Below are positions 1 to 54,888 of a stretch of 54,888 nucleotides of DNA, piece by piece; within the stretch, counting starts at the first letter, position 1, and every line of letters starts with the position of its first letter. The notes beneath the pieces were generated by a model. That model was not told the DNA's origin and searched no databases. It worked only from the letters and a program-made list of their open reading frames with translations. A program made the translations under genes and the position numbers. Source of the stretch: a virus; IMG/VR virus record IMGVR_UViG_3300033143_002805, positions 1 through 54,888 of that record; one strand, 5' to 3'.

Positions 1-105
1 TGGGGAGTGGCCTCGTCCTTATTATCCAAACGGGGCATTTTCACCACCAAGAGGGGGTTCCAGAAAGTGTTTAGTGCAGGTTTGATTCCTGCCAAAGGAT
101 CAAGT

Positions 106-303
106 ATGCTCACAAAAGCACAATTTGAAACACTCACTCCATTTGATCGTGGGTATATTGTTTACCTGTGTGGCAACAAGAAGGATCAACCATGCATTCC
201 AAACGAACAAAACCCTTATGATGAAACAAGCAGCGAATACATACAGTGGAATCGTGGACAACATCAAGCGGTTACAGAAGCACAGGGTAATCCGCAACTT
301 TAG
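106..303 (+). CDS. RMF-like small protein
   Basis: 65-residue soluble protein. The C-terminal half has the pattern NPYD-x5-EYxQWxRGxxxAV, which resembles the ribosome modulation factor fold (a Pro-Tyr, then a Trp and a Gly followed by a helix) found in many small phage proteins. The N-terminal FETLTPFDRGYIVY motif is also typical of such phage RMF-like proteins. The ATG at 106 follows an AAAGGAT ribosome site. The frame stays open upstream to the window edge, so a longer form cannot be excluded. Ribosome binding is inferred from the family and not shown. The gene ends 16 bases before the next start. Confidence 0.55.
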   Translation: MLTKAQFETLTPFDRGYIVYLCGNKKDQPCIPNEQNPYDETSSEYIQWNRGQHQAVTEAQGNPQL

Positions 304-319
304 AGAAGAAAGGCACACC

Positions 320-634
320 ATGGACAATACAGATATGATCCAGCTATATCGGTTTAGGATCTGGCCCCACCCCTACGGCTCCTATAGAGTGGACGGCGAC
401 AATGCCGAAAAAAATTCATATAAATTTGATGAGGAGATTATGGTTCTAGATGTTCCGGCTGCGGGCCTTGGGGAGTTTCATCAAGAAAACGAGGTGTATA
501 CGATTGTCGACGGTACAGTCGATGAGCCAGTACTCGTAATCTTGTGCGACAACGGGCAAAAGGTACGCGACTATATATCTGGCCTTTTGTTTAGCTTCAA
601 GCTAGATGAAATCTTTAGCAAACAGAGAACGTAA
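320..634 (+). CDS. hypothetical protein, 104 aa
   Basis: No family recognised. The ATG at 320 sits seven bases after a GAAAGG. The protein is acidic and soluble, with aromatic-rich N-terminal strands (YRFRIWPHPYGSY) and a likely small beta fold. There is no signal peptide or membrane segment. It sits between the RMF-like gene and the methyltransferase, and its TAA at 632-634 is one base from the ATG chosen for the next gene. Confidence 0.6.
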   Translation: MDNTDMIQLYRFRIWPHPYGSYRVDGDNAEKNSYKFDEEIMVLDVPAAGLGEFHQENEVYTIVDGTVDEPVLVILCDNGQKVRDYISGLLFSFKLDEIFSKQRT

Positions 635-635
635 T

Positions 636-1109
636 ATGCCCCATAGCTTTAATCTATCAGCGAGGTTAAATTCGCCTTGCCCCGAAGATACTTTTAGTAT
701 TTTTAACAATTGGGCTATTAAAGCTACTGGAAATTTTCCACAATGTATACGAAATGCTGATCGTATTATTGATGATTGTAATAGACACTTTAAAGACATA
801 CATAAGCTAAGTGCGTTGGAACTCGGGTCGTTAGAGGGCCACTTATCGGTAACATTTGATAAACATTTTCGACAACTGACCTGTATTGAGGGTAGACCCT
901 ACCATTATTTAAAGGCCTTGGTAGCAAAAGAGCTGCTCGGGTTGAAAGCTAAGATTTTATGTGGCAACTTTATTAATTTTTTACGAGAGACAGACGAGAG
1001 ATGGGATGTGATTATAGCTACTGGTGTACTATACCATATGCACAATCCGATAGAGCTGATTAAGCTTATGTCGCAACATAGTGGGACTGCTGTTGCGATT
1101 CATAATTAA
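636..1109 (+). CDS. class I SAM-dependent methyltransferase-like protein, short
   Basis: About 157 aa. The Rossmann-type SAM-binding motif I is ALELGSLEGH. An acidic strand-2 end follows (LTCIEGRPYH), and then the WDVIIATGVLYHMHNP segment that family members carry at motif IV/post-IV. The reading frame stops after AVAIHN, where most relatives continue with two to three more strands, so this is either a minimal enzyme or a 3'-truncated gene. The alternative start at 606 would overlap the upstream gene by 29 bases. Substrate unknown. Confidence 0.65.
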   Translation: MPHSFNLSARLNSPCPEDTFSIFNNWAIKATGNFPQCIRNADRIIDDCNRHFKDIHKLSALELGSLEGHLSVTFDKHFRQLTCIEGRPYHYLKALVAKELLGLKAKILCGNFINFLRETDERWDVIIATGVLYHMHNPIELIKLMSQHSGTAVAIHN

Positions 1110-1121
1110 CTGGAGAAAACA

Positions 1122-1403
1122 ATGAGAAACTTACTTATTATATTAGTAGCAGTATTGGCTTTAACGTTTGTAACAAGCACATGCTCTGCACAGAACGGAT
1201 GGCACAGGCACGGTAATATTGCACACGGTCATTATCATACCCAGTACCACTATCACTATCCCATTACTCATTGGCATTCAACCAGCACAAGCATACGTCC
1301 AGCATATATGTACGGTTATAATGTGAGATTCGGCCATCCCTCCTTCGTCAGATATTACCGTCATCACAGCCATATTCATTACTACTATCGTCGAGGATGG
1401 TAA
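1122..1403 (+). CDS. exported His/Tyr-rich small protein
   Basis: 93 aa. Residues 1-24 form a classical signal peptide: positive MRN, a long hydrophobic run and a TCSA-type cleavage site. The mature part is extremely rich in His and Tyr (HGHYHTQYHYHYP, YYRHHSHIHYYYRR), suggesting metal binding or surface interaction, which is inference only. A GGAG lies upstream of the ATG. It is the first of three consecutive genes for exported proteins. Confidence 0.65.
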   Translation: MRNLLIILVAVLALTFVTSTCSAQNGWHRHGNIAHGHYHTQYHYHYPITHWHSTSTSIRPAYMYGYNVRFGHPSFVRYYRHHSHIHYYYRRGW

Positions 1404-1413
1404 AAATATTATT

Positions 1414-1842
1414 ATGAGGATACTAACAATCTTGTTTTTAGGAGCTATTATGGGATGTGATTTTCAAGGTAAGGATCTACCACCAGCATCAGCCAATGTC
1501 GAGACGACACTCACTGTCGCAGAACAATACCACGATGGTGACGAGATTATCATGCAGTTTAGTGCTGACTGGTGTGGTCCATGTCAACAGCTCAAGGCAA
1601 TGGCCAATGAGAGTCAGGCTCTACAAAAGCACTTCAATTCTACCAAGGGGTACTTTGTTATTGATATTGACGAGGAAGATACCTTTAGCAAGGCTTGGAC
1701 AGCTAAAGCTAATCCCGGTTCTATTCCAACAGTGATTCGCTACAGATATAAGGATGGGAAGTGGAGCGAGGGTATGCGTTTTGTAGGTTACCGTAACGAG
1801 GAAGCTTTCCTGTCCTTTTTAAAGGTCAAATGGCCGCTATAA
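1414..1842 (+). CDS. thioredoxin-fold lipoprotein
   Basis: 142 aa. The N-terminus is a lipoprotein signal with lipobox GAIMGC (Cys at residue 15). A thioredoxin domain follows, with active site WCGPC (about residues 52-56) and the cis-proline segment GSIPT about 55 residues later. This predicts a membrane-tethered thiol-disulfide oxidoreductase in the periplasm. The ribosome site is weak. An exported thioredoxin in a phage may protect or mature envelope or virion proteins, but that role is inferred. Confidence 0.8.
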   Translation: MRILTILFLGAIMGCDFQGKDLPPASANVETTLTVAEQYHDGDEIIMQFSADWCGPCQQLKAMANESQALQKHFNSTKGYFVIDIDEEDTFSKAWTAKANPGSIPTVIRYRYKDGKWSEGMRFVGYRNEEAFLSFLKVKWPL

Positions 1843-1886
1843 TAAGGTAGAGAAAAAATAGAACAACCAAAAAAGAGGATATATCG

Positions 1887-3110
1887 ATGCAACGCAGGCA
1901 GTTTTTAGTTGGTAGTGCTGCTGGTTTAGGCAGTATGGCGTCTCTGGGGAACGTTACTTTCTCCCAAGATCTCACCAAAAAAGAAGAGAACGCAGTTATT
2001 TTCTTATTCTTGGGCGGTGGAGCATCTTCTGTTGAACTCTTCAATCCTATTCCTACAGCTGATTCAACCCACAGATCCGTAACAGGTTACGTTAACACGA
2101 ACGTTCCCGGTATGGAATTGGGTGGGCTTTTCAAAGATTTAGCTAAATATGGGAATCGCATAGCTCTTTTCAGGGGATTTCATCACCGAGATGCTAATCA
2201 TTCGAGTGCCACTCACTGGGTAGTCACTGGACAATCGAATTTTGGGGCTGGTACAACGCAAAAGTGGCCGAGTTATGGCTCAGCGGCGTCAGGATGGCTC
2301 GGAACAAATGCACTTAACGGTCTGCCCACATATATTAAAATGAACAGCATAGCCCACGACGACGCGGCGTTCATGGGTGGTAAATTTGTCGGCTACGACG
2401 CCACCCAACAGGGTCGTAAGGATCTCCTGCTCAGTATGGAACTCAAGCGATTCGAAAAGCGGCTGAAATTCCTGTCAGTTATCGACAAAGACTTCGGCAA
2501 GGGCCAACGGCTAGCTGAACAGTGGACCGAATTGCGTGGACAGGCCGTAGAAATCGTAGCAGGAGACGCTTCTGAAGCGTTTAAAATAGAAGCAGATGAA
2601 GATTATGATGCTTTCAAGGAGGACACTCTTGGACGAGATGCTTTGACTGCTGTAAAGATAATTCAGGCAGGCTCTCGATTCGTGACGTTGAGCTATAATG
2701 GATGGGATATGCATAGTAATATTTTACAAGGGATGAACACAAGGCAACCTATACTAGATAAGTACATTGCTTTACTTCTTGATACTTTACGCAAAAGGGG
2801 AATGAATAAAAAGACCATGTTGGTAGTTACATCGGAGTTTGGTCGAACTCCTATCAATGCTAATGCTGGTCGTGATCACAACGCGAGAATTGGCAATCTA
2901 ATGATCGCTTGTGACTCATATGAAATGGGAAAAGTTGTCGGTTCAACTGACCCGCTGGGGACAGAGGCTACGGAAGGCCTATGTCAGCCAAAAGACTTAC
3001 GATGGACTATATTTGACCATTTACAAATGCCAAAAGAGATGAAGTGGACTGGATTAGATGGTCGACCGATGCACTTAGTAGAATCAGAGTCAAAGAATAT
3101 ACTTAAATAA
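1887..3110 (+). CDS. DUF1501 family protein with Tat-type signal
   Basis: 407 aa. The start MQRRQFLVGSAAGLG is a twin-arginine-type signal, followed by the DUF1501 hallmarks: FLFLGGGASSVELFNP, a PGMELGGLFKDLA segment, NHSSATHWVVTG, and near the C-terminus TSEFGRTP with GRDHNARIGN and VVGSTDPLG. DUF1501 proteins belong to the alkaline-phosphatase-like superfamily and are very common in Planctomycetota; activity is generally uncharacterised. The ATG follows GAGGATA. The length is close to the family norm. It is unusual in a phage and probably host-acquired. Confidence 0.85.
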   Translation: MQRRQFLVGSAAGLGSMASLGNVTFSQDLTKKEENAVIFLFLGGGASSVELFNPIPTADSTHRSVTGYVNTNVPGMELGGLFKDLAKYGNRIALFRGFHHRDANHSSATHWVVTGQSNFGAGTTQKWPSYGSAASGWLGTNALNGLPTYIKMNSIAHDDAAFMGGKFVGYDATQQGRKDLLLSMELKRFEKRLKFLSVIDKDFGKGQRLAEQWTELRGQAVEIVAGDASEAFKIEADEDYDAFKEDTLGRDALTAVKIIQAGSRFVTLSYNGWDMHSNILQGMNTRQPILDKYIALLLDTLRKRGMNKKTMLVVTSEFGRTPINANAGRDHNARIGNLMIACDSYEMGKVVGSTDPLGTEATEGLCQPKDLRWTIFDHLQMPKEMKWTGLDGRPMHLVESESKNILK

Positions 3111-3130
3111 CTAACACATGGGGAATTACC

Positions 3131-3187
3131 ATGAGTGAAAACATTTATTATGATAATAATAATCCCGCCGACTGGCTAGACATCTGA
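3131..3187 (+). CDS. 18-codon upstream ORF coupled to the nuclease gene
   Basis: A short ORF (MSENIYYDNN...WLDI, then TGA) has a clear GGGGAA ribosome site, and its TGA overlaps the ATG of the thermonuclease (TGATG). The nuclease ATG has no good ribosome site of its own, so translation is probably coupled through this mini-ORF. It may be a leader peptide or simply a very small gene. Confidence 0.45.
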   Translation: MSENIYYDNNNPADWLDI

Positions 3188-3546
3188 TGTATACTTACAA
3201 AGCTAAATTAGTACGTGTGATTGATGGCGATTCTGTCGTTTTAGACATTGATCTAGGTCTAAACGTCTGGCAATGCAACGAGCACTGTCGTCTCTATGGC
3301 ATCAATACCCCAGAAATTCGTGGTGGTACACCCGAAACAAAAGCTGCGGGATTCGACGCTAAGATCGAACTAGCAGAACTCATAGCTAATTCTGATGGTA
3401 AGTTGATAATTCGAACCCACTTGGATAAAGAAGGAAAGTTTGGTCGTCTGCTGGTTATTTTGCATCATACAGAAGATATAGAGCTGAAATATAGTTTTAA
3501 CGACCTAATGGTTAAGTCAGGTCACGCAGAATATAAAATTTATTAG
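3187..3546 (+). CDS. staphylococcal-nuclease-like (SNase/thermonuclease) protein
   Basis: 119 aa, a single SNase domain. Visible are the metal-site Asp region VIDGDSVVLDIDL, the catalytic segment CRLYGINTPEIRG (equivalents of Arg35, Asp/Asn40 and Glu43) and KFGRLLV (equivalent of Arg87). The usual Asp40 position is Asn here, a deviation worth noting. No signal peptide is present, so it should act in the cytoplasm, perhaps on host DNA or RNA. A factor-independent terminator follows directly. Confidence 0.85.
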   Translation: MYTYKAKLVRVIDGDSVVLDIDLGLNVWQCNEHCRLYGINTPEIRGGTPETKAAGFDAKIELAELIANSDGKLIIRTHLDKEGKFGRLLVILHHTEDIELKYSFNDLMVKSGHAEYKIY

Positions 3547-3576
3547 TCTTCACTGACGGATTCGCAACGTATAATT

Positions 3577-3610
3577 ACCGTAAGAGGGTAAATCCCCTTA
3601 CGGTTTTTTT
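3577..3610 (+). terminator. Rho-independent terminator
   Basis: The stem is CCGTAAG plus GGG paired with CCCCTTACGG around a short AAAT-type loop, followed by seven T. It closes the nuclease transcription unit before the glycosyltransferase gene. Confidence 0.85.
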
Positions 3611-3639
3611 GTGTCTATACGAACGGAGTGCTGCGAAAA

Positions 3640-4719
3640 ATGAAACAGATCAATCTTCAAGTGGCAATAAATTCTCTGGGCTATGGAGTTGTAGGATATA
3701 ATGTACATCAGCAACTAAACCAAACAGAGGACGTAACACTGTGGCCTATCGGCGGTCAGGTACAACCTCCATGCGAAATCAGTGAGATAGGTGTTCAGCA
3801 GATCAAAATTGATATCGGCAAACAGAATACCTTTGATCCCACCTTACCATTTCTTAAGATATGGCATGAGAACCAATTGGCAGAGCGTATTGGCAGTGGT
3901 CGTTATTCCGCTCTATCCTTTTTTGAAGTAAACAAATTTGATGATCGCCGCAAGTCGCACCTGCTATCGTTAGATAATATCATTGTTCCGTCTCGCTGGG
4001 CAGGGGATATTGTCTTCGACCAGTGCCATGTCAAGCCTGCTGTCGTCCCTATGGGCGTGAATCGGGACATCTTTAACGAGAGTTTTAATACTATCCAGCC
4101 CCACAGGTGCATCTTTTTTAATTGTGGAAAGTGGGAGGTAAGAAAGGGTCACGATATTCTGGGTGAAGCATTTAAAGATGCGTTTTCAAATCAAACCAAC
4201 GTAGAACTATGGCTGATGACAGAAAATCCTTTTCTTAACGCCGACGAAAGGCGATATTGGGAGAACCTTTACCGTGGTGACCGTCGTATAAAGATAATGT
4301 CTCGGGTTCAGTATCAAGAAGAGCTAGCACAGATCATGAGTCAAGTACATTGTGGTGTCTTCCCTGCTCGTGCAGAGGGTTGGAACCTAGAGCTATTAGA
4401 GTTAATGAGTATGGGCAAGCAAGTGATTACAACTAATTATTCTGCTCATACTGAATTTTGTACCGAAGCAAATGCTAGACTAATAAGTATAGTAGATGAA
4501 GAGCCCATGTTCGATGGTAAATGGTTTACTGGAGACTGTGGAGTATGGGCCTCGCTAGATGATCAACCTTATGATCAGCTAGTGACACATCTACAGGACG
4601 AATATAAGTCTTGGGTGAATGATCCCACCGTACTTAATACAGCGGGCATAGAGACTGCGGAGAATTTAACCTGGAATAAGACCGCCACTAGATTATTGGA
4701 GATAGCGGCTCATGACTAA
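3640..4719 (+). CDS. GT4-like glycosyltransferase (group 1)
   Basis: About 359 aa. It is a GT-B fold, shown by the C-terminal donor half: FFNCGKWEVRKGHDILGEAF, a LWLMTENP strand, and the GVFPARAEGWNLELLELMSMGKQVITTNYSAHTEFC block that holds the EX7E-like donor site. The middle linker has PSRWAGDIVF and VPMGVNRDIF. The ATG at 3640 is preceded by GGAG; a GTG at 3628 is possible. It overlaps the dUTPase start by 8 bases. The acceptor may be DNA, a virion protein or host glycan; this cannot be read from sequence. Confidence 0.85.
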   Translation: MKQINLQVAINSLGYGVVGYNVHQQLNQTEDVTLWPIGGQVQPPCEISEIGVQQIKIDIGKQNTFDPTLPFLKIWHENQLAERIGSGRYSALSFFEVNKFDDRRKSHLLSLDNIIVPSRWAGDIVFDQCHVKPAVVPMGVNRDIFNESFNTIQPHRCIFFNCGKWEVRKGHDILGEAFKDAFSNQTNVELWLMTENPFLNADERRYWENLYRGDRRIKIMSRVQYQEELAQIMSQVHCGVFPARAEGWNLELLELMSMGKQVITTNYSAHTEFCTEANARLISIVDEEPMFDGKWFTGDCGVWASLDDQPYDQLVTHLQDEYKSWVNDPTVLNTAGIETAENLTWNKTATRLLEIAAHD

Positions 4720-5176
4720 CACTGTGCTTGTCCAGCGACTTACGGAAGAGGCGACTGTCCCCACTCAAGCACATGAAAATGATGCGGGCTGGGACTTGTA
4801 TTCTATTGAAGACATTTCGATCAACGGAGGGGAGCGGCGAACCATTAAAACTGGAATCGCTTTCCAAATTCCAAATGGTCATGCTGGGCTTATCTGGCCT
4901 CGTTCGGGACTCGCTGTCAAAAAGGGCCTGGACATATTAGCAGGAGTGATTGACTCAGACTATCGTGGGGAGATTAAGGTGTGTCTATTTAATTCTACTA
5001 TACCTCTTCCTCTATGGGAGACTCCTCAAAGTGATGATGTGCGAGTGGATATTAAAAAAGGAGATAGAATCGCTCAGATAATATTCCATTCTCTACCTAA
5101 GTTCATAATGATGGAAGTCTATAGTCTTAACGACACGGAAAGATCTATGTCTGGGTTTGGGAGTAGCGGAACATGA
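4712..5176 (+). CDS. dut: dUTP diphosphatase (trimeric dUTPase)
   Basis: 154 aa. All five dUTPase motifs are present in order: DAGWDLY (1), PRSGLA (2), GVIDSDYRGEI with the catalytic Asp (3), KGDRIAQIIF (4) and the C-terminal GFGSSGT lid (5). It converts dUTP to dUMP plus pyrophosphate, keeping uracil out of DNA and feeding the thymidylate synthase encoded at 8087. An insert of about 15 residues (PLPLWETPQSDD) lies between motifs 3 and 4. It overlaps the next gene as ATGA. Confidence 0.95.
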   Translation: MTNTVLVQRLTEEATVPTQAHENDAGWDLYSIEDISINGGERRTIKTGIAFQIPNGHAGLIWPRSGLAVKKGLDILAGVIDSDYRGEIKVCLFNSTIPLPLWETPQSDDVRVDIKKGDRIAQIIFHSLPKFIMMEVYSLNDTERSMSGFGSSGT

Positions 5177-6183
5177 AAATAGAAGAAGATATAAAACTAG
5201 ATTTTCAAGATGTTCTTATCCGCCCCAAGCGATCTAGAATGGCAAGTCGCAAGTGCGTTGATTTAGAGAAGACGTATCGCTTTCTTAATAGTAAGCAGTT
5301 GTGGCGAGGTGTTCCTATCATTGCTGCAAACCTAGACACAGTTGGTACTTTCGCTATGGCTGTCGCCTTGGCGGAACAGAAGATGATGACGTGCTTGCAT
5401 AAGTTTTATGATCCTAGTGAGGTTCAGAAGTTTGTCCAACATACCCCGTACGAAGATCAAGCGTTTTACACTATTGGCGGCACACTTGACATGCTTCTTG
5501 GATGGACTCCTAAGTTAATCTGTATAGATGTTGCCAATGGTTACACCGAGACGTTTGTAGACCATGTGAAGCTAGTTCGTACGGCGTTTCCTGAGTCTAT
5601 CATTATGGCCGGTAACGTCGCCACTAGAGAGATGACTGAGACACTCTTGATTCAAGGAGCTGACATTGTAAAGGTAGGGATTGGCCCAGGCTCCCTCTGC
5701 ACAACGAGAAAAGTAGCTGGAGTGGGATTTCCTCAATTGTCTGCCATTGATGAGTGTGCAGATGCCGCTCATGGCCTGGGTGGACACATCTGTGCTGATG
5801 GCGGATGCACCACTCCCGGCGATGTGGCTAAAGCATTTGGTGCTGGGGCTGACTTTGTGATGCTAGGAGGTCTTTTAAGTGGCTGCGATGAATGCGAAGG
5901 GGAATGGATAGATAAAGATGGACAGAAGTATCTACAAATTCATGGCATGGCCAGCAAAGCGGCGATGGATAAGCACAATGGAGGTCAAGGAGACTACAGG
6001 GCCGCAGAAGGCAAGGCAGTAGAAGTGCTGTCGAAAGGACCAGTGAAAAATGTTTTGCAAGAAATAACGGGCGGCTTGCGAAGTGCGTGTGCCTATGTTG
6101 GAGCCAGTAGATTGAAAGACCTACCGAAGTGTACAACCTTTATAAGGGTGGGTCGAACTCACAATACAATTTATGGAGAGTGA
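5173..6183 (+). CDS. guaC: GMP reductase
   Basis: 336 aa, a TIM-barrel of the IMPDH/GMPR family without the CBS insert. Nearly all diagnostic segments match bacterial GuaC: GIGPGSLCTTR with the catalytic Cys, GVGFPQLSAIDECADAAHG, GHICADGGCTTPGDVAKAFGAG, and GGLRSACAYVGASRLKDL near the end. It reduces GMP to IMP with NADPH. This is unusual among phage nucleotide genes and could shift host purines from RNA pools. Translation is coupled to dut. Confidence 0.92.
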   Translation: MKIEEDIKLDFQDVLIRPKRSRMASRKCVDLEKTYRFLNSKQLWRGVPIIAANLDTVGTFAMAVALAEQKMMTCLHKFYDPSEVQKFVQHTPYEDQAFYTIGGTLDMLLGWTPKLICIDVANGYTETFVDHVKLVRTAFPESIIMAGNVATREMTETLLIQGADIVKVGIGPGSLCTTRKVAGVGFPQLSAIDECADAAHGLGGHICADGGCTTPGDVAKAFGAGADFVMLGGLLSGCDECEGEWIDKDGQKYLQIHGMASKAAMDKHNGGQGDYRAAEGKAVEVLSKGPVKNVLQEITGGLRSACAYVGASRLKDLPKCTTFIRVGRTHNTIYGE

Positions 6184-6216
6184 AGTAGTCAAGCCTCCTG
6201 AAAGGCACCCGAGCTT

Positions 6217-6558
6217 ATGGACATGAAGATATGTATTCGATGTAAGATTAATCAGCCTACTACAAAGTTTGCTCGACATACAGGTCATAAAGACAATCTC
6301 GATGGACGATGTAAGCAATGTATAAACAAGGCTGGTGTCCTACGACATAAGTTAAGAAAGGTAGCACCACCAATGCCCGATACTTGCGACTGCTGTAATA
6401 AACCAGCCAAGAAAACTCTCTGCCTAGACCATGATCACGAAACATTAAAATTTCGGGGATGGATATGCGAATATTGTAATAGAGGTATAGGACAATTAGG
6501 TGATACATTGTCGGGCGTTATGAACGCAGTAGCTTACTTGCAAAAAGAGGTTGTATAA
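6217..6558 (+). CDS. endonuclease VII-like (HNH/ββα) nuclease
   Basis: 113 aa. An N-terminal zinc motif (CIRCKIN...CKQC) precedes the endonuclease VII core: CDCCNKPAKKTLCLDHDHETLKFRGWICEYCN, with the zinc cysteines framing LDHDH, then GIGQLGDT. T4 gp49 resolves Holliday junctions; similar genes in phages may also be mobile endonucleases. The ATG at 6217 has GAAAGG upstream; a second ATG two codons later is possible. The TAA overlaps the next ATG. Confidence 0.82.
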   Translation: MDMKICIRCKINQPTTKFARHTGHKDNLDGRCKQCINKAGVLRHKLRKVAPPMPDTCDCCNKPAKKTLCLDHDHETLKFRGWICEYCNRGIGQLGDTLSGVMNAVAYLQKEVV

Positions 6559-7667
6559 TGAAGGTCGCATTATTCGGTGCAGGACAGATGGGTTTTACAA
6601 TTGCCTACATGCTTAAATTGCTAGGCAACTATCACATTACCTGCTTTGATAGACGTACACATCCACCCCTCTTAGAGTGCGACGAATATGTTCGTCTTGA
6701 ATTAAACCAGGCAAATAGCGGCGGGTCGACATTCGGATTCGGTGGAGACGAGTGGGGATGGGTAGACTCCCTAGTAGGACAAGGATTTGATATTGTACTC
6801 TCTGCTTTACCATGCATGCATAATGAACATATAGCTACTCTTGCCATAGGAGAAGATATACCTTACTTCGATCTTGGTGGATCAGTTGAAGTAGCAGATA
6901 AAATAAATAAACTAGGACGGGAGCATGGAGCTACGGTCTTTACTGACCTGGGGCTAGCTCCTGGCTGGGCAAATATTATGGCCGAAGAAGCATATAGCAC
7001 ATTTAAAAAAGCAGAGGTTGAGCCTCTGGAAATTAATATGAGATGCGGCGGATTGCCCGCTGCTTGTAATCCAAAAGACCCTTTCAACTATAAACTAACT
7101 TGGTCGATTGATGGGTTATACAATGAGTACGTAGCTGATAGTGAGCTTCTAGAACATGGAAAAATTAAGACCGTTCCGTCTCTTGGCGGGATTTGTCTAA
7201 CACAGATACAGGCTAATTGGCAAGGGAATAATGTAAAACTAGAAGAGTTTTATACTAGCGGCGGAGCTTCACATACCTTGGAACTAATGCAGAAACGTGG
7301 AGTAGAAAACTGTAATTATAAAACACTAAGATACCCAGGACACGCACAACTGATTGATTACTTTATTAATGAGAAACAGTATAATAAGAAACAACTATCT
7401 GAATTATTTTGTGACCATAAAGGAGCTGATATAGTAGTAGTCCACTGTAATGCTCGCTCTGTACATGATAGTTTAGTATACAACAAGACTTATATCATTA
7501 GAGCCAAAGAGGGCTTTAGTGCTATGCAGTTATCAACAGCCAGTGCTTTCGTTTCGGCAGTACGAGCATCACCATTAACCAAAGGACAACCATTAAACTA
7601 TTCAGATATTAAGCTAGACATGTTTAATCGAGATATGGATAGGTTAGGTTTTTCGGAGGAAAATTAA
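6558..7667 (+). CDS. saccharopine dehydrogenase-like NAD(P)-dependent oxidoreductase
   Basis: 369 aa. The N-terminal Rossmann motif is LFGAGQMG. It is followed by DRRTHPP, the DIVLSALPCMHNEHIA strand and FTDLGLAPGWANIMA, the layout of saccharopine/lysine dehydrogenase-family enzymes (VLSALPxxxH and LAPGxxN are typical). The substrate in the phage is unknown; lysine or polyamine metabolism, or making a modified-base precursor, are options. Coupled (TAATG) to the endonuclease gene upstream. Confidence 0.78.
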   Translation: MKVALFGAGQMGFTIAYMLKLLGNYHITCFDRRTHPPLLECDEYVRLELNQANSGGSTFGFGGDEWGWVDSLVGQGFDIVLSALPCMHNEHIATLAIGEDIPYFDLGGSVEVADKINKLGREHGATVFTDLGLAPGWANIMAEEAYSTFKKAEVEPLEINMRCGGLPAACNPKDPFNYKLTWSIDGLYNEYVADSELLEHGKIKTVPSLGGICLTQIQANWQGNNVKLEEFYTSGGASHTLELMQKRGVENCNYKTLRYPGHAQLIDYFINEKQYNKKQLSELFCDHKGADIVVVHCNARSVHDSLVYNKTYIIRAKEGFSAMQLSTASAFVSAVRASPLTKGQPLNYSDIKLDMFNRDMDRLGFSEEN

Positions 7668-7697
7668 ATATAATATTTTTAAGCGGAAGGGATGATA

Positions 7698-8090
7698 ATG
7701 GCTTTACTGAGGTTGATATTAAGGTGGTTTGATAAGGTAGTTTTTCTGCCAAAACCAGAAGAAACAGAACAAACTGCAGGTGGCGGAGGTGTGCTCTCTA
7801 TAGGATACGAAGTAGAGGCTGGTGATCTATCTGTAGATGTTGACATAACAGACAAGGGGGATGTGTCTGTCGAGTTGCTTGCTCTCATCCTTTTCCAGCT
7901 AGAGAATGGCACTCTCTCTTCATTTTTCTATCAGGCGTTAATAGTCTGGGCCGAAGAAAACCCAGAAAGACTTATCTTTAACGAAGCAGTCGGAACTAGA
8001 ATAGGAGAGTTACGAGGGTCCGAAGTGGGAGAACGTAAATTAGCAGTTGATCCGAGTGCCGTATTCAACTTTAGGGACATGAAGAAATGA
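7698..8090 (+). CDS. hypothetical protein, 130 aa
   Basis: Unrecognised. The ATG at 7698 stands six bases after GGAAGGG; an ATG at 7692 is in frame but too close to the site. The N-terminus has an amphipathic, partly hydrophobic helix (ALLRLILRWFDKVVF). A Gly-rich linker and an acidic beta region (DLSVDVDITDKGDVSVELLAL) follow. It overlaps the thymidylate synthase start. Confidence 0.65.
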   Translation: MALLRLILRWFDKVVFLPKPEETEQTAGGGGVLSIGYEVEAGDLSVDVDITDKGDVSVELLALILFQLENGTLSSFFYQALIVWAEENPERLIFNEAVGTRIGELRGSEVGERKLAVDPSAVFNFRDMKK

Positions 8091-9058
8091 AACAGTACTT
8101 AGACATAGTGAAGAACGTATTAAATAACGGACAATGGAAACAAAATAGAACGGGAACACAGGCGACCACCACTTTTTGTGAAATCTTTCGGCATCAAATG
8201 TCAGACGGATTTCCACTTTTAACTACCAAAAAAATGTACACTCAGGGCGTAGCAGTCGAACTAGAAGGCTTTATTCAGGGTATAACAGATAAGAGATGGT
8301 TCCAGAAACGTAAATGTAACATTTGGAATGAGTGGGCCAATCCCGAAACAGTTGAAAGGGACTGGATAAAAAGAATGAAGTTCTTGGGGATGAGTGGCCA
8401 ACGTTTACAGGGGACAATAAAGAAACAAGCAGAGAAAGCTACAAAAGATTTGGGTCCGATATATGGCTATCAATGGCGTCATTTTGACCAACATTATTCT
8501 ACTAGCGATGGTGGACCTAAGACCTTTTTGGATAGAATAAGCCTGGATTGGGCTGTAAATGGAGTCGAAAGGGGGGTTGATCAATTAAAAAATGTAGTAA
8601 AAACTTTAAAAACTAATCCAGACGACCGCAGAATGGTTGTTTTGGCGTGGAATCCTAATCAACTTTCCCAAATGGCGTTGCCGCCTTGCCATTATGCGTT
8701 CACTCTCGTTCACATCAATGGTGTATTAAATCTTAGTTGGAAGCAGCGTTCCTGTGACATGATGCTAGGGGTTCCGTTTAATATTGCCAACTACGCATTA
8801 CTTTTGTTACTACTGTGTAAGGAGAGCGGTCTAGTACCAGGAGAACTAGTGGGGGTTCTTGAAGACTGTCACATCTATGAAACTCAAATAAAAAGTGCAA
8901 TCGCACAAACTAGTCGCAAGCCCTATAAGCTACCGACTGTTACTGTTGGCAACGACGAACCTAGCGGTTTCGATATCTTTAGCTGGACGCACGAGGATTT
9001 GTTTGTACATAATTATGAGAGCCATCCAAAAATAGACTTCGGACCAGTCGCAATATGA
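8087..9058 (+). CDS. thyA: thymidylate synthase (ThyA type)
   Basis: 323 aa. Signature segments are NRTGTQATT, the catalytic Cys in LPPCHYAF, QRSCDMMLGVPFNIANYALL with the pyrimidine-binding Asn, and the terminal FGPVAI. Retention of Asn in VPFN argues for dUMP methylation rather than dCMP hydroxymethylation, where Asp is usual. It uses 5,10-methylene-tetrahydrofolate. Together with dUTPase, dCMP deaminase and the reductase it completes a dTMP pathway. Confidence 0.95.
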   Translation: MKQYLDIVKNVLNNGQWKQNRTGTQATTTFCEIFRHQMSDGFPLLTTKKMYTQGVAVELEGFIQGITDKRWFQKRKCNIWNEWANPETVERDWIKRMKFLGMSGQRLQGTIKKQAEKATKDLGPIYGYQWRHFDQHYSTSDGGPKTFLDRISLDWAVNGVERGVDQLKNVVKTLKTNPDDRRMVVLAWNPNQLSQMALPPCHYAFTLVHINGVLNLSWKQRSCDMMLGVPFNIANYALLLLLLCKESGLVPGELVGVLEDCHIYETQIKSAIAQTSRKPYKLPTVTVGNDEPSGFDIFSWTHEDLFVHNYESHPKIDFGPVAI

Positions 9059-9069
9059 GGTATGATACT

Positions 9070-9564
9070 ATGAGCGAACATAACGAATTGAATATAGATG
9101 GAGAATTAGCTCCCTACCCATCAGGTAATGATGTTTATTGGGAGAAGTGGACTGATGCTTATAACAACGACGGTATTGAAGCATCAAAAAAACTGATAGA
9201 AGACATTAGAGAGGACGAATACGATCTAGAAGATGACGACGAAAGACTTGCCTTAGATAAAGACGAAGACATTCCGTTTTTCGACACACACATCCAAACT
9301 ATACTAACTCCATTCGGAGTCTTACCGCTAACTGAGGACTCTTTTGTCAGTAATCACTTTAAGTTTTGGGTAGGACACGCTAACTTTAAACTTTGGGACG
9401 CTTACTATAAGGTAATCGGAGATATACTAGGAGTTGAATCCGTTGACATACTTACCCCTCTTCGCTTTCGCATTGCCGTAGGCAAGATGTTCAAGGATGA
9501 AGACGTAATGAGTCGGGTAAGGTCAGCATTACTAGAGGTCGTGAGCAATGAGTCTAAAGAATAG
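9070..9564 (+). CDS. hypothetical acidic protein, 164 aa
   Basis: Not recognised with confidence. A very acidic region (EDEYDLEDDDE) precedes a compact domain with ILTPFGVLPLTEDSF and FKFWVGHANFKL, a pattern I associate with uncharacterised phage proteins. The ATG at 9070 has GAGG nine bases upstream; the in-frame ATG at 9055 overlaps the thyA stop. It overlaps the protease gene by 17 bases. Confidence 0.65.
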   Translation: MSEHNELNIDGELAPYPSGNDVYWEKWTDAYNNDGIEASKKLIEDIREDEYDLEDDDERLALDKDEDIPFFDTHIQTILTPFGVLPLTEDSFVSNHFKFWVGHANFKLWDAYYKVIGDILGVESVDILTPLRFRIAVGKMFKDEDVMSRVRSALLEVVSNESKE

Positions 9565-10237
9565 GGACAGGGTATCCAAAGGTTATATTGTTGACGAAAT
9601 GCATCGTTACAATATTTTGTTGGAAGCGAGAGAAGTATTTCTGCACGGATGCATAGAGGGCAGCGAAGAAGGTGATCCTGGTGTTGACTATCGTATGGCT
9701 ACTAACTTTGTCAAGAACATGGCATTGCTAGACCGTATTGACGATAAAATGCCAATAGTTGTACATCAGCACTCGGTCGGAGGGGGATGGACCGAAGGCA
9801 TGATGATTTTCGATGCCATTTCCACATGTACCTGCTCAGTGATTATGGTAACGCATGGTATAGCTGCCTCTATGGGCAGTATAATTCCTCAAGCAGCCGA
9901 CCTTCGTATCAGTATGCCGAATTGCTGGTGGCTTATTCACGATGGAACCACCGATATTAACTCTGACTTCACTGTCAGAATGGCAAAGTCTTGGGCAGGA
10001 TGGGAAGAAATTACTACTAAGCAAATGATGAGTATTTATGCCGAAGTATGTAGCCATGGAGAGGTATATAAAGATAAAAGTGAATCTCAAATAAAACTCT
10101 TGATCCGTAAGCAACTTGAGAAAAAAGAAGACTGGTGGTTATCGTCTGAGGATTCTGTACGTCATGGCTTTTCTGATGCCGTGTGGGGTTCAGACGGTTA
10201 CGAGTCCTTAGAAATTATAAAGCAACATGTACTTTGA
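9548..10237 (+). CDS. ClpP-like serine protease
   Basis: 229 aa. ClpP/crotonase-like fold: hydrophobic IVVHQHSVGGGWTEGMMIFDAI, the nucleophile segment GIAASMGSII (catalytic Ser at about residue 117), and WLIHDGTTD supplying the His. The third residue is probably one of the later acidic positions. It could be a cytoplasmic ClpP homologue that pairs with a host ATPase or a prohead-type protease; no capsid genes lie next to it, so the first is favoured slightly. Confidence 0.8.
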   Translation: MSLKNRDRVSKGYIVDEMHRYNILLEAREVFLHGCIEGSEEGDPGVDYRMATNFVKNMALLDRIDDKMPIVVHQHSVGGGWTEGMMIFDAISTCTCSVIMVTHGIAASMGSIIPQAADLRISMPNCWWLIHDGTTDINSDFTVRMAKSWAGWEEITTKQMMSIYAEVCSHGEVYKDKSESQIKLLIRKQLEKKEDWWLSSEDSVRHGFSDAVWGSDGYESLEIIKQHVL

Positions 10238-10856
10238 ATATTGCAACTACAATAAATATATAAACGACTATGGCAAAGAACTCTCTCATATTTTTAAAGC
10301 ACTAGATAAAGGACTAGCGGGACTTGCCCTCCCGATACATATGGTTCGAGAGGTTCGAGAGTTTATGCCTGAGGGTATTGTTCTATCGACTCCGATTGAC
10401 TATCCGTTGGGATATGCGTCGACCACAGTCCGAAATCATTGGGTACTTAACTCTCTTAAGTGCGGTGTGAATGCTATAGATTACACACCCAATCAATACT
10501 TTGTAAGACACAAGTGGACAGATTTGGTTAATGAGATTACCACCGACTTAAGAATGTGCTCTGACTATGGAGCCACTTTTCGTGTCTTTCTTGACTACCA
10601 CCGGGTCAGCAACGTCGTTAACTATGCTCGTAGACTGGCGGATATCGGTGTCGAAGTCGTATTCCCCGCAATGGGCTATCATCATGATGATTTCTTTGAC
10701 AATATCATAAATTCCAAATTAATAGAGAAAAAGACCAACTTATCAGTCATTTTCAATGGATATATCTGGAAAAAGAGCCAGATCAAGATCCTTAAAAAGG
10801 CCAAGCTGTTCGGAGGAAGGCTGTATAATCTAGAACTTTGGTGTAATCAACAGTAG
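10227..10856 (+). CDS. DeoC/DERA-like TIM-barrel protein, probably lacking the Schiff-base lysine
   Basis: 209 aa. Segments STPIDYPLGYASTTVRNHW, GVNAIDYTPNQYF and FRVFLDYHR follow the deoxyribose-phosphate aldolase order of strands 2-4. Where DERA has the Schiff-base Lys (KTSTG strand) this protein reads VVFPAMGYHHDD, so no aligned lysine is visible. It may be a binding protein or a repurposed enzyme. Overlaps the protease gene by 11 bases. Confidence 0.55.
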   Translation: MYFEYCNYNKYINDYGKELSHIFKALDKGLAGLALPIHMVREVREFMPEGIVLSTPIDYPLGYASTTVRNHWVLNSLKCGVNAIDYTPNQYFVRHKWTDLVNEITTDLRMCSDYGATFRVFLDYHRVSNVVNYARRLADIGVEVVFPAMGYHHDDFFDNIINSKLIEKKTNLSVIFNGYIWKKSQIKILKKAKLFGGRLYNLELWCNQQ

Positions 10857-10920
10857 GATCGGGATATTTATTTGTTTGGAGTGATAGGAGACTACGACGT
10901 ATTTAGTCGGAGTAAATAAC

Positions 10921-11520
10921 ATGAGTTTTTGGGACATTGCAGGTGGTTTTGACAGCGGTATTTTCATCAACGGCGTGATGAGTGGTGTCGATAACGATCA
11001 AGGTGCTATCCGTTATGCGGGTACTAATATTGATGAAACCACCAAATGGTCAAACGTGGCACTAGGTGCTGGCAGTAGAGTTACTACCATAGTTTCTGGT
11101 ATTAACGGCATAAGTGGAATTTTGGGCGGTGGCATATTTAATGGTGGTGACCAAGTTATTCTACGTGTGACCACAGATATCGCTAACGTTGCCAATACCG
11201 TATTGTTGGCTGGTGCATCCAATTCTTCGAAGAACAGCACAATCCATCAAACAGCTAAAGTGTCTACACACTTTTACAAGACCGCTATTCGTACTAACAA
11301 GTGGAGTCAAATTTCTGGTGCATGGGAAGCCGGTTTCCCACTCGTAATTGATACGGGAGTGTGGGATCAAGCCACAGCTGCCGACGAAGCAGCTGATTTG
11401 CTAGCGAACAACACAGACAATGCAGCTAATCCAACAGCAGCTATTCCTGGTGAGTTTGTCTATCGTAATGGCAGCCCAACGCCTGTGCAAGACAACTATA
11501 AGGCAAAGACTGCATTTTAA
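10921..11520 (+). CDS. hypothetical Gly/Ala/Thr-rich protein, possible structural component
   Basis: 199 aa, no recognised domain. Low in charge, rich in Gly, Ala, Asn and Thr, with beta-prone stretches (GAGSRVTTIVSGI, DQVILRVTTDIANVANTVLLAG). This composition is common in virion proteins. A CGGAG ribosome site precedes the ATG. The roughly 65 bases before it hold a TAAATA element next to the start that may be a promoter, not verified. Confidence 0.6.
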   Translation: MSFWDIAGGFDSGIFINGVMSGVDNDQGAIRYAGTNIDETTKWSNVALGAGSRVTTIVSGINGISGILGGGIFNGGDQVILRVTTDIANVANTVLLAGASNSSKNSTIHQTAKVSTHFYKTAIRTNKWSQISGAWEAGFPLVIDTGVWDQATAADEAADLLANNTDNAANPTAAIPGEFVYRNGSPTPVQDNYKAKTAF

Positions 11521-11545
11521 CCTTGTGATTAAATAGAGGTGTATT

Positions 11546-11878
11546 ATGAATGACCCTATGTTAATCGCAGTTATCATTGCCTTGGTTAAAATTGTAGATT
11601 TGGTGATACAGACTCTTCTTAAAAAACTTTTTCCCGGTGGGGGATGGAGTGACAAAGAAAAATTTGTGGCCATGGCTCAGCTAAGAAGGTTGTACGATAT
11701 GCACAATATAACAGATGGAGACGGAACACCTATTTGGTATGTTCCACAGGCGTTGGCTGATAATCAACAAGAGCTTGTAAAAACTGTAAGTGACATAGTT
11801 CACACACAGATGCTACAAACAACCGCGATGGAAAGGTGTGCTGTGATATTAGACAGAATTGACCAACGACACGTCTAA
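11546..11878 (+). CDS. small membrane-anchored protein, 110 aa
   Basis: One N-terminal hydrophobic segment (about residues 5-28, LIAVIIALVKIVDLVIQTLL) is followed by a soluble part with a helical C-terminus (TVSDIVHTQML...VILDRIDQ). GAGG lies upstream. It resembles phage envelope or holin-associated proteins only in layout. It ends directly before a terminator, so it closes the transcription unit. Confidence 0.6.
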   Translation: MNDPMLIAVIIALVKIVDLVIQTLLKKLFPGGGWSDKEKFVAMAQLRRLYDMHNITDGDGTPIWYVPQALADNQQELVKTVSDIVHTQMLQTTAMERCAVILDRIDQRHV

Positions 11879-11897
11879 TATCTCTGTTGAAAACTAT

Positions 11898-11944
11898 AAG
11901 GCAGAGTACAATTCCTTAACAGGTTTCGTACTTTGCCTTTTTTT
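11898..11944 (+). terminator. Rho-independent terminator
   Basis: AAGGCAGAGTAC pairs with GTACTTTGCCTT (one G-T pair) across an 18-base loop, followed by a run of T. It separates the 11546 gene from the zinc-finger/dCMP deaminase pair. Confidence 0.8.
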
Positions 11945-11956
11945 ATTGGAGTAAGG

Positions 11957-12169
11957 ATGAACGAGAAAGAAAAAGGTCTCCGCTATACTACTACTGTGGA
12001 CTTGGATGTTGCTGGAATGTATGCGGAGGAAAGATGTAAACATTGTTCAGGTCGCGGCATCCTTAGCACACAGGTTAGTTCAGGTGGTACTATTCGTAAA
12101 GATAAAGCAGTTGAACATAGAGTTGACTATTGCTCATGTGTTCGTAAAAATGTAAGGAAATACGGATGA
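11957..12169 (+). CDS. small zinc-finger protein (DnaJ-type CxxCxGxG)
   Basis: 70 aa. The motif CKHCSGRGI with a second pair CSC near the C-terminus suggests a single zinc-binding knuckle of DnaJ central-domain style. The ATG at 11957 follows GGAGTAAGG. Its ATGA overlaps the deaminase start. Partner unknown. Confidence 0.6.
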   Translation: MNEKEKGLRYTTTVDLDVAGMYAEERCKHCSGRGILSTQVSSGGTIRKDKAVEHRVDYCSCVRKNVRKYG

Positions 12170-12615
12170 ATTGGGACGAGTTCTACATAGGAATGTGTTT
12201 GCAAGTTTCTAAAAAATCAAAAGACAGGAGTACTAAAGTAGGCGTTGTCATAGTCACTCCAGACAACACTCTTCTATCTATTGGTTTTAACGGATTCCCT
12301 CGCGGCATTGATGATGAAATCGAAAGATATCATGAGCGTCCCATGAAATATCGAATCACAGAACACGCCGAGCGGAACGCTATCTATAACGCTGCTCGTA
12401 ATGGTATTCGCCTGCAAGGCTCTATCATGTATCTACCGTTCGAGCCAACCCCTTGTACAGACTGTACTAGGGGAATAATTCAAGCAGGTATAGTAGAAGT
12501 CAGAGGCACAAATGCTAAATTCCCCGGCAAAGGCACGCAGTGGGACGAGGATCTAGCCATTGCGAAGGAAATGCTGGACCACGCAGGTATTAAGCGTACG
12601 GCACTTAACTGTTGA
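12166..12615 (+). CDS. dCMP deaminase
   Basis: 149 aa. Zinc-dependent cytidine/deoxycytidylate deaminase: TEHAERNAI carries the zinc His and catalytic Glu, and PCTDC supplies the two zinc Cys. The N-terminal STKVGVVIV and GFNGFPRG segments are typical of dCMP deaminases. It makes dUMP for ThyA. The FEPTPCTDC spacing is normal and the length matches the family. Confidence 0.93.
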   Translation: MNWDEFYIGMCLQVSKKSKDRSTKVGVVIVTPDNTLLSIGFNGFPRGIDDEIERYHERPMKYRITEHAERNAIYNAARNGIRLQGSIMYLPFEPTPCTDCTRGIIQAGIVEVRGTNAKFPGKGTQWDEDLAIAKEMLDHAGIKRTALNC

Positions 12616-12694
12616 CAGTAAAAATTTATTACAAAAACTGAACTTAAAAAGTAGAGTGCAACTTTTACTTGGGTCACGAACGGTGTAGTTATAG

Positions 12695-12793
12695 ATGGTC
12701 GGGACTAACACGGGCGAAACACTCCCCGTTAAAAGCGACACTCCTCGATCATTAACAACAGACGGTAAGATATACTACAAAGATAAGCGTTAA
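12695..12793 (+). CDS. possible 32-aa peptide
   Basis: A hydrophilic ORF, beginning MVGTNTGETLPV and ending YYKDKR, in the intergenic region. There is no good ribosome site and a stop codon lies directly upstream, so support is weak. It is listed because it is the only ORF in the gap and its composition is protein-like. Confidence 0.2.
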   Translation: MVGTNTGETLPVKSDTPRSLTTDGKIYYKDKR

Positions 12794-12885
12794 GGTTGGA
12801 AAGATTTACTAAAAATAAAACACACAACAAAAGCAATTAAACCTAGTAGCACACCGTCATTAACGTGTCGCCTTAAAACTAACGG

Positions 12886-12922
12886 CCCGCTCTGTACGCA
12901 CGCATAGAGCGGGTCTTTTTTT
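12886..12922 (+). terminator. Rho-independent terminator upstream of nrdJ
   Basis: CCCGCTCT pairs perfectly with AGAGCGGG across a 12-base loop, followed by TCTTTTTTT. It lies only about 20 bases before the reductase ATG, with the reductase ribosome site (GGAGG) just after the T run. It therefore either ends an upstream transcript or acts as an attenuator of the reductase. Confidence 0.85.
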
Positions 12923-12940
12923 ATCAACGGAGGATCATCA

Positions 12941-15487
12941 ATGGGTGCATTTACCAATTCTTTTTCAGAAGAAACATGGTATCAAAAATACAAATTCGAA
13001 AATGATACGTGTGTTGAGGACACATGGGCGAGAGTTGCAAAAAACCTTGCATCAAAAGAAAGGTATAGCACTAAGTGGGATAAACGATTCTACTCAATAC
13101 TAAAAGATTTTAAATTTGTCCCAGGCGGACGAGTTACGTCCAACGCAGGAACAGGTCTACAGGGCACAACGCTGGTCAACTGTTTCGTCTCGGGTCCAAC
13201 AGGTAAAGATATAGACTCTATTGAGGGAATCTATGGTGAGCTACTTCGTCAGGCCCAAATCTTAAAGAGCGAAGGTGGTTACGGCTTTTGTTCTGATTTT
13301 ATGAGACCAAACGGGGCTCATATTCACGGTATTGCCAACCAATCTCCTGGTGCTGTAAAGTTCCTAGAGCTTTGGGATAAATCCTCCGAGATCATTACTG
13401 CCGGATCAAACAAGAAGGCCGAAAAGGGCGAAAAAAACTTCATTCGTAAGGGTGCCCAGATGGTCACGATGTCCTGCTGGCATCCCGATGTATTGGAATT
13501 TATAGTAGCAAAGAAAACCCCTGGCCGATTGACCAAATTCAACATGTCTGTCCTCTGCACTGACGAATTCATGGAAGCAGTAAAGAATGACGACCCCTGG
13601 CTCCTCAAGTTTCCCAACTACAAACTCTATCCCAAAGATTACAAAGAGTCTTGGGACGGAGACATTAATGTATGGGAAAAATTGATCCTAAGCAAGTACG
13701 ATCCCGAAGGCAAAGGAGACGACCTCTCAAGTATTGTCCTCTACGATACTCCAGTTAAGAAGGCCCGCGATCTCTGGGACTTGATAATGGAGAATACATA
13801 CAACCGAAATGAGCCGGGGGTACTGTTCGTAGACACTATGAACCGCATGAATAATCTAGGGTATGTAGAGAATATCAACGCGACCAATCCATGCGGAGAA
13901 CAGATACTCCCCATCGGAGGGGTGTGTCTACTTGGCTCTATTAACTTGGTTCACTTTATTGATCCTGATACTAAAGAATGGAAATGGGACGAACTAAAGG
14001 CTGCGATCCACGACGCTGTTCGTTTCATGGATAATGTGAACGATATCACTAATGTCCCCCTAAAATCTCAGAGGAAAAACCTCCAAGACAAGAGACGTAT
14101 TGGACTAGGTATTTTGGGATATGGCTCTGCATTGCTAATGGCTCGTATCAAGTATGGTAGCAAGAGAGCATTAGAAATGACCGAGAATCTTATGCAGGTT
14201 TTCACTAACGAAGCATATAAGACTTCGGCACTATTAGCCAAGGAAAAAGGTGCTTTTCCTCTCTATGATGAAGAGCAATATCTATCGGGCGAATTCATTA
14301 AACAGCTTGACCCTAAGACTATAGCTCTGATTAAGAAGCACGGAATACGTAATTCCCACCTGACTTCAATACAGCCAACCGGCAATAGTGCGTGCTTTGC
14401 GAATCTGCCCAGTGGTGGTCAAGAGCCGCTATTTATGCACGGCTACGTTCGTACAGCAATTCAGCCATCAGCTCCAGAGTTTTTACATGAACCTATTAAT
14501 ATAGATTGGGATAAAAAGAAGCACGAGAATATACAGGCAGAGGGTCAACCAGAGACTCATTGGAAATGGATTAAAGAAGGGGATGAAGACCTTCTAGCTA
14601 CTTTATTTGAAGGTAAAACCTGGAAATTTGATCGTAATCGTGGGCTTACAAAAGAAGAGTGGATTGAAGACTATGGGGTTTCATATTTAAAATCAGTTGA
14701 CAAATGGAATCCTGATGCTCAATGGGCGTCTTGCACTATGGATTTAGATGTAGATGCCCATATTAACACAATGTCAATCTTCGCAAAATGGGTAGATTCT
14801 GCCATCTCTAAGACTATTAACCTTCCCAATGAATATCCTTATGAAGATTTCAAGCTGGTGTATAAGAAGGCGTGGGCTAATGGCATTAAAGGATTTACGA
14901 CTTATAGGGCAGGTACAACAATCTCTGTTTTGGCAGCGGAATCCTCCTTATCTGACAACAAAGATAAGATCCGCAAGACAGTAGCCCCAGTCCGTCCGCG
15001 AGAGTTACCGTGTGATGTGTATCATATTAAGGTAAAAGGCGAGTCCTACTTCGTATTGGTGGGTATCTATAATGGTGACCCTTACGAGGTGTTCGCGGGC
15101 AAGAATGGATTCCTGGACAAAAAGGTTGTTAGTGGGACTATAATAAAGCTAGGTAAACCTAGGGGAGTATATAAGGTTATACTGTCGGATGGCCTAGAAT
15201 TATCACCCATAAATGCCACATGTTCTGCCGAAGAAGATGCTTTAACACGCATGACATCAACCGCCCTACAACACGGGGCCGACATGCACCTGATTGTAAA
15301 GCAGTTGGAGAAGGTTAAGGGAGATATGCATACTTTTGCCAGAAGTATGGCACGAGCAATCAAAAAATACATTCCGAATGGTGCAAAAGAAAATATTGCC
15401 TGTCCAGAATGTGAAGCGACAGATGGTTTAATTCGCCAGGAAGGGTGTATTACTTGTCTGTTATGTGGCTGGAGTAAGTGTGGGTAA
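12941..15487 (+). CDS. nrdJ: class II (adenosylcobalamin-dependent) ribonucleotide reductase
   Basis: 848 aa. N-terminal redox Cys in TLVNCFVSGP, the thiyl-radical finger NPCGEQILP in the middle, PTGNSACFANLPSGGQEP, and a C-terminal zinc/redox tail CPECEATDGL...GCITCLLCGWSKCG, which is diagnostic of monomeric NrdJ. It reduces ribonucleotides with coenzyme B12 and needs no NrdB or oxygen. GGAGG precedes the ATG. A class II enzyme suggests a host supplying cobalamin and possibly low-oxygen conditions. Confidence 0.93.
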   Translation: MGAFTNSFSEETWYQKYKFENDTCVEDTWARVAKNLASKERYSTKWDKRFYSILKDFKFVPGGRVTSNAGTGLQGTTLVNCFVSGPTGKDIDSIEGIYGELLRQAQILKSEGGYGFCSDFMRPNGAHIHGIANQSPGAVKFLELWDKSSEIITAGSNKKAEKGEKNFIRKGAQMVTMSCWHPDVLEFIVAKKTPGRLTKFNMSVLCTDEFMEAVKNDDPWLLKFPNYKLYPKDYKESWDGDINVWEKLILSKYDPEGKGDDLSSIVLYDTPVKKARDLWDLIMENTYNRNEPGVLFVDTMNRMNNLGYVENINATNPCGEQILPIGGVCLLGSINLVHFIDPDTKEWKWDELKAAIHDAVRFMDNVNDITNVPLKSQRKNLQDKRRIGLGILGYGSALLMARIKYGSKRALEMTENLMQVFTNEAYKTSALLAKEKGAFPLYDEEQYLSGEFIKQLDPKTIALIKKHGIRNSHLTSIQPTGNSACFANLPSGGQEPLFMHGYVRTAIQPSAPEFLHEPINIDWDKKKHENIQAEGQPETHWKWIKEGDEDLLATLFEGKTWKFDRNRGLTKEEWIEDYGVSYLKSVDKWNPDAQWASCTMDLDVDAHINTMSIFAKWVDSAISKTINLPNEYPYEDFKLVYKKAWANGIKGFTTYRAGTTISVLAAESSLSDNKDKIRKTVAPVRPRELPCDVYHIKVKGESYFVLVGIYNGDPYEVFAGKNGFLDKKVVSGTIIKLGKPRGVYKVILSDGLELSPINATCSAEEDALTRMTSTALQHGADMHLIVKQLEKVKGDMHTFARSMARAIKKYIPNGAKENIACPECEATDGLIRQEGCITCLLCGWSKCG

Positions 15488-15519
15488 TTCACTATGTATT
15501 ATTTTAAAGGAGGCATAAT

Positions 15520-15657
15520 ATGCCATTGTTCAATGGGGTTATAGCCGAATTCGTTAGAAAGCACAAATTAATTAAGCGTACTGCTCTCTTGGGTGGGGCT
15601 TTGGCTGGCTTATATTTCTTGGGAACTTCTCAGGGGTGGTGGGAATCTGCGTTCTAG
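15520..15657 (+). CDS. 45-aa single-span membrane protein
   Basis: Too short for usual calling but preceded by a perfect AAAGGAGG. The sequence begins MPLFNGVIAEFVRKHK and then has a hydrophobic Gly/Ala/Leu segment (LLGGALAGLYFLG) and a short Trp-rich tail. It opens the run of membrane proteins around the papain-like peptidase. A holin or antiholin role is possible but unproven. Confidence 0.6.
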   Translation: MPLFNGVIAEFVRKHKLIKRTALLGGALAGLYFLGTSQGWWESAF

Positions 15658-15688
15658 GAAGCTTTAGTATCAATGATTGGAGCAGACG

Positions 15689-16618
15689 ATGGCAAATGAT
15701 TACAATACTCCCGAAGAATTGCTGCATGCCTACCAAACCGGCCTAGCAGGAGCAGAGTGTGATCCAGAAGACTTAAAGGTACTTCTGGGTGAGCTGCCCA
15801 TGCCCGTGTTCGGAGCCGCAGCGTACGAGCTATACGAAAGCGGAGCTGGTAAGCTAAGTTTACCTTTTAAGTCCTTACTTAAGTTCGATCCGAACTTTGG
15901 CCCACTAGAACGTCAAACAACAGGTGACTGTGTATCCCATTCGACACGTAATGCGGTTGATATTACACGGGCAGTTGAGATTGACATCAAGGGTGAGTCA
16001 GAATCGTGGGAAGCAAGGGGAGCAACCGAGGCCATCTACCAGTCCAGAGGTCACAAGGGACAAGGAATGTCCTGCTCTGGTGCAGCCAGATATGTGAATA
16101 AGACTGGCGGTCTATTGATTAGAAAAGATTATGGCGATATAGATTTAAGTACTTACAACTCTACCGTTGGTATGAGACATCGTATCCCAAGTTCCATTTA
16201 CAAGTCAGAGGCACGTAAGCATCCAATCAATACTATCTCTTTGATTTCAACAGTCGAAGAGGCTCGTGATGCCTTAGCTAATGGTTATGCATTGTCATGT
16301 TGTAGTGGATTAGGCTTTTCATCTAATCGAGATAGTAAGGGTATTGCTAGACGATCTGGATCATGGAGTCATGCAATGGCATGGATAGCTTGCGACGATA
16401 CTAACGAGATTTACAAGGAGACATTGTTCTTAATCCAAAATAGCTGGGGAAAGTGGAATAGCGGCCCGAAACGTCATGGTCAACCTGACGGAAGCTTCTG
16501 GGTACGTGAGCGTGATGCCCGGTCTATTTTGAACTCTAGAGGTTCTTTTGCATTCAGTGATGTAGAAGGATTTCCAGCCAGACAACTACCACAGTACGGT
16601 CTAGGAGGATGGGTGTAA
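15689..16618 (+). CDS. papain-like (C1A) cysteine peptidase
   Basis: 309 aa. Catalytic order is as in papain: oxyanion Gln and nucleophile Cys in RQTTGDCVSHSTRN (about residues 78-83), His in GSWSHAMAWIACDD, and Asn in IQNSWGKWNSGP followed by PDGSFWVRERD. The NSWG block is diagnostic. No signal or transmembrane segment is seen. C1A peptidases are rare in phages. Lying among small membrane proteins it could cleave peptidoglycan cross-bridges, process virion proteins or attack a host protein. The ATG at 15689 follows TTGGAG; an upstream TTG start is less likely. Confidence 0.85.
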   Translation: MANDYNTPEELLHAYQTGLAGAECDPEDLKVLLGELPMPVFGAAAYELYESGAGKLSLPFKSLLKFDPNFGPLERQTTGDCVSHSTRNAVDITRAVEIDIKGESESWEARGATEAIYQSRGHKGQGMSCSGAARYVNKTGGLLIRKDYGDIDLSTYNSTVGMRHRIPSSIYKSEARKHPINTISLISTVEEARDALANGYALSCCSGLGFSSNRDSKGIARRSGSWSHAMAWIACDDTNEIYKETLFLIQNSWGKWNSGPKRHGQPDGSFWVRERDARSILNSRGSFAFSDVEGFPARQLPQYGLGGWV

Positions 16619-17385
16619 TGGGCAGCGAAAAAGCGAGAATGTGGCTTGGTATACTATTGATTGTTGTCGGCATTTTTTATAAGCCAGGGGAACCGACTCC
16701 TCCTGTTGTTGACAACAAGTTAAAAGAACCGGCAGCCGATATAGTAGTTCTAGTGAAAGACATTAGTATAAGCGACAACGCTGATTCAAGCAAGTTAGCT
16801 GGCATGTTTAATGCTATGTCAACCAAGCTGGACGGTACGACACTGAATAGTAATCTACAAGTTCAATACTTTATGAATGCGATAGGTAAGAATACATTCG
16901 GTAGCGAGTTGATGGACAATGGTAATTCAAAATATCCTAAGTTTGCTCCTGCTGTTGCAGAGGCTATGACTAGCATTTTAGGACCACAAACGGATACTAG
17001 TCCGGTCACAAGCGACAAAAAGCGTAAACTAGCTAGACTGTTCTACGGATTATCATGGAAATTATACAAGTCCAGTAACGATGAAGAGTACGAAGAGTAT
17101 AAAGCTAAGGCATTATCGGCAATTGCAGAGTATAATAAAGAAGACGAACCACTTCCTCCACCGGACAGTGAAGATTGTCCATGCGAAGGCAAGGGTTATA
17201 TTATTCATGGAGACGGACACCAAACGGATTGTCCATGTGTAGCGTCAGGTACAGACTGTGAGCACGATCCAAAGTGCGGGACTGGAGACTTACCTGATCT
17301 TTCAACCAACAAATCTTCTGGTTCACAAGTATACAAGACAACTCAACGAAGACGTGGAATATTGAGAGGTATATTTAGACAATGA
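16618..17385 (+). CDS. membrane-anchored protein with C-terminal Cys cluster
   Basis: 255 aa. A single N-terminal span (MWLGILLIVVGIFY) is followed by a proline-rich linker, a mostly helical domain and a C-terminal cysteine region DCPCEGKGYIIHGDGHQTDCPC, then CEHDPKCG and a basic tail. The ATG at 16618 is nine bases after AGGAGG and overlaps the peptidase stop (TAATG). The Cys pattern suggests a metal site or disulfide knot. It may anchor or regulate the peptidase; inference from context. Confidence 0.65.
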   Translation: MGSEKARMWLGILLIVVGIFYKPGEPTPPVVDNKLKEPAADIVVLVKDISISDNADSSKLAGMFNAMSTKLDGTTLNSNLQVQYFMNAIGKNTFGSELMDNGNSKYPKFAPAVAEAMTSILGPQTDTSPVTSDKKRKLARLFYGLSWKLYKSSNDEEYEEYKAKALSAIAEYNKEDEPLPPPDSEDCPCEGKGYIIHGDGHQTDCPCVASGTDCEHDPKCGTGDLPDLSTNKSSGSQVYKTTQRRRGILRGIFRQ

Positions 17386-17741
17386 CAACAATAGATGAAA
17401 AAATGTTGCCGTTGGCAACTAAGGTGTTGGAGGAGTCTAACTCCAAAGCAAAAGAAGATAGCCATCAAATCGACCCCATGACAATCCTTACGATTATCTC
17501 GCTGTTGATTAAACTGGCGACTTTCCTTTGGGAATGGTATAGACGAGATAAGGACAAGTTTGTTAAGTCCAATCAGCTAAATTTTATAATGAGATGGGTT
17601 GTTTGGAGACATGTTAAGAAGGATGTAGTAAATCGCAAGGACGCCAAATACATTTACGAAGGTATCTGTGGTATGGTGTATAAGTTTACGGATGACGACC
17701 GTAAAACTTTAATAGAAGTCATAACTGAAAAGGGTAAATAA
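17382..17741 (+). CDS. membrane protein, 119 aa
   Basis: One central span (MTILTIISLLIKLATFLWEW) flanked by an acidic N-terminus and a basic C-terminal half (YRRDKDKF, RHVKKDVVNRKDAK). Coupled by ATGA to the preceding gene. No family recognised; part of the membrane-protein cluster. Confidence 0.65.
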   Translation: MTTIDEKMLPLATKVLEESNSKAKEDSHQIDPMTILTIISLLIKLATFLWEWYRRDKDKFVKSNQLNFIMRWVVWRHVKKDVVNRKDAKYIYEGICGMVYKFTDDDRKTLIEVITEKGK

Positions 17742-17742
17742 T

Positions 17743-17922
17743 ATGAAACTTAAACTTCATGCGTTATTGCAATCTCGTAGATTTTGGGCAGCAGCAGCCG
17801 GTCTTTTGGCTGTGCTTGGCCAAGACTTGTTCGGAGTCGAGCTAGCAACAGAGCAATTAGTGTCTATAGCTTCTATCGTAGTGGCTTGGATCATTGGTGA
17901 CACTCTACGAGTAACTAAGTAA
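17743..17922 (+). CDS. holin-like small membrane protein, 59 aa
   Basis: Two hydrophobic segments separated by a short polar loop: SRRFWAAAAGLLAVLG, then EQLVSIASIVVAWIIGDTLR. The pattern SR-x-FWAA...IIG resembles small phage holin-family proteins. It begins one base after the preceding stop. It is the best holin candidate in the window, by layout and not by proof. Confidence 0.65.
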   Translation: MKLKLHALLQSRRFWAAAAGLLAVLGQDLFGVELATEQLVSIASIVVAWIIGDTLRVTK

Positions 17923-17940
17923 TAAGAGAGGGGCAAAGTT

Positions 17941-18267
17941 ATGGATCAGGTATTAGGATTCTTGAAAAACCTTGACACCTTTCAATACGTGCTTCTGGCG
18001 GCTGGTGCCTTCTTGTTATTCCCTACAGTTATAAAGTGGTGGAACGCAAAACCAGAAGATGATGTTGTAGACGATGTGGATCACGACGATCATAAGCACG
18101 AAACTGAGTTAAGTAGTCTAATATGTAAGTGGGAATGTCTGTGTGACTCCTGTCACAAGCGTGGCTTACATGGTGCCTGTGAAGCATTGCAGGCGGTTTT
18201 TCCAATGCTAGGTAAAATATATGAGGGAAAACACGATGTCGAAAAAGAGGGGATCGATCCAGAGTAG
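17941..18267 (+). CDS. membrane protein with Asp/His linker and Cys motif, 108 aa
   Basis: An N-terminal span (YVLLAAGAFLLFPTVIKWW) leads to an acidic linker DDVVDDVDHDDHKH and a soluble domain with CKWECLCDSCHKRG, a possible metal site. A GAGGGG ribosome site precedes the ATG. Function unknown. The next gene starts inside its last codons. Confidence 0.65.
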   Translation: MDQVLGFLKNLDTFQYVLLAAGAFLLFPTVIKWWNAKPEDDVVDDVDHDDHKHETELSSLICKWECLCDSCHKRGLHGACEALQAVFPMLGKIYEGKHDVEKEGIDPE

Positions 18268-18427
18268 GATTGTTGATAGCTTTTTGAAAGAGCTTGGAGT
18301 CTCCCGCGAGCAAGTCGACAAGATGACTCAGCTCTGGGAGACAGTGGATGTGCAAAAAAATGATGACGGGATTGTCATTAATATCAAGTTGAAAAACATC
18401 CAGGTTAAGATCGAAACTGACAATTAA
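18236..18427 (+). CDS. hypothetical protein, 63 aa
   Basis: Small charged protein beginning MSKKRGSIQSRIV, ending in a beta-like IVINIKLKNIQVKIE. GAGGG lies upstream of the ATG at 18236; the ORF extends to an ATG at 18221. It overlaps the 17941 gene by 32 bases in another frame and is followed by a terminator. Confidence 0.55.
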   Translation: MSKKRGSIQSRIVDSFLKELGVSREQVDKMTQLWETVDVQKNDDGIVINIKLKNIQVKIETDN

Positions 18428-18431
18428 CGAT

Positions 18432-18460
18432 AAGGGGTTGTGGTAACACGGCCCCTTTTC
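18432..18460 (+). terminator. Rho-independent terminator
   Basis: AAGGGG pairs with CCCCTT, with an inner GTG/CAC pairing in the loop, followed by TTTTC. It closes the membrane-protein/peptidase unit. Confidence 0.75.
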
Positions 18461-18482
18461 TATTACTGTTTTCCAGAAAAAA

Positions 18483-18511
18483 TCTGAAATTGGCTAGAAA
18501 GCCGCTATAAT
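18483..18511 (+). promoter_or_regulatory. possible promoter with perfect -10 box
   Basis: TATAAT at 18506-18511 lies after the terminator and about 145 bases before the next secure gene. The -35 position 17 bases upstream reads TCTGAA, a poor match, so a housekeeping promoter is uncertain. A phage sigma factor is encoded at 39289 and could use a different -35. The leader that follows contains a hairpin with arms CATGCC/GGCATG (18585-18602). Confidence 0.3.
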
Positions 18512-18585
18512 TATCTTTGTAGGGGCGTCCGGTTCTCTTACTGCGGAGTTAATAGCTCAGTGCTTGATGAGATAAGACATAGTCC

Positions 18586-18654
18586 ATGCCTGACATTGGC
18601 ATGTCTCCTTGGCAGTCAACACCAGAAGAATGGTGGGAGTTCATTAAGGTATGA
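18586..18654 (+). CDS. possible 22-aa (or 17-aa) peptide
   Basis: A short ORF ending SPWQSTPEEWWEFIKV with its TGA overlapping the next ATG (ATGA). Starts at 18586 or 18601, neither with a ribosome site. The WQSTPEEWW composition looks protein-like. It may be a coupling leader for the 18651 gene. Confidence 0.3.
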   Translation: MPDIGMSPWQSTPEEWWEFIKV

Positions 18655-18890
18655 AAAGACAAAATCGTTGTGATGCTTGCAATCGCATGTTCAACGATGG
18701 CGATAAGGTAACTGTCGTTATTCCTGATGTCGAAATCACGAATAGATATCAAAAAGGCTCATCATCTATTCGACTCAAATTATCACCTGACGCCGTTGAT
18801 GCCCGAGCAACAAAGGTATATTGCTCGAATTGTTTAAATTACTCAGGATATATATTAGAGGACCAAGAGGATGGAAAGAAGAAACTGTAA
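18651..18890 (+). CDS. small zinc-ribbon protein, 79 aa
   Basis: CDACNRMF near the N-terminus and CSNCLNYSG near the C-terminus form a treble-clef-like CxxC/CxxC pair around a beta core (DKVTVVIPDVEI). Probably metal binding. AAGG sits very close to the ATG, so translation may depend on coupling with the short ORF upstream. Confidence 0.6.
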   Translation: MKRQNRCDACNRMFNDGDKVTVVIPDVEITNRYQKGSSSIRLKLSPDAVDARATKVYCSNCLNYSGYILEDQEDGKKKL

Positions 18891-19026
18891 CGTAATCTTG
18901 GCAGGGCTCCCTTTGGTGGGGGCGTTGCCTTTCTTTATGCCAGCCAAAGGCGATGAAGTATTCGCTAATCATTCTATTAATTCGCTAATCATTAGTGTAG
19001 TACTTGCTGGAGAAATTAATGAATGA
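18871..19026 (+). CDS. 51-aa small hydrophobic protein
   Basis: A short ORF filling the gap between two genes exactly: it overlaps the zinc-ribbon gene by 20 bases and the following ATG by 8. AGAGG lies eight bases upstream. It starts MERRNCNVILAGLPLVGALPFFMP, a signal-anchor-like segment, then FANHSINSLIISVVLAGEINE. The C-terminal part lies in a 20-base-period direct repeat, which affects the frame. Confidence 0.5.
   Translation: MERRNCNVILAGLPLVGALPFFMPAKGDEVFANHSINSLIISVVLAGEINE
18960..18993 (+). repeat. 14-bp direct repeat, 20-bp period
   Basis: ATTCGCTAATCATT occurs at 18960-18973 and 18980-18993. The copies are read in different frames of the 51-aa ORF. Removing one 20-base unit would bring a TAG in frame right after the first copy, so a duplication may have lengthened the ORF. 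Confidence 0.85.
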
Positions 19027-19681
19027 ATACGATCCTAAACTATTCGTACATCCACGATGGCAAAAGTTTTATGACCAAGGTCTTAGGACTTGTGAAGGTA
19101 AGTCTGCACCGCACTTCGCGGAAGCAAATACCCTGCTACTCACCACCCATACACAACTAGGACATAGAAGCTCTCTCTCAATACTAGAATTTGGATCAAA
19201 TACTGGCTCGTTATGCTACGAAATCATGCACAAGCATAAAGATCACATTAAAAGTTATACATTAGTCGATGAAGACAAGCTGCTGAGTCAGGCAATACCA
19301 AAACTAAGACGTCATAAAACCAAGTTGAAATTTTGCAACATACCAGATACAAACGATTGTCTAGGTCAACCTTATAACCTGTTGATTGCGTTTGGGTGCA
19401 TAGAAGAAACAACTGATCACTTTAGGGATTTCCTGTACAATAGGATTTTTCCTAATGTGGAAGAGATCTTTCTGGTCATTGGCCAGAATGACGACCCGAC
19501 ATGTTGGGGTAAGAATTTCGATGACAAATTACTTTATAAGGTTTTTAACGACAATTTTGAGCAGGTAGATGAGCCTGCTCTGGTAGGATACATGGGTAAG
19601 CATAGGTGTATCTATCATCACCATGCAGTAGGAAATAAGACGTTACTTAATAATCAAGAATGGATAGAGCATTATGCCTGA
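19019..19681 (+). CDS. class I methyltransferase-like protein
   Basis: About 220 aa. SAM-binding motif I is SILEFGSNTGSLCYEI, then SYTLVDEDKLLSQA gives the acidic strand-2 end, and YNLLIAFGCIEETTDHF fits motif IV. The ATG at 19019 follows GGAG. Substrate unknown. The stop overlaps the FmdB-type gene by 8 bases. Confidence 0.65.
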   Translation: MNEYDPKLFVHPRWQKFYDQGLRTCEGKSAPHFAEANTLLLTTHTQLGHRSSLSILEFGSNTGSLCYEIMHKHKDHIKSYTLVDEDKLLSQAIPKLRRHKTKLKFCNIPDTNDCLGQPYNLLIAFGCIEETTDHFRDFLYNRIFPNVEEIFLVIGQNDDPTCWGKNFDDKLLYKVFNDNFEQVDEPALVGYMGKHRCIYHHHAVGNKTLLNNQEWIEHYA

Positions 19682-20072
19682 GTATAGTTTTAAGTGTGAT
19701 AAATGTGATACGGCCTTTGGAAAGATATGGTCTATGAGCGATTACGAGCAGAAAATACAAAATGTAAGATGCCCCTGCTGTCGTGCCTGTCGAGTTTATC
19801 GCGACTACGGCGAAGACGCGGTAATTACTAACTACATTAAGGGACTCCATGAAGTAAGTACTATTGGAGAGTATGCAGATAAACAAACAAAAAAATATGG
19901 TAAGGATAAATGCGAAAAAATGGTTCACGATTTTAGTGCATACCGTCGCAATAAAGATGGTGGCATGAAAGAGCTGCCTTCGGGTATGACTCGAATGGAT
20001 AAGCCAGAAGATATGCCTAAGCCATTAACCAAGAAGGCAGCAAAAGCAAAAAGAAAGGGAAAGAGAACATGA
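19674..20072 (+). CDS. FmdB-type zinc-ribbon protein with basic tail
   Basis: 132 aa. It opens MPEYSFKCDKCDTAFGKIWSM with a second pair CPCC at about residue 35, the FmdB/CxxC zinc-ribbon layout. The C-terminus is a lysine-rich disordered tail (KKAAKAKRKGKR) fit for nucleic acid binding. Probably a transcription- or DNA-associated regulator; inferred. Confidence 0.65.
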   Translation: MPEYSFKCDKCDTAFGKIWSMSDYEQKIQNVRCPCCRACRVYRDYGEDAVITNYIKGLHEVSTIGEYADKQTKKYGKDKCEKMVHDFSAYRRNKDGGMKELPSGMTRMDKPEDMPKPLTKKAAKAKRKGKRT

Positions 20073-20485
20073 GTCACTTTCACACAATCAAGAAAGACAA
20101 AGAAACCGACATAGACGAGCGTTCTGTTGAAATTTATACCTTTAAGGGTTCAGAGGACTTTTTAAATCGAGAAAGGTTTCCTCTGCTTTACCATCCCGAA
20201 CCCGAAGACGGAAAAGAGGTAGATATCTTTACTCTTTGGAATGCTTATGCTATAAAAGTTAACACCGGCACCCGCATCCGGTACTATGTAAAACGCGGAA
20301 AGTACGGTAAGCTATTCAATCCGATTGGCTTGTATAGTGAGGGCTCACAACGTAAACAACATCGCCATGCCGGTAAGCCCGCTTGGGAATTTAAAGAAGC
20401 CACTGAGAGAGTATTTACTCTCTACGCTAAGTTCTTACGCAGTAAGAATGCATCTTGGCTAAACAATGCAGAAAGGGAAACCTAA
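20069..20485 (+). CDS. hypothetical protein, 138 aa
   Basis: No family recognised. Mixed charge, many aromatic residues (FTLWNAYAIKVN, IRYYVKRGKYGK), no membrane segment. Overlaps both neighbours by a few bases within a recombination/replication operon. Confidence 0.65.
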   Translation: MSHFHTIKKDKETDIDERSVEIYTFKGSEDFLNRERFPLLYHPEPEDGKEVDIFTLWNAYAIKVNTGTRIRYYVKRGKYGKLFNPIGLYSEGSQRKQHRHAGKPAWEFKEATERVFTLYAKFLRSKNASWLNNAERET

Positions 20486-20829
20486 TGAGCAAAAAAGGAC
20501 GACTAAATAAGTCAGAGAAGTATGTTATTGAGGGAATGTTTGAAGATGGCCACACTTTTGACGAGATAGCTACAGAGACTGGTCGTACTGCGGGCACTAT
20601 AGAAAACCATATCCGTTTGATTGCTGAGGCAGCCAACGGCGAAGACACTGAGGCCGAGAAACCAAAGCGTAAGGGACTCTTTATTCGCGAAACCATGCTC
20701 AAAAAGAACACGGGCGTAAGTATTATGACAGAAGCGGAGTCTTCTAGAGGTGAAATCCCGAAAACTCAAAGTAAAATTAAGAAAAGGTTTCGACCTACGA
20801 TTCATAAGATCGATGAAGATCGAGAGTAA
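20485..20829 (+). CDS. HTH DNA-binding protein, 114 aa
   Basis: The N-terminal helix-turn-helix (LNKSEKYVIEGMFEDGHTFDEIA then TETGRTAGTIENHI) looks like sigma-70 region 4 or Myb-like HTH. The remainder is charged and probably disordered. The ATG at 20485 overlaps the preceding stop (TAATG) after GGGAAA. Likely a small DNA-binding accessory in the recombination operon. Confidence 0.65.
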   Translation: MSKKGRLNKSEKYVIEGMFEDGHTFDEIATETGRTAGTIENHIRLIAEAANGEDTEAEKPKRKGLFIRETMLKKNTGVSIMTEAESSRGEIPKTQSKIKKRFRPTIHKIDEDRE

Positions 20830-21263
20830 TGGCAAAAGAACAGTCGGATTTAAGTCGCTATCCTTCTCGCTATGCCCCAAGGGGTTGGGTTCACGCTGGA
20901 CAATATGCAGCGGAACTTATTTGTGAGAAGTATGCCAAAACCAAAAACAAAGAACTCCCCCTGCGGTTTTGGGAGTTACCGGATTGGAAGAAGTACTATC
21001 AATATCAGGTCATACTTGCGAGTAGACTGATTAAGAAGTATGGAGAACATCCAGTGATAGCGGCTCTAAATGACAAGCGAACTTACAAGACGTATTCATT
21101 AAGAGGAGGCTGGTTCGTCAAGGTAGTAGAGGACTACCATACTAAGGCCGAGCTTGCTAAGAAGATTGCCCATAAAGTTTCTTATGATTTTTCAGAGAAG
21201 AAAACCTTTGAAAGCAATAACCAAAAGAAATCAGTAATCTCCAAGCTTAGGGACTTAGAATGA
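20829..21263 (+). CDS. hypothetical protein, 144 aa
   Basis: Basic, helical, rich in Tyr and Trp (PRGWVHAGQYAAELICEKYAK, WELPDWKKYYQYQVILASRLIKKY). No known domain recognised. It sits directly before the recombinase (ATGA overlap) and may be a loader or mediator for it; that is inferred from position only. Confidence 0.6.
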   Translation: MAKEQSDLSRYPSRYAPRGWVHAGQYAAELICEKYAKTKNKELPLRFWELPDWKKYYQYQVILASRLIKKYGEHPVIAALNDKRTYKTYSLRGGWFVKVVEDYHTKAELAKKIAHKVSYDFSEKKTFESNNQKKSVISKLRDLE

Positions 21264-23305
21264 GCAAAGGCGAATTTGCAAAAGACATAGTAAAAGAGTA
21301 TGGCGACGTCCTACATGATGCAGCGTATATCATTGACAATCCGCCAGCTATAATTCCGTTATCACCTAAATTAGACATAGCCTTGGGGGGCGGCGTTCCC
21401 GAAGGCTCTTTGTTTATTATGACTGGTCAAGAAAAAGTAGGAAAAGATCAGCCGTTAGATGCTATGGTGCATACTCCTGTCGGACCCAAGAAAATGGGCG
21501 ATATAAAAGTGGGAGACGAAGTATTGTCTCCTAGTTCTGATAGTGGTATAGCAAAAGTAGTAGGGGTCTTTCCACAAGGACTACAGGATGTTTATCGAGT
21601 TCATTTTTCAGACAGGACTTATACTGACTGCGGACTAAACCATTTATGGCATGTCGCCAACGAGCGATGGAAACAGTCTAAAGTTATTCCATTAAAAGAG
21701 ATCCTGTATGACTCTTTGTTTCGTAAAAACAAGCAGTACAAGACAGCAAAATATTCTGTTCCTATGGTACCCTGTGTCTACGCAACCCAGAAGGTTAGCA
21801 TGCATCCTTATTTGATGGGATGTTTAATTGGAGATGGAACATTAAAAAAGAAAACTGTTTGTATCACCAATATTGATCAAGAGCTACTTGATAGGATACG
21901 TGACATATTAGATCCAGCCTATGAGCTATACCAAGATAAGACTGATCCTATTACATATAGGATTACTCGATTAGATCGTAAATATTCTGCAAAACAAAAA
22001 CATAAATATCTTGAGATGTTAAGAACATATGACTTAGCGGGTGTCAAAAGTAAGTTCAAGTTTATTCCACCAGAATACAAATATAACTCTACGACGGTTA
22101 GATTTGCGATTGTTCGTGGACTTATGGATACCGATGGAACCGTAGATAAGAAAGGTAAGGTGTCTTTTTCAAGCTCGTCTTTGTTGCTGGCTGAAGATCT
22201 TGCAGAAGTAGTTAGGTCTCTAGGATATAAATGTAAACTATTTAAACGCTTTACCACATGCAATGGTAAAAAATTTAAGTCCTATTTATGTTATATCTCA
22301 GGGCCTCGTCTATCGGAATTATTTAAACTTACTAGAAAACGGGCGAGATGTAAGCCACGATCATATACCGCTCATAGAAAAATAGTAGACATAGAATATA
22401 TAGAGAAAAAGGAAACTCAATGTATTCAAATAGATAATCAAGGTGGACTTTACTTTACAGACTACCATATCGTTACACATAATACCGTTACTGCCCTGCA
22501 ATTCTGTAAGAATGCACAGAAGGCTAGACTAGAGGATGGTTCTCGACGTAAGATCGTCTACGGGAACATTGAAGGCCGACTTAAGAAAAGAGACTTAGAA
22601 GGAGTGTCTGGTCTCGACTTAGACCCTGACTACTTTCGTATTATAGGATCAACTAAGGGAAATATTCTATCCGGTGAAACGTATCTGTCTATCATTGATA
22701 ATATAGTCCACCAAATTCCCCATGCTGTAGCAGTGATTGATTCATTCTCGGCATTGGCATCAGAGAAAGAATTGACAGACGACATTAAAGATTCACAAGT
22801 AGCAGTCATGCAAAAATTTATCGCTAAGTTCACTCGTCGGTTTGCTAATGTCTTACCGATTAACCGCGTAACTCTTGTAGGTGTCACTCACATTATGGCA
22901 AACATTGGTGCTATCGGCCATGCTAAAAAGAGGGTGGAGAAATCCGGCTTTGCTTTAAAGTATGCACAGGACGTGAAGCTGTTTGCTACACACAAGAAGC
23001 CTATGATGCGTGGGGATCAACAAATTGGGCAAGAGATTCATTGGATCGTAGAAAACACCGCGACCAATACCCCTCCTGGCCAGAAGGTAATCAGCTATAT
23101 GAAATATGGTCGTGGCATCTGGGAAGAATACGAGCTTGCAGAAATAGCAAAAGACTTTGGTATCATCCAAGGTAAAAGCTGGTTTACCCTTCCAGGTACT
23201 GATAAAAAAATACAAGGCATGATTAATGTGGCAGCATATCTAGAAGAAGAGCCTTCTGCTTATGAAGACATTAACCAACAGGTACGAGAACTAACAGGAC
23301 TATGA
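21260..23305 (+). CDS. RecA/UvsX-like recombinase precursor, interrupted by an intein
   Basis: 681-aa precursor. N-extein residues 1-62 end in the Walker A core GQEKVGK; the Thr completing GK-T is residue 409, after the intein. The C-extein carries Walker B AVAVIDSFSAL and the L1/L2-region ATPase core (VGVTHIMANIGAIGHAKK). Spliced length is 335 aa, within the phage RecA/UvsX range. It promotes strand exchange. The intein sits inside the ATP site, so only spliced protein can work. Start coupled by ATGA. Confidence 0.9.
   Translation: MSKGEFAKDIVKEYGDVLHDAAYIIDNPPAIIPLSPKLDIALGGGVPEGSLFIMTGQEKVGKDQPLDAMVHTPVGPKKMGDIKVGDEVLSPSSDSGIAKVVGVFPQGLQDVYRVHFSDRTYTDCGLNHLWHVANERWKQSKVIPLKEILYDSLFRKNKQYKTAKYSVPMVPCVYATQKVSMHPYLMGCLIGDGTLKKKTVCITNIDQELLDRIRDILDPAYELYQDKTDPITYRITRLDRKYSAKQKHKYLEMLRTYDLAGVKSKFKFIPPEYKYNSTTVRFAIVRGLMDTDGTVDKKGKVSFSSSSLLLAEDLAEVVRSLGYKCKLFKRFTTCNGKKFKSYLCYISGPRLSELFKLTRKRARCKPRSYTAHRKIVDIEYIEKKETQCIQIDNQGGLYFTDYHIVTHNTVTALQFCKNAQKARLEDGSRRKIVYGNIEGRLKKRDLEGVSGLDLDPDYFRIIGSTKGNILSGETYLSIIDNIVHQIPHAVAVIDSFSALASEKELTDDIKDSQVAVMQKFIAKFTRRFANVLPINRVTLVGVTHIMANIGAIGHAKKRVEKSGFALKYAQDVKLFATHKKPMMRGDQQIGQEIHWIVENTATNTPPGQKVISYMKYGRGIWEEYELAEIAKDFGIIQGKSWFTLPGTDKKIQGMINVAAYLEEEPSAYEDINQQVRELTGL
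21446..22483 (+). mobile_element. class 3-type LAGLIDADG intein in the recombinase Walker A motif
   Basis: 346 aa (precursor residues 63-408), inserted between Lys62 and Thr409. The first residue is Asp, not Cys/Ser (DQPLDAMVHTPVG). It has the class 3 Trp-Cys-Thr set: block B HLW (Trp130), block F QCIQID (Cys388) and THN (Thr406-His407-Asn408), with Thr at +1. The endonuclease has two dodecapeptides, GCLIGDG and RGLMDTDG, so homing is probably intact. In class 3 splicing the block F Cys attacks first. Confidence 0.88.
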
Positions 23306-23712
23306 AAATCCGTGACTTAAACGGGGAGAAAGTAGACTGGAAACCGAATGGCCAGATTATCACAGCAAGCGATACACGCAGTCGGTCCCAATTACACCTA
23401 GTCGCCAGAAAACTTCTCTATGACCTCTTTCCTACCCTACCTATTCTTGAGGAGGTGGCTATCCCCATTCGCAGGGGAACAACTCAATACTTTGACTTCT
23501 TTCTTACAGGAGTCAAGGTGGCTGTCGAGGTACATGGACAACAACACTTCAAGTTCAATAGCCACTTCCACGCCTCAATGTCAGAATTTCTACGGCAACG
23601 CAATAGAGATGATGACAAGCGGGAATGGTGTGAAGTCAATAATATCACATTATTAGAATTGCCTTATAACGAAAAGATCGAAGAATGGACACAAACAATC
23701 CAGAGCAGGTGA
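23302..23712 (+). CDS. PD-(D/E)XK / Vsr-like nuclease
   Basis: 136 aa. The core is TQYFDFFLTGVKVAVEVHGQQHF, with Asp then Glu-Val-His-Gly and a His two residues on, as in Vsr/DUF559/EDxHD nucleases, followed by RDDDKREWCEVNNITLLEL. Free-standing, directly after the intein-bearing recombinase, which suits a mobile endonuclease, or a repair enzyme. Coupled by ATGA; overlaps the next gene by 28 bases. Confidence 0.7.
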   Translation: MKIRDLNGEKVDWKPNGQIITASDTRSRSQLHLVARKLLYDLFPTLPILEEVAIPIRRGTTQYFDFFLTGVKVAVEVHGQQHFKFNSHFHASMSEFLRQRNRDDDKREWCEVNNITLLELPYNEKIEEWTQTIQSR

Positions 23713-24182
23713 CCCCTAAAGGTCAAATGAACAAGGTAGAGGCAATACTCGATCAGTACGAACGAGCTATCGGCCTGCCCATATTTCAGGAAAATCAAGA
23801 AGACTCGGACGTACAGCGGTACATATCAATGGATCGCAACAGCATGGAAAAGCTAACGCTTGAAGACTGTGCTATAGCAGCGTTAGCACTCGGTGGATAT
23901 TCCTTTTACTTACAAAGAGCACTTAACCGTGAAAACGCCAGAGTTAATTGGGCGAGCACATTACTCAAGAAACTTGTGGCTGGCAAAGAGTCGCAATATA
24001 GCGGCTCATGGGACAGTCAATATCATCAAGTTATAAAAAATGATGATTACATGACGGGGATACTTTTAATCCAACAGTACGCACAACAGCGTGCGAACAG
24101 AGTTACCTATCTCGCTACATCAATAAAGAACATGAGCGATCTATACGTTAACTTACAGAAAGCAAAGGTAATGAAGGGATGA
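23685..24182 (+). CDS. hypothetical helical protein, 165 aa
   Basis: All-helical by composition (LEDCAIAALALGGYSFYLQRAL, MTGILLIQQYAQQRANRVTYLATSI). No family recognised. Conserved-looking position between recombinase and helicase suggests an accessory role in replication or recombination, unproven. Confidence 0.6.
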   Translation: MDTNNPEQVTPKGQMNKVEAILDQYERAIGLPIFQENQEDSDVQRYISMDRNSMEKLTLEDCAIAALALGGYSFYLQRALNRENARVNWASTLLKKLVAGKESQYSGSWDSQYHQVIKNDDYMTGILLIQQYAQQRANRVTYLATSIKNMSDLYVNLQKAKVMKG

Positions 24183-24733
24183 ACAGAAAAGAACGAATAG
24201 CAAAAATGCTAAGCCAAATGGACGGAGAGATGCTCGATAAGCTAGAGGAGGCCCTTAATATTGAGAACGAAGAAGAAAAAGCCCCTCCTGCCAAAGTCCA
24301 AAAAAATCGTCGTCGTGGAAGAGGTCACAAACGCCGCAATCTAGCAGAAGAAACGACAAATCTGGAAGAGGTTGAGGCTCAAACACCTCGCCGTAATCGA
24401 AGATCAAACAAAAGAAGCCAACCGCGTCGTACAATTACTCAGGGGAAGCAAATGAGACCGACTCCCCTTAATACTACTGGTCGTCGGAAGAATAAGTTCG
24501 ATGACTTTCTCGGCAACACTCGCCTGGATGCGTCAGAACAACAAGAGATGAAGGCGGCTGCTAAGTCCGATAAACAGAATAAGAAAAGATTACGATTTGA
24601 TAAGCGTGCTCCGGCAATGGTTGAGGTTAAATGTAGAGCTTGCCATGAAGAAGATGTAATTGCTGCTGGATTGGCACCGGCAGACCCTAAGAGATATAAA
24701 TGTAATGAATGTTCTGGGAGTGCATGTGGATGA
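24179..24733 (+). CDS. Arg-rich disordered protein with C-terminal zinc ribbon
   Basis: 184 aa. A short N-terminal helix (KERIAKMLSQMDGEMLDKLEEAL) is followed by a long Arg/Lys-rich low-complexity region (NRRRGRGHKRRN, PRRNRRSNKRSQPRR) and a zinc ribbon at the end (CRACHEED...CNECSGSACG). Suggests nucleic-acid binding or helicase loading. The ATG of dnaB overlaps its stop. Confidence 0.6.
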   Translation: MNRKERIAKMLSQMDGEMLDKLEEALNIENEEEKAPPAKVQKNRRRGRGHKRRNLAEETTNLEEVEAQTPRRNRRSNKRSQPRRTITQGKQMRPTPLNTTGRRKNKFDDFLGNTRLDASEQQEMKAAAKSDKQNKKRLRFDKRAPAMVEVKCRACHEEDVIAAGLAPADPKRYKCNECSGSACG

Positions 24734-26187
24734 TATTGTCTGACCCCGCTGCGGAACGTGCTGTGCTGGCAGGAATTTGTCGTTATGGTTCCGAAGCATA
24801 CTACGATATAGCTGATATGGTGAACGATACAACCTTTACGGTTGATTCTAACAGCATAGTTTACTCTTGCGTCAAGAAGCTGATGGAAGAGGATGATAGT
24901 AGAAAAATTGATATAGCCTCAATACTATCTGCGGCTAAAGAGCTGGGAGTCTCTGACTTCATTAATCAGAAGCAAGAAATAACCCATTTAAGTGCGATCT
25001 TTAAATTCCCTGTCCTACTAGACAATGTGCGTAGGTTTGCGGCCAAGATTCGCAAGCTACAAATCGCTCATATGTGGTATGATCGGCTAGAAGAAACAAA
25101 GGATAAATACCTACAAGTTAAAGGCGATGAAACTATCTCCCATATCTTGGGGATTGCAGAGGAAGCTATTTTTGACTTCTCTTCTCTTCTTAATGATAGC
25201 GGTGATAGTCCTGAAAAGGTGTTTGAACATATTGAGGAGTACTTAGATGATCTAAGTGAAAATCCCGTTGATCAAATAGGAATACCTACAGGATTTACCA
25301 AGTACGACTTCGCTATTGGAGGCGGTCTTCGTCGTGGTACGGTTAACGTTATCGGGGCACGTCCCAAGGTAGGAAAGACTTTAATGGCAGAGAATATAGG
25401 AGTCTTTATTGCCCAGCAAGGTATCCCTGTTCTAGACTTAGACACTGAAATGATGAAGAAGGACCACCAGGACCGTGGTATGGCTATGCTATCCTACGAT
25501 ACTGACCACAAGACTACTATTAATGAGATGGAAACTGGACAATTCTCTACTCAGAAACTCAAGGCTCAAAAGCTTAGGGAGTTAGGTAAGAAGAATAAGG
25601 ATATCCCGTACTACCATAAGAACGTGGGTGGTCGGGCCTTTGAAGATCAAATGTCTATTATGCGGCGTTGGATTGCCCGAACAGTTGGTCTTAACGATCA
25701 AGGCAAAGCTAACGACTGTGTGATTATTTATGACTATCTTAAGCTGATGGATGCGGCAGAGATCAAGGGAGATATGAAGGAGTTTCAGGTGCTCGGGTTC
25801 ATGATGACCACTCTCCACAACTTCGCCCTACGGTACGAGGTGCCCGTTTTAACATTCATCCAGTTGAACCGTGATGGAATTACAAAAGAGTCAACAGACA
25901 CTGCCAGCGGCTCTGACCGAGTAATCTGGTTGTGTTCTAACTTCACGATCTACAAGCAGAAGAGCGATGAAGAGATCGCTAAGGATGGAGAAGAGAATGG
26001 CAATCGCAAGATGGTGCCCGTGATTGCTAGGCATGGAGAAGGTCTTGAGGATGGTGACTATATCAACATTCTAATGAGAGGCAAATACGCTAAGCTAATC
26101 GAAGGCAAAACCGCTTACGAACTTAATGACGGTGGATCATACAATGAATCAGGATTCGAGGATGACGAAGAAGACGTGGAGTTCTAA
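24730..26187 (+). CDS. dnaB: replicative DNA helicase (DnaB-like)
   Basis: About 485 aa. N-terminal DnaB domain (MILSDPAAERAVLAGI), linker, then a RecA-type helicase core: IPTGFTKYDFAIGGGLRRG, Walker A GARPKVGKT, DLDTEM, Walker B CVIIYDYLKLM and FIQLNRDG. It unwinds at the fork with the primase downstream. The start at 24730 overlaps the previous stop (ATGA). An in-frame ATG lies at 24709. Long acidic C-terminal tail. Confidence 0.9.
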   Translation: MILSDPAAERAVLAGICRYGSEAYYDIADMVNDTTFTVDSNSIVYSCVKKLMEEDDSRKIDIASILSAAKELGVSDFINQKQEITHLSAIFKFPVLLDNVRRFAAKIRKLQIAHMWYDRLEETKDKYLQVKGDETISHILGIAEEAIFDFSSLLNDSGDSPEKVFEHIEEYLDDLSENPVDQIGIPTGFTKYDFAIGGGLRRGTVNVIGARPKVGKTLMAENIGVFIAQQGIPVLDLDTEMMKKDHQDRGMAMLSYDTDHKTTINEMETGQFSTQKLKAQKLRELGKKNKDIPYYHKNVGGRAFEDQMSIMRRWIARTVGLNDQGKANDCVIIYDYLKLMDAAEIKGDMKEFQVLGFMMTTLHNFALRYEVPVLTFIQLNRDGITKESTDTASGSDRVIWLCSNFTIYKQKSDEEIAKDGEENGNRKMVPVIARHGEGLEDGDYINILMRGKYAKLIEGKTAYELNDGGSYNESGFEDDEEDVEF

Positions 26188-27304
26188 GTACAAGGATCAA
26201 GCGAAGCTTAACGGTCTGACCGCAACTGTTCTAGATAATATTGATGATATCTACGAGTACTTTGAGGTACGATACAAAACGGGAGAAAAACTTATCTTCT
26301 CCCCTTGCTTTATTCATGGCGGTGATAATAAATCAGCCCTGAATTTATATTATAACGCCGACTACAGGACACACTACAAGTGTCGTACTCACCAGTGTGA
26401 AAACCACTTTGGTACATCCCTGCTCAGCATGGTGCGAGGCGGGCTATCCCATATTCGTTACGGCTGGACAGTCCCAGGTGATAACGAAGTATCTTTTGAA
26501 GACACAGTTGACTTTCTGCTTGAACGTCTAGGTGTAACCTTCGCGGGACTTAAAGGAGAGACTCATAGGGCTGACCATCAAGACTTCTGTAGGCTAGTCA
26601 ATACCTTACAAGAAACAACTTCTCTTAGTGGTATAGTTACTAGAGATTACTATAGAGAAAACGTAGAGATTCCCTCTCAATATTACTTACAGCGAGACTA
26701 CTCAATAGAAGTGCTCGACGATTATGATGTTGGTACTTGTACAACATATGGCAAGTCCATGTTTAATCGGGCAATGGTACCCATATACAGCGATGACGGT
26801 ATACATATTGTAGGCTTTACCGGACGCAGTATCTTTGAAGCGTGCAAGAAATGTGCATCTTACCACGATCCCAAGAAAAAATGCTATCATTTTCCCAAAT
26901 GGAGGCACACAAAAGGCTTCGAAAAGGAAAAGTGCTTGTATAATTATTGGAAGGCGAAACCACACATTCTGGAGACGGGGGTGATTATCCTCGTAGAATC
27001 TCCTGGAAACGTGTGGCGTCTAGAAGAAGCTGGTATACATAACGCTGTTGCTTTATTTGGCACCATACTTAACGATCCGCAAAAATCTCTTATTGATGAA
27101 TCCGGTGCTCTCTCTATTATTGTACTGATGGACAACGACGACGCTGGTCAAAAGGCAGCAGAACGCATCACAGAACTATGTCAGAAAGCATATCGACTTT
27201 ACTTTCCAGACTTTAGCGGTAATGATATTGCAGAACTCAATACCGACTCTATAACTTCGGATATTTTACCCTGGATCAACCAAGCAAAGGAAACTTACAA
27301 ATGA
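26162..27304 (+). CDS. dnaG: DnaG-like primase
   Basis: About 380 aa. N-terminal zinc motif SPCFIHGGDN with CRTHQCENHFG (CHC2 type), a middle region with CxxC pair CKKCASYHDPKKKC, and a TOPRIM domain: VIILVESPGNVWRL (Glu) and IIVLMDNDDAGQKAA (DxD). It makes RNA primers. The ATG at 26162 overlaps dnaB by 26 bases; earlier in-frame ATGs at 26126 and 26144 are possible. Confidence 0.88.
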   Translation: MTKKTWSSKYKDQAKLNGLTATVLDNIDDIYEYFEVRYKTGEKLIFSPCFIHGGDNKSALNLYYNADYRTHYKCRTHQCENHFGTSLLSMVRGGLSHIRYGWTVPGDNEVSFEDTVDFLLERLGVTFAGLKGETHRADHQDFCRLVNTLQETTSLSGIVTRDYYRENVEIPSQYYLQRDYSIEVLDDYDVGTCTTYGKSMFNRAMVPIYSDDGIHIVGFTGRSIFEACKKCASYHDPKKKCYHFPKWRHTKGFEKEKCLYNYWKAKPHILETGVIILVESPGNVWRLEEAGIHNAVALFGTILNDPQKSLIDESGALSIIVLMDNDDAGQKAAERITELCQKAYRLYFPDFSGNDIAELNTDSITSDILPWINQAKETYK

Positions 27305-27525
27305 GCGTTAAGCAGCATTCCGTGGACTATCTCAGAAACAAGGCTAAGGCAGATCAATCAGCAGCTCAGCTATCGCTAGAACTACTAATGGACCAGTCTG
27401 CTGGTATTGGAGATCATTCTACAGGCGATTTTCATAAGAACTTAGATCAGGCTCTAGACTTGTTACTGGATGCCGAAGACCGTCTAGAACTCCTTGATAA
27501 GTATTACAATAAAGAAGGTGAATAA
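27301..27525 (+). CDS. hypothetical helical protein, 74 aa
   Basis: Acidic, leucine-rich helices (AAQLSLELLMDQ, LDQALDLLLDAEDRLELLDKYY), probably coiled coil. Coupled to both neighbours (ATGA and TAATG). Function unknown. Confidence 0.6.
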   Translation: MSVKQHSVDYLRNKAKADQSAAQLSLELLMDQSAGIGDHSTGDFHKNLDQALDLLLDAEDRLELLDKYYNKEGE

Positions 27526-28361
27526 TGACTCAGATCATCGGCTTTGCCGGAAAAAAACAGAGTGGCAAGAATACCAGTTGCAATTTCGTCATGATGATGA
27601 AGATGCGAGAGCGTGGTATTTCGAAGGCTATCAGGATTAACGAAAACACAGGAGAGCTAGAAGTACAGGAAGTATTTGACCAGAGCGTCCCTGGCATGGA
27701 GTGGTTCCCATTTCGTGAACCATATGTTAATCTTGAGGGTGTCTACCAATCGGTAGGTCCGTTCTGTAAAATCTATGCCTTAGCCGATTCTCTTAAGGGG
27801 ATAGCAATCAATGTTCTTGGCCTTCCAGAAGATAAGGTATATGGAACGGATGAGGACAAGCAGACTAAGACTCACTTGCTATGGGAGAATATGCCAGGGG
27901 TAATAACCCCGGAGATAGAGAGGGCCATCTTCAAACGAGCTCAGGGGAATATAGATCCAGCTCTATTAGGCTTGATTGTTCATGCCGCAGGCCAGATGAC
28001 GATACGTGACGTACTCCAGCATATGGGCACTGAAATCTTTCGTAAGATGTATGAGACTGTATGGTTTGATACTATGATGCGTAGGATTGAAGAAGATAAA
28101 CCAGAAATTGCCCTGGTCTGTGATGCTCGCTTTGACAATGAACTAATCCTGCTCAAAGAGAGCGGAGCCATAGTGATTGGGCTACGCAGAGATATCTTCC
28201 AATCCAAAGACACACACAGCAGTGAACAGATCAACTTTGATCTATGTAGTACCGTTCTTGAGAATGGAGAGCTAACCATTGACGAGCAATGCGAAGCGAT
28301 CTATGTCACACTTTGCGATTTTAAGTGTAAGAACATTCCTAAAATGATAGTGAGGGCCTAA
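27525..28361 (+). CDS. deoxynucleoside monophosphate kinase
   Basis: 278 aa. P-loop GKKQSGKNT at the N-terminus. LADSLKGIAINVLGLP, MTIRDVLQHMGTEIFRKMY and the VCDARFDNELILLKE segment match the T4 gp1-type dNMP kinases. It phosphorylates dNMPs to dNDPs and links the ThyA/RNR pathway to the fork. The length is typical of the family. Confidence 0.85.
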   Translation: MTQIIGFAGKKQSGKNTSCNFVMMMKMRERGISKAIRINENTGELEVQEVFDQSVPGMEWFPFREPYVNLEGVYQSVGPFCKIYALADSLKGIAINVLGLPEDKVYGTDEDKQTKTHLLWENMPGVITPEIERAIFKRAQGNIDPALLGLIVHAAGQMTIRDVLQHMGTEIFRKMYETVWFDTMMRRIEEDKPEIALVCDARFDNELILLKESGAIVIGLRRDIFQSKDTHSSEQINFDLCSTVLENGELTIDEQCEAIYVTLCDFKCKNIPKMIVRA

Positions 28362-30362
28362 ATGGGTATCCCTATAATCTTCTTTCGTAGCAGTTCGTTT
28401 AATTGCCACAGATTCTGTCCGATGCAATTTTATGCCGAGTATACATTAGGCATGAGGGGACCATCAAATAAGAAAGCAGATAAAGGGACTATCGTTCATA
28501 AAATACTGGAGATATGTGCTTTATGCAAAAAGGCTTTGCAAGATGATATCCCCGAGATAGAAGACGAGGAGATCGGGGCAGTACTCACTGATAACTATGA
28601 CCCAGAATATATGTCCTCGATTGCTTCTAGGGTATATCACCACTATACCGCTGATCTGACACATCATAGCTGGGGTGAAAAAGACTTTAAGGATTGTGTT
28701 AACTGGACCTGGAAGGCTCTAAAGTATAACGACGGAATGTTCGATCCACGTTACCGTAACGTGGTTGATGCCGAACCTCACTTCAACTTTGAGCTACCCT
28801 TCGATTGGGCCGAATATGATTATCCTGAGCAAGGACTCAAGGGAAAACTCGGACTCAAGGGTACAATTGACTTGATCACTGACCTGGGCGATGGCGTTTA
28901 CGAAGTGGTCGATTGGAAGGGGTTGCCTACCGATACTCCTATTCCAACAATCGAGGGTTGGAAAACAATGGGAACATTGACAATAAATGATATTGTCTTC
29001 GATAAAGACGGTAATCAAACTAAGGTTGTTGGCAAGTCTAAAAAAAGCTACAAAGAATGTTATGAAATTGAATTTGATGATAAAACTAAAGCCATCTGTG
29101 ATTATGAGCATCTATGGCTGCTAGACAATGATGACGTGGTAGATGCTCCGAATTTAAAGGTTGGTGACAAGATTGACGTGGCAGGTCCACTCGATACTGA
29201 CTACGTAGACTTACCTATAGATCCATACGTGCTGGGTGCTTGGCTTGGCGATGGCCGAAACCGTAGTATGGAAATTACGTCTGGTGATAGCTTTATATTC
29301 AATGAAATAGAAGATCGAGGCTATCAGGCAGGAACAGATATTAATCACTCAACGTCAGATTGTCGTACTAGTACTATTTTGGCTCAAACCCATAATCTAA
29401 GAAAACTAAATCTGTTACATAACAAACATATCCCCTTGGTATATCTGAGAGCTTCATACTCTCAAAGACTAGACTTGCTTAGAGGACTAATGGATACCGA
29501 TGGCAATGTGAACAGCGTCAGGAAACAAGCTGTGTTTACGACCTGTAATAAAAAGTTGTCGAATGATGTGAAAGAGCTACTACTGAGTCTTGGACAAAGG
29601 GTTAATCAATCTACGATAGTTAGAGATACAAACTTTAAAAAGAACGTAACAGTTTATCCTCTAGCGTTTCGACCCCTAAACCTTAACCCGTTTTTAATGC
29701 CTAGAAAATCGGACAGGATTAATGCCGACTGGGGTCCAGGTCGATCAAATAAGCGTATGATTAAGAAAATAACCAAGTTAGCTACCAATCTAGAAACTCA
29801 ATGCATTATGGTAGATAGCCCATCCAATACTTATCTTTGTACTAAAAATATGATCCCTACTCACAATACAGGCAGGCGGCTAGATTGGGCGACAGGTAAG
29901 ACCAAGGATCAGGTAAAGCTATTTTCTGATCCCCAACTCAGACTTTACCACTATGCTGTTAAGCAGATGTATCCTCACGTACACAGCTTCCTCATTACTA
30001 TATATTTTATTAACGATGGTGGAGCGTTCACTGTTCATTTTCAAGATTCAGACCTAGAAAAGACAGAAGCAATTATTAAGCGTCGGTTTGAAGCTATTCG
30101 AGATACCCAGCAGCCATTGCGAATCAAAGAGACTGACCCCAAGCAAACATGGAAATGTCACAAGCTATGTCATGCTGGCATGACTACGTTTGAGGACACT
30201 CATGTTCAGTCTATTGAACGCTATGGTAAGCCAATGAGCAAGTGCGATCAGATGAAACAGGTAATAGCTCAGAAGGGTATCGAGTGGGTTACTAAAAACT
30301 ATGCCCACCCTGATCATAAGCATGGGTCATATGGAGAGGGTGGTGGGAAGGTGCAACCGTAA
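28362..30362 (+). CDS. Cas4/RecB-like PD-(D/E)XK nuclease precursor with intein
   Basis: 666-aa precursor, about 350 aa after splicing. Motif I GTIVHKILE follows an N-terminal Cys-rich entry (CHRFCPMQFY). Motifs II/III are GTIDLITDLGDGVYEVVDWK plus TGRR, with the catalytic Lys186 just before the intein. QLRLYHYAV is the QxxxY motif. C-terminal cysteines (WKCHKLCHAG, CDQ) may join the N-terminal ones in an iron-sulfur cluster, as in Cas4/AddB; this is inferred. Probably a recombination exonuclease next to the recombinase. Confidence 0.82.
   Translation: MGIPIIFFRSSSFNCHRFCPMQFYAEYTLGMRGPSNKKADKGTIVHKILEICALCKKALQDDIPEIEDEEIGAVLTDNYDPEYMSSIASRVYHHYTADLTHHSWGEKDFKDCVNWTWKALKYNDGMFDPRYRNVVDAEPHFNFELPFDWAEYDYPEQGLKGKLGLKGTIDLITDLGDGVYEVVDWKGLPTDTPIPTIEGWKTMGTLTINDIVFDKDGNQTKVVGKSKKSYKECYEIEFDDKTKAICDYEHLWLLDNDDVVDAPNLKVGDKIDVAGPLDTDYVDLPIDPYVLGAWLGDGRNRSMEITSGDSFIFNEIEDRGYQAGTDINHSTSDCRTSTILAQTHNLRKLNLLHNKHIPLVYLRASYSQRLDLLRGLMDTDGNVNSVRKQAVFTTCNKKLSNDVKELLLSLGQRVNQSTIVRDTNFKKNVTVYPLAFRPLNLNPFLMPRKSDRINADWGPGRSNKRMIKKITKLATNLETQCIMVDSPSNTYLCTKNMIPTHNTGRRLDWATGKTKDQVKLFSDPQLRLYHYAVKQMYPHVHSFLITIYFINDGGAFTVHFQDSDLEKTEAIIKRRFEAIRDTQQPLRIKETDPKQTWKCHKLCHAGMTTFEDTHVQSIERYGKPMSKCDQMKQVIAQKGIEWVTKNYAHPDHKHGSYGEGGGKVQP
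28920..29867 (+). mobile_element. class 3-type LAGLIDADG intein in the RecB-like nuclease motif
   Basis: 316 aa (residues 187-502), between catalytic Lys186 and Thr503. It begins GLPTDTPIPT, so residue 1 is Gly. Block B reads EHLWLL (Trp252), block F QCIMVD (Cys481) and the end PTHN (Thr500-His501-Asn502), with Thr at +1: the complete Trp-Cys-Thr set. Endonuclease motifs LGAWLGDG and RGLMDTDG are present. It shares little sequence with the recombinase intein outside motifs, so the two are probably separate arrivals. Confidence 0.88.
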
Positions 30363-30364
30363 AT

Positions 30365-30931
30365 ATGGATAAGCAAAGTGATAGGTGGTATGCCGAAACA
30401 GCAAGACATAATAAGCATTGGAATGATAAAGAAAAGGTTTATTTAAAAAAGAACTACACTAAGCTTAGTATAGATGAGTTAATGGAAGATATGGGCCGTA
30501 CCGCTCGCTCAATTCATATGGCAGCTTATAAGTTAGGGATCAGTCGTGAAAAAATCTTGGTGATAGATGGTACTAAGAAATGTTCAACATGCCTTAAAAT
30601 TTTACCTATTGGTGAGTTTCATCTATCTTCTAATAATAAAGTTACAGGACTACGTTCTGACTGTAAGGATTGCGTTCGAAATCAGACCTATCTTAGAAAA
30701 TATGGTATAACTCTTAAACAATATGAATCTATGTTAAAAGATCAAAATCACAAATGTTATATTTGTAATAATAAAAGAAATGGAGAAATTGTATTTAATA
30801 TCGATCATTGTCATACTACGGGCAAGATTCGTAAGATACTATGTAATGGCTGCAACCGAGCCTTGGGCTTTTTTTTAGATCGTTCTGACTGGATGCGAAG
30901 AGGTGCTAACTATGTGGAGGAATATAGCTAA
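30365..30931 (+). CDS. HTH-endonuclease VII fusion, probable free-standing homing endonuclease
   Basis: 188 aa. N-terminal SANT/Myb-like HTH (WNDKEKVYLKKNYTKLSIDELM then GRTARSIHMAAYKLGI), then a zinc pair CSTCLK...CKDC and an endonuclease VII core: KYGITLKQYESMLKDQ, CYICNNK, FNIDHCHTTGKIR, LCNGCNRALGFF. The gene is visibly more A/T-rich than its neighbours. It lies squeezed between the intein-bearing nuclease and dnaE, suiting a mobile endonuclease. Confidence 0.78.
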   Translation: MDKQSDRWYAETARHNKHWNDKEKVYLKKNYTKLSIDELMEDMGRTARSIHMAAYKLGISREKILVIDGTKKCSTCLKILPIGEFHLSSNNKVTGLRSDCKDCVRNQTYLRKYGITLKQYESMLKDQNHKCYICNNKRNGEIVFNIDHCHTTGKIRKILCNGCNRALGFFLDRSDWMRRGANYVEEYS

Positions 30932-32823
30932 TGAAAACATACATACCACTCCACTGCCACTCCGAGTACAGTCTATTAGATGGACTATCTAAATGTCAAG
31001 CTATAGTAGAGCGTACCCTGGCTATTGGTGCCACGGCTTGTGCTCTAACAGATCACGGTAGCGTGTCTGGTGCTGTAGACTTTGCTGGCAAGATGAAAGA
31101 GAAAGGCTTGAAGCCTATCTTGGGCTCTGAGTTCTATGTATGTCGTGGTCTAGTAACGCAGAAAGATAAAGAAAATCGCCCGCTAGATCACCAAGTAATA
31201 CTAGCTAAGAATCATCAAGGCTGGAAAGATTTACTAGGCCTTACTTCCTTCGCGAATAAAAAAGAACACAGCTACTATAAGCCGCGTCTTGATATTGACG
31301 CTATAGCTAAAGCTGGCAGTCAAAAAAACCTTATATCATTCAGCGGTCACTTAGGGTCTATCTTAGCCAATGCTATTACTGATGGAGATAGACTTGATCC
31401 CGACTGGATGAAAAAGGGTATTGCATGTTCAAAGAACTTAGAGAACATATTCGGCAAAGGTAACTTCTTCATTGAGATTCAGCTTATTGACTCAAAGATA
31501 AATATCTTCGCAGGAGTAGTCGCTAAGGCTTTGAGACAGATCGCGGTCAAAACCGGCATTCCCTGTCTCGCTACACCCGACGCTCACTACTGCTCTAGAG
31601 ACGACGCAGAGGATCAACAGGTGTTGCTCTGCACGAATTTTAAAAAGAGTATAGGGCAAGTACACCGAGAATTAAAACAGGGCACGGCAAACAACACCCT
31701 GGCTACATTTTTCAAGTCGAACAACTATCACATCCCATCATATGAGGACATGATTGAGTTTCACACCGAAGCAGAGTTAGTGAACACACGAGTTGTTGAG
31801 GACATGTGCGAGAACTACAATATCTTACGTTCTCCTGATCCTCCCAAGTTTTCGTGTCCTAAAGGTATGGACCCAAATGAGTACTTGAGATATCTATGCC
31901 GCACAGGATGGGCAAGTAGAATGAGTCATATTGATAGTGACTCTGATAAATTTCCATCCTATGGAGAACGAATTAATCTTGAACTAGACATATTTACTAG
32001 TATAGGTTTATCTAGTTACTTCTTAATTGTAGATGACATACTTAGATTTACACGCAGTCGTGGCTATCTTACTGGCCCTGGACGTGGATCGAGTGCTGGC
32101 TGTATGGTATCCTACTTGTTAGGAATCACTCAGATCGAACCCATCAGATACAACCTTATCTTCGAACGATTCTATAATGCTGGACGTAATACGCCCGGCA
32201 AGATATCGTGGCCGGATATTGATTTCGATGTTCCTAAAGCTGCAAGGGATGAAATTGTCGAATACGTCCGCAATAAGTACGGAGCAGATAATGTAGCTCA
32301 GATTGTGACATTCCAAACCCTCAAGGGGCGGGCCTCACTTAAGCGAGTTATGAGTGCGAGAGGCAACATATCTTTCGATGAGCAGAACGCGATCACTAAG
32401 AACATTGTGGATGAGAGCAAGATCGCGGACGAGCTGGGCGACATCAAGGCCGAGTATGGTATCTCGTCCGTCATCCTCTGGGCTTTGGAAAATAACTCTG
32501 GCAAGCTTAAAGAGTGGTGTACAATTGGAGAAGGAGGTAAGCTAGAAGGTCGTATGGCTAAAATTTTTGAACAAGCCATTAGGCTAGAGGGAACTAAGAT
32601 TATCTCGGGTAAGCACGCTGCGGGCATTGTTATTTCGGCCCAACCGATTAGTGAATCCTGTCCGATGGTCTTAGATAAACAGGGGCAATATCAACTGGCC
32701 GGATTTGAAGGGCCAAGTTGCGAGGATGTTGGGCTACTTAAGCTGGACTGTCTCGGACTTTCTGCACTAGACAAACTTATGGACGCGGCCAAGATCGCGT
32801 CGGGAGAAGATGATGTCGACTAG
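30931..32823 (+). CDS. dnaE: DNA polymerase III alpha (DnaE-type), N-terminal half of a split polymerase
   Basis: 630 aa. N-terminal PHP domain (HCHSEYSLLDGLS, ALTDHGSVSGA, ATPDAHY). Palm domain: GPGRGSSAGCMVSYLLGIT, PDIDFDV (Asp429/Asp431) and GLLKLDCLGL with the third metal Asp (about 606). The frame then ends after 24 more residues, before the fingers, which are encoded at 37642. GGAGG precedes the ATG. Both halves together are 1171 aa, close to full-length DnaE. Confidence 0.9.
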   Translation: MKTYIPLHCHSEYSLLDGLSKCQAIVERTLAIGATACALTDHGSVSGAVDFAGKMKEKGLKPILGSEFYVCRGLVTQKDKENRPLDHQVILAKNHQGWKDLLGLTSFANKKEHSYYKPRLDIDAIAKAGSQKNLISFSGHLGSILANAITDGDRLDPDWMKKGIACSKNLENIFGKGNFFIEIQLIDSKINIFAGVVAKALRQIAVKTGIPCLATPDAHYCSRDDAEDQQVLLCTNFKKSIGQVHRELKQGTANNTLATFFKSNNYHIPSYEDMIEFHTEAELVNTRVVEDMCENYNILRSPDPPKFSCPKGMDPNEYLRYLCRTGWASRMSHIDSDSDKFPSYGERINLELDIFTSIGLSSYFLIVDDILRFTRSRGYLTGPGRGSSAGCMVSYLLGITQIEPIRYNLIFERFYNAGRNTPGKISWPDIDFDVPKAARDEIVEYVRNKYGADNVAQIVTFQTLKGRASLKRVMSARGNISFDEQNAITKNIVDESKIADELGDIKAEYGISSVILWALENNSGKLKEWCTIGEGGKLEGRMAKIFEQAIRLEGTKIISGKHAAGIVISAQPISESCPMVLDKQGQYQLAGFEGPSCEDVGLLKLDCLGLSALDKLMDAAKIASGEDDVD

Positions 32824-33043
32824 TAGACGAACAATGAGTACTTTCAGACAAGACATGATTAACCTATCTAGTAAGTACTCTTTTGTTAAAAAGGTAATTA
32901 TTAGCGATGAGAGCTGGGAAGATATGTGTAAATCTTTCGATAAGGACTTAGATCGATCCGAAGGCACTACCCAAAAACATATAGCAGACCTAAATGGGTC
33001 TATGTGTTTTGAAACATTGTATGTGGAAAAGGAAGAGCTGTAG
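32813..33043 (+). CDS. hypothetical protein, 76 aa
   Basis: Starts inside the last codons of the polymerase half, with GGAG six bases upstream of the ATG at 32813. Helical, charged (FDKDLDRSEGTTQKHIADLNG). No family recognised. A shorter form from an ATG at 32834 is possible. Confidence 0.5.
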   Translation: MSTSRRTMSTFRQDMINLSSKYSFVKKVIISDESWEDMCKSFDKDLDRSEGTTQKHIADLNGSMCFETLYVEKEEL

Positions 33044-33081
33044 TCTCAATGCGAATAACTAATAATGTCGAGGTGTTTTAA

Positions 33082-33756
33082 ATGAAAAATAGTAGATGGT
33101 TTATCTGTTTCGATTTTGAGACAGACGGCAAAAAAGCAGAAGAATGCAGTCCCGTGGAACTAGCGGCTGTTCCTATCGATCCAGAGACGCTAGAAATAAG
33201 GCGGGCGTGTGCTTTTAGTACAGTCATTCGTCCACCTGGGATAGACAAGGAAGACTATTTCGACGATAAGAAAGTCGAGACGATTAACTGGCACGCAAAG
33301 CAGGCGGGATGTACCTTTGATGATATCGTAGAAAAATGGAAGGGCGGTATGGCTCAGAAAACCGCGTGGAAAAACTTTTGTTCCTATTGTTCCAAATACA
33401 ATGTTGACAAGAGACCAGGACAATGGTATCCTCAGCCCATACCTGTGGGCTACAATATTCTTGGCTACGACATGATCATAGCTGAACGACTAGCGGAGAA
33501 GCATAAGGCTAAGGTGCCGTTTTCTCAGGTGACACGAGTGGATATCTTTGACATGATCTTCACTTGGTTCGAAAATCTAGATGAACCATCTGACTTTAAA
33601 ATGGATACTTTACGTAAGTTTTTTGGAATTAAGTCCGAGGGAAAAGCACACTCGGCAATAGTAGATGTGTTTGAAGAGGCTGAGATCTTTGTTAAGTTCA
33701 TGAAGTTTCAGCGTAGACAAGCTAGTGTTAAAAAATTCAAAGGAAGTTTCGCATGA
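33082..33756 (+). CDS. DnaQ-like 3'-5' exonuclease (DEDDh)
   Basis: 224 aa. Exo I FDFETDG (Asp and Glu), Exo II GYNILGYDM (Asp), Exo III AHSAIVDVFEEA (His and Asp). Likely the proofreading subunit of the split DnaE, as the polymerase PHP half lies directly upstream. It has a CxxC pair (CSYCSKY) between ExoI and ExoII. GAGG precedes the ATG. Confidence 0.88.
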   Translation: MKNSRWFICFDFETDGKKAEECSPVELAAVPIDPETLEIRRACAFSTVIRPPGIDKEDYFDDKKVETINWHAKQAGCTFDDIVEKWKGGMAQKTAWKNFCSYCSKYNVDKRPGQWYPQPIPVGYNILGYDMIIAERLAEKHKAKVPFSQVTRVDIFDMIFTWFENLDEPSDFKMDTLRKFFGIKSEGKAHSAIVDVFEEAEIFVKFMKFQRRQASVKKFKGSFA

Positions 33757-33757
33757 C

Positions 33758-34111
33758 TCAAGGCCAGTTCACAAAGCCCAGTGTCCACAACCAATGCACC
33801 ATGGCAGTCCAATAGAGACATGTACCAGCGACTAGAAACGAGAACCACTTCCACTTTTTCCAGTTACATAGATATATGAAGAGCATTGTATACATACTGA
33901 TACGTGAAATCCAGAGGGCATTATAGATACCAATGAATTTAATACAATAGCTCATTGGAAGGAATGTTTCCCTCTGCCAATTATTACCAATTATTTCCCG
34001 TGTTAGGATCATGTCAATCGTATGAATCACTAGCAACAGAACAACAAAGAACAACGAGATAAGCCATGATGGAGACTTGTACTCTTTGGGTCGCATACAT
34101 GTAGAAATCAT
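33758..34111 (-). CDS. minus-strand membrane protein (DUF5658-like layout)
   Basis: 117 aa, three to four hydrophobic segments (SWLISLFFVVLLLVIHTIDMIL, ISMYTMLFIYLC, FSFLVAGTCLYWTAM). The HTIDMILTREII...NWQRETFLPMSY arrangement resembles small DUF5658-type membrane proteins. On the minus strand a CGAGG lies nine bases before the ATG. It fills a gap with no plus-strand ORF, so I accept it as the only minus-strand gene left of 49 kb. Convergent with the exonuclease. Confidence 0.65.
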   Translation of the reverse strand: MISTCMRPKEYKSPSWLISLFFVVLLLVIHTIDMILTREIIGNNWQRETFLPMSYCIKFIGIYNALWISRISMYTMLFIYLCNWKKWKWFSFLVAGTCLYWTAMVHWLWTLGFVNWP

Positions 34112-34230
34112 TTTATTGGCCTCGTACGTGGTTAATGATATGCTACAGTATAATACACAATAACGGGGGTTTTCAGAAAAAACTCAAGTTTATGATAAAA
34201 TAGCAGAAATTTACCTTTAGGAGCTCTCTG
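34112..34230 (+). promoter_or_regulatory. divergent intergenic region with possible promoters
   Basis: About 119 bases between the minus-strand membrane gene and the plus-strand cytidylyltransferase. TATAAT at 34149-34154 and TAAAAT at 34196-34201 are possible -10 boxes; matching -35 boxes are poor. AGGAG stands seven bases before the next ATG. The stretch TTTTCAGAAAAAA is shared (with one base added) with the leader at 18470-18482. Confidence 0.35.
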
Positions 34231-34692
34231 ATGAACCTTGTTATTGTTTCAGGATACTTCAACCCCTTGCACACAGGACATCTTGACTACCTTGAGGGTG
34301 CAAGTCGTCTAGGTGATTATCTAATTGTGATAGTTAACAATGACGAGCAAGTCAGGATTAAGGGAAGCATACCCTTCCTGTCCCTTAAGGATCGTTTAAG
34401 AATAGTTCAAGCTCTAACCTGCGTGGGTAGGTCGGTGGCATCTATTGATACCGATGGCTCAGTTGTAAAAACCATAGAAGAGCTCGCCAAGCTGTGGAAG
34501 CAAGCGGGCTCCGATGGGACGGCGACACAAATTTCTGAAGATGGAATAATTTTTGCGAACGGTGGAGACCGAAACTCTAATGACATTCCAGAGTATTCCC
34601 TATGTGAAAAATATGGTATTCAAATGGCGTTCAATATTGGGGGAGGAAAAACCCAATCATCAAGCGGACTTATTAAGAAGGTTAAGCAATAG
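34231..34692 (+). CDS. cytidylyltransferase-family enzyme (RfaE/HldE C-terminal type)
   Basis: 153 aa. Nucleotidyltransferase motif GYFNPLHTGHLDYLEGA (HxGH), then VIVNNDEQV, FANGGDRN and a C-terminal GGGKTQSSSGLIKKV, the arrangement of sugar-phosphate adenylyl/cytidylyltransferases. It would activate a sugar or alcohol phosphate for the glycosyltransferases nearby; the substrate cannot be read. Confidence 0.8.
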   Translation: MNLVIVSGYFNPLHTGHLDYLEGASRLGDYLIVIVNNDEQVRIKGSIPFLSLKDRLRIVQALTCVGRSVASIDTDGSVVKTIEELAKLWKQAGSDGTATQISEDGIIFANGGDRNSNDIPEYSLCEKYGIQMAFNIGGGKTQSSSGLIKKVKQ

Positions 34693-34701
34693 GGGTTGAC
34701 A

Positions 34702-34821
34702 ATGGAAGACAAGCCTACATTATCGGATATTGTTTTGGGAGTGATTGGAATTATTCTTATAATTGCTCTTGCATGGGATATTGTTTGTTGGAGTATCTTT
34801 CTGGGAGGATGGAATGAGTAA
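34702..34821 (+). CDS. 39-aa single-span membrane protein
   Basis: MEDKPTLSD followed by a hydrophobic span (VLGVIGIILIIALAWDIV) and CWSIFLGG. GGGG precedes TTGACA-ATG. Overlaps the next gene by 8 bases. First of the chain of tiny genes between the polymerase halves. Confidence 0.5.
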   Translation: MEDKPTLSDIVLGVIGIILIIALAWDIVCWSIFLGGWNE

Positions 34822-35050
34822 TCAAAGAGGTCATAACTACTTCACTTTAGTAGAGTCGCTAGAGTTGTATATAGATAATTTATCTCATTTAAACAAAAAT
34901 ATGAAGATAGACAGAGAAGTCAAACTGCCTTCCCCAGTAGGACGCTTCCCAGTTTATGGTGGCGAGACAGTAAATGATGAAATCAAGTTGGCTAAGGGTC
35001 GTCTTAAAATAACAAGAGAGAGATTGTTTATAAATAAAAAGGAACAATGA
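34814..35050 (+). CDS. hypothetical protein, 78 aa
   Basis: Starts MSNQRGHNYFTLVESLELY. GGGAGG lies upstream of the ATG at 34814. Soluble, basic (LAKGRLKITRERLF). No family recognised. Confidence 0.55.
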   Translation: MSNQRGHNYFTLVESLELYIDNLSHLNKNMKIDREVKLPSPVGRFPVYGGETVNDEIKLAKGRLKITRERLFINKKEQ

Positions 35051-35051
35051 G

Positions 35052-35597
35052 ATGAAAATTGGGTTAAAGAAAATTCCGAAGGCCGTCGCCCTATGGGCCA
35101 TAGTAATCATGGGTGCATTCTTGATCTTTATGACTGCCCTAAGTATTGGTGAAGACAAGGGTCAGCGGATAGAAAGATCGCATCAGGCACTGGAAATTAC
35201 CAAGGTGGTTGTTGCCAACACAGAAATCATAGTTGCACATGGGCAGCTTTCTCAGCAGATGAGACAAAATTCAGATATTATAATGAGGTATCATCACTAC
35301 TTAGATGGTCATAATCCATCTGTTAAAAAGGTGGTATTATGTCCAGAGTGCCTGACAGAGGAAGACCGCCCAGGCAAGATCGAAGCATATTTTGTTACCG
35401 AATTTGAAGATCACCCAGAGGAATTGCCAGAAACATTTGAACAACTCTTACAGGACTGCGAAGAAATAAAGACTGGTATTCGAGCCGCCCGGTTCAGTTT
35501 GATTCTTCAAGCAGAAACATTACAACGTACATTAGATAAACTTAGAACTCAAACTTCTCCGGTGGTCGAAAATATCTTTGAAAGAATTGATAAATGA
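35052..35597 (+). CDS. membrane-anchored helical protein, 181 aa
   Basis: N-terminal span (ALWAIVIMGAFLIFMTAL), then long helices with a CPECLTEED pair in the middle. The C-terminus VVENIFERIDK is almost the same, in DNA and protein, as the end of the unrelated YopX-like protein at 36203. That suggests the gene ends were exchanged. A GGA lies upstream of the ATG. Confidence 0.65.
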   Translation: MKIGLKKIPKAVALWAIVIMGAFLIFMTALSIGEDKGQRIERSHQALEITKVVVANTEIIVAHGQLSQQMRQNSDIIMRYHHYLDGHNPSVKKVVLCPECLTEEDRPGKIEAYFVTEFEDHPEELPETFEQLLQDCEEIKTGIRAARFSLILQAETLQRTLDKLRTQTSPVVENIFERIDK

Positions 35598-35598
35598 G
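35565..35598 (+). repeat. shared 34-bp gene-end repeat, copy 1
   Basis: Codons for V-E-N-I-F-E-R-I-D-K, then TGA overlapping the next ATG. Matches 36599-36632 at 32 of 34 positions, although the two upstream genes are unrelated. Confidence 0.9.
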
Positions 35599-35836
35599 CT
35601 ATCGAATAACAGACGAGCAGGAAACTTTAGAAACTGTCAATTTCCACATGTTGACCGCCATGCAAAATGAATTTGTTTTTAATATTGACGAAGAGCCAAC
35701 AATTTGCAAAAGAATTCAGATTGGTGATTTGATTTGTGAAAACGACGCTTATAGTTGTCATACTACGTCAAGAGTAGATCAAGATGGGTTTGTTAAGGTT
35801 ATTGTTACGACAAAGGGGTGGGGAGTTGACAAATGA
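35594..35836 (+). CDS. hypothetical protein, 80 aa
   Basis: Soluble, beta-rich, acidic; begins MSYRITDEQETLETV. It ends TKGWGVDK, sharing the VDK stop junction with neighbouring genes. Coupled by ATGA. Confidence 0.55.
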   Translation: MSYRITDEQETLETVNFHMLTAMQNEFVFNIDEEPTICKRIQIGDLICENDAYSCHTTSRVDQDGFVKVIVTTKGWGVDK

Positions 35837-35850
35837 GTTCTGACGAACAT
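35825..35850 (+). repeat. 26-bp stop/start junction repeat, copy 1
   Basis: Covers the end of one gene (V-D-K-stop) and the first codons MSSDEH of the next. Identical over 26 bases to 36799-36824; 24 of those with one change recur at 36620-36643. Shorter versions, with GTTGACAAATGA, lie at 36015 and 36194. Confidence 0.9.
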
Positions 35851-36030
35851 AATTTAGAAAATCCATTATCAAATGTTGTAGTATCCCACATTGTGCCGCC
35901 GAATTTAGACCTTGCAACCCACCCATACGCAAAATATCTAAATTTTGGTGAGCCGATAGAGTGTATTTTATCTATTTTAGATAATGAAGAACAAGAGTTT
36001 TGGAAAAATATGGAGTTGACAAATGACTGA
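35833..36030 (+). CDS. hypothetical MSSDE-family small protein, 65 aa
   Basis: Begins MSSDEHNLEN. Acidic, soluble (FGEPIECILSILDNEEQEFW). Its first codons are the repeated junction element; the rest differs from the other MSSDE proteins. Confidence 0.55.
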   Translation: MSSDEHNLENPLSNVVVSHIVPPNLDLATHPYAKYLNFGEPIECILSILDNEEQEFWKNMELTND

Positions 36031-36190
36031 CGATAGATTGATAACTCTTTACGATAAAAACAAGAATCCAAAGTTAAAAGTTAGATTGACAGAAGAAGGA
36101 TACGAAAAATATCAGGCAGGAGAAAAGTGGGATAGTGATTGGATTGAAATAATGATGGACATTGAACGTATAAAACTCGCAGAGTTTTGA
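36023..36190 (+). CDS. hypothetical protein, 55 aa
   Basis: Short ORF overlapping the preceding stop by 8 bases, with GGAG seven bases upstream of ATG. Begins MTDDRLITLYDKNKNPKLKV; charged, soluble. It ends 12 bases before the YopX-like gene. Confidence 0.5.
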   Translation: MTDDRLITLYDKNKNPKLKVRLTEEGYEKYQAGEKWDSDWIEIMMDIERIKLAEF

Positions 36191-36202
36191 AGGAGTTGAC
36201 AA

Positions 36203-36631
36203 ATGAGGGAAATTAAATTTAGGGCGTGGCATAAGAAAAAGCATAAAATGCTTTATAATGTTCAAAAAACCGAAATGGTACATCATGCAATGTCTAGTAT
36301 GGCAGGAGAACCGTCTGGTTTAGACCATTACTTTAATGAAGAGTGGTATGAACTTATGCAATACACCGGACTCAAAGACAAGAACGGTAAGGATATTTAT
36401 GAGGGCGATATTTTAGGCTACCCAACTGATACCAACGATAAGAAACTAACAGAAGTCAGATGGGCAAAAGCATACTCTGGAGAGCAGTGGTGTGAATTTG
36501 AAATACGAAATTATGCTGGAAAAGATGTGAAGTCAGATGAGTCAGATGAGCCAGACGATTTTTATGGCGGCATATCTCAAGCCGAATATAAAATAGTCGT
36601 CGGAAATATCTTTGAAAGAGTTGATAAATGA
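36203..36631 (+). CDS. YopX family protein
   Basis: 142 aa. MREIKFRAWHKKKHKM at the start and QYTGLKDKNGKDIYEGDIL plus KIVVGNIFE at the end are the YopX (PF09643-type) hallmarks, common in phages, function unknown. GGAG precedes the ATG. The C-terminus IVVGNIFERVDK is mirrored by the gene at 35052. Confidence 0.88.
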   Translation: MREIKFRAWHKKKHKMLYNVQKTEMVHHAMSSMAGEPSGLDHYFNEEWYELMQYTGLKDKNGKDIYEGDILGYPTDTNDKKLTEVRWAKAYSGEQWCEFEIRNYAGKDVKSDESDEPDDFYGGISQAEYKIVVGNIFERVDK

Positions 36632-36643
36632 GTTCTGACGAAC
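36599..36643 (+). repeat. gene-end plus junction repeat, copy 2
   Basis: 36599-36632 matches 35565-35598; 36620-36643 matches the junction repeat at 35825. This copy joins the two repeat types at one gene boundary. Confidence 0.9.
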
Positions 36644-36810
36644 TAAAAGAAAATACTTTTTATAGTATTAATACCCAATATACAAAAGGGAGATTCCAAT
36701 ACGCCGGGGAAGTAGATTTTCAGGGCGTTAAGAAATATCTTTTTCAATGTTTCGCTATTGATATGTATTTAACAGAAGACGAATTAGTCTGTGTGGGGGT
36801 TGACAAATGA
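36628..36810 (+). CDS. hypothetical MSSDE-family small protein, 60 aa
   Basis: Begins MSSDELKENTFYSIN, ends LVCVGVDK. Beta-rich, no known domain. Starts and ends in the repeated junction sequence. Confidence 0.55.
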   Translation: MSSDELKENTFYSINTQYTKGRFQYAGEVDFQGVKKYLFQCFAIDMYLTEDELVCVGVDK

Positions 36811-36824
36811 GTTCTGACGAACAT
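36799..36824 (+). repeat. 26-bp stop/start junction repeat, copy 3
   Basis: Identical to 35825-35850. Ends the 60-aa gene and starts the 57-aa zinc-ribbon gene. Confidence 0.9.
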
Positions 36825-36980
36825 ATTATAGAAGATAAAGATTGGTCTTGTATGGACGAAATTTATACAGACTTTTATAGATGTCCCAAGTGTGGAGAAG
36901 ATATGATTATGGTTGCAGCCTTATACTGTCAGGGCTGTGGTGTTAAACTTGAGTGGAATTTGTCTGGTGATAGGGGTTGA
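36807..36980 (+). CDS. MSSDE-family zinc-ribbon protein, 57 aa
   Basis: Begins MSSDEHIIEDKDW. CPKCGEDM and CQGCGVKL form a rubredoxin-like zinc ribbon. Coupled by ATGA to the 60-aa gene; GGGG and TTGACAA precede the ATG. Confidence 0.55.
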   Translation: MSSDEHIIEDKDWSCMDEIYTDFYRCPKCGEDMIMVAALYCQGCGVKLEWNLSGDRG

Positions 36981-36983
36981 TAA

Positions 36984-37512
36984 ATGAGACTAGACCACAT
37001 AGCATATCGAGTCCCTAACAGGGACGAGACTGTAGAGCATCTCAACAAAATGTTTGGGTATCATGTTGAAGAAGAATTTACTATTGACTTTGATAATGGC
37101 TCCAAGGCAAAGTGTAAGGCACTTACCGCATTGACTGATATGCACGAATTTATAGAGGGAATGCCAGAAGTTTTTGTGAATGCCAGAAGTTTTTGTGTCA
37201 GAGGGAAGTCCCGGCTCCATAGTAGAGAAGTGGATTCAAAACACTCCCAACGGTCAGGGTGGCATCCACCACCTAGCCTATAAGGTTGACGACATAGATC
37301 CTATCGTAAAGCAATGGAAAGATAGGGGCATAGAGTTCCTAACTGAGGATGTTATTGACTGCCCCGATGACGACCTGAGACAGATATTTACTAAGCCGCA
37401 ACCGCTGCTTGGCGGCGTTATTATCGAACTGATTGAGCGTGGAGATAAGGGATTCTGCCAGAACTCTGTTAAAAACTTAATGGAAGCTACAGATGAAAAT
37501 AGAGACAAGTAA
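36984..37512 (+). pseudogene. VOC (glyoxalase-like) family gene broken by a 19-bp duplication
   Basis: N-terminal half MRLDHIAYRVPNRDETVEHLNKM and C-terminal half GGIHHLAYKVDDIDPIVKQW...GVIIELIERG are the two strand sets of one vicinal-oxygen-chelate domain, with metal-like His in DHIAY and HHLAY. They lie in different frames. A tandem 19-base duplication at 37159-37196 shifts the frame; removing one copy joins them into one protein of about 170 aa. It could be inactive, a sequencing/assembly error, or phase-variable. Confidence 0.82.
37159..37196 (+). repeat. 19-bp tandem duplication
   Basis: Two perfect adjacent copies of a 19-base unit (GAATGCCAG...TTTTTGT) inside the VOC gene. 19 is not a multiple of three, so the duplication breaks the frame. 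Confidence 0.95.
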
Positions 37513-37642
37513 AAGCCTGTGTACGTTTTTCGCCTTAACCAACTTAGGACTGTTCGCATATAATGGACTAGCATTGAATTTATATATTGGAATAGTTATG
37601 GTTGTGTGGGTTGTTGTACTAGAGTTTATAGGGAAACATTAA
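37493..37642 (+). CDS. 49-aa membrane protein upstream of dnaE-C
   Basis: Short ORF overlapping the VOC frame by 20 bases and the polymerase ATG by one (TAATG). Two hydrophobic segments, LCTFFALTNLGLFAY and LYIGIVMVVWVVVLEFI. It may be translationally coupled to dnaE-C, whose own ribosome site is weak. Confidence 0.5.
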   Translation: MKIETSKSLCTFFALTNLGLFAYNGLALNLYIGIVMVVWVVVLEFIGKH

Positions 37643-39267
37643 TGAAGGAAACAGTAACATTTGATTGCGGCTGTACCTTTAATGTTAACGAGAAAGGTCT
37701 GCCAGTATTCGAACCATATCTAGATAAGATCAGACTGACCTGTCCTGCTACTTGGGACATGATCTGCGAAGGTAACACTAAGGGCGTCTTTCAGCTAGAG
37801 TCACAGCTAGGTCAAAGTATGGCCTCTCAAACTGCTCCTCGACATATGGAAGAGCTGTCAGACCTCATTAGCATCATGCGACCTGGATGTCTTGAGGCTA
37901 TAGTAGAGGGAAAGAACCTGTCCACTCACTACATAGACCGCAAAGCTGGACGTGATTCAGTTAGCTACTTTCACCCTGCCTTGGAGCCAATCCTTGAGAA
38001 TACATACGGCATCCTGGTATATCAAGAGCAGGCCCTAGGCATTGCTAGGCAAATCGCGGGGTATAATTTACAGGAAGCGGAGCTACTGAGGAAAGCCATT
38101 GGTAAGAAGAAGATTCAACTTATGGCTAAGGTTAAAGCCGAGTTCTTTGACAAGGCTGTGGGCTTCGGAATCATTAATCTAGAAGAAGCAGAGGAAATAT
38201 TTAGCTGGATTGAGAAATCTCAACGGTACTCATTTAATAAAAGTCACGCTATAGCCTATGCTCATAACGGCTACCTAACAGCTTTTACAAAAGCCCACTT
38301 TCCCCTGGCCTTTTTTACCGCTTGGTTGCGACACGCGAAGGGAAAGCAAAACCCGCACATGGAAATTCAAGACCTTGTGAACAATGCTCGCCTGATGGAC
38401 ATTGATATCGTTCCTCCGAGTATTTTGAACATGAATCGAGTATTTAAATTAATTGATAACAAACCTACGTACGGAATTACTGACATAAAAAGAGTAGGCA
38501 GTTCAGTTTTCGACCAAATTCGTGGTGTAATAAAGAACAACAAATATGATTTAGCGGGATTTACCTGGGACGTGTTCCTGATGAAGATGGGGCGAATCAT
38601 TAAATCTGACTCCTTTAAAGCTATAATATTGGCTGGGGCCTTAGACTGCTATAAAGTTTCTCGTATGAAGATGATATATGATCTGGAGTTGTATCGAGAG
38701 TTTAGAGATTCTGACCGTAAATACCTAGAGACTGTAAAATGCAGTACATTTAAAGACGGCCTAGAACAAATCTTAACCAAAAAGATACCTCACGAAAGAC
38801 GCACAGCTCACACAGACCGCTTTATTGAACTTACCCGTAGCTCCATGAGAGCGTTAGACAACCCGCCTTATCAACTGGTAGACAGCCCCGCCTGGATAGC
38901 TAAGCAGGAGCGAGAGTATCTAGGTATCGCCTTGACATGTACTGAGATTGACGAGCACGATATCGGTGACGCCAACTGTACCTGTCGAGATTATGCACAA
39001 GGATTTAGTTCTCACTCTATTGCTATAGCTGTTAAGGTAGATGACTTGCGAGAATGGAAAATCAAAAAAGGAAAGAGCAAAGGAGAAACAATGGCTTTCT
39101 TAAAAGTGAGTGATGGAACATGCTCCTTAGATAACGTAACTATGTTCCCAGAAGCTTGGGAGAGGTACTGTCAAGACATACGTATTGGAAGTTTGCTATT
39201 GCTGCGAGGACAACGCGATAAGAATCGTGGAAGTTTTCTAGTAATGCGTGTTAAAAAGTTAACGTAA
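37642..39267 (+). CDS. dnaE: DNA polymerase III alpha (DnaE-type), C-terminal half of a split polymerase
   Basis: 541 aa. After a short CxC segment (FDCGCTFNV) comes the DnaE fingers: NTKGVFQLESQLGQSM, LISIMRPGCLEAI, HYIDRKAG, ENTYGILVYQEQ, RKAIGKKK, FNKSHAIAYA. Then the helix-hairpin-helix (YGITDIKRVG), beta-binding region and an OB-fold tail (LKVSDGTCSLDNVTMFPEAW). It starts just where the upstream half stops. No intein sequence is at either junction. Confidence 0.9.
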   Translation: MKETVTFDCGCTFNVNEKGLPVFEPYLDKIRLTCPATWDMICEGNTKGVFQLESQLGQSMASQTAPRHMEELSDLISIMRPGCLEAIVEGKNLSTHYIDRKAGRDSVSYFHPALEPILENTYGILVYQEQALGIARQIAGYNLQEAELLRKAIGKKKIQLMAKVKAEFFDKAVGFGIINLEEAEEIFSWIEKSQRYSFNKSHAIAYAHNGYLTAFTKAHFPLAFFTAWLRHAKGKQNPHMEIQDLVNNARLMDIDIVPPSILNMNRVFKLIDNKPTYGITDIKRVGSSVFDQIRGVIKNNKYDLAGFTWDVFLMKMGRIIKSDSFKAIILAGALDCYKVSRMKMIYDLELYREFRDSDRKYLETVKCSTFKDGLEQILTKKIPHERRTAHTDRFIELTRSSMRALDNPPYQLVDSPAWIAKQEREYLGIALTCTEIDEHDIGDANCTCRDYAQGFSSHSIAIAVKVDDLREWKIKKGKSKGETMAFLKVSDGTCSLDNVTMFPEAWERYCQDIRIGSLLLLRGQRDKNRGSFLVMRVKKLT

Positions 39268-39288
39268 CGTATATAATAAGGATGTATA

Positions 39289-39735
39289 ATGGATAAATTA
39301 ATTGAGCAACACATGCCCCTTGTGGCATCCATAGTCAATAATTTTGAACCCAAAAACAATACCGAACGAGAGGACTTACTAGATGCGGGACGAATTGGGC
39401 TCTGGAAAGCATTGCGAAAGTTCGATCCCGCTCATGGCAGTATGGTCTCTACCTATGCGTGGCGACCTATTCAATGGGCCATTATCCGTGAAATTAAAAA
39501 CAGACAGCGTAACGTGTCTCTAGATGATGTTGCACCCCCTTCTGTTAGAACCCCCGAAAGGATATGGGAGTACTACCCTAGCGACATGACTGACCAAGAA
39601 AAGCAGTTAATTGAGCTGCGATGCGAAGGGTATAAGTTTCGCGAGATATGCGAGATAGTTAATGAGACACCTTCCACGGTAAAAAACCGCTTCTATAAGG
39701 CGATAAGGAAAATCAAAGAAGGAAACCATGCATAG
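39289..39735 (+). CDS. sigma-70 family RNA polymerase sigma factor
   Basis: 148 aa. Region 2 core: REDLLDAGRIGLWKALRKFDP...STYAWRPIQWAIIREIK. Region 4 HTH: MTDQEKQLIELRCEGYKFREICEIVNETPSTVKNRFYKAIRKI. It is a compact ECF-like layout and probably redirects host RNA polymerase to phage promoters. AAGG precedes the ATG. Overlaps the glycosyltransferase by 8 bases. Confidence 0.88.
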   Translation: MDKLIEQHMPLVASIVNNFEPKNNTEREDLLDAGRIGLWKALRKFDPAHGSMVSTYAWRPIQWAIIREIKNRQRNVSLDDVAPPSVRTPERIWEYYPSDMTDQEKQLIELRCEGYKFREICEIVNETPSTVKNRFYKAIRKIKEGNHA

Positions 39736-41383
39736 AAAGCCTAGAGTATTATTTGTATCCGAATCAGACAAGCTAGCTTCGGGCTTTGGAGTATACTCTC
39801 ATGAGGTTCTTAAGCGGCTACATGCTACAGGAAAATATGAGCTCGCGGAATTGGCCTGTTATGGGGCACCCACCTCCTTTCAGAATACCGACTGGCTAAC
39901 ATATGGTGTGGCACCGATGGCCGGTGAGGACGAATATAATAAGGAGCACACTAATAACCCACAAGTCCAGTGGGGTATAGTCCGTTTTGAGAGAGTTTGT
40001 CTAGACTTCAAGCCAGATATTGTGATAACTTACCGTGACCCTTGGATGGATGCCTATATCGCTGATAGTCCATTCCTTCCCTTTTTTCATTGGGTTTGGA
40101 TGCCTACTATTGACTCTGAACCACAAAAGCTAGAATGGTTATATCAACTCTTTAACCGTTGTGATGGTCTTCTAGCTTATTCTGAATATGGAATACGAGC
40201 ATTAGATCGGCAGACTAACGGTCGCCTCAAACCTGTGGGCTGTGCCTCTCCTGCGATTGACCCCAAAGTATTTGTAATGGCCCCGAACAAAGAGAAGCAC
40301 AAAGAAGCTTATGGTCTAGACGGAGACAGTTTTATAGTTGGAACTGTTATGAGAAATCAGAAACGTAAGATGTTTCCTGAACTAATGAGAGCCTTCAAGC
40401 AATACCTTGATATGGCTCCTAAAGAACTAGCTGACAAGTCCTTCCTATATTTACACACTAGCTATCCTGAAAAACATGGATGGGATATAACGTCTCTAAT
40501 ACACGAGTACAAACTAGGGTCTAAGGCTATATGCACATACAAGTGTAGACACTGCAAGAAGTTCTTTGTTGCTCACTATCGCGATGCTATTACAGTTTGT
40601 AGATTCTGTAAAAACCACAGTGCTGTATTGCCTGGGGTTTCTAATGGAGTGGAAAGAGATGAATTAGTTCAGATTTTTAATCTCATGGATCTCTATGTGC
40701 AGTATGCAATTTGCGAGGGTTTCGGCATGCCAGCCGTAGAGGCAGCTGCGTGTGGAGTACCTGTCGCAGCAGTAGATTATAGTGCCATGGAAGACGTGGT
40801 TAGAGCTGTTAAAGGATATCCTGTTACTCCTGCTCTATCCCGAGAACTAGAAACGAATGCGGATCGTTCGGGACCGAACAATGATGATCTGGCTCAAATT
40901 ATGCTTTCCTGTGCCAAGCAAAGTAAAGAAAAATATAAGAAACATCGCCTCGAAACCCGCAAGGGATGTATTGATCGCTATACGTGGGACAATGCTTCTA
41001 AGTCATGGGAAAACTATCTAGATAAAGTAGTACAAAAAAGCCTGGAAGGGAAGTGGGACTCTCCGCCGACAATGCGACCTCTTCCCGATAAGGCCCCAGC
41101 TGATCTAAGTCATCATCAATTCGTAGAGTGGGTCTGTACAGCACTATTACAAGATCAGTATTCGGCGTTCAATTATCGAATGTTAGTTCTAGCTCGCAAT
41201 CTTAACTTTGGGGCCAACTTTGGTGCGGGATTTATCTCTCCATGTACGCAAGAATCTGTCTTTAAGGAAATGCTTCCACTAGCTCAACGCCGGTTCCTAT
41301 TTGATGCACTGCGGGTGGGCTCTTTACAGGAAAATCCTCATCAATTCATAGTAGAGGCACATGGGAGATTAAAAAAATCATGA
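39728..41383 (+). CDS. GT4-like glycosyltransferase with zinc-ribbon insert
   Basis: 551 aa. GT-B fold: FVSESDKLASGFGVYSHEVLKRL, then SYGIRAL-type linker, GTVMRNQKRKMFPELMRAF, and donor site YVQYAICEGFGMPAVEAAACGVPVAAVDYSAM. A CRHC...CRFC zinc ribbon (about residues 271-298) is inserted in the donor half before VSNGVERDELVQIF. The C-terminal 130 residues are an extra helical domain. First gene of the glycan operon; AAGGAAA precedes the ATG. Confidence 0.85.
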   Translation: MHRKPRVLFVSESDKLASGFGVYSHEVLKRLHATGKYELAELACYGAPTSFQNTDWLTYGVAPMAGEDEYNKEHTNNPQVQWGIVRFERVCLDFKPDIVITYRDPWMDAYIADSPFLPFFHWVWMPTIDSEPQKLEWLYQLFNRCDGLLAYSEYGIRALDRQTNGRLKPVGCASPAIDPKVFVMAPNKEKHKEAYGLDGDSFIVGTVMRNQKRKMFPELMRAFKQYLDMAPKELADKSFLYLHTSYPEKHGWDITSLIHEYKLGSKAICTYKCRHCKKFFVAHYRDAITVCRFCKNHSAVLPGVSNGVERDELVQIFNLMDLYVQYAICEGFGMPAVEAAACGVPVAAVDYSAMEDVVRAVKGYPVTPALSRELETNADRSGPNNDDLAQIMLSCAKQSKEKYKKHRLETRKGCIDRYTWDNASKSWENYLDKVVQKSLEGKWDSPPTMRPLPDKAPADLSHHQFVEWVCTALLQDQYSAFNYRMLVLARNLNFGANFGAGFISPCTQESVFKEMLPLAQRRFLFDALRVGSLQENPHQFIVEAHGRLKKS

Positions 41384-42447
41384 TAGACGTGCTCTATGTT
41401 GGACCATACCGACAGAATGACGAATGGGGTTATACCAGTAAAGCTGTTGCTACTTTACTAGCTGCACAAGATATCAATTTGGTATTGCGGCCAGTCTGGT
41501 TTACACCAGAAACTCAAGCTCAAGATGTGGAACACATAGAAGAATATGAATACAATGCGTTATCTACCAGGGATATTTTAATACAACACGGTCTACCGTC
41601 ATATATTAATTACAACGGAGACTTCAAAACAAATATTGCTATTCTATCGGTAGATAGTCGTATTGATAATACAGAATGGATAACCCATCTTCGACTAATG
41701 GACAAGATAATTGTCTTCTCTCACAGCGAAGCGAAGCTACTCTCAGATTCGGGACTCGACTCAGCCAAAATTTTTGCCTTTGAGTTTCCTCCATTCTTTT
41801 TGACTTCAAAAACTTCTGATCTAAATCTTGATTTGAAGGGGACGATTTTCTATACTACGGGATCGTTAGATATCAAGTCTGGACTAACGGAAATACTAAC
41901 AGCATATCTCTCAGCATTTAGTATCGCAGATCCCGTTCATCTTATAGTTTGTACCAATCAATCCGAGGCAGTACAAGAGAAGGTTGGCGAAATCAAGAAG
42001 CAGCTAAGCATTTATTCTGTTAGCGAGTATTATCCAAACATAGTTGTTGTAGGGACTACCGCTACAGAGGTCATTAATCATGTTCATCAAATTGGCGATT
42101 TTTTCATAGACGTATCCTACAATGCTATTCCTAATCAAGACCTATTGCGTGCCGTTGTAGCAGATAGCATCCCAATTCTACCAGACAATATTGATATCAA
42201 GGTAGACTATCTTGCCGTTAAAACGTATGACGACTTATGCGTCTACCCTGCTCGCCCGGTTGCAGACTTGTGGAGCGGTGAGTTTACATGGACAAAGCCG
42301 AATATCTCACACCTGAAATATAAAATGCAACAGGCTATATCGACAGAGATAAATTTAGAAGAAATACATCAGTCTCTTCGTTCGTTTCAAGAAACACTGT
42401 TCACTAAGCCGAGCGAAAGAATGAAGGTCATCCTATGTACCAACTAG
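41380..42447 (+). CDS. glycosyltransferase-like protein (GT-B fold)
   Basis: 355 aa. N-terminal VLYVGPYRQNDEWGYTSKA and a donor-half-like GTIFYTTGSLDIKSGLTEILTAY fit GT-B proteins, but the donor EX7E is unclear (YNAIPNQDLLRAVVADSIPIL). Possibly a divergent or non-catalytic member. Coupled by ATGA. Confidence 0.6.
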   Translation: MIDVLYVGPYRQNDEWGYTSKAVATLLAAQDINLVLRPVWFTPETQAQDVEHIEEYEYNALSTRDILIQHGLPSYINYNGDFKTNIAILSVDSRIDNTEWITHLRLMDKIIVFSHSEAKLLSDSGLDSAKIFAFEFPPFFLTSKTSDLNLDLKGTIFYTTGSLDIKSGLTEILTAYLSAFSIADPVHLIVCTNQSEAVQEKVGEIKKQLSIYSVSEYYPNIVVVGTTATEVINHVHQIGDFFIDVSYNAIPNQDLLRAVVADSIPILPDNIDIKVDYLAVKTYDDLCVYPARPVADLWSGEFTWTKPNISHLKYKMQQAISTEINLEEIHQSLRSFQETLFTKPSERMKVILCTN

Positions 42448-43382
42448 AAAATATAATACGTTCCACTACTCGCACAGATAAGGACCGATTAAATATTCTA
42501 CTCTTTTGTGATAACGAGGAAGACTATATAATCCAGCTATGCAAGACCAACCATAACTTCTATATATTTACTGGACTCTATGCATCACAATGGAAACGAG
42601 CCAAGGAACACACTCCGCTTAACCTACATATACTGCAGACCCCAACCTTAGCATGTAATAGAGCTTACGATTTAATGATTGTATTCAATAGGTTGGGACA
42701 GTGGGAAAAGGCTGCGGATATTTCACAGGCATGGCATGTCCCTCTAATGGTTGTGGATATGACTAACTTTCAAACAAAAATCCAACATCCATTTTTTACC
42801 AACTTTCATATTGACAAGCCCGAAGTACTGCATAATCGTGGTGGCTGTATTTCTATTGCATCTAGCGAATTTGCCACCAATACATGGACTTCTCAGAATT
42901 CAATGCTATCTGCTACAATCAATATGCCACACAATGATGTTAATCGAACAGTTACTATAAAAGACAATAATCAAATTGCAGTTGACGTCGATCTTCCACA
43001 GCAATATATAAATAGTCTTCCTATTTCGTTAGATGATCGAGTTTTTACCCAGCTACTGTCAAAGTCTTGCTTCTATCTTCATCTGTGGCAAACAATAACC
43101 CCCAAAATGTTAGAAGCGATGGCTCTGGGAATCCCGGTCATCACCTTTAAAAGTGTAGACTTTCAAGAGCTTATGCAACAACAGGCAATCATCTTAATTG
43201 AAGACATAGGCATCATGGCACAACCCGCTATTGTTAATGAACTAAAACAATTTAAAAAGAACGGAGATATTATCTCCAACGCCAAACGAATAGTTCTTGC
43301 GGATCACGGTTCAGACGCATTTGTTGAATCTTGGACTAAAGTATTCGAGTACAGCAGAAACTTATTCTATACACGAGGATGA
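42435..43382 (+). CDS. glycosyltransferase-like protein, donor domain visible
   Basis: 315 aa. The C-terminal part HLWQTITPKMLEAMALGIPVITFKSVDFQEL matches the donor-site region of GT-B enzymes; the N-terminal half is less typical. AAGG lies upstream and the start overlaps the preceding gene by 13 bases. Confidence 0.65.
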   Translation: MYQLENIIRSTTRTDKDRLNILLFCDNEEDYIIQLCKTNHNFYIFTGLYASQWKRAKEHTPLNLHILQTPTLACNRAYDLMIVFNRLGQWEKAADISQAWHVPLMVVDMTNFQTKIQHPFFTNFHIDKPEVLHNRGGCISIASSEFATNTWTSQNSMLSATINMPHNDVNRTVTIKDNNQIAVDVDLPQQYINSLPISLDDRVFTQLLSKSCFYLHLWQTITPKMLEAMALGIPVITFKSVDFQELMQQQAIILIEDIGIMAQPAIVNELKQFKKNGDIISNAKRIVLADHGSDAFVESWTKVFEYSRNLFYTRG

Positions 43383-43387
43383 TAAAA

Positions 43388-43780
43388 ATGCATAAAGAAA
43401 TTAGGCTAACAGTTATTAAACAAACTGAAAGTGATCTGGTAGAGGCTGAATTTTTTGATGCTCCCGACTCATTCTTCACTAGTATTACAGTACAGGACGT
43501 ACTAGAGATGTCTGACAAGTTAGATATTATAGATCTAGTGGCAGCCAAGGTCCGTAAAAACGGTACTCTAACATTAGAAGGTATTGACGCATTAGATGTA
43601 TGTCGGCGTGTCCATTATGGAGTAATGACGCTCACTAGTGCCGCAAACGATTTTTTCACTAAAACCAAAAACTTGAATTCCGTAGCCACTCTCAAGGATT
43701 ACTTTATCAAAAAGCAGTGGAAGGTTAATTTTGCGAGCCTAAAAGATGGTCGTTACCTATTGGAGGTTGTGAGAAAATGA
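43388..43780 (+). CDS. hypothetical protein, 130 aa
   Basis: The ATG at 43388 stands nine bases after CGAGG. Contains GTLTLEGIDALDVCRRVHYG and a final DYFIKKQWKVNFASLKDGRYLLEVVRK, which looks like the C-terminal strands of a methyltransferase but lacks the SAM site. In the glycan operon. Confidence 0.55.
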   Translation: MHKEIRLTVIKQTESDLVEAEFFDAPDSFFTSITVQDVLEMSDKLDIIDLVAAKVRKNGTLTLEGIDALDVCRRVHYGVMTLTSAANDFFTKTKNLNSVATLKDYFIKKQWKVNFASLKDGRYLLEVVRK

Positions 43781-44625
43781 CAGATCAAAAAACAGAGGGG
43801 CCGATAGTCAGTGCAACTCATACCACATGTAAAAACTGTGTCTTTGCAGAATTTAAAGACAACGTGCAAGTAGCCTGTAGTTTGCATAAGATCCAAGACT
43901 ATCGTGATGCTGGCATCGAAGTACTAGAGGTGTTCGACGACGATGATCGTGAATTCTTCTTGATTAATGGTAGGTTCTGTCTGTTTTATAGAAACGAGCA
44001 GATTATGGAACGACATCCTAGGAATACATGGGAAAAAATTGCCAAGCTAACTACCAAGGTTCCATACCATGTGCTAGTTTTCTTCGAAGAACACCATAGC
44101 TTTCCTGATATAAAAAAGATCTTGCAAAAATTAGAAAATCAAGAGATACCACCTAACCTTGTAACTGTAGTTAATAAACAGTACCAATCATATATAAAGG
44201 CTCCCGACAAGTATGTTAAGCCCAGCTTACTACTAGAGTTATTGGGTAACTGTAAATTTCACCAGTACAATCTCAAGAACATCTACAATTCTGAACTTAG
44301 CGATAGAGCTATCATTGATTTAGTTTTTGATGTGGCGGGAAAACTACCCTATCCGTTCTACGTTACTTTTAGAGCAGGGTTCGATGTTCCCCTGGCCTTT
44401 AGTACTGAGCTAAATAATGCAGTACTTATTAAAATGATGCAAATAGGAGTTGGTTCTCCCGTAGATGACTTGAACGGAATGATAGTCAATCGAACGGCTC
44501 ATAAGAAACACGGTGGAAACGCTTTCGGAATTCATCTTGAGGATAAGATAACAAAATATGAAGAGAATGCACATAAATTTTTATATGAGGCAGTTGCCAT
44601 ATGTCCAAGTCTAAAAACAAAATAA
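43777..44625 (+). CDS. hypothetical protein with Cys cluster, 282 aa
   Basis: N-terminal cysteines CKNCVF, CSLHK and FCLFY could bind metal. The next part VPYHVLVFFEEHHSFPDIKKILQKL resembles the beginning of a GT-A (GT2) domain without the DxD seen. Function within the glycan operon is uncertain. Confidence 0.5.
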   Translation: MTDQKTEGPIVSATHTTCKNCVFAEFKDNVQVACSLHKIQDYRDAGIEVLEVFDDDDREFFLINGRFCLFYRNEQIMERHPRNTWEKIAKLTTKVPYHVLVFFEEHHSFPDIKKILQKLENQEIPPNLVTVVNKQYQSYIKAPDKYVKPSLLLELLGNCKFHQYNLKNIYNSELSDRAIIDLVFDVAGKLPYPFYVTFRAGFDVPLAFSTELNNAVLIKMMQIGVGSPVDDLNGMIVNRTAHKKHGGNAFGIHLEDKITKYEENAHKFLYEAVAICPSLKTK

Positions 44626-45074
44626 CTTTCATTGTCAATAATGATTTCGACATCCCCGAGAGTTTTAATGTAATACGCAATACCGACAACTTACCTGAGA
44701 CACAATTCTTTAATAAAGTATTGGCAGAGACATTTAACTCATTACTTCCGCTTAATGTGGTCGCGTTGATCTGCAACAATACAGAGCTTATCAATCCCCA
44801 TACAGAAGAAATAATTATGTCGCTTTTTGAATTCTATTCCGAAATAGGCTTCGTATACACAGACGCTCTTATTGTGAATCAAGGTGTCGAATTTATAGAC
44901 TATTTCAGCGGACTAAGCCTGCCAAACGAAAGCTTTTTTCTAAACTTGACAGTCCCACTACAACTAAACAATACAGAACAAAGTAAGATTGGAGCAATGA
45001 ATCAACTTCTGTCAACGGGAAAAACGTTTATTCATCTTCCCGATCCTTTGATAAAAGTTTATCATCAACTATGA
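44601..45074 (+). CDS. hypothetical GT2-fragment-like protein, 157 aa
   Basis: ITFIVNNDFDIPES and VVALICNNTELINPHTEEIIMSLFEF recall the start and the DxD strand region of GT2 enzymes, but the domain is short and the acidic motif is not clear. Overlaps the 43777 gene by 25 bases. Could be a degenerate member. Confidence 0.45.
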   Translation: MSKSKNKITFIVNNDFDIPESFNVIRNTDNLPETQFFNKVLAETFNSLLPLNVVALICNNTELINPHTEEIIMSLFEFYSEIGFVYTDALIVNQGVEFIDYFSGLSLPNESFFLNLTVPLQLNNTEQSKIGAMNQLLSTGKTFIHLPDPLIKVYHQL

Positions 45075-45775
45075 GTGTCCGACACATAAAGGTTATTTCT
45101 GAACCCACTCAAATAGATATTATTATTCCTGCTGCGGGGCTTGGGCGTCGTATGAAATCATGTGGACCTAAACCACTAATCTCTATTAAGCCCAACACAA
45201 CTATTATTGAGAACCAGCTAAAAATATTCAAAAAGATAGTACCTAATTCCAATATTATTCTGGTGACCGGATTTGAATCAGATAGGTTAATGAACCAAAC
45301 GCCCGACTCACTGATTAAGGTAGAGAACGAGCGATACGCCGAGACAAATGTAGTTCGCAGTATTGGTATGGGACTAAGGGCCTGTAAGAATGATGTCCTA
45401 ATAGTCTATGGAGATTTAATTTTCAACGACTTCGCGATCCAGGCTCTAGACTTTAACAACTCCTGCATCCTGGTTGGCAATGAGATTATGAACGATAAAG
45501 AGGTTGGCTGCATTGTTAATAGTCGTGGATCAGTAGAGAATATGATGTATGATCTTCCAGTCAAGTGGGGTCAAATCTCTTTCTTCAGGGGACGAGAGCT
45601 AAATCTGCTAAAACAAATCTGCTGGAATCCACAAAGCTATGGGCTGTTCGGCTTTGAAGCCTTTAACTACATTATTGCTAATGGCGGCAAACTAGCTGGA
45701 TGCTACAATAAAAAAGCCCGAGTAATTGACATTGACACTAATAAGGACTTAGAAAAGGTAGGAACAGTTTTATGA
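45071..45775 (+). CDS. sugar-phosphate nucleotidylyltransferase
   Basis: 234 aa. N-terminal signature IIPAAGLGRRMKSCGPKPLISI and the acidic DVLIVYGDLIFNDFA strand are those of NTP-transferase enzymes. It makes an NDP- or CDP-activated sugar or alcohol, the donor for adjacent transferases. Coupled by ATGA on both sides. Confidence 0.85.
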   Translation: MSVRHIKVISEPTQIDIIIPAAGLGRRMKSCGPKPLISIKPNTTIIENQLKIFKKIVPNSNIILVTGFESDRLMNQTPDSLIKVENERYAETNVVRSIGMGLRACKNDVLIVYGDLIFNDFAIQALDFNNSCILVGNEIMNDKEVGCIVNSRGSVENMMYDLPVKWGQISFFRGRELNLLKQICWNPQSYGLFGFEAFNYIIANGGKLAGCYNKKARVIDIDTNKDLEKVGTVL

Positions 45776-46620
45776 AAATATTTGTATCCCAGCACGACGA
45801 CATACGAATAGGGGGTCTCGTGCAAGCCCTTAAGAGTGTTGTTCCAACTACCTTCTATTGGTCCAAAAAAGATAAACCACTATTTGATTTGATTGAAGAA
45901 GAAGAGCCGACTATTATCTTTTATCATGATGGAGATGCCGCTGATAGTACTATCGAGTATGCTCAGGCTGAATATCCCGGTATCAAGTTTGTGTATATGC
46001 AATTTCTGCCTACTTTAAGTAAAGCTAAACCTAGCCTGACACTTGCTATGGACCCGTCCCTTGTTATAGACGGCTCGCTTCCCATAGATTATCGAACCAA
46101 TCTAATAGAGATGGAGGGCGGGGTAAAGCAGGGGATGTTTACTACGGAGGTATTAATTTTAACAGATCAAGTGGATGCTAGAATCGATTTCCATCTATTG
46201 ACATTAAGAGCTCTTGGTTACCAATTTCAAACGAAAATGTATGGAAATAATAAAGTAAATCTTCCCAACTACTTGGGACGACTTCGCAAAGAAAGCTATC
46301 GCCATGCCTTAGCCTCTGCTCGCGTCTTGGTAGCGTTCGATAGCTCTAGATACTATGATGCTTGTTATCATAACTGTATTCCTTTGGTTTTTAAGGAAAA
46401 AAAGACAACAGAGCTTGGTGCCTATGAGTTTTCCAGTCTGTCTGGTCTATTAGAGAAGTGTAAGGTAGCGATTGAAGCGGTGAATCCTGAGTTATCTCAC
46501 CACGCCTCAGAATATACATATCATCATTACCTAATAGATATTTTTCGTTTACTCCAAGAAGAGACTATAGTTGATGCGTTGATACAATACCTAGAACAGA
46601 GAAAGGTAGTAGCCTCATGA
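45772..46620 (+). CDS. hypothetical glycosyltransferase-like protein, 282 aa
   Basis: IFVSQHDDIRIGGLVQALKS and LGRLRKESYRHALASARVLVAFDSSRYYDACYHNCIPLVFKE recall GT-B glycosyltransferases, with no clear EX7E. Member of the ATGA-linked operon. Confidence 0.5.
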   Translation: MKIFVSQHDDIRIGGLVQALKSVVPTTFYWSKKDKPLFDLIEEEEPTIIFYHDGDAADSTIEYAQAEYPGIKFVYMQFLPTLSKAKPSLTLAMDPSLVIDGSLPIDYRTNLIEMEGGVKQGMFTTEVLILTDQVDARIDFHLLTLRALGYQFQTKMYGNNKVNLPNYLGRLRKESYRHALASARVLVAFDSSRYYDACYHNCIPLVFKEKKTTELGAYEFSSLSGLLEKCKVAIEAVNPELSHHASEYTYHHYLIDIFRLLQEETIVDALIQYLEQRKVVAS

Positions 46621-47063
46621 TTGGTATAATAGTTGATGAGATTGTTAACTCCCCTCAAAATTACTTCTTATTTAAAACATTAAATGAGCTGTCAAAATCT
46701 CATGACTGCTACCTTTTCACAAGCGGAATAAAAGAACTGCCTATAGAGAACAAATTCTCTATCATGCAGCAGCTAGAAGCGTTGCATCATCCTGGTATTT
46801 TAATTAGCACAACAATGCTTAACGCACAGATCGCAGCTAATTCTCTAACCGCGACCAAAAAATACTATTACATATGGAACTTTGAATGGACGATGCTAAA
46901 TCAATTTGCATTTCATCAACTAGATAAAATATTTTACAATGACGATGTAGAACTGATAGCTAACAGTAGTACCCACAACCATCTTCTAACCCAGTTGTTT
47001 AAATCGCCCATAGGTATAGTCTATAACTGGGATCGAAAATCACTGGAGAAGGTAATATTATAA
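46617..47063 (+). CDS. hypothetical protein, 148 aa, possibly truncated glycosyltransferase
   Basis: Starts MIGIIVDEIVNSPQNYFLFKTL, like the N-terminal acceptor half of a GT-B protein, and stops after NWDRKSLEKVIL, right where a homing-endonuclease-like gene begins (TAATG). The missing donor half suggests truncation by that insertion. Confidence 0.5.
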   Translation: MIGIIVDEIVNSPQNYFLFKTLNELSKSHDCYLFTSGIKELPIENKFSIMQQLEALHHPGILISTTMLNAQIAANSLTATKKYYYIWNFEWTMLNQFAFHQLDKIFYNDDVELIANSSTHNHLLTQLFKSPIGIVYNWDRKSLEKVIL

Positions 47064-47848
47064 TGGACTTTTTTAATAAAAATGACGAAGAACGACTTGC
47101 AACCTATAATAGCTTCTATCATGATTCTAATATGAGTTGGGCTGAGATTGCCAAGATGGTTGACACCTATCCTAATCGGGTACGTCGTGACGCTATTAAG
47201 CTAGGGATTAAGTCTCGCAATAAGTCCGAGGCCCAAAAAGTAGCCATTTCAGAAGGGCGACATGAGCATCCCACAGAGGGTAAAACTCAATCAAAAGAAA
47301 CTAGAGAGAAAATCAGCATTAGTCAGGGTAAAATATGGGATGATTTGACCGAAAACCAGAGAGAACTAAGGTCCGAGATTGGCCTAGAATCGTGGAATAA
47401 AAAAACCACGCATGAGAAGGCGGACTTCTTTAAAAAGAGCAGCGAGGCGATCCGAGAGGCGTCGAGACATGGGTCTAAAGTAGAGTTGCAGCTATTTGAT
47501 TTGCTGATTCGAGCCGGATATCGAGTGGAGAAGCATAAAGAGCACCTTCTACAGAACGAAAGGTTCCATCTTGACCTCTACGTTCCAGCCGTCAGAACAG
47601 CTATTGAGGTTGACGGACCCCTACACTTTAAGCCTGTCTTTGGAGAAGATAAATTAAAGCGTCGTCAGGCGGCAGATCAACAGAAAAATGGTCTGGTTTT
47701 ATCTGCGGGAATGGTACTTATCAGAGTAAAATTAACTAAGAGAGAATCACAACGCTACCTACGAGATATCTGGAAAAGCGTAGAAGAGATTCTAAACACA
47801 ATAGCGAAGAAGTTCCCACCCAAACATGAAAGGTATTTCGAAATATGA
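47063..47848 (+). CDS. free-standing EDxHD/Vsr-like homing endonuclease
   Basis: 261 aa. N-terminal HTH (MSWAEIAKMVDTYPNRVRRDA), a NUMOD3-like segment GKTQSKETREKISISQGKIW, and a C-terminal nuclease LFDLLIRAGY...RFHLDLYVPAVRTAIEVDGPLHF with the Asp/Glu-Val-Asp-Gly and His of EDxHD/Vsr proteins. DNA-binding modules plus a Vsr-type domain define homing endonucleases such as the I-Bth0305I kind. Lies between the glycan operon and the recombination genes. Confidence 0.8.
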   Translation: MDFFNKNDEERLATYNSFYHDSNMSWAEIAKMVDTYPNRVRRDAIKLGIKSRNKSEAQKVAISEGRHEHPTEGKTQSKETREKISISQGKIWDDLTENQRELRSEIGLESWNKKTTHEKADFFKKSSEAIREASRHGSKVELQLFDLLIRAGYRVEKHKEHLLQNERFHLDLYVPAVRTAIEVDGPLHFKPVFGEDKLKRRQAADQQKNGLVLSAGMVLIRVKLTKRESQRYLRDIWKSVEEILNTIAKKFPPKHERYFEI

Positions 47849-48600
47849 CCAAAGTACAAGAGGAAGCAGAAGCTATTGAGGGAATGATCGACGAAATAAT
47901 TGAAGATAAAGTGGTCGCAGTCGAAGTCGAAGAGAATAATAGAAAATGTACTGACGTTGATTGGGTTGATTATATCCTCGACCAGCTAGCCGACCATGAA
48001 CTTGCTCAGGGCAATCCAACGACTGACGGCTTACGTAGGGTAGCAGAGAAAGAATTCGGTCAAATTGTTTTGTCTGATACCGATATCCTAGAGATTCCCG
48101 ATAAAGCGTTAACCGGAAAAGTTACCGCTAAACATACTCTTGTTTTTCAACGACACGACGGTAAAGGCACTCTGCGTGTAAGTGCCTGTGTCGATGTTAT
48201 CGGAACCAAACTTCCCGCTCCGTTCAATCAACACCTTGTAGCTACTGCGTGTACCCGAGCAGAAGGCAAGGCTCTTCGTAGAGCACTTAAGATTCGTGTA
48301 CAAACAGCGGAGGAGTTGATGACTGCGGAAGACCCCGAAGATGATAACGGGGGAGATCCAATCAACGATCAGCAGTTACTGGCTATCAACCAATTGTGCA
48401 AACGTAATAACCTAAATGTTGTCTTGGTTATTAAAGAAGTTGCTAAATCTATGAAGAAACTGGTAGATGTTAAGAACATTCAAGGTCGTCACATCCTAAC
48501 CAATCTGGCAGAATATCAACGTAATCAGTCTACTATTGACGATTCGCTAGTAGGCTATAATGAAAACTGGAAAGAAGACCTGGGAGGCAAGAAGAAATGA
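47845..48600 (+). CDS. possible Rad52/Erf-like ssDNA annealing protein
   Basis: 251 aa. Acidic N-terminus, a central beta region VTAKHTLVFQRHDGKGTLRVSACVDVIGT and HLVATACTRAEGKALRRALKIR; the TRAEGKALRRAL helix is like the A-x-TRA-x-GRAL motif of Rad52/Erf-type annealing proteins. The C-terminus has an HTH-like helical tail. Assignment is tentative. Confidence 0.45.
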   Translation: MTKVQEEAEAIEGMIDEIIEDKVVAVEVEENNRKCTDVDWVDYILDQLADHELAQGNPTTDGLRRVAEKEFGQIVLSDTDILEIPDKALTGKVTAKHTLVFQRHDGKGTLRVSACVDVIGTKLPAPFNQHLVATACTRAEGKALRRALKIRVQTAEELMTAEDPEDDNGGDPINDQQLLAINQLCKRNNLNVVLVIKEVAKSMKKLVDVKNIQGRHILTNLAEYQRNQSTIDDSLVGYNENWKEDLGGKKK

Positions 48601-48989
48601 CTGTAACGGCGAGAATTAAAGCAACCAATGATCTATGGTTTGATGTAACGGCTGAAACTGAGCCAGAACTATTCCGTGGTATAGCACGTATCCAGGAGGT
48701 ATTTGCTGTTAAGTGTTGCGGCAAATGTAAGAACACTGATGTTAAGTTTGTAGTTAGAGCTGCTAGTAAGAAGAGTCAGTGGCTAGAGGTTGTCTGTCAA
48801 AATAGAAGCTGTAACGCTAAACTGGTATATAGCTCGACCGAGGATCTGAGTAAGGTATATCCTAAAATTACCTGGAATAGCTTATCGGTTGCTCAAAAGG
48901 CAAGCCGGGCAGAGGAAGAGAAATACGCAGAAGCACACAATGGCTATCTACCTGATAATGGTTGGTACGTGTATAAGAAAATTGAATAG
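48597..48989 (+). CDS. zinc-ribbon protein, 130 aa
   Basis: After an FRGIARIQEVF helix comes CCGKCKNTDVKFVVR...CQNRSCNAKL, a four-Cys zinc ribbon, then a tail ending LPDNGWYVYKK. I recall this ribbon layout in other phage proteins of unknown function. Coupled by ATGA to the Rad52-like gene, perhaps its partner. Confidence 0.6.
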   Translation: MTVTARIKATNDLWFDVTAETEPELFRGIARIQEVFAVKCCGKCKNTDVKFVVRAASKKSQWLEVVCQNRSCNAKLVYSSTEDLSKVYPKITWNSLSVAQKASRAEEEKYAEAHNGYLPDNGWYVYKKIE

Positions 48990-49016
48990 TCAACTACGGC
49001 CATTTGAAAATAAAGA

Positions 49017-49043
49017 GGGAAGGCTTTTGGCCTTCCTTTTTTT
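49017..49043. terminator. bidirectional Rho-independent terminator
   Basis: GGAAGGC pairs with GCCTTCC around TTTTG or so, flanked by a T run on the plus strand and A-rich DNA on the other side. It sits between two convergent gene blocks and can end both. Confidence 0.9.
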
Positions 49044-49044
49044 A

Positions 49045-49302
49045 TTACTCTTCCGGTGAAGACTTCTGTCGATAAGGAAATATCCGATTTAAGAATTGAC
49101 GCCGCTTATGACAACCACACCATCGCATACCCGAAGCTTTTTGTATATTTTCTTCTGTAAGGCCAAACTTAGCAAATACCTTTTGTAAAGTATCGCCCAA
49201 GCCTGTTGAATCCTTATTCTGGAAATTATCAAGTCGTATATCTTCCTCTTTTTCAAGATGAGCCACGACTTCATCTACCTTCTTTTGTAGTTCACCACTC
49301 AT
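49045..49302 (-). CDS. small protein with CxC/basic C-terminus, 85 aa
   Basis: A helical N-terminus (VDEVVAHLEKEEDI) and a C-terminal MRWCGCHKRRQFLNRIFPY motif common to small phage proteins of unknown function. On the minus strand GGGAG precedes the ATG (at 49302), 12 bases after the stop of the giant virion gene. Confidence 0.65.
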   Translation of the reverse strand: MSGELQKKVDEVVAHLEKEEDIRLDNFQNKDSTGLGDTLQKVFAKFGLTEENIQKASGMRWCGCHKRRQFLNRIFPYRQKSSPEE

Positions 49303-49314
49303 GTTTTTTCTCCC

Positions 49315-52300
49315 TTAAGCACAAGAACATCCTGAGCCGCATGATGTTACGATTCTGTTTCCGGCACACGTAGTAAATCCAGCTAAAGTTGCACAAGTAA
49401 AGGCAACATTGGTTACGTACGCACCAACCTTGGTTACATCGATATCACATACATAATCACAAGACCATGTACTTACGTTAGTAAATCCAGCTACTTTTAC
49501 AGCCAACTCACCGTCCCAAGTATCGAATTCGCCACCGCACGTTGTCGTTCCTCCATCCCCCAGTTGAATAGCAAAGTCGTTGCCAAATTGAAGATCAGAA
49601 ACTTGTACGAACTGTTTTGCCACACAGCCAGCATCAAAACCGTTAATATTAAAGTTATTGAAAATAATGAGGGAACAGTCGCCGCAAGAGTCAAAACCAA
49701 TACCACGGCCAGCGTGTAAGTCTGTAATGTAGCTCGCGGGCTTACGGTTACAATAAGGTCCACAAGAATCTTCGATTGGAGGACAGCCCGAAGGTGAGTA
49801 ACAAAGCCAATTTTCAGGTACTTGTCCAGTCACACAGTCTACATTATATTTTTCAGTTTGACCGGGAAAATCACACATACTCATGAAAATCGGATTATGG
49901 ACTTGCTTAGCACAGGCTCCTTCGCCCGGTACCGATGCAATTGACAAGCCAGGACCAAAGCGTAATTCCGTTGTAAAAGTATCAGGCGTGGGAATTTCGC
50001 CGGTATTACATACTACTTCTGCTATCCTGATACCCGCAGTAAGTTCATAGTGACAGTCGTGCGGAGTTTCGGCATCCGATGGCTTGAACTCTAAGCTAAG
50101 TCCACTACCAAGAGTTAGGTATCTAAAATCTTTCCAAGCACCCGTACTGGGAATACCCACACCAGTCGCTGGACACCTATTGACATCTCGTATTCTTTGG
50201 ATCTGTTGAATAGTAAATTCACACGTACCAGCATTAGTTTCGATTACCTCTGAACCACTAAAGACAAGATGAGCAAATTGCTGGCCAGTTGGCGTGGTGG
50301 TGACACATGCACCACTACCAGCTACTGTATGAGGAGCAGTTACTTTCCATATACAACAATCTGCGTCATATTCTGATGTTATTCCAGTAGAAAAATGTAG
50401 TTGTTTGAAAAAGGCTCCTGGAATTCCAACAGCCTGAGTACCGCAAGGAAGGTCATTGCCCGTAGCTGTTACTGTTGAATCTATTCTATACTTGCATCCT
50501 TCTGGTGGACCATACCCGGTGAAAGCTAAACCCGATCCCATAACAATAGTTGAAAAAACTTGCTCATAAATAGGTGCAAGTCCTGTTCCTGTTGCACAGG
50601 TATGAAGACCACTAATAAATTGCGGAGCTGAAACAAAAGCGGCACAGCCGTCTTGATATAACTGCAACCCACTGCCCAAATGTAATTCTGTATAGTTAAA
50701 TCCGGTAACAGGAGAACTCAGGCAACCAGTAACTCGACCAGTAATGTAAAGGTTGGTGTCTAGTCTAACTACGCATTCGGATTGTTTAGTTAATAAAATA
50801 CCGCTTCCAATCTCTGTCAAAAGAGACTGGAAAGGACCAACTCCTGTGTTTAGCTGGGAACAAATGCCAGAAACACCAGAATATTCGGGTACCACGCCAT
50901 CAACTCGCCACTCACAACCGTCTTGAGTAGACTGTAAGCCTGTGCCAAAAATTAAGCACTCAAAGGTATGCGGACCGACTCCTGGTGCCCCAGAGCTGCA
51001 TTTGGTACTATAGCCCGAAGCAGATATAATACTGCTCAAAATCGCATCGCAATCCGGGCCGCCTGTTGATCTGTCCGTCATTAGTAGGCCAGTACTAGCA
51101 ACTATGCGGCCTGCAGTGAACTGAGGCACTGCGTCTCGCCCGCATACCCCCGTTCCACTGAGTGTCATTAGGGACGGTGTTCCACTAATAAGGGCAGTGC
51201 AAGAGTCTTCTGTTGTAACGCTTAAGTTACCAACAAATTTCAGCAATTCAAATGGACTATTAGTTTCTAATCCAGCTGCCGGATTACATAGGTCAGATAC
51301 GTCAAGCTCGTGACCACTGACTCCAACACCTCCACCCGTAATACCAACAAAGATATCTCGCTGGCAATCCTCCCCACCTAAGGCCGTAGTAATATTAAAG
51401 CGTAATCGGGACAATCCGCATGAACTTATCCCAGTTTCACAGTCAAAGAGAATACGTTTAATATCATACCAAGTATCCTCCGCTTGACCTCCAGCACTAC
51501 AAGCAACATCTAAGCGGTTTGCAGGGAACGCATAATATTCACAATCTACGTTATCGTAGTAAACAGGAATTTTACCGATACCAGTCGGTGGCTGTATTGT
51601 CCAAGGCCAAGATATGCTAGCTGTTTTATCCGCTATGGTTGACCCAGTAGCGTCTTCTACTACTTTACCATTCTCAATAGTAGAAATAGGATAACTAATA
51701 ACACACGTACCAGTTGGAGTAACGTGGAGCGGTCTTGGTGGCTGGGGAGTAGTCCATACTCCACGCTCTCTATCATAACGTAGATCGAGCGGAGCCATTG
51801 GCCATGTTTTAGGTTTTTGTAGCCAGCTATCTAGAAATTTATCCTCTAAAGAACTACTTACAAATGTGCCAGCTTCTGCACCGGCAACACTATCAGCTTT
51901 ATTTGGAATAGGCTTACCACAATCATCATAACCCCATTGCTGGATAAGCAGCGGTCCACGCAATGCAAAGAAGCGATAATCTACCGCGTAGCCCTCGCCG
52001 CCATCATCACCTTCTATAATTGCCCAACCACCAGACGGTGGGGCAACATTACGACCCAATATCTCGATATCATGCCCAGACAATGGGGTATCAGAACGGT
52101 CAGTAGGTAAACTTTCACTTGGGTTAGCCAAAGGGTCTAAATATGCACGAGTAACAGAAAGACTAGTATATTCGATGATTGGTGGATCGGACTGCCTACT
52201 CTTACCCGGCATACCTGAGCAATAGTCACTGCTAGACGCCGCGAATGGAGATAGCCCACCATCACCAGACTTAGAGACAGGACGTAGAAGGCCATCCATA

Positions 52301-54888
52301 CTCATTACGGCTACGGTGCTATATATGGTATCTGACTGACAAGCTAAGGTCAACTCGCGAACAGGTTGAGTATTAATCTCTGGTCGATCACCAGCAGTAT
52401 AACGACCCACATAACAATGATGAGCAGATTTAGGTGATCGATCACTACGGGCAAGTTGTGACGCCAACATTTGACGGGCTCGGGCAATAGAAGCACCAAC
52501 CTGCCTACGTAATAATTGACCAGCACGAAGATTACGCAAGTTGCTTAGCCGAGTCTGGCCAATATTCTTCAAACGTTCTGCATTGTCTTTATTGAACCTA
52601 CCAAAGGCAGGAGTATATGTACTGAATTGATACTGGGTAGTAAAACCATTTGGCCCCACACTCACAGTTATGCTAGTTACGTTTGGGCCGAATTCCCCAG
52701 TCCACTTGTTCATGGGAACATGAACATAAGGTAGTGTCGCAGCACATAGATCAGTATTGAATGTACGTGTGCCTACATACTTTTGAGCCCCTTGAGAATT
52801 TGGAGGCGAAGTTGCATCGACGGAAAACAGTTCGGCACCAATTGGAATATTCGGGAAACCAGCTACGGTAATAGATCCACGTTCACCCTTACGCATCTGA
52901 GTTACAGAGCTAGCCACCTTGTTCAGGGCGGCTTGATACATGATGTTGTCACTACCATACTCCCACGGAACAAAGCCTTCATCTGTTTCTAGATTCACCT
53001 GTCCCGGCAATCCCACTACGCCCCAAGGGCCATAAACTTGTACATGGTTCCAGGTAGGAGCTAACGCGGCACTAGGAGCTAAGGCGAATGGAACAGCACC
53101 CAAAAGCCAATTACCACGATCAATTATATTGATCTTGACATCGACCAGACCAGACCCGTTTAGCATAATATCTAGCCCACCGTATGGTTCAATCATATTG
53201 TTCGTATCACTAGTTCTATTAGTGATAGGGGAGCCAGTTTTCAATAAGAAAGAAATAGTAGATGAAGCGGGGGCTAATGGCGTACCAAATACCCATTGCT
53301 CGTCTACGTCAGCTTTAACCCAGATATCGTCAACACCGTCAGTAATATAGTTGTCGTCTCCCAGCTTAGAGGGGTCAGCTGTAAATGAAAAGGCACCACC
53401 ACCGATACGTTGTGCGGCTATCCCTGGAAATTTAACAATAGGTTGATACTTACCTACTTCATCTCGGAAGAAATCTGAGGCAGCAGTATCATGAGTTAAG
53501 CCTAAGACTGTAGAAGTGCCATCATTAATCCAACAGCCCTCAGTAGAAGGCTCATGAGAATATCGTAATTTTTGAGATTCAAGGTCAGTAGTAAAGCAGA
53601 CAAAGGAAGTAGCATTCGCCAACCATTGCTTACCATAAAACTCATCGGCAAAGGAACGTACAAACTCAAAAACCTTATCTAAATCTTTAGCATTTGGGGC
53701 AGTGAGAGATTGATCAGTGGCGTGGTCATCTTTTAAGCCTACTCTCCATGCGTGTGCCGGGCGAGGCTCTTCCAGAGCCTTTTTGACCAAGTCATGTCTA
53801 AAGTTCGGGACTTGCTTAGTGAGCCGAAGCCAAGTCGCAAAATCATTATTTACTAGTAGAGCTACCTCTTTCCATGAATCTATATCACTTAAGGCAGCAC
53901 GAAGCTCTCGCTCGGTAATCCAGTGAAACTGGCCCGCAAAAGGAGTAAAAAGAGTAGTGTTTAGTCTAGACAGGTCCATATGGACTTGATATTCACCACC
54001 TACTACCGCTGCCTGAATCAACGAACCGTCTATATCTACACCCCAAAACGGTAACATATTAGATGCTTCGGCCTCAAAGCCCTCACGTATTGCTCCGCCA
54101 ATAAGGTAGGTGGAAGTATCTTCATTCCGAATCTCTTCCCCCTGTGTATACGACAATACACCCCCATTCGCTTGTCCTGCTTGGGCTTCTTTGGCGGCTA
54201 TGAAGTCGTCTAATATACCCAACTGGGGCTGGGTAGAACGTACCGCTATACGTACCTTGATTACCTTAAGTACTTTACTACCATTCTTTACCGGCAGCAA
54301 CTCAACATAATAGTCACAACCTGCATCTGAACAGACCTGACTTATCATTTCCATTAGGCTAATATTTGGACCGGAGATTCTGTAGTACAAAGGAGAAAAA
54401 GGAATCTCGGTTAGATCCAGAAGATAGTGACCAATATTAAGGTTAACATTAGGTAACGCTTGGAACGCGGGATCGGTGATAACATCGTCTCGCTTAATGA
54501 TACCGTATCCATCCTCGGACGGGTCAGGACCAACATATACTATTCTATTGTCTCTACAATACCCAGTATATAGACTCTTGGCTAGAACTTGATCTGAAGA
54601 AGAAGTTAGTGTATGGACAGCACACTTGACATCGTTCCATACCATACCTCGACTATTAGCTTGGTTGCCGATAGGGTTGTCAGATGTAACGCCACCTATA
54701 GCACCAGCAGGAGATGAAGTACAAGTCGCTCCCAAACTTTCCACGAAGCCGTAAGCGTTGAGTAGATTCCAAACGCCAGAGGTAGCACCAGGAAAGTCAT
54801 TGACAATTACCTGAACCTTTTCAATGATGACTCGGGGATCGACCAGATTGACCGTGAAAACAGGATTACCATTGGCATCGTTTTTTTG
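49315..54888 (-). CDS. giant virion (tail/baseplate/adsorption) protein, 5' end outside window
   Basis: At least 1857 aa; the frame is open through the window edge, so the GTG at 54744 is only an internal candidate. The N-terminal third has tail-tip-like features (SLMEMISQVCSDAGCDYYVELLP), the middle is beta-rich and Pro/Gly-rich (GKVVEDATGSTIADKTAS). The C-terminal third is about a dozen Cys-containing repeats. Size, repeats and minus-strand placement suggest a tail or receptor-binding protein. No enzymatic motif recognised. Confidence 0.75.
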   Translation of the reverse strand, partial: QKNDANGNPVFTVNLVDPRVIIEKVQVIVNDFPGATSGVWNLLNAYGFVESLGATCTSSPAGAIGGVTSDNPIGNQANSRGMVWNDVKCAVHTLTSSSDQVLAKSLYTGYCRDNRIVYVGPDPSEDGYGIIKRDDVITDPAFQALPNVNLNIGHYLLDLTEIPFSPLYYRISGPNISLMEMISQVCSDAGCDYYVELLPVKNGSKVLKVIKVRIAVRSTQPQLGILDDFIAAKEAQAGQANGGVLSYTQGEEIRNEDTSTYLIGGAIREGFEAEASNMLPFWGVDIDGSLIQAAVVGGEYQVHMDLSRLNTTLFTPFAGQFHWITERELRAALSDIDSWKEVALLVNNDFATWLRLTKQVPNFRHDLVKKALEEPRPAHAWRVGLKDDHATDQSLTAPNAKDLDKVFEFVRSFADEFYGKQWLANATSFVCFTTDLESQKLRYSHEPSTEGCWINDGTSTVLGLTHDTAASDFFRDEVGKYQPIVKFPGIAAQRIGGGAFSFTADPSKLGDDNYITDGVDDIWVKADVDEQWVFGTPLAPASSTISFLLKTGSPITNRTSDTNNMIEPYGGLDIMLNGSGLVDVKINIIDRGNWLLGAVPFALAPSAALAPTWNHVQVYGPWGVVGLPGQVNLETDEGFVPWEYGSDNIMYQAALNKVASSVTQMRKGERGSITVAGFPNIPIGAELFSVDATSPPNSQGAQKYVGTRTFNTDLCAATLPYVHVPMNKWTGEFGPNVTSITVSVGPNGFTTQYQFSTYTPAFGRFNKDNAERLKNIGQTRLSNLRNLRAGQLLRRQVGASIARARQMLASQLARSDRSPKSAHHCYVGRYTAGDRPEINTQPVRELTLACQSDTIYSTVAVMSMDGLLRPVSKSGDGGLSPFAASSSDYCSGMPGKSRQSDPPIIEYTSLSVTRAYLDPLANPSESLPTDRSDTPLSGHDIEILGRNVAPPSGGWAIIEGDDGGEGYAVDYRFFALRGPLLIQQWGYDDCGKPIPNKADSVAGAEAGTFVSSSLEDKFLDSWLQKPKTWPMAPLDLRYDRERGVWTTPQPPRPLHVTPTGTCVISYPISTIENGKVVEDATGSTIADKTASISWPWTIQPPTGIGKIPVYYDNVDCEYYAFPANRLDVACSAGGQAEDTWYDIKRILFDCETGISSCGLSRLRFNITTALGGEDCQRDIFVGITGGGVGVSGHELDVSDLCNPAAGLETNSPFELLKFVGNLSVTTEDSCTALISGTPSLMTLSGTGVCGRDAVPQFTAGRIVASTGLLMTDRSTGGPDCDAILSSIISASGYSTKCSSGAPGVGPHTFECLIFGTGLQSTQDGCEWRVDGVVPEYSGVSGICSQLNTGVGPFQSLLTEIGSGILLTKQSECVVRLDTNLYITGRVTGCLSSPVTGFNYTELHLGSGLQLYQDGCAAFVSAPQFISGLHTCATGTGLAPIYEQVFSTIVMGSGLAFTGYGPPEGCKYRIDSTVTATGNDLPCGTQAVGIPGAFFKQLHFSTGITSEYDADCCIWKVTAPHTVAGSGACVTTTPTGQQFAHLVFSGSEVIETNAGTCEFTIQQIQRIRDVNRCPATGVGIPSTGAWKDFRYLTLGSGLSLEFKPSDAETPHDCHYELTAGIRIAEVVCNTGEIPTPDTFTTELRFGPGLSIASVPGEGACAKQVHNPIFMSMCDFPGQTEKYNVDCVTGQVPENWLCYSPSGCPPIEDSCGPYCNRKPASYITDLHAGRGIGFDSCGDCSLIIFNNFNINGFDAGCVAKQFVQVSDLQFGNDFAIQLGDGGTTTCGGEFDTWDGELAVKVAGFTNVSTWSCDYVCDIDVTKVGAYVTNVAFTCATLAGFTTCAGNRIVTSCGSGCSCA
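49440..51270 (-). repeat. protein-level tandem repeats in the virion gene
   Basis: About a dozen imperfect units of 45-55 codons. Each has an F-x-x-L-x-FGxGL-like strand, a Cys six to fifteen residues on, a second strand, then a Gly and a second Cys (for example LIFGTGLQSTQDGCEWRV and ELHLGSGLQLYQDGC). DNA copies are diverged, so this is visible only in the protein. Confidence 0.75.

Follow-up and report, generated by a model that had tools for sequence, protein, structure and literature searches.

We hold with moderate confidence that a tightly packed gene run in the virus record IMGVR_UViG_3300033143_002805 serves the phage as a cassette for lysis (envelope attack), with a C1-type (papain-like) cysteine peptidase in place of the usual peptidoglycan hydrolase. 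Such a cysteine-peptidase lysis or envelope-attack module had been proposed in the original prediction from the letters of the sequence, and it is favoured by the gene order in prophages, the anchors or export signals of the prophage homologs and a conserved partner of holin size, whereas the supposed rarity of such an enzyme among phages proved wrong (see below). The record is linear and comprises 54,888 bases, and the window analysed here is the whole of it. Since it has no end repeats and its relatives reach 130-174 kb, it probably represents only part of a larger phage genome, and the missing endolysin within the window alone is therefore no evidence: the earlier remark that neither lysozyme nor amidase was seen there holds for the window's own proteins, among which no wall hydrolase was found, but is uninformative by itself.

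The module spans the region from the ribonucleotide reductase (RNR) gene (12941-15487) to a terminator-like hairpin, and its genes, all on the plus strand, overlap or almost touch each other. The peptidase gene (15689-16618, coding 15689-16615) likely starts with the ATG at 15689, giving a protein of 309 aa without a signal peptide, rather than with the TTG at 15677. It is followed by the gene for a 258-aa anchored protein (16609-17385), which consists of an N-terminal hydrophobic anchor, an all-helical domain (about residues 30-152) and a Cys-rich domain of the pattern CPCxGxGxxxHGDGHxTxCPC (GDGH domain), and then by ORFs for a 119-aa protein with one central span (17382-17741), a 59-aa holin-like protein with two hydrophobic stretches (17743-17922), a 108-aa protein with an N-terminal span and a Cys-containing soluble part (17941-18267), and a 68-aa, probably soluble protein (18221-18427) with relatives in some loci. 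Upstream of the peptidase gene, an ORF for a 45-aa single-span protein (15520-15657) is preceded by an AAGGAGG-type site; it is poorly conserved and, being present in only three loci, it is uncertain as a gene and doubtful as a part of the module. Of the membrane proteins originally thought to flank the peptidase, the Cys-rich anchored protein and those of 119, 59 and 108 aa are conserved, whereas the 45-aa protein is poorly so and the 68-aa product is probably soluble. The run is closed, as predicted, by the hairpin at 18432-18457 (plus strand; 11 pairs, then TTCTATTACT), 5 bases past the last stop. Behind it, a sigma-70-like site at 18484-18511 on the plus strand, recognised by its consensus match only (10/12), is possibly the start of the next unit.

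The residues of a C1A active site, Q76, C81, H228 and N251, the Asn lying in a QNSWG motif, are present as the original prediction had it and are invariant in all of the 136 virus-type homologs aligned, a degree of conservation that rules out a chance match. Gln and Cys are five residues apart in the peptidase and six in the aligned cathepsin (a one-residue gap), as judged from a profile of distant homologs whose match to the cathepsin site is weak (E = 0.011). The structure prediction called for as a check likewise gave a positive answer: AlphaFold2 (41 alignment rows) returned a model with a pTM of 0.81 and a pLDDT of 76, for which Foldseek found 115 chains at E ≤ 0.001 among solved structures, with xylellain (3ois) and procathepsins as best matches (E = 1e-7 to 1e-5) and moderate TM-scores (0.4-0.6). 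Single-sequence searches with the window peptidase against Pfam, PHROGs and PDB gave no match. In particular, with respect to the Pfam model PF00112 (Peptidase_C1, cut-off 20.7 bits), the window protein is not matched and its ortholog in the 174-kb relative G005 stays below the cut-off with 18.2 bits, while the distant homolog L088 passes it with 26.3 bits. Based on the active-site residues, the predicted fold, the alignment to the cathepsin site and the passing of the Pfam cut-off by L088, the window protein is to be regarded as a C1-type peptidase that has diverged past the Pfam threshold, its activity being predicted from sequence and model.

In IMG/VR, 357 confirmed stretches encode relatives of the peptidase when a single sequence is used as the query, and at least 555 confirmed stretches do so when an alignment is used. 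The enzyme is thus not rare in phages, though no relative of it is found in 50,697 described phage records, and two prophage C1 homologs are likewise without relatives in described phages. The viruses that carry it, with one copy per large virus record, are uncultured, mostly marine phages, and also include several that are integrated in planctomycete bacteria. A scan of GTDB genomes yielded eight loci with kin of the peptidase, of which three, closely akin to the viral family, were binned with archaea or SAR202 and are probably misplaced phage contigs; the other five come from Mucilaginibacter (two), Flexithrix (one) and a single Thermoguttaceae MAG (two). Among the Planctomycetota, 17 of 392 genomes searched had a match. 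Some of the weak matches are peptidases of other kinds, e.g. L195 with YEATS domains, and many of the strong ones adjoin the same partner families as in the viruses, several of them in clear prophages. Contamination of the window contig by bacterial DNA was rejected, since 89 virus loci with complete flanks contain the same module.

Of these 89 loci, which are related so that the counts are not independent, 87 contain the anchored helical domain; the numbers for the GDGH domain and for the 108-aa-type protein are the same, and every locus has a small hydrophobic protein of holin size. The latter comes in two types: type A, the 59-aa protein of the window, located downstream of the peptidase, is present in 53 loci and type B (75 aa, upstream) in 35, with both types in one locus and neither in none. 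They are mutually exclusive in 88 of the 89 loci (type A being found in 54 altogether), a split that partly tracks clades, so that 53/35/1 does not amount to 89 independent events. Type A has a weak PHROG holin match (E = 0.0015), and type B has no significant match.

The linkage of the partners to the peptidase is also evident from 3,727 ORFs of the fetched loci, a set that takes in hundreds of kb of sequence remote from the peptidase. Within 4 kb of it lie 134 of the 137 members of the helix family and 128 of the 131 members of the GDGH family, the latter counted with a loosened Cys-motif pattern because a stricter version under-counted. For the 119-aa protein, 72 of 75 relatives are located within the same distance. 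The remaining three helix and three GDGH cases are in loci without a called peptidase ORF, and none is distant from a peptidase of the same locus. In the window the 258-aa protein combines both domains (profile matches of 1.6e-41 for helix and 1.7e-34 for GDGH); in many relatives they are encoded by two separate genes, with products of 156 and 136 aa in G005. The helical domain, predicted with a pTM of 0.86 and a pLDDT of 92, has no solved relative according to a PDB fold search (best E 2.3). A hydrophobic N-terminus is present in all 117 viral helix proteins, and in some prophages the helix and GDGH partners are lipoprotein-like, with lipoboxes on helix proteins.

The module is kept while its surroundings shift, RNR being located upstream in some loci and downstream in others. 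In marine phages it stands beside nucleotide-metabolism genes (e.g. RNR) and not beside morphogenesis genes, which speaks against a function in lysis, as do the Mucilaginibacter homologs (35-37%), found outside any phage context. Both observations, together with the absence of an N-terminal span in all 126 viral C1 proteins read, would suit a cytosolic protease for host takeover or counter-defence, cutting a host protein inside the cell while the membrane neighbours serve a separate function. We consider this unlikely, as the same anchored partner families are kept across virus and planctomycete-prophage members despite the rearranged surroundings, and as anchors or export signals occur on several of the prophage homologs, namely an N-terminal span in those of pPLIM01, L184, L185, L199/L206, L189/L208 and L193 and a Tat-like signal in L088. 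For the lysis cassette, in turn, the missing signal of the viral peptidase implies that access to the periplasm rests on a weakly identified holin.

Prophage gene order adds a further line of evidence. The cultured species P. limnophila has two copies of the module, one on the complete circular 37-kb phage-plasmid pPLIM01 and one on the chromosome. The plasmid-borne C1 gene is located at 1184-2218 of NC_014149, and its catalytic Cys belongs to the motif NQGTGDC. The order on pPLIM01 is anchored protein, C1 peptidase, anchored protein, HNH, TerL, portal, head protease and capsid (MCP), and in L203 it is helix protein, C1 peptidase, signal-bearing proteins and TerL, so that the peptidase gene again lies upstream of TerL. 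In L206, presumably the P. limnophila chromosome since the same genome has the pPLIM01 sequence as a second contig, TerL and portal are followed by a span-bearing helix/holin-like protein, the C1 peptidase, an anchored protein and tail-side genes, the latter assigned by eye and including a 990-aa protein of tape-measure size without a BLAST match. In both L206 and L208 the module is thus found between the head-side and the tail-side genes of the morphogenesis operon. The S-R-Rz lysis genes of phage lambda are located just upstream of the terminase, and the Y-K-lysABC genes of P2 between head and tail genes. By analogy, the prophage modules occupy lysis-type slots (before TerL in pPLIM01 and L203, between portal and tail-side genes in L206), which is not the case in the marine phages. 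A role as head-maturation protease was rejected, as pPLIM01 has a ClpP-type one of its own.

The positions in L206 and L208, and likewise that in Thermoguttaceae just before tail-type genes, would also fit a virion-associated or entry protease, packaged or tail-borne, which cuts envelope or surface proteins at infection while its small neighbours modify the infected cell, e.g. by superinfection exclusion. This seems rather unlikely: the N-terminal spans or Tat-like signal of prophage homologs would be odd for a part of the capsid or tail, the partners are membrane-anchored and not virion-like, and the large marine phages encode the module on the opposite strand from their structural genes.

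If the module is a lysis cassette, a small hydrophobic protein, either type A at 17743 as in the window or type B upstream elsewhere, would open or depolarise the inner membrane late in infection, and the signal-less 309-aa peptidase would then escape to the periplasm; in the prophage relatives, export would rely on the N-terminal anchor or Tat-like signal of the enzyme itself. Once in the periplasm, the peptidase might cleave peptide bonds on which the cohesion of the envelope depends, be it in the stem or cross-link peptides of the peptidoglycan or in wall proteins that bear load. The two kinds of anchored protein, with the helical domain and with the Cys-rich GDGH domain, might act as its membrane partners, i.e., as spanin-like proteins, as tethers or as regulators or inhibitors of the peptidase. 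The holin function of the small protein, the periplasmic action of the enzyme, lysis as the outcome, the substrate and the roles of the partners are what we infer for this cassette.

With respect to ordinary wall-cutting enzymes, no member of a known peptidoglycan-degrading family was found in the cassette, and the peptidase itself is not matched by the CHAP and NlpC/P60 models. The original prediction had suggested looking for a canonical endolysin in the rest of the genome, a finding that would refute it. None of seven families was detected in pPLIM01 or in 19 large related records of 77-174 kb, namely Amidase_2, phage lysozyme, CHAP, NlpC/P60, SLT, M23 and M15_4, searches that all gave matches in control genomes. 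An eighth search, for GH19, had no match anywhere, controls included, and thus counts for nothing; neither the window nor five related records contained GH19/lysozyme motif signatures. On pPLIM01, 24 Pfam families were recognised among 40 scanned proteins (E ≤ 0.001), and no wall hydrolase was among them. For G005 (174 kb), the scan covered 93 proteins, excluding enzymes that were recognisable as such and ORFs cut by a piece boundary; among the matches listed are a terminase, a tape measure and cement and fibre proteins, but no wall hydrolase.

A divergent endolysin may nevertheless be present, which is a point against the lysis reading. In that case an unrecognised peptidoglycan hydrolase elsewhere in the genome would lyse the cell, and the module would act as an accessory that only removes wall or outer-membrane proteins in a spanin-like final step. 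A new hydrolase family could indeed escape profile searches, planctomycetes have true peptidoglycan (PMC4432640), and in five relatives there was one first-look GH19 candidate per genome, none at E 0.001 and with the controls also blank. We nevertheless regard this alternative as distinctly unlikely, given that the Pfam list of the complete pPLIM01 offers no candidate and that the lysis slot is taken by the C1 gene itself, whose neighbour is holin-sized or anchored.

A DUF1501 gene with a Tat-like N-terminus is located at 1887-3110 of the window. Together with the kinship of the modules it makes a planctomycete or related host likely for the window's phage, as far as gene content can tell. Planctomycete walls have been described as proteinaceous with disulfide bonds (PMC2754498; for Isosphaera, PMC3072084), whereas P. 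limnophila and other planctomycetes have lysozyme-sensitive peptidoglycan, on which an ordinary endolysin would work (PMC4432640). Taken together, these reports leave either substrate, a peptidoglycan peptide or a wall protein, possible for the peptidase. A more far-reaching and tentative suggestion, to which we give less than even weight, is that proteolytic lysis by a C1 peptidase and an anchored complex, without any peptidoglycan glycosidase or amidase, is used by planctomycete prophages and by a large group of uncultured phages, most of them marine. If the lysis reading is right, planctomycete phages and this large phage group would have a candidate lysis system in the module, with a protease in the role of an endolysin instead of a classic peptidoglycan hydrolase, and the target of the enzyme would bear on what holds the planctomycete envelope together. 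Protein families without known function, one of them without a PDB fold match, are named here as linked to it.

In the literature on papain-like endolysins, on C1 peptidases with holins and on planctomycete endolysins, no such system was found described. The peptidase resembles family C1 of MEROPS clan CA (papain; bacterial xylellain) in its Gln/Cys/His/Asn residues, its NSWG motif and its predicted fold, but it differs in the shorter Gln-Cys spacing, in escaping PF00112 and in having its own N-terminal region without a recognised propeptide. Among phages, C1A peptidases in BFVD (from uncultured Caudovirales and Streptomyces phage Shady) share the C1-type fold, but they are only 13-19% identical and no common module was seen. 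CHAP and NlpC/P60 are papain-like endolysin domains of the same broad fold class with a role in phage lysis; in contrast to them, the peptidase is unmatched by their models, and its Foldseek matches to lysins are weak (E ≥ 0.0019). The pseudomurein endoisopeptidases PeiP and PeiW are cysteine-peptidase lysis enzymes of methanogen viruses whose hosts have an unusual wall, but as members of family C71 they are set apart by family description. A close parallel in organisation is provided by the S-R-Rz/Rz1 and Y-K-lysABC cassettes of lambda and P2, with which the module shares a compact arrangement of a small hydrophobic protein, membrane-anchored partners and a single hydrolase, soluble or signal-anchored, and, in prophages, the same map positions before the terminase or between head and tail genes. 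It departs from them in that its partners match no known spanin, its holin call is weak, and its hydrolase is a C1-type peptidase where no glycosidase or amidase was found.

With respect to the replication and recombination genes of the window, the DNA polymerase III alpha is split over two ORFs (30931-32823 and 37606-39267), which lie 4.8 kb apart and match consecutive stretches of a single PHROG profile (positions 42-614 and 622-1054, respectively), and at the ends of these ORFs no obvious intein sequence was seen. The RecA/UvsX-like recombinase (21260-23305) and the exonuclease (28362-30362) both have mid-protein profile matches in common with terminase and primase profiles, and appear to be interrupted by intein-like insertions.

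The minus strand at 49315-54744 codes for a Cys-rich repetitive protein of 1809 aa that had no family match and is probably a virion or fibre protein. Also virion-like is a beta-rich 199-aa protein (10921-11520), whose counterparts in the relatives comprise 199-220 aa and are often located about 1 kb upstream of the peptidase module. The run of glycosyltransferase-like and nucleotidyltransferase-like genes at 39728-46620 is longer in the 174-kb relative G005.

Predicted exported proteins, which are unusual in phages, are represented by a lipoprotein-like thioredoxin (1414-1842) and an adjoining DUF1501 protein with a Tat-like N-terminus (1887-3110); DUF1501 was also found in relatives. In G005, a single MotA/TolQ/ExbB family match, together with three consecutive span proteins near 20-21.7 kb (loci L139/L140, about 19.9-21.7 kb), suggests a putative phage-encoded proton-channel-like pair.

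Outside phages, homologs of the peptidase with 35-37% identity occur in two Mucilaginibacter loci (L085, 8001-8771; L086, 8001-8783). With neither phage neighbours nor module partners around them, these represent the same peptidase family in chromosomal use.
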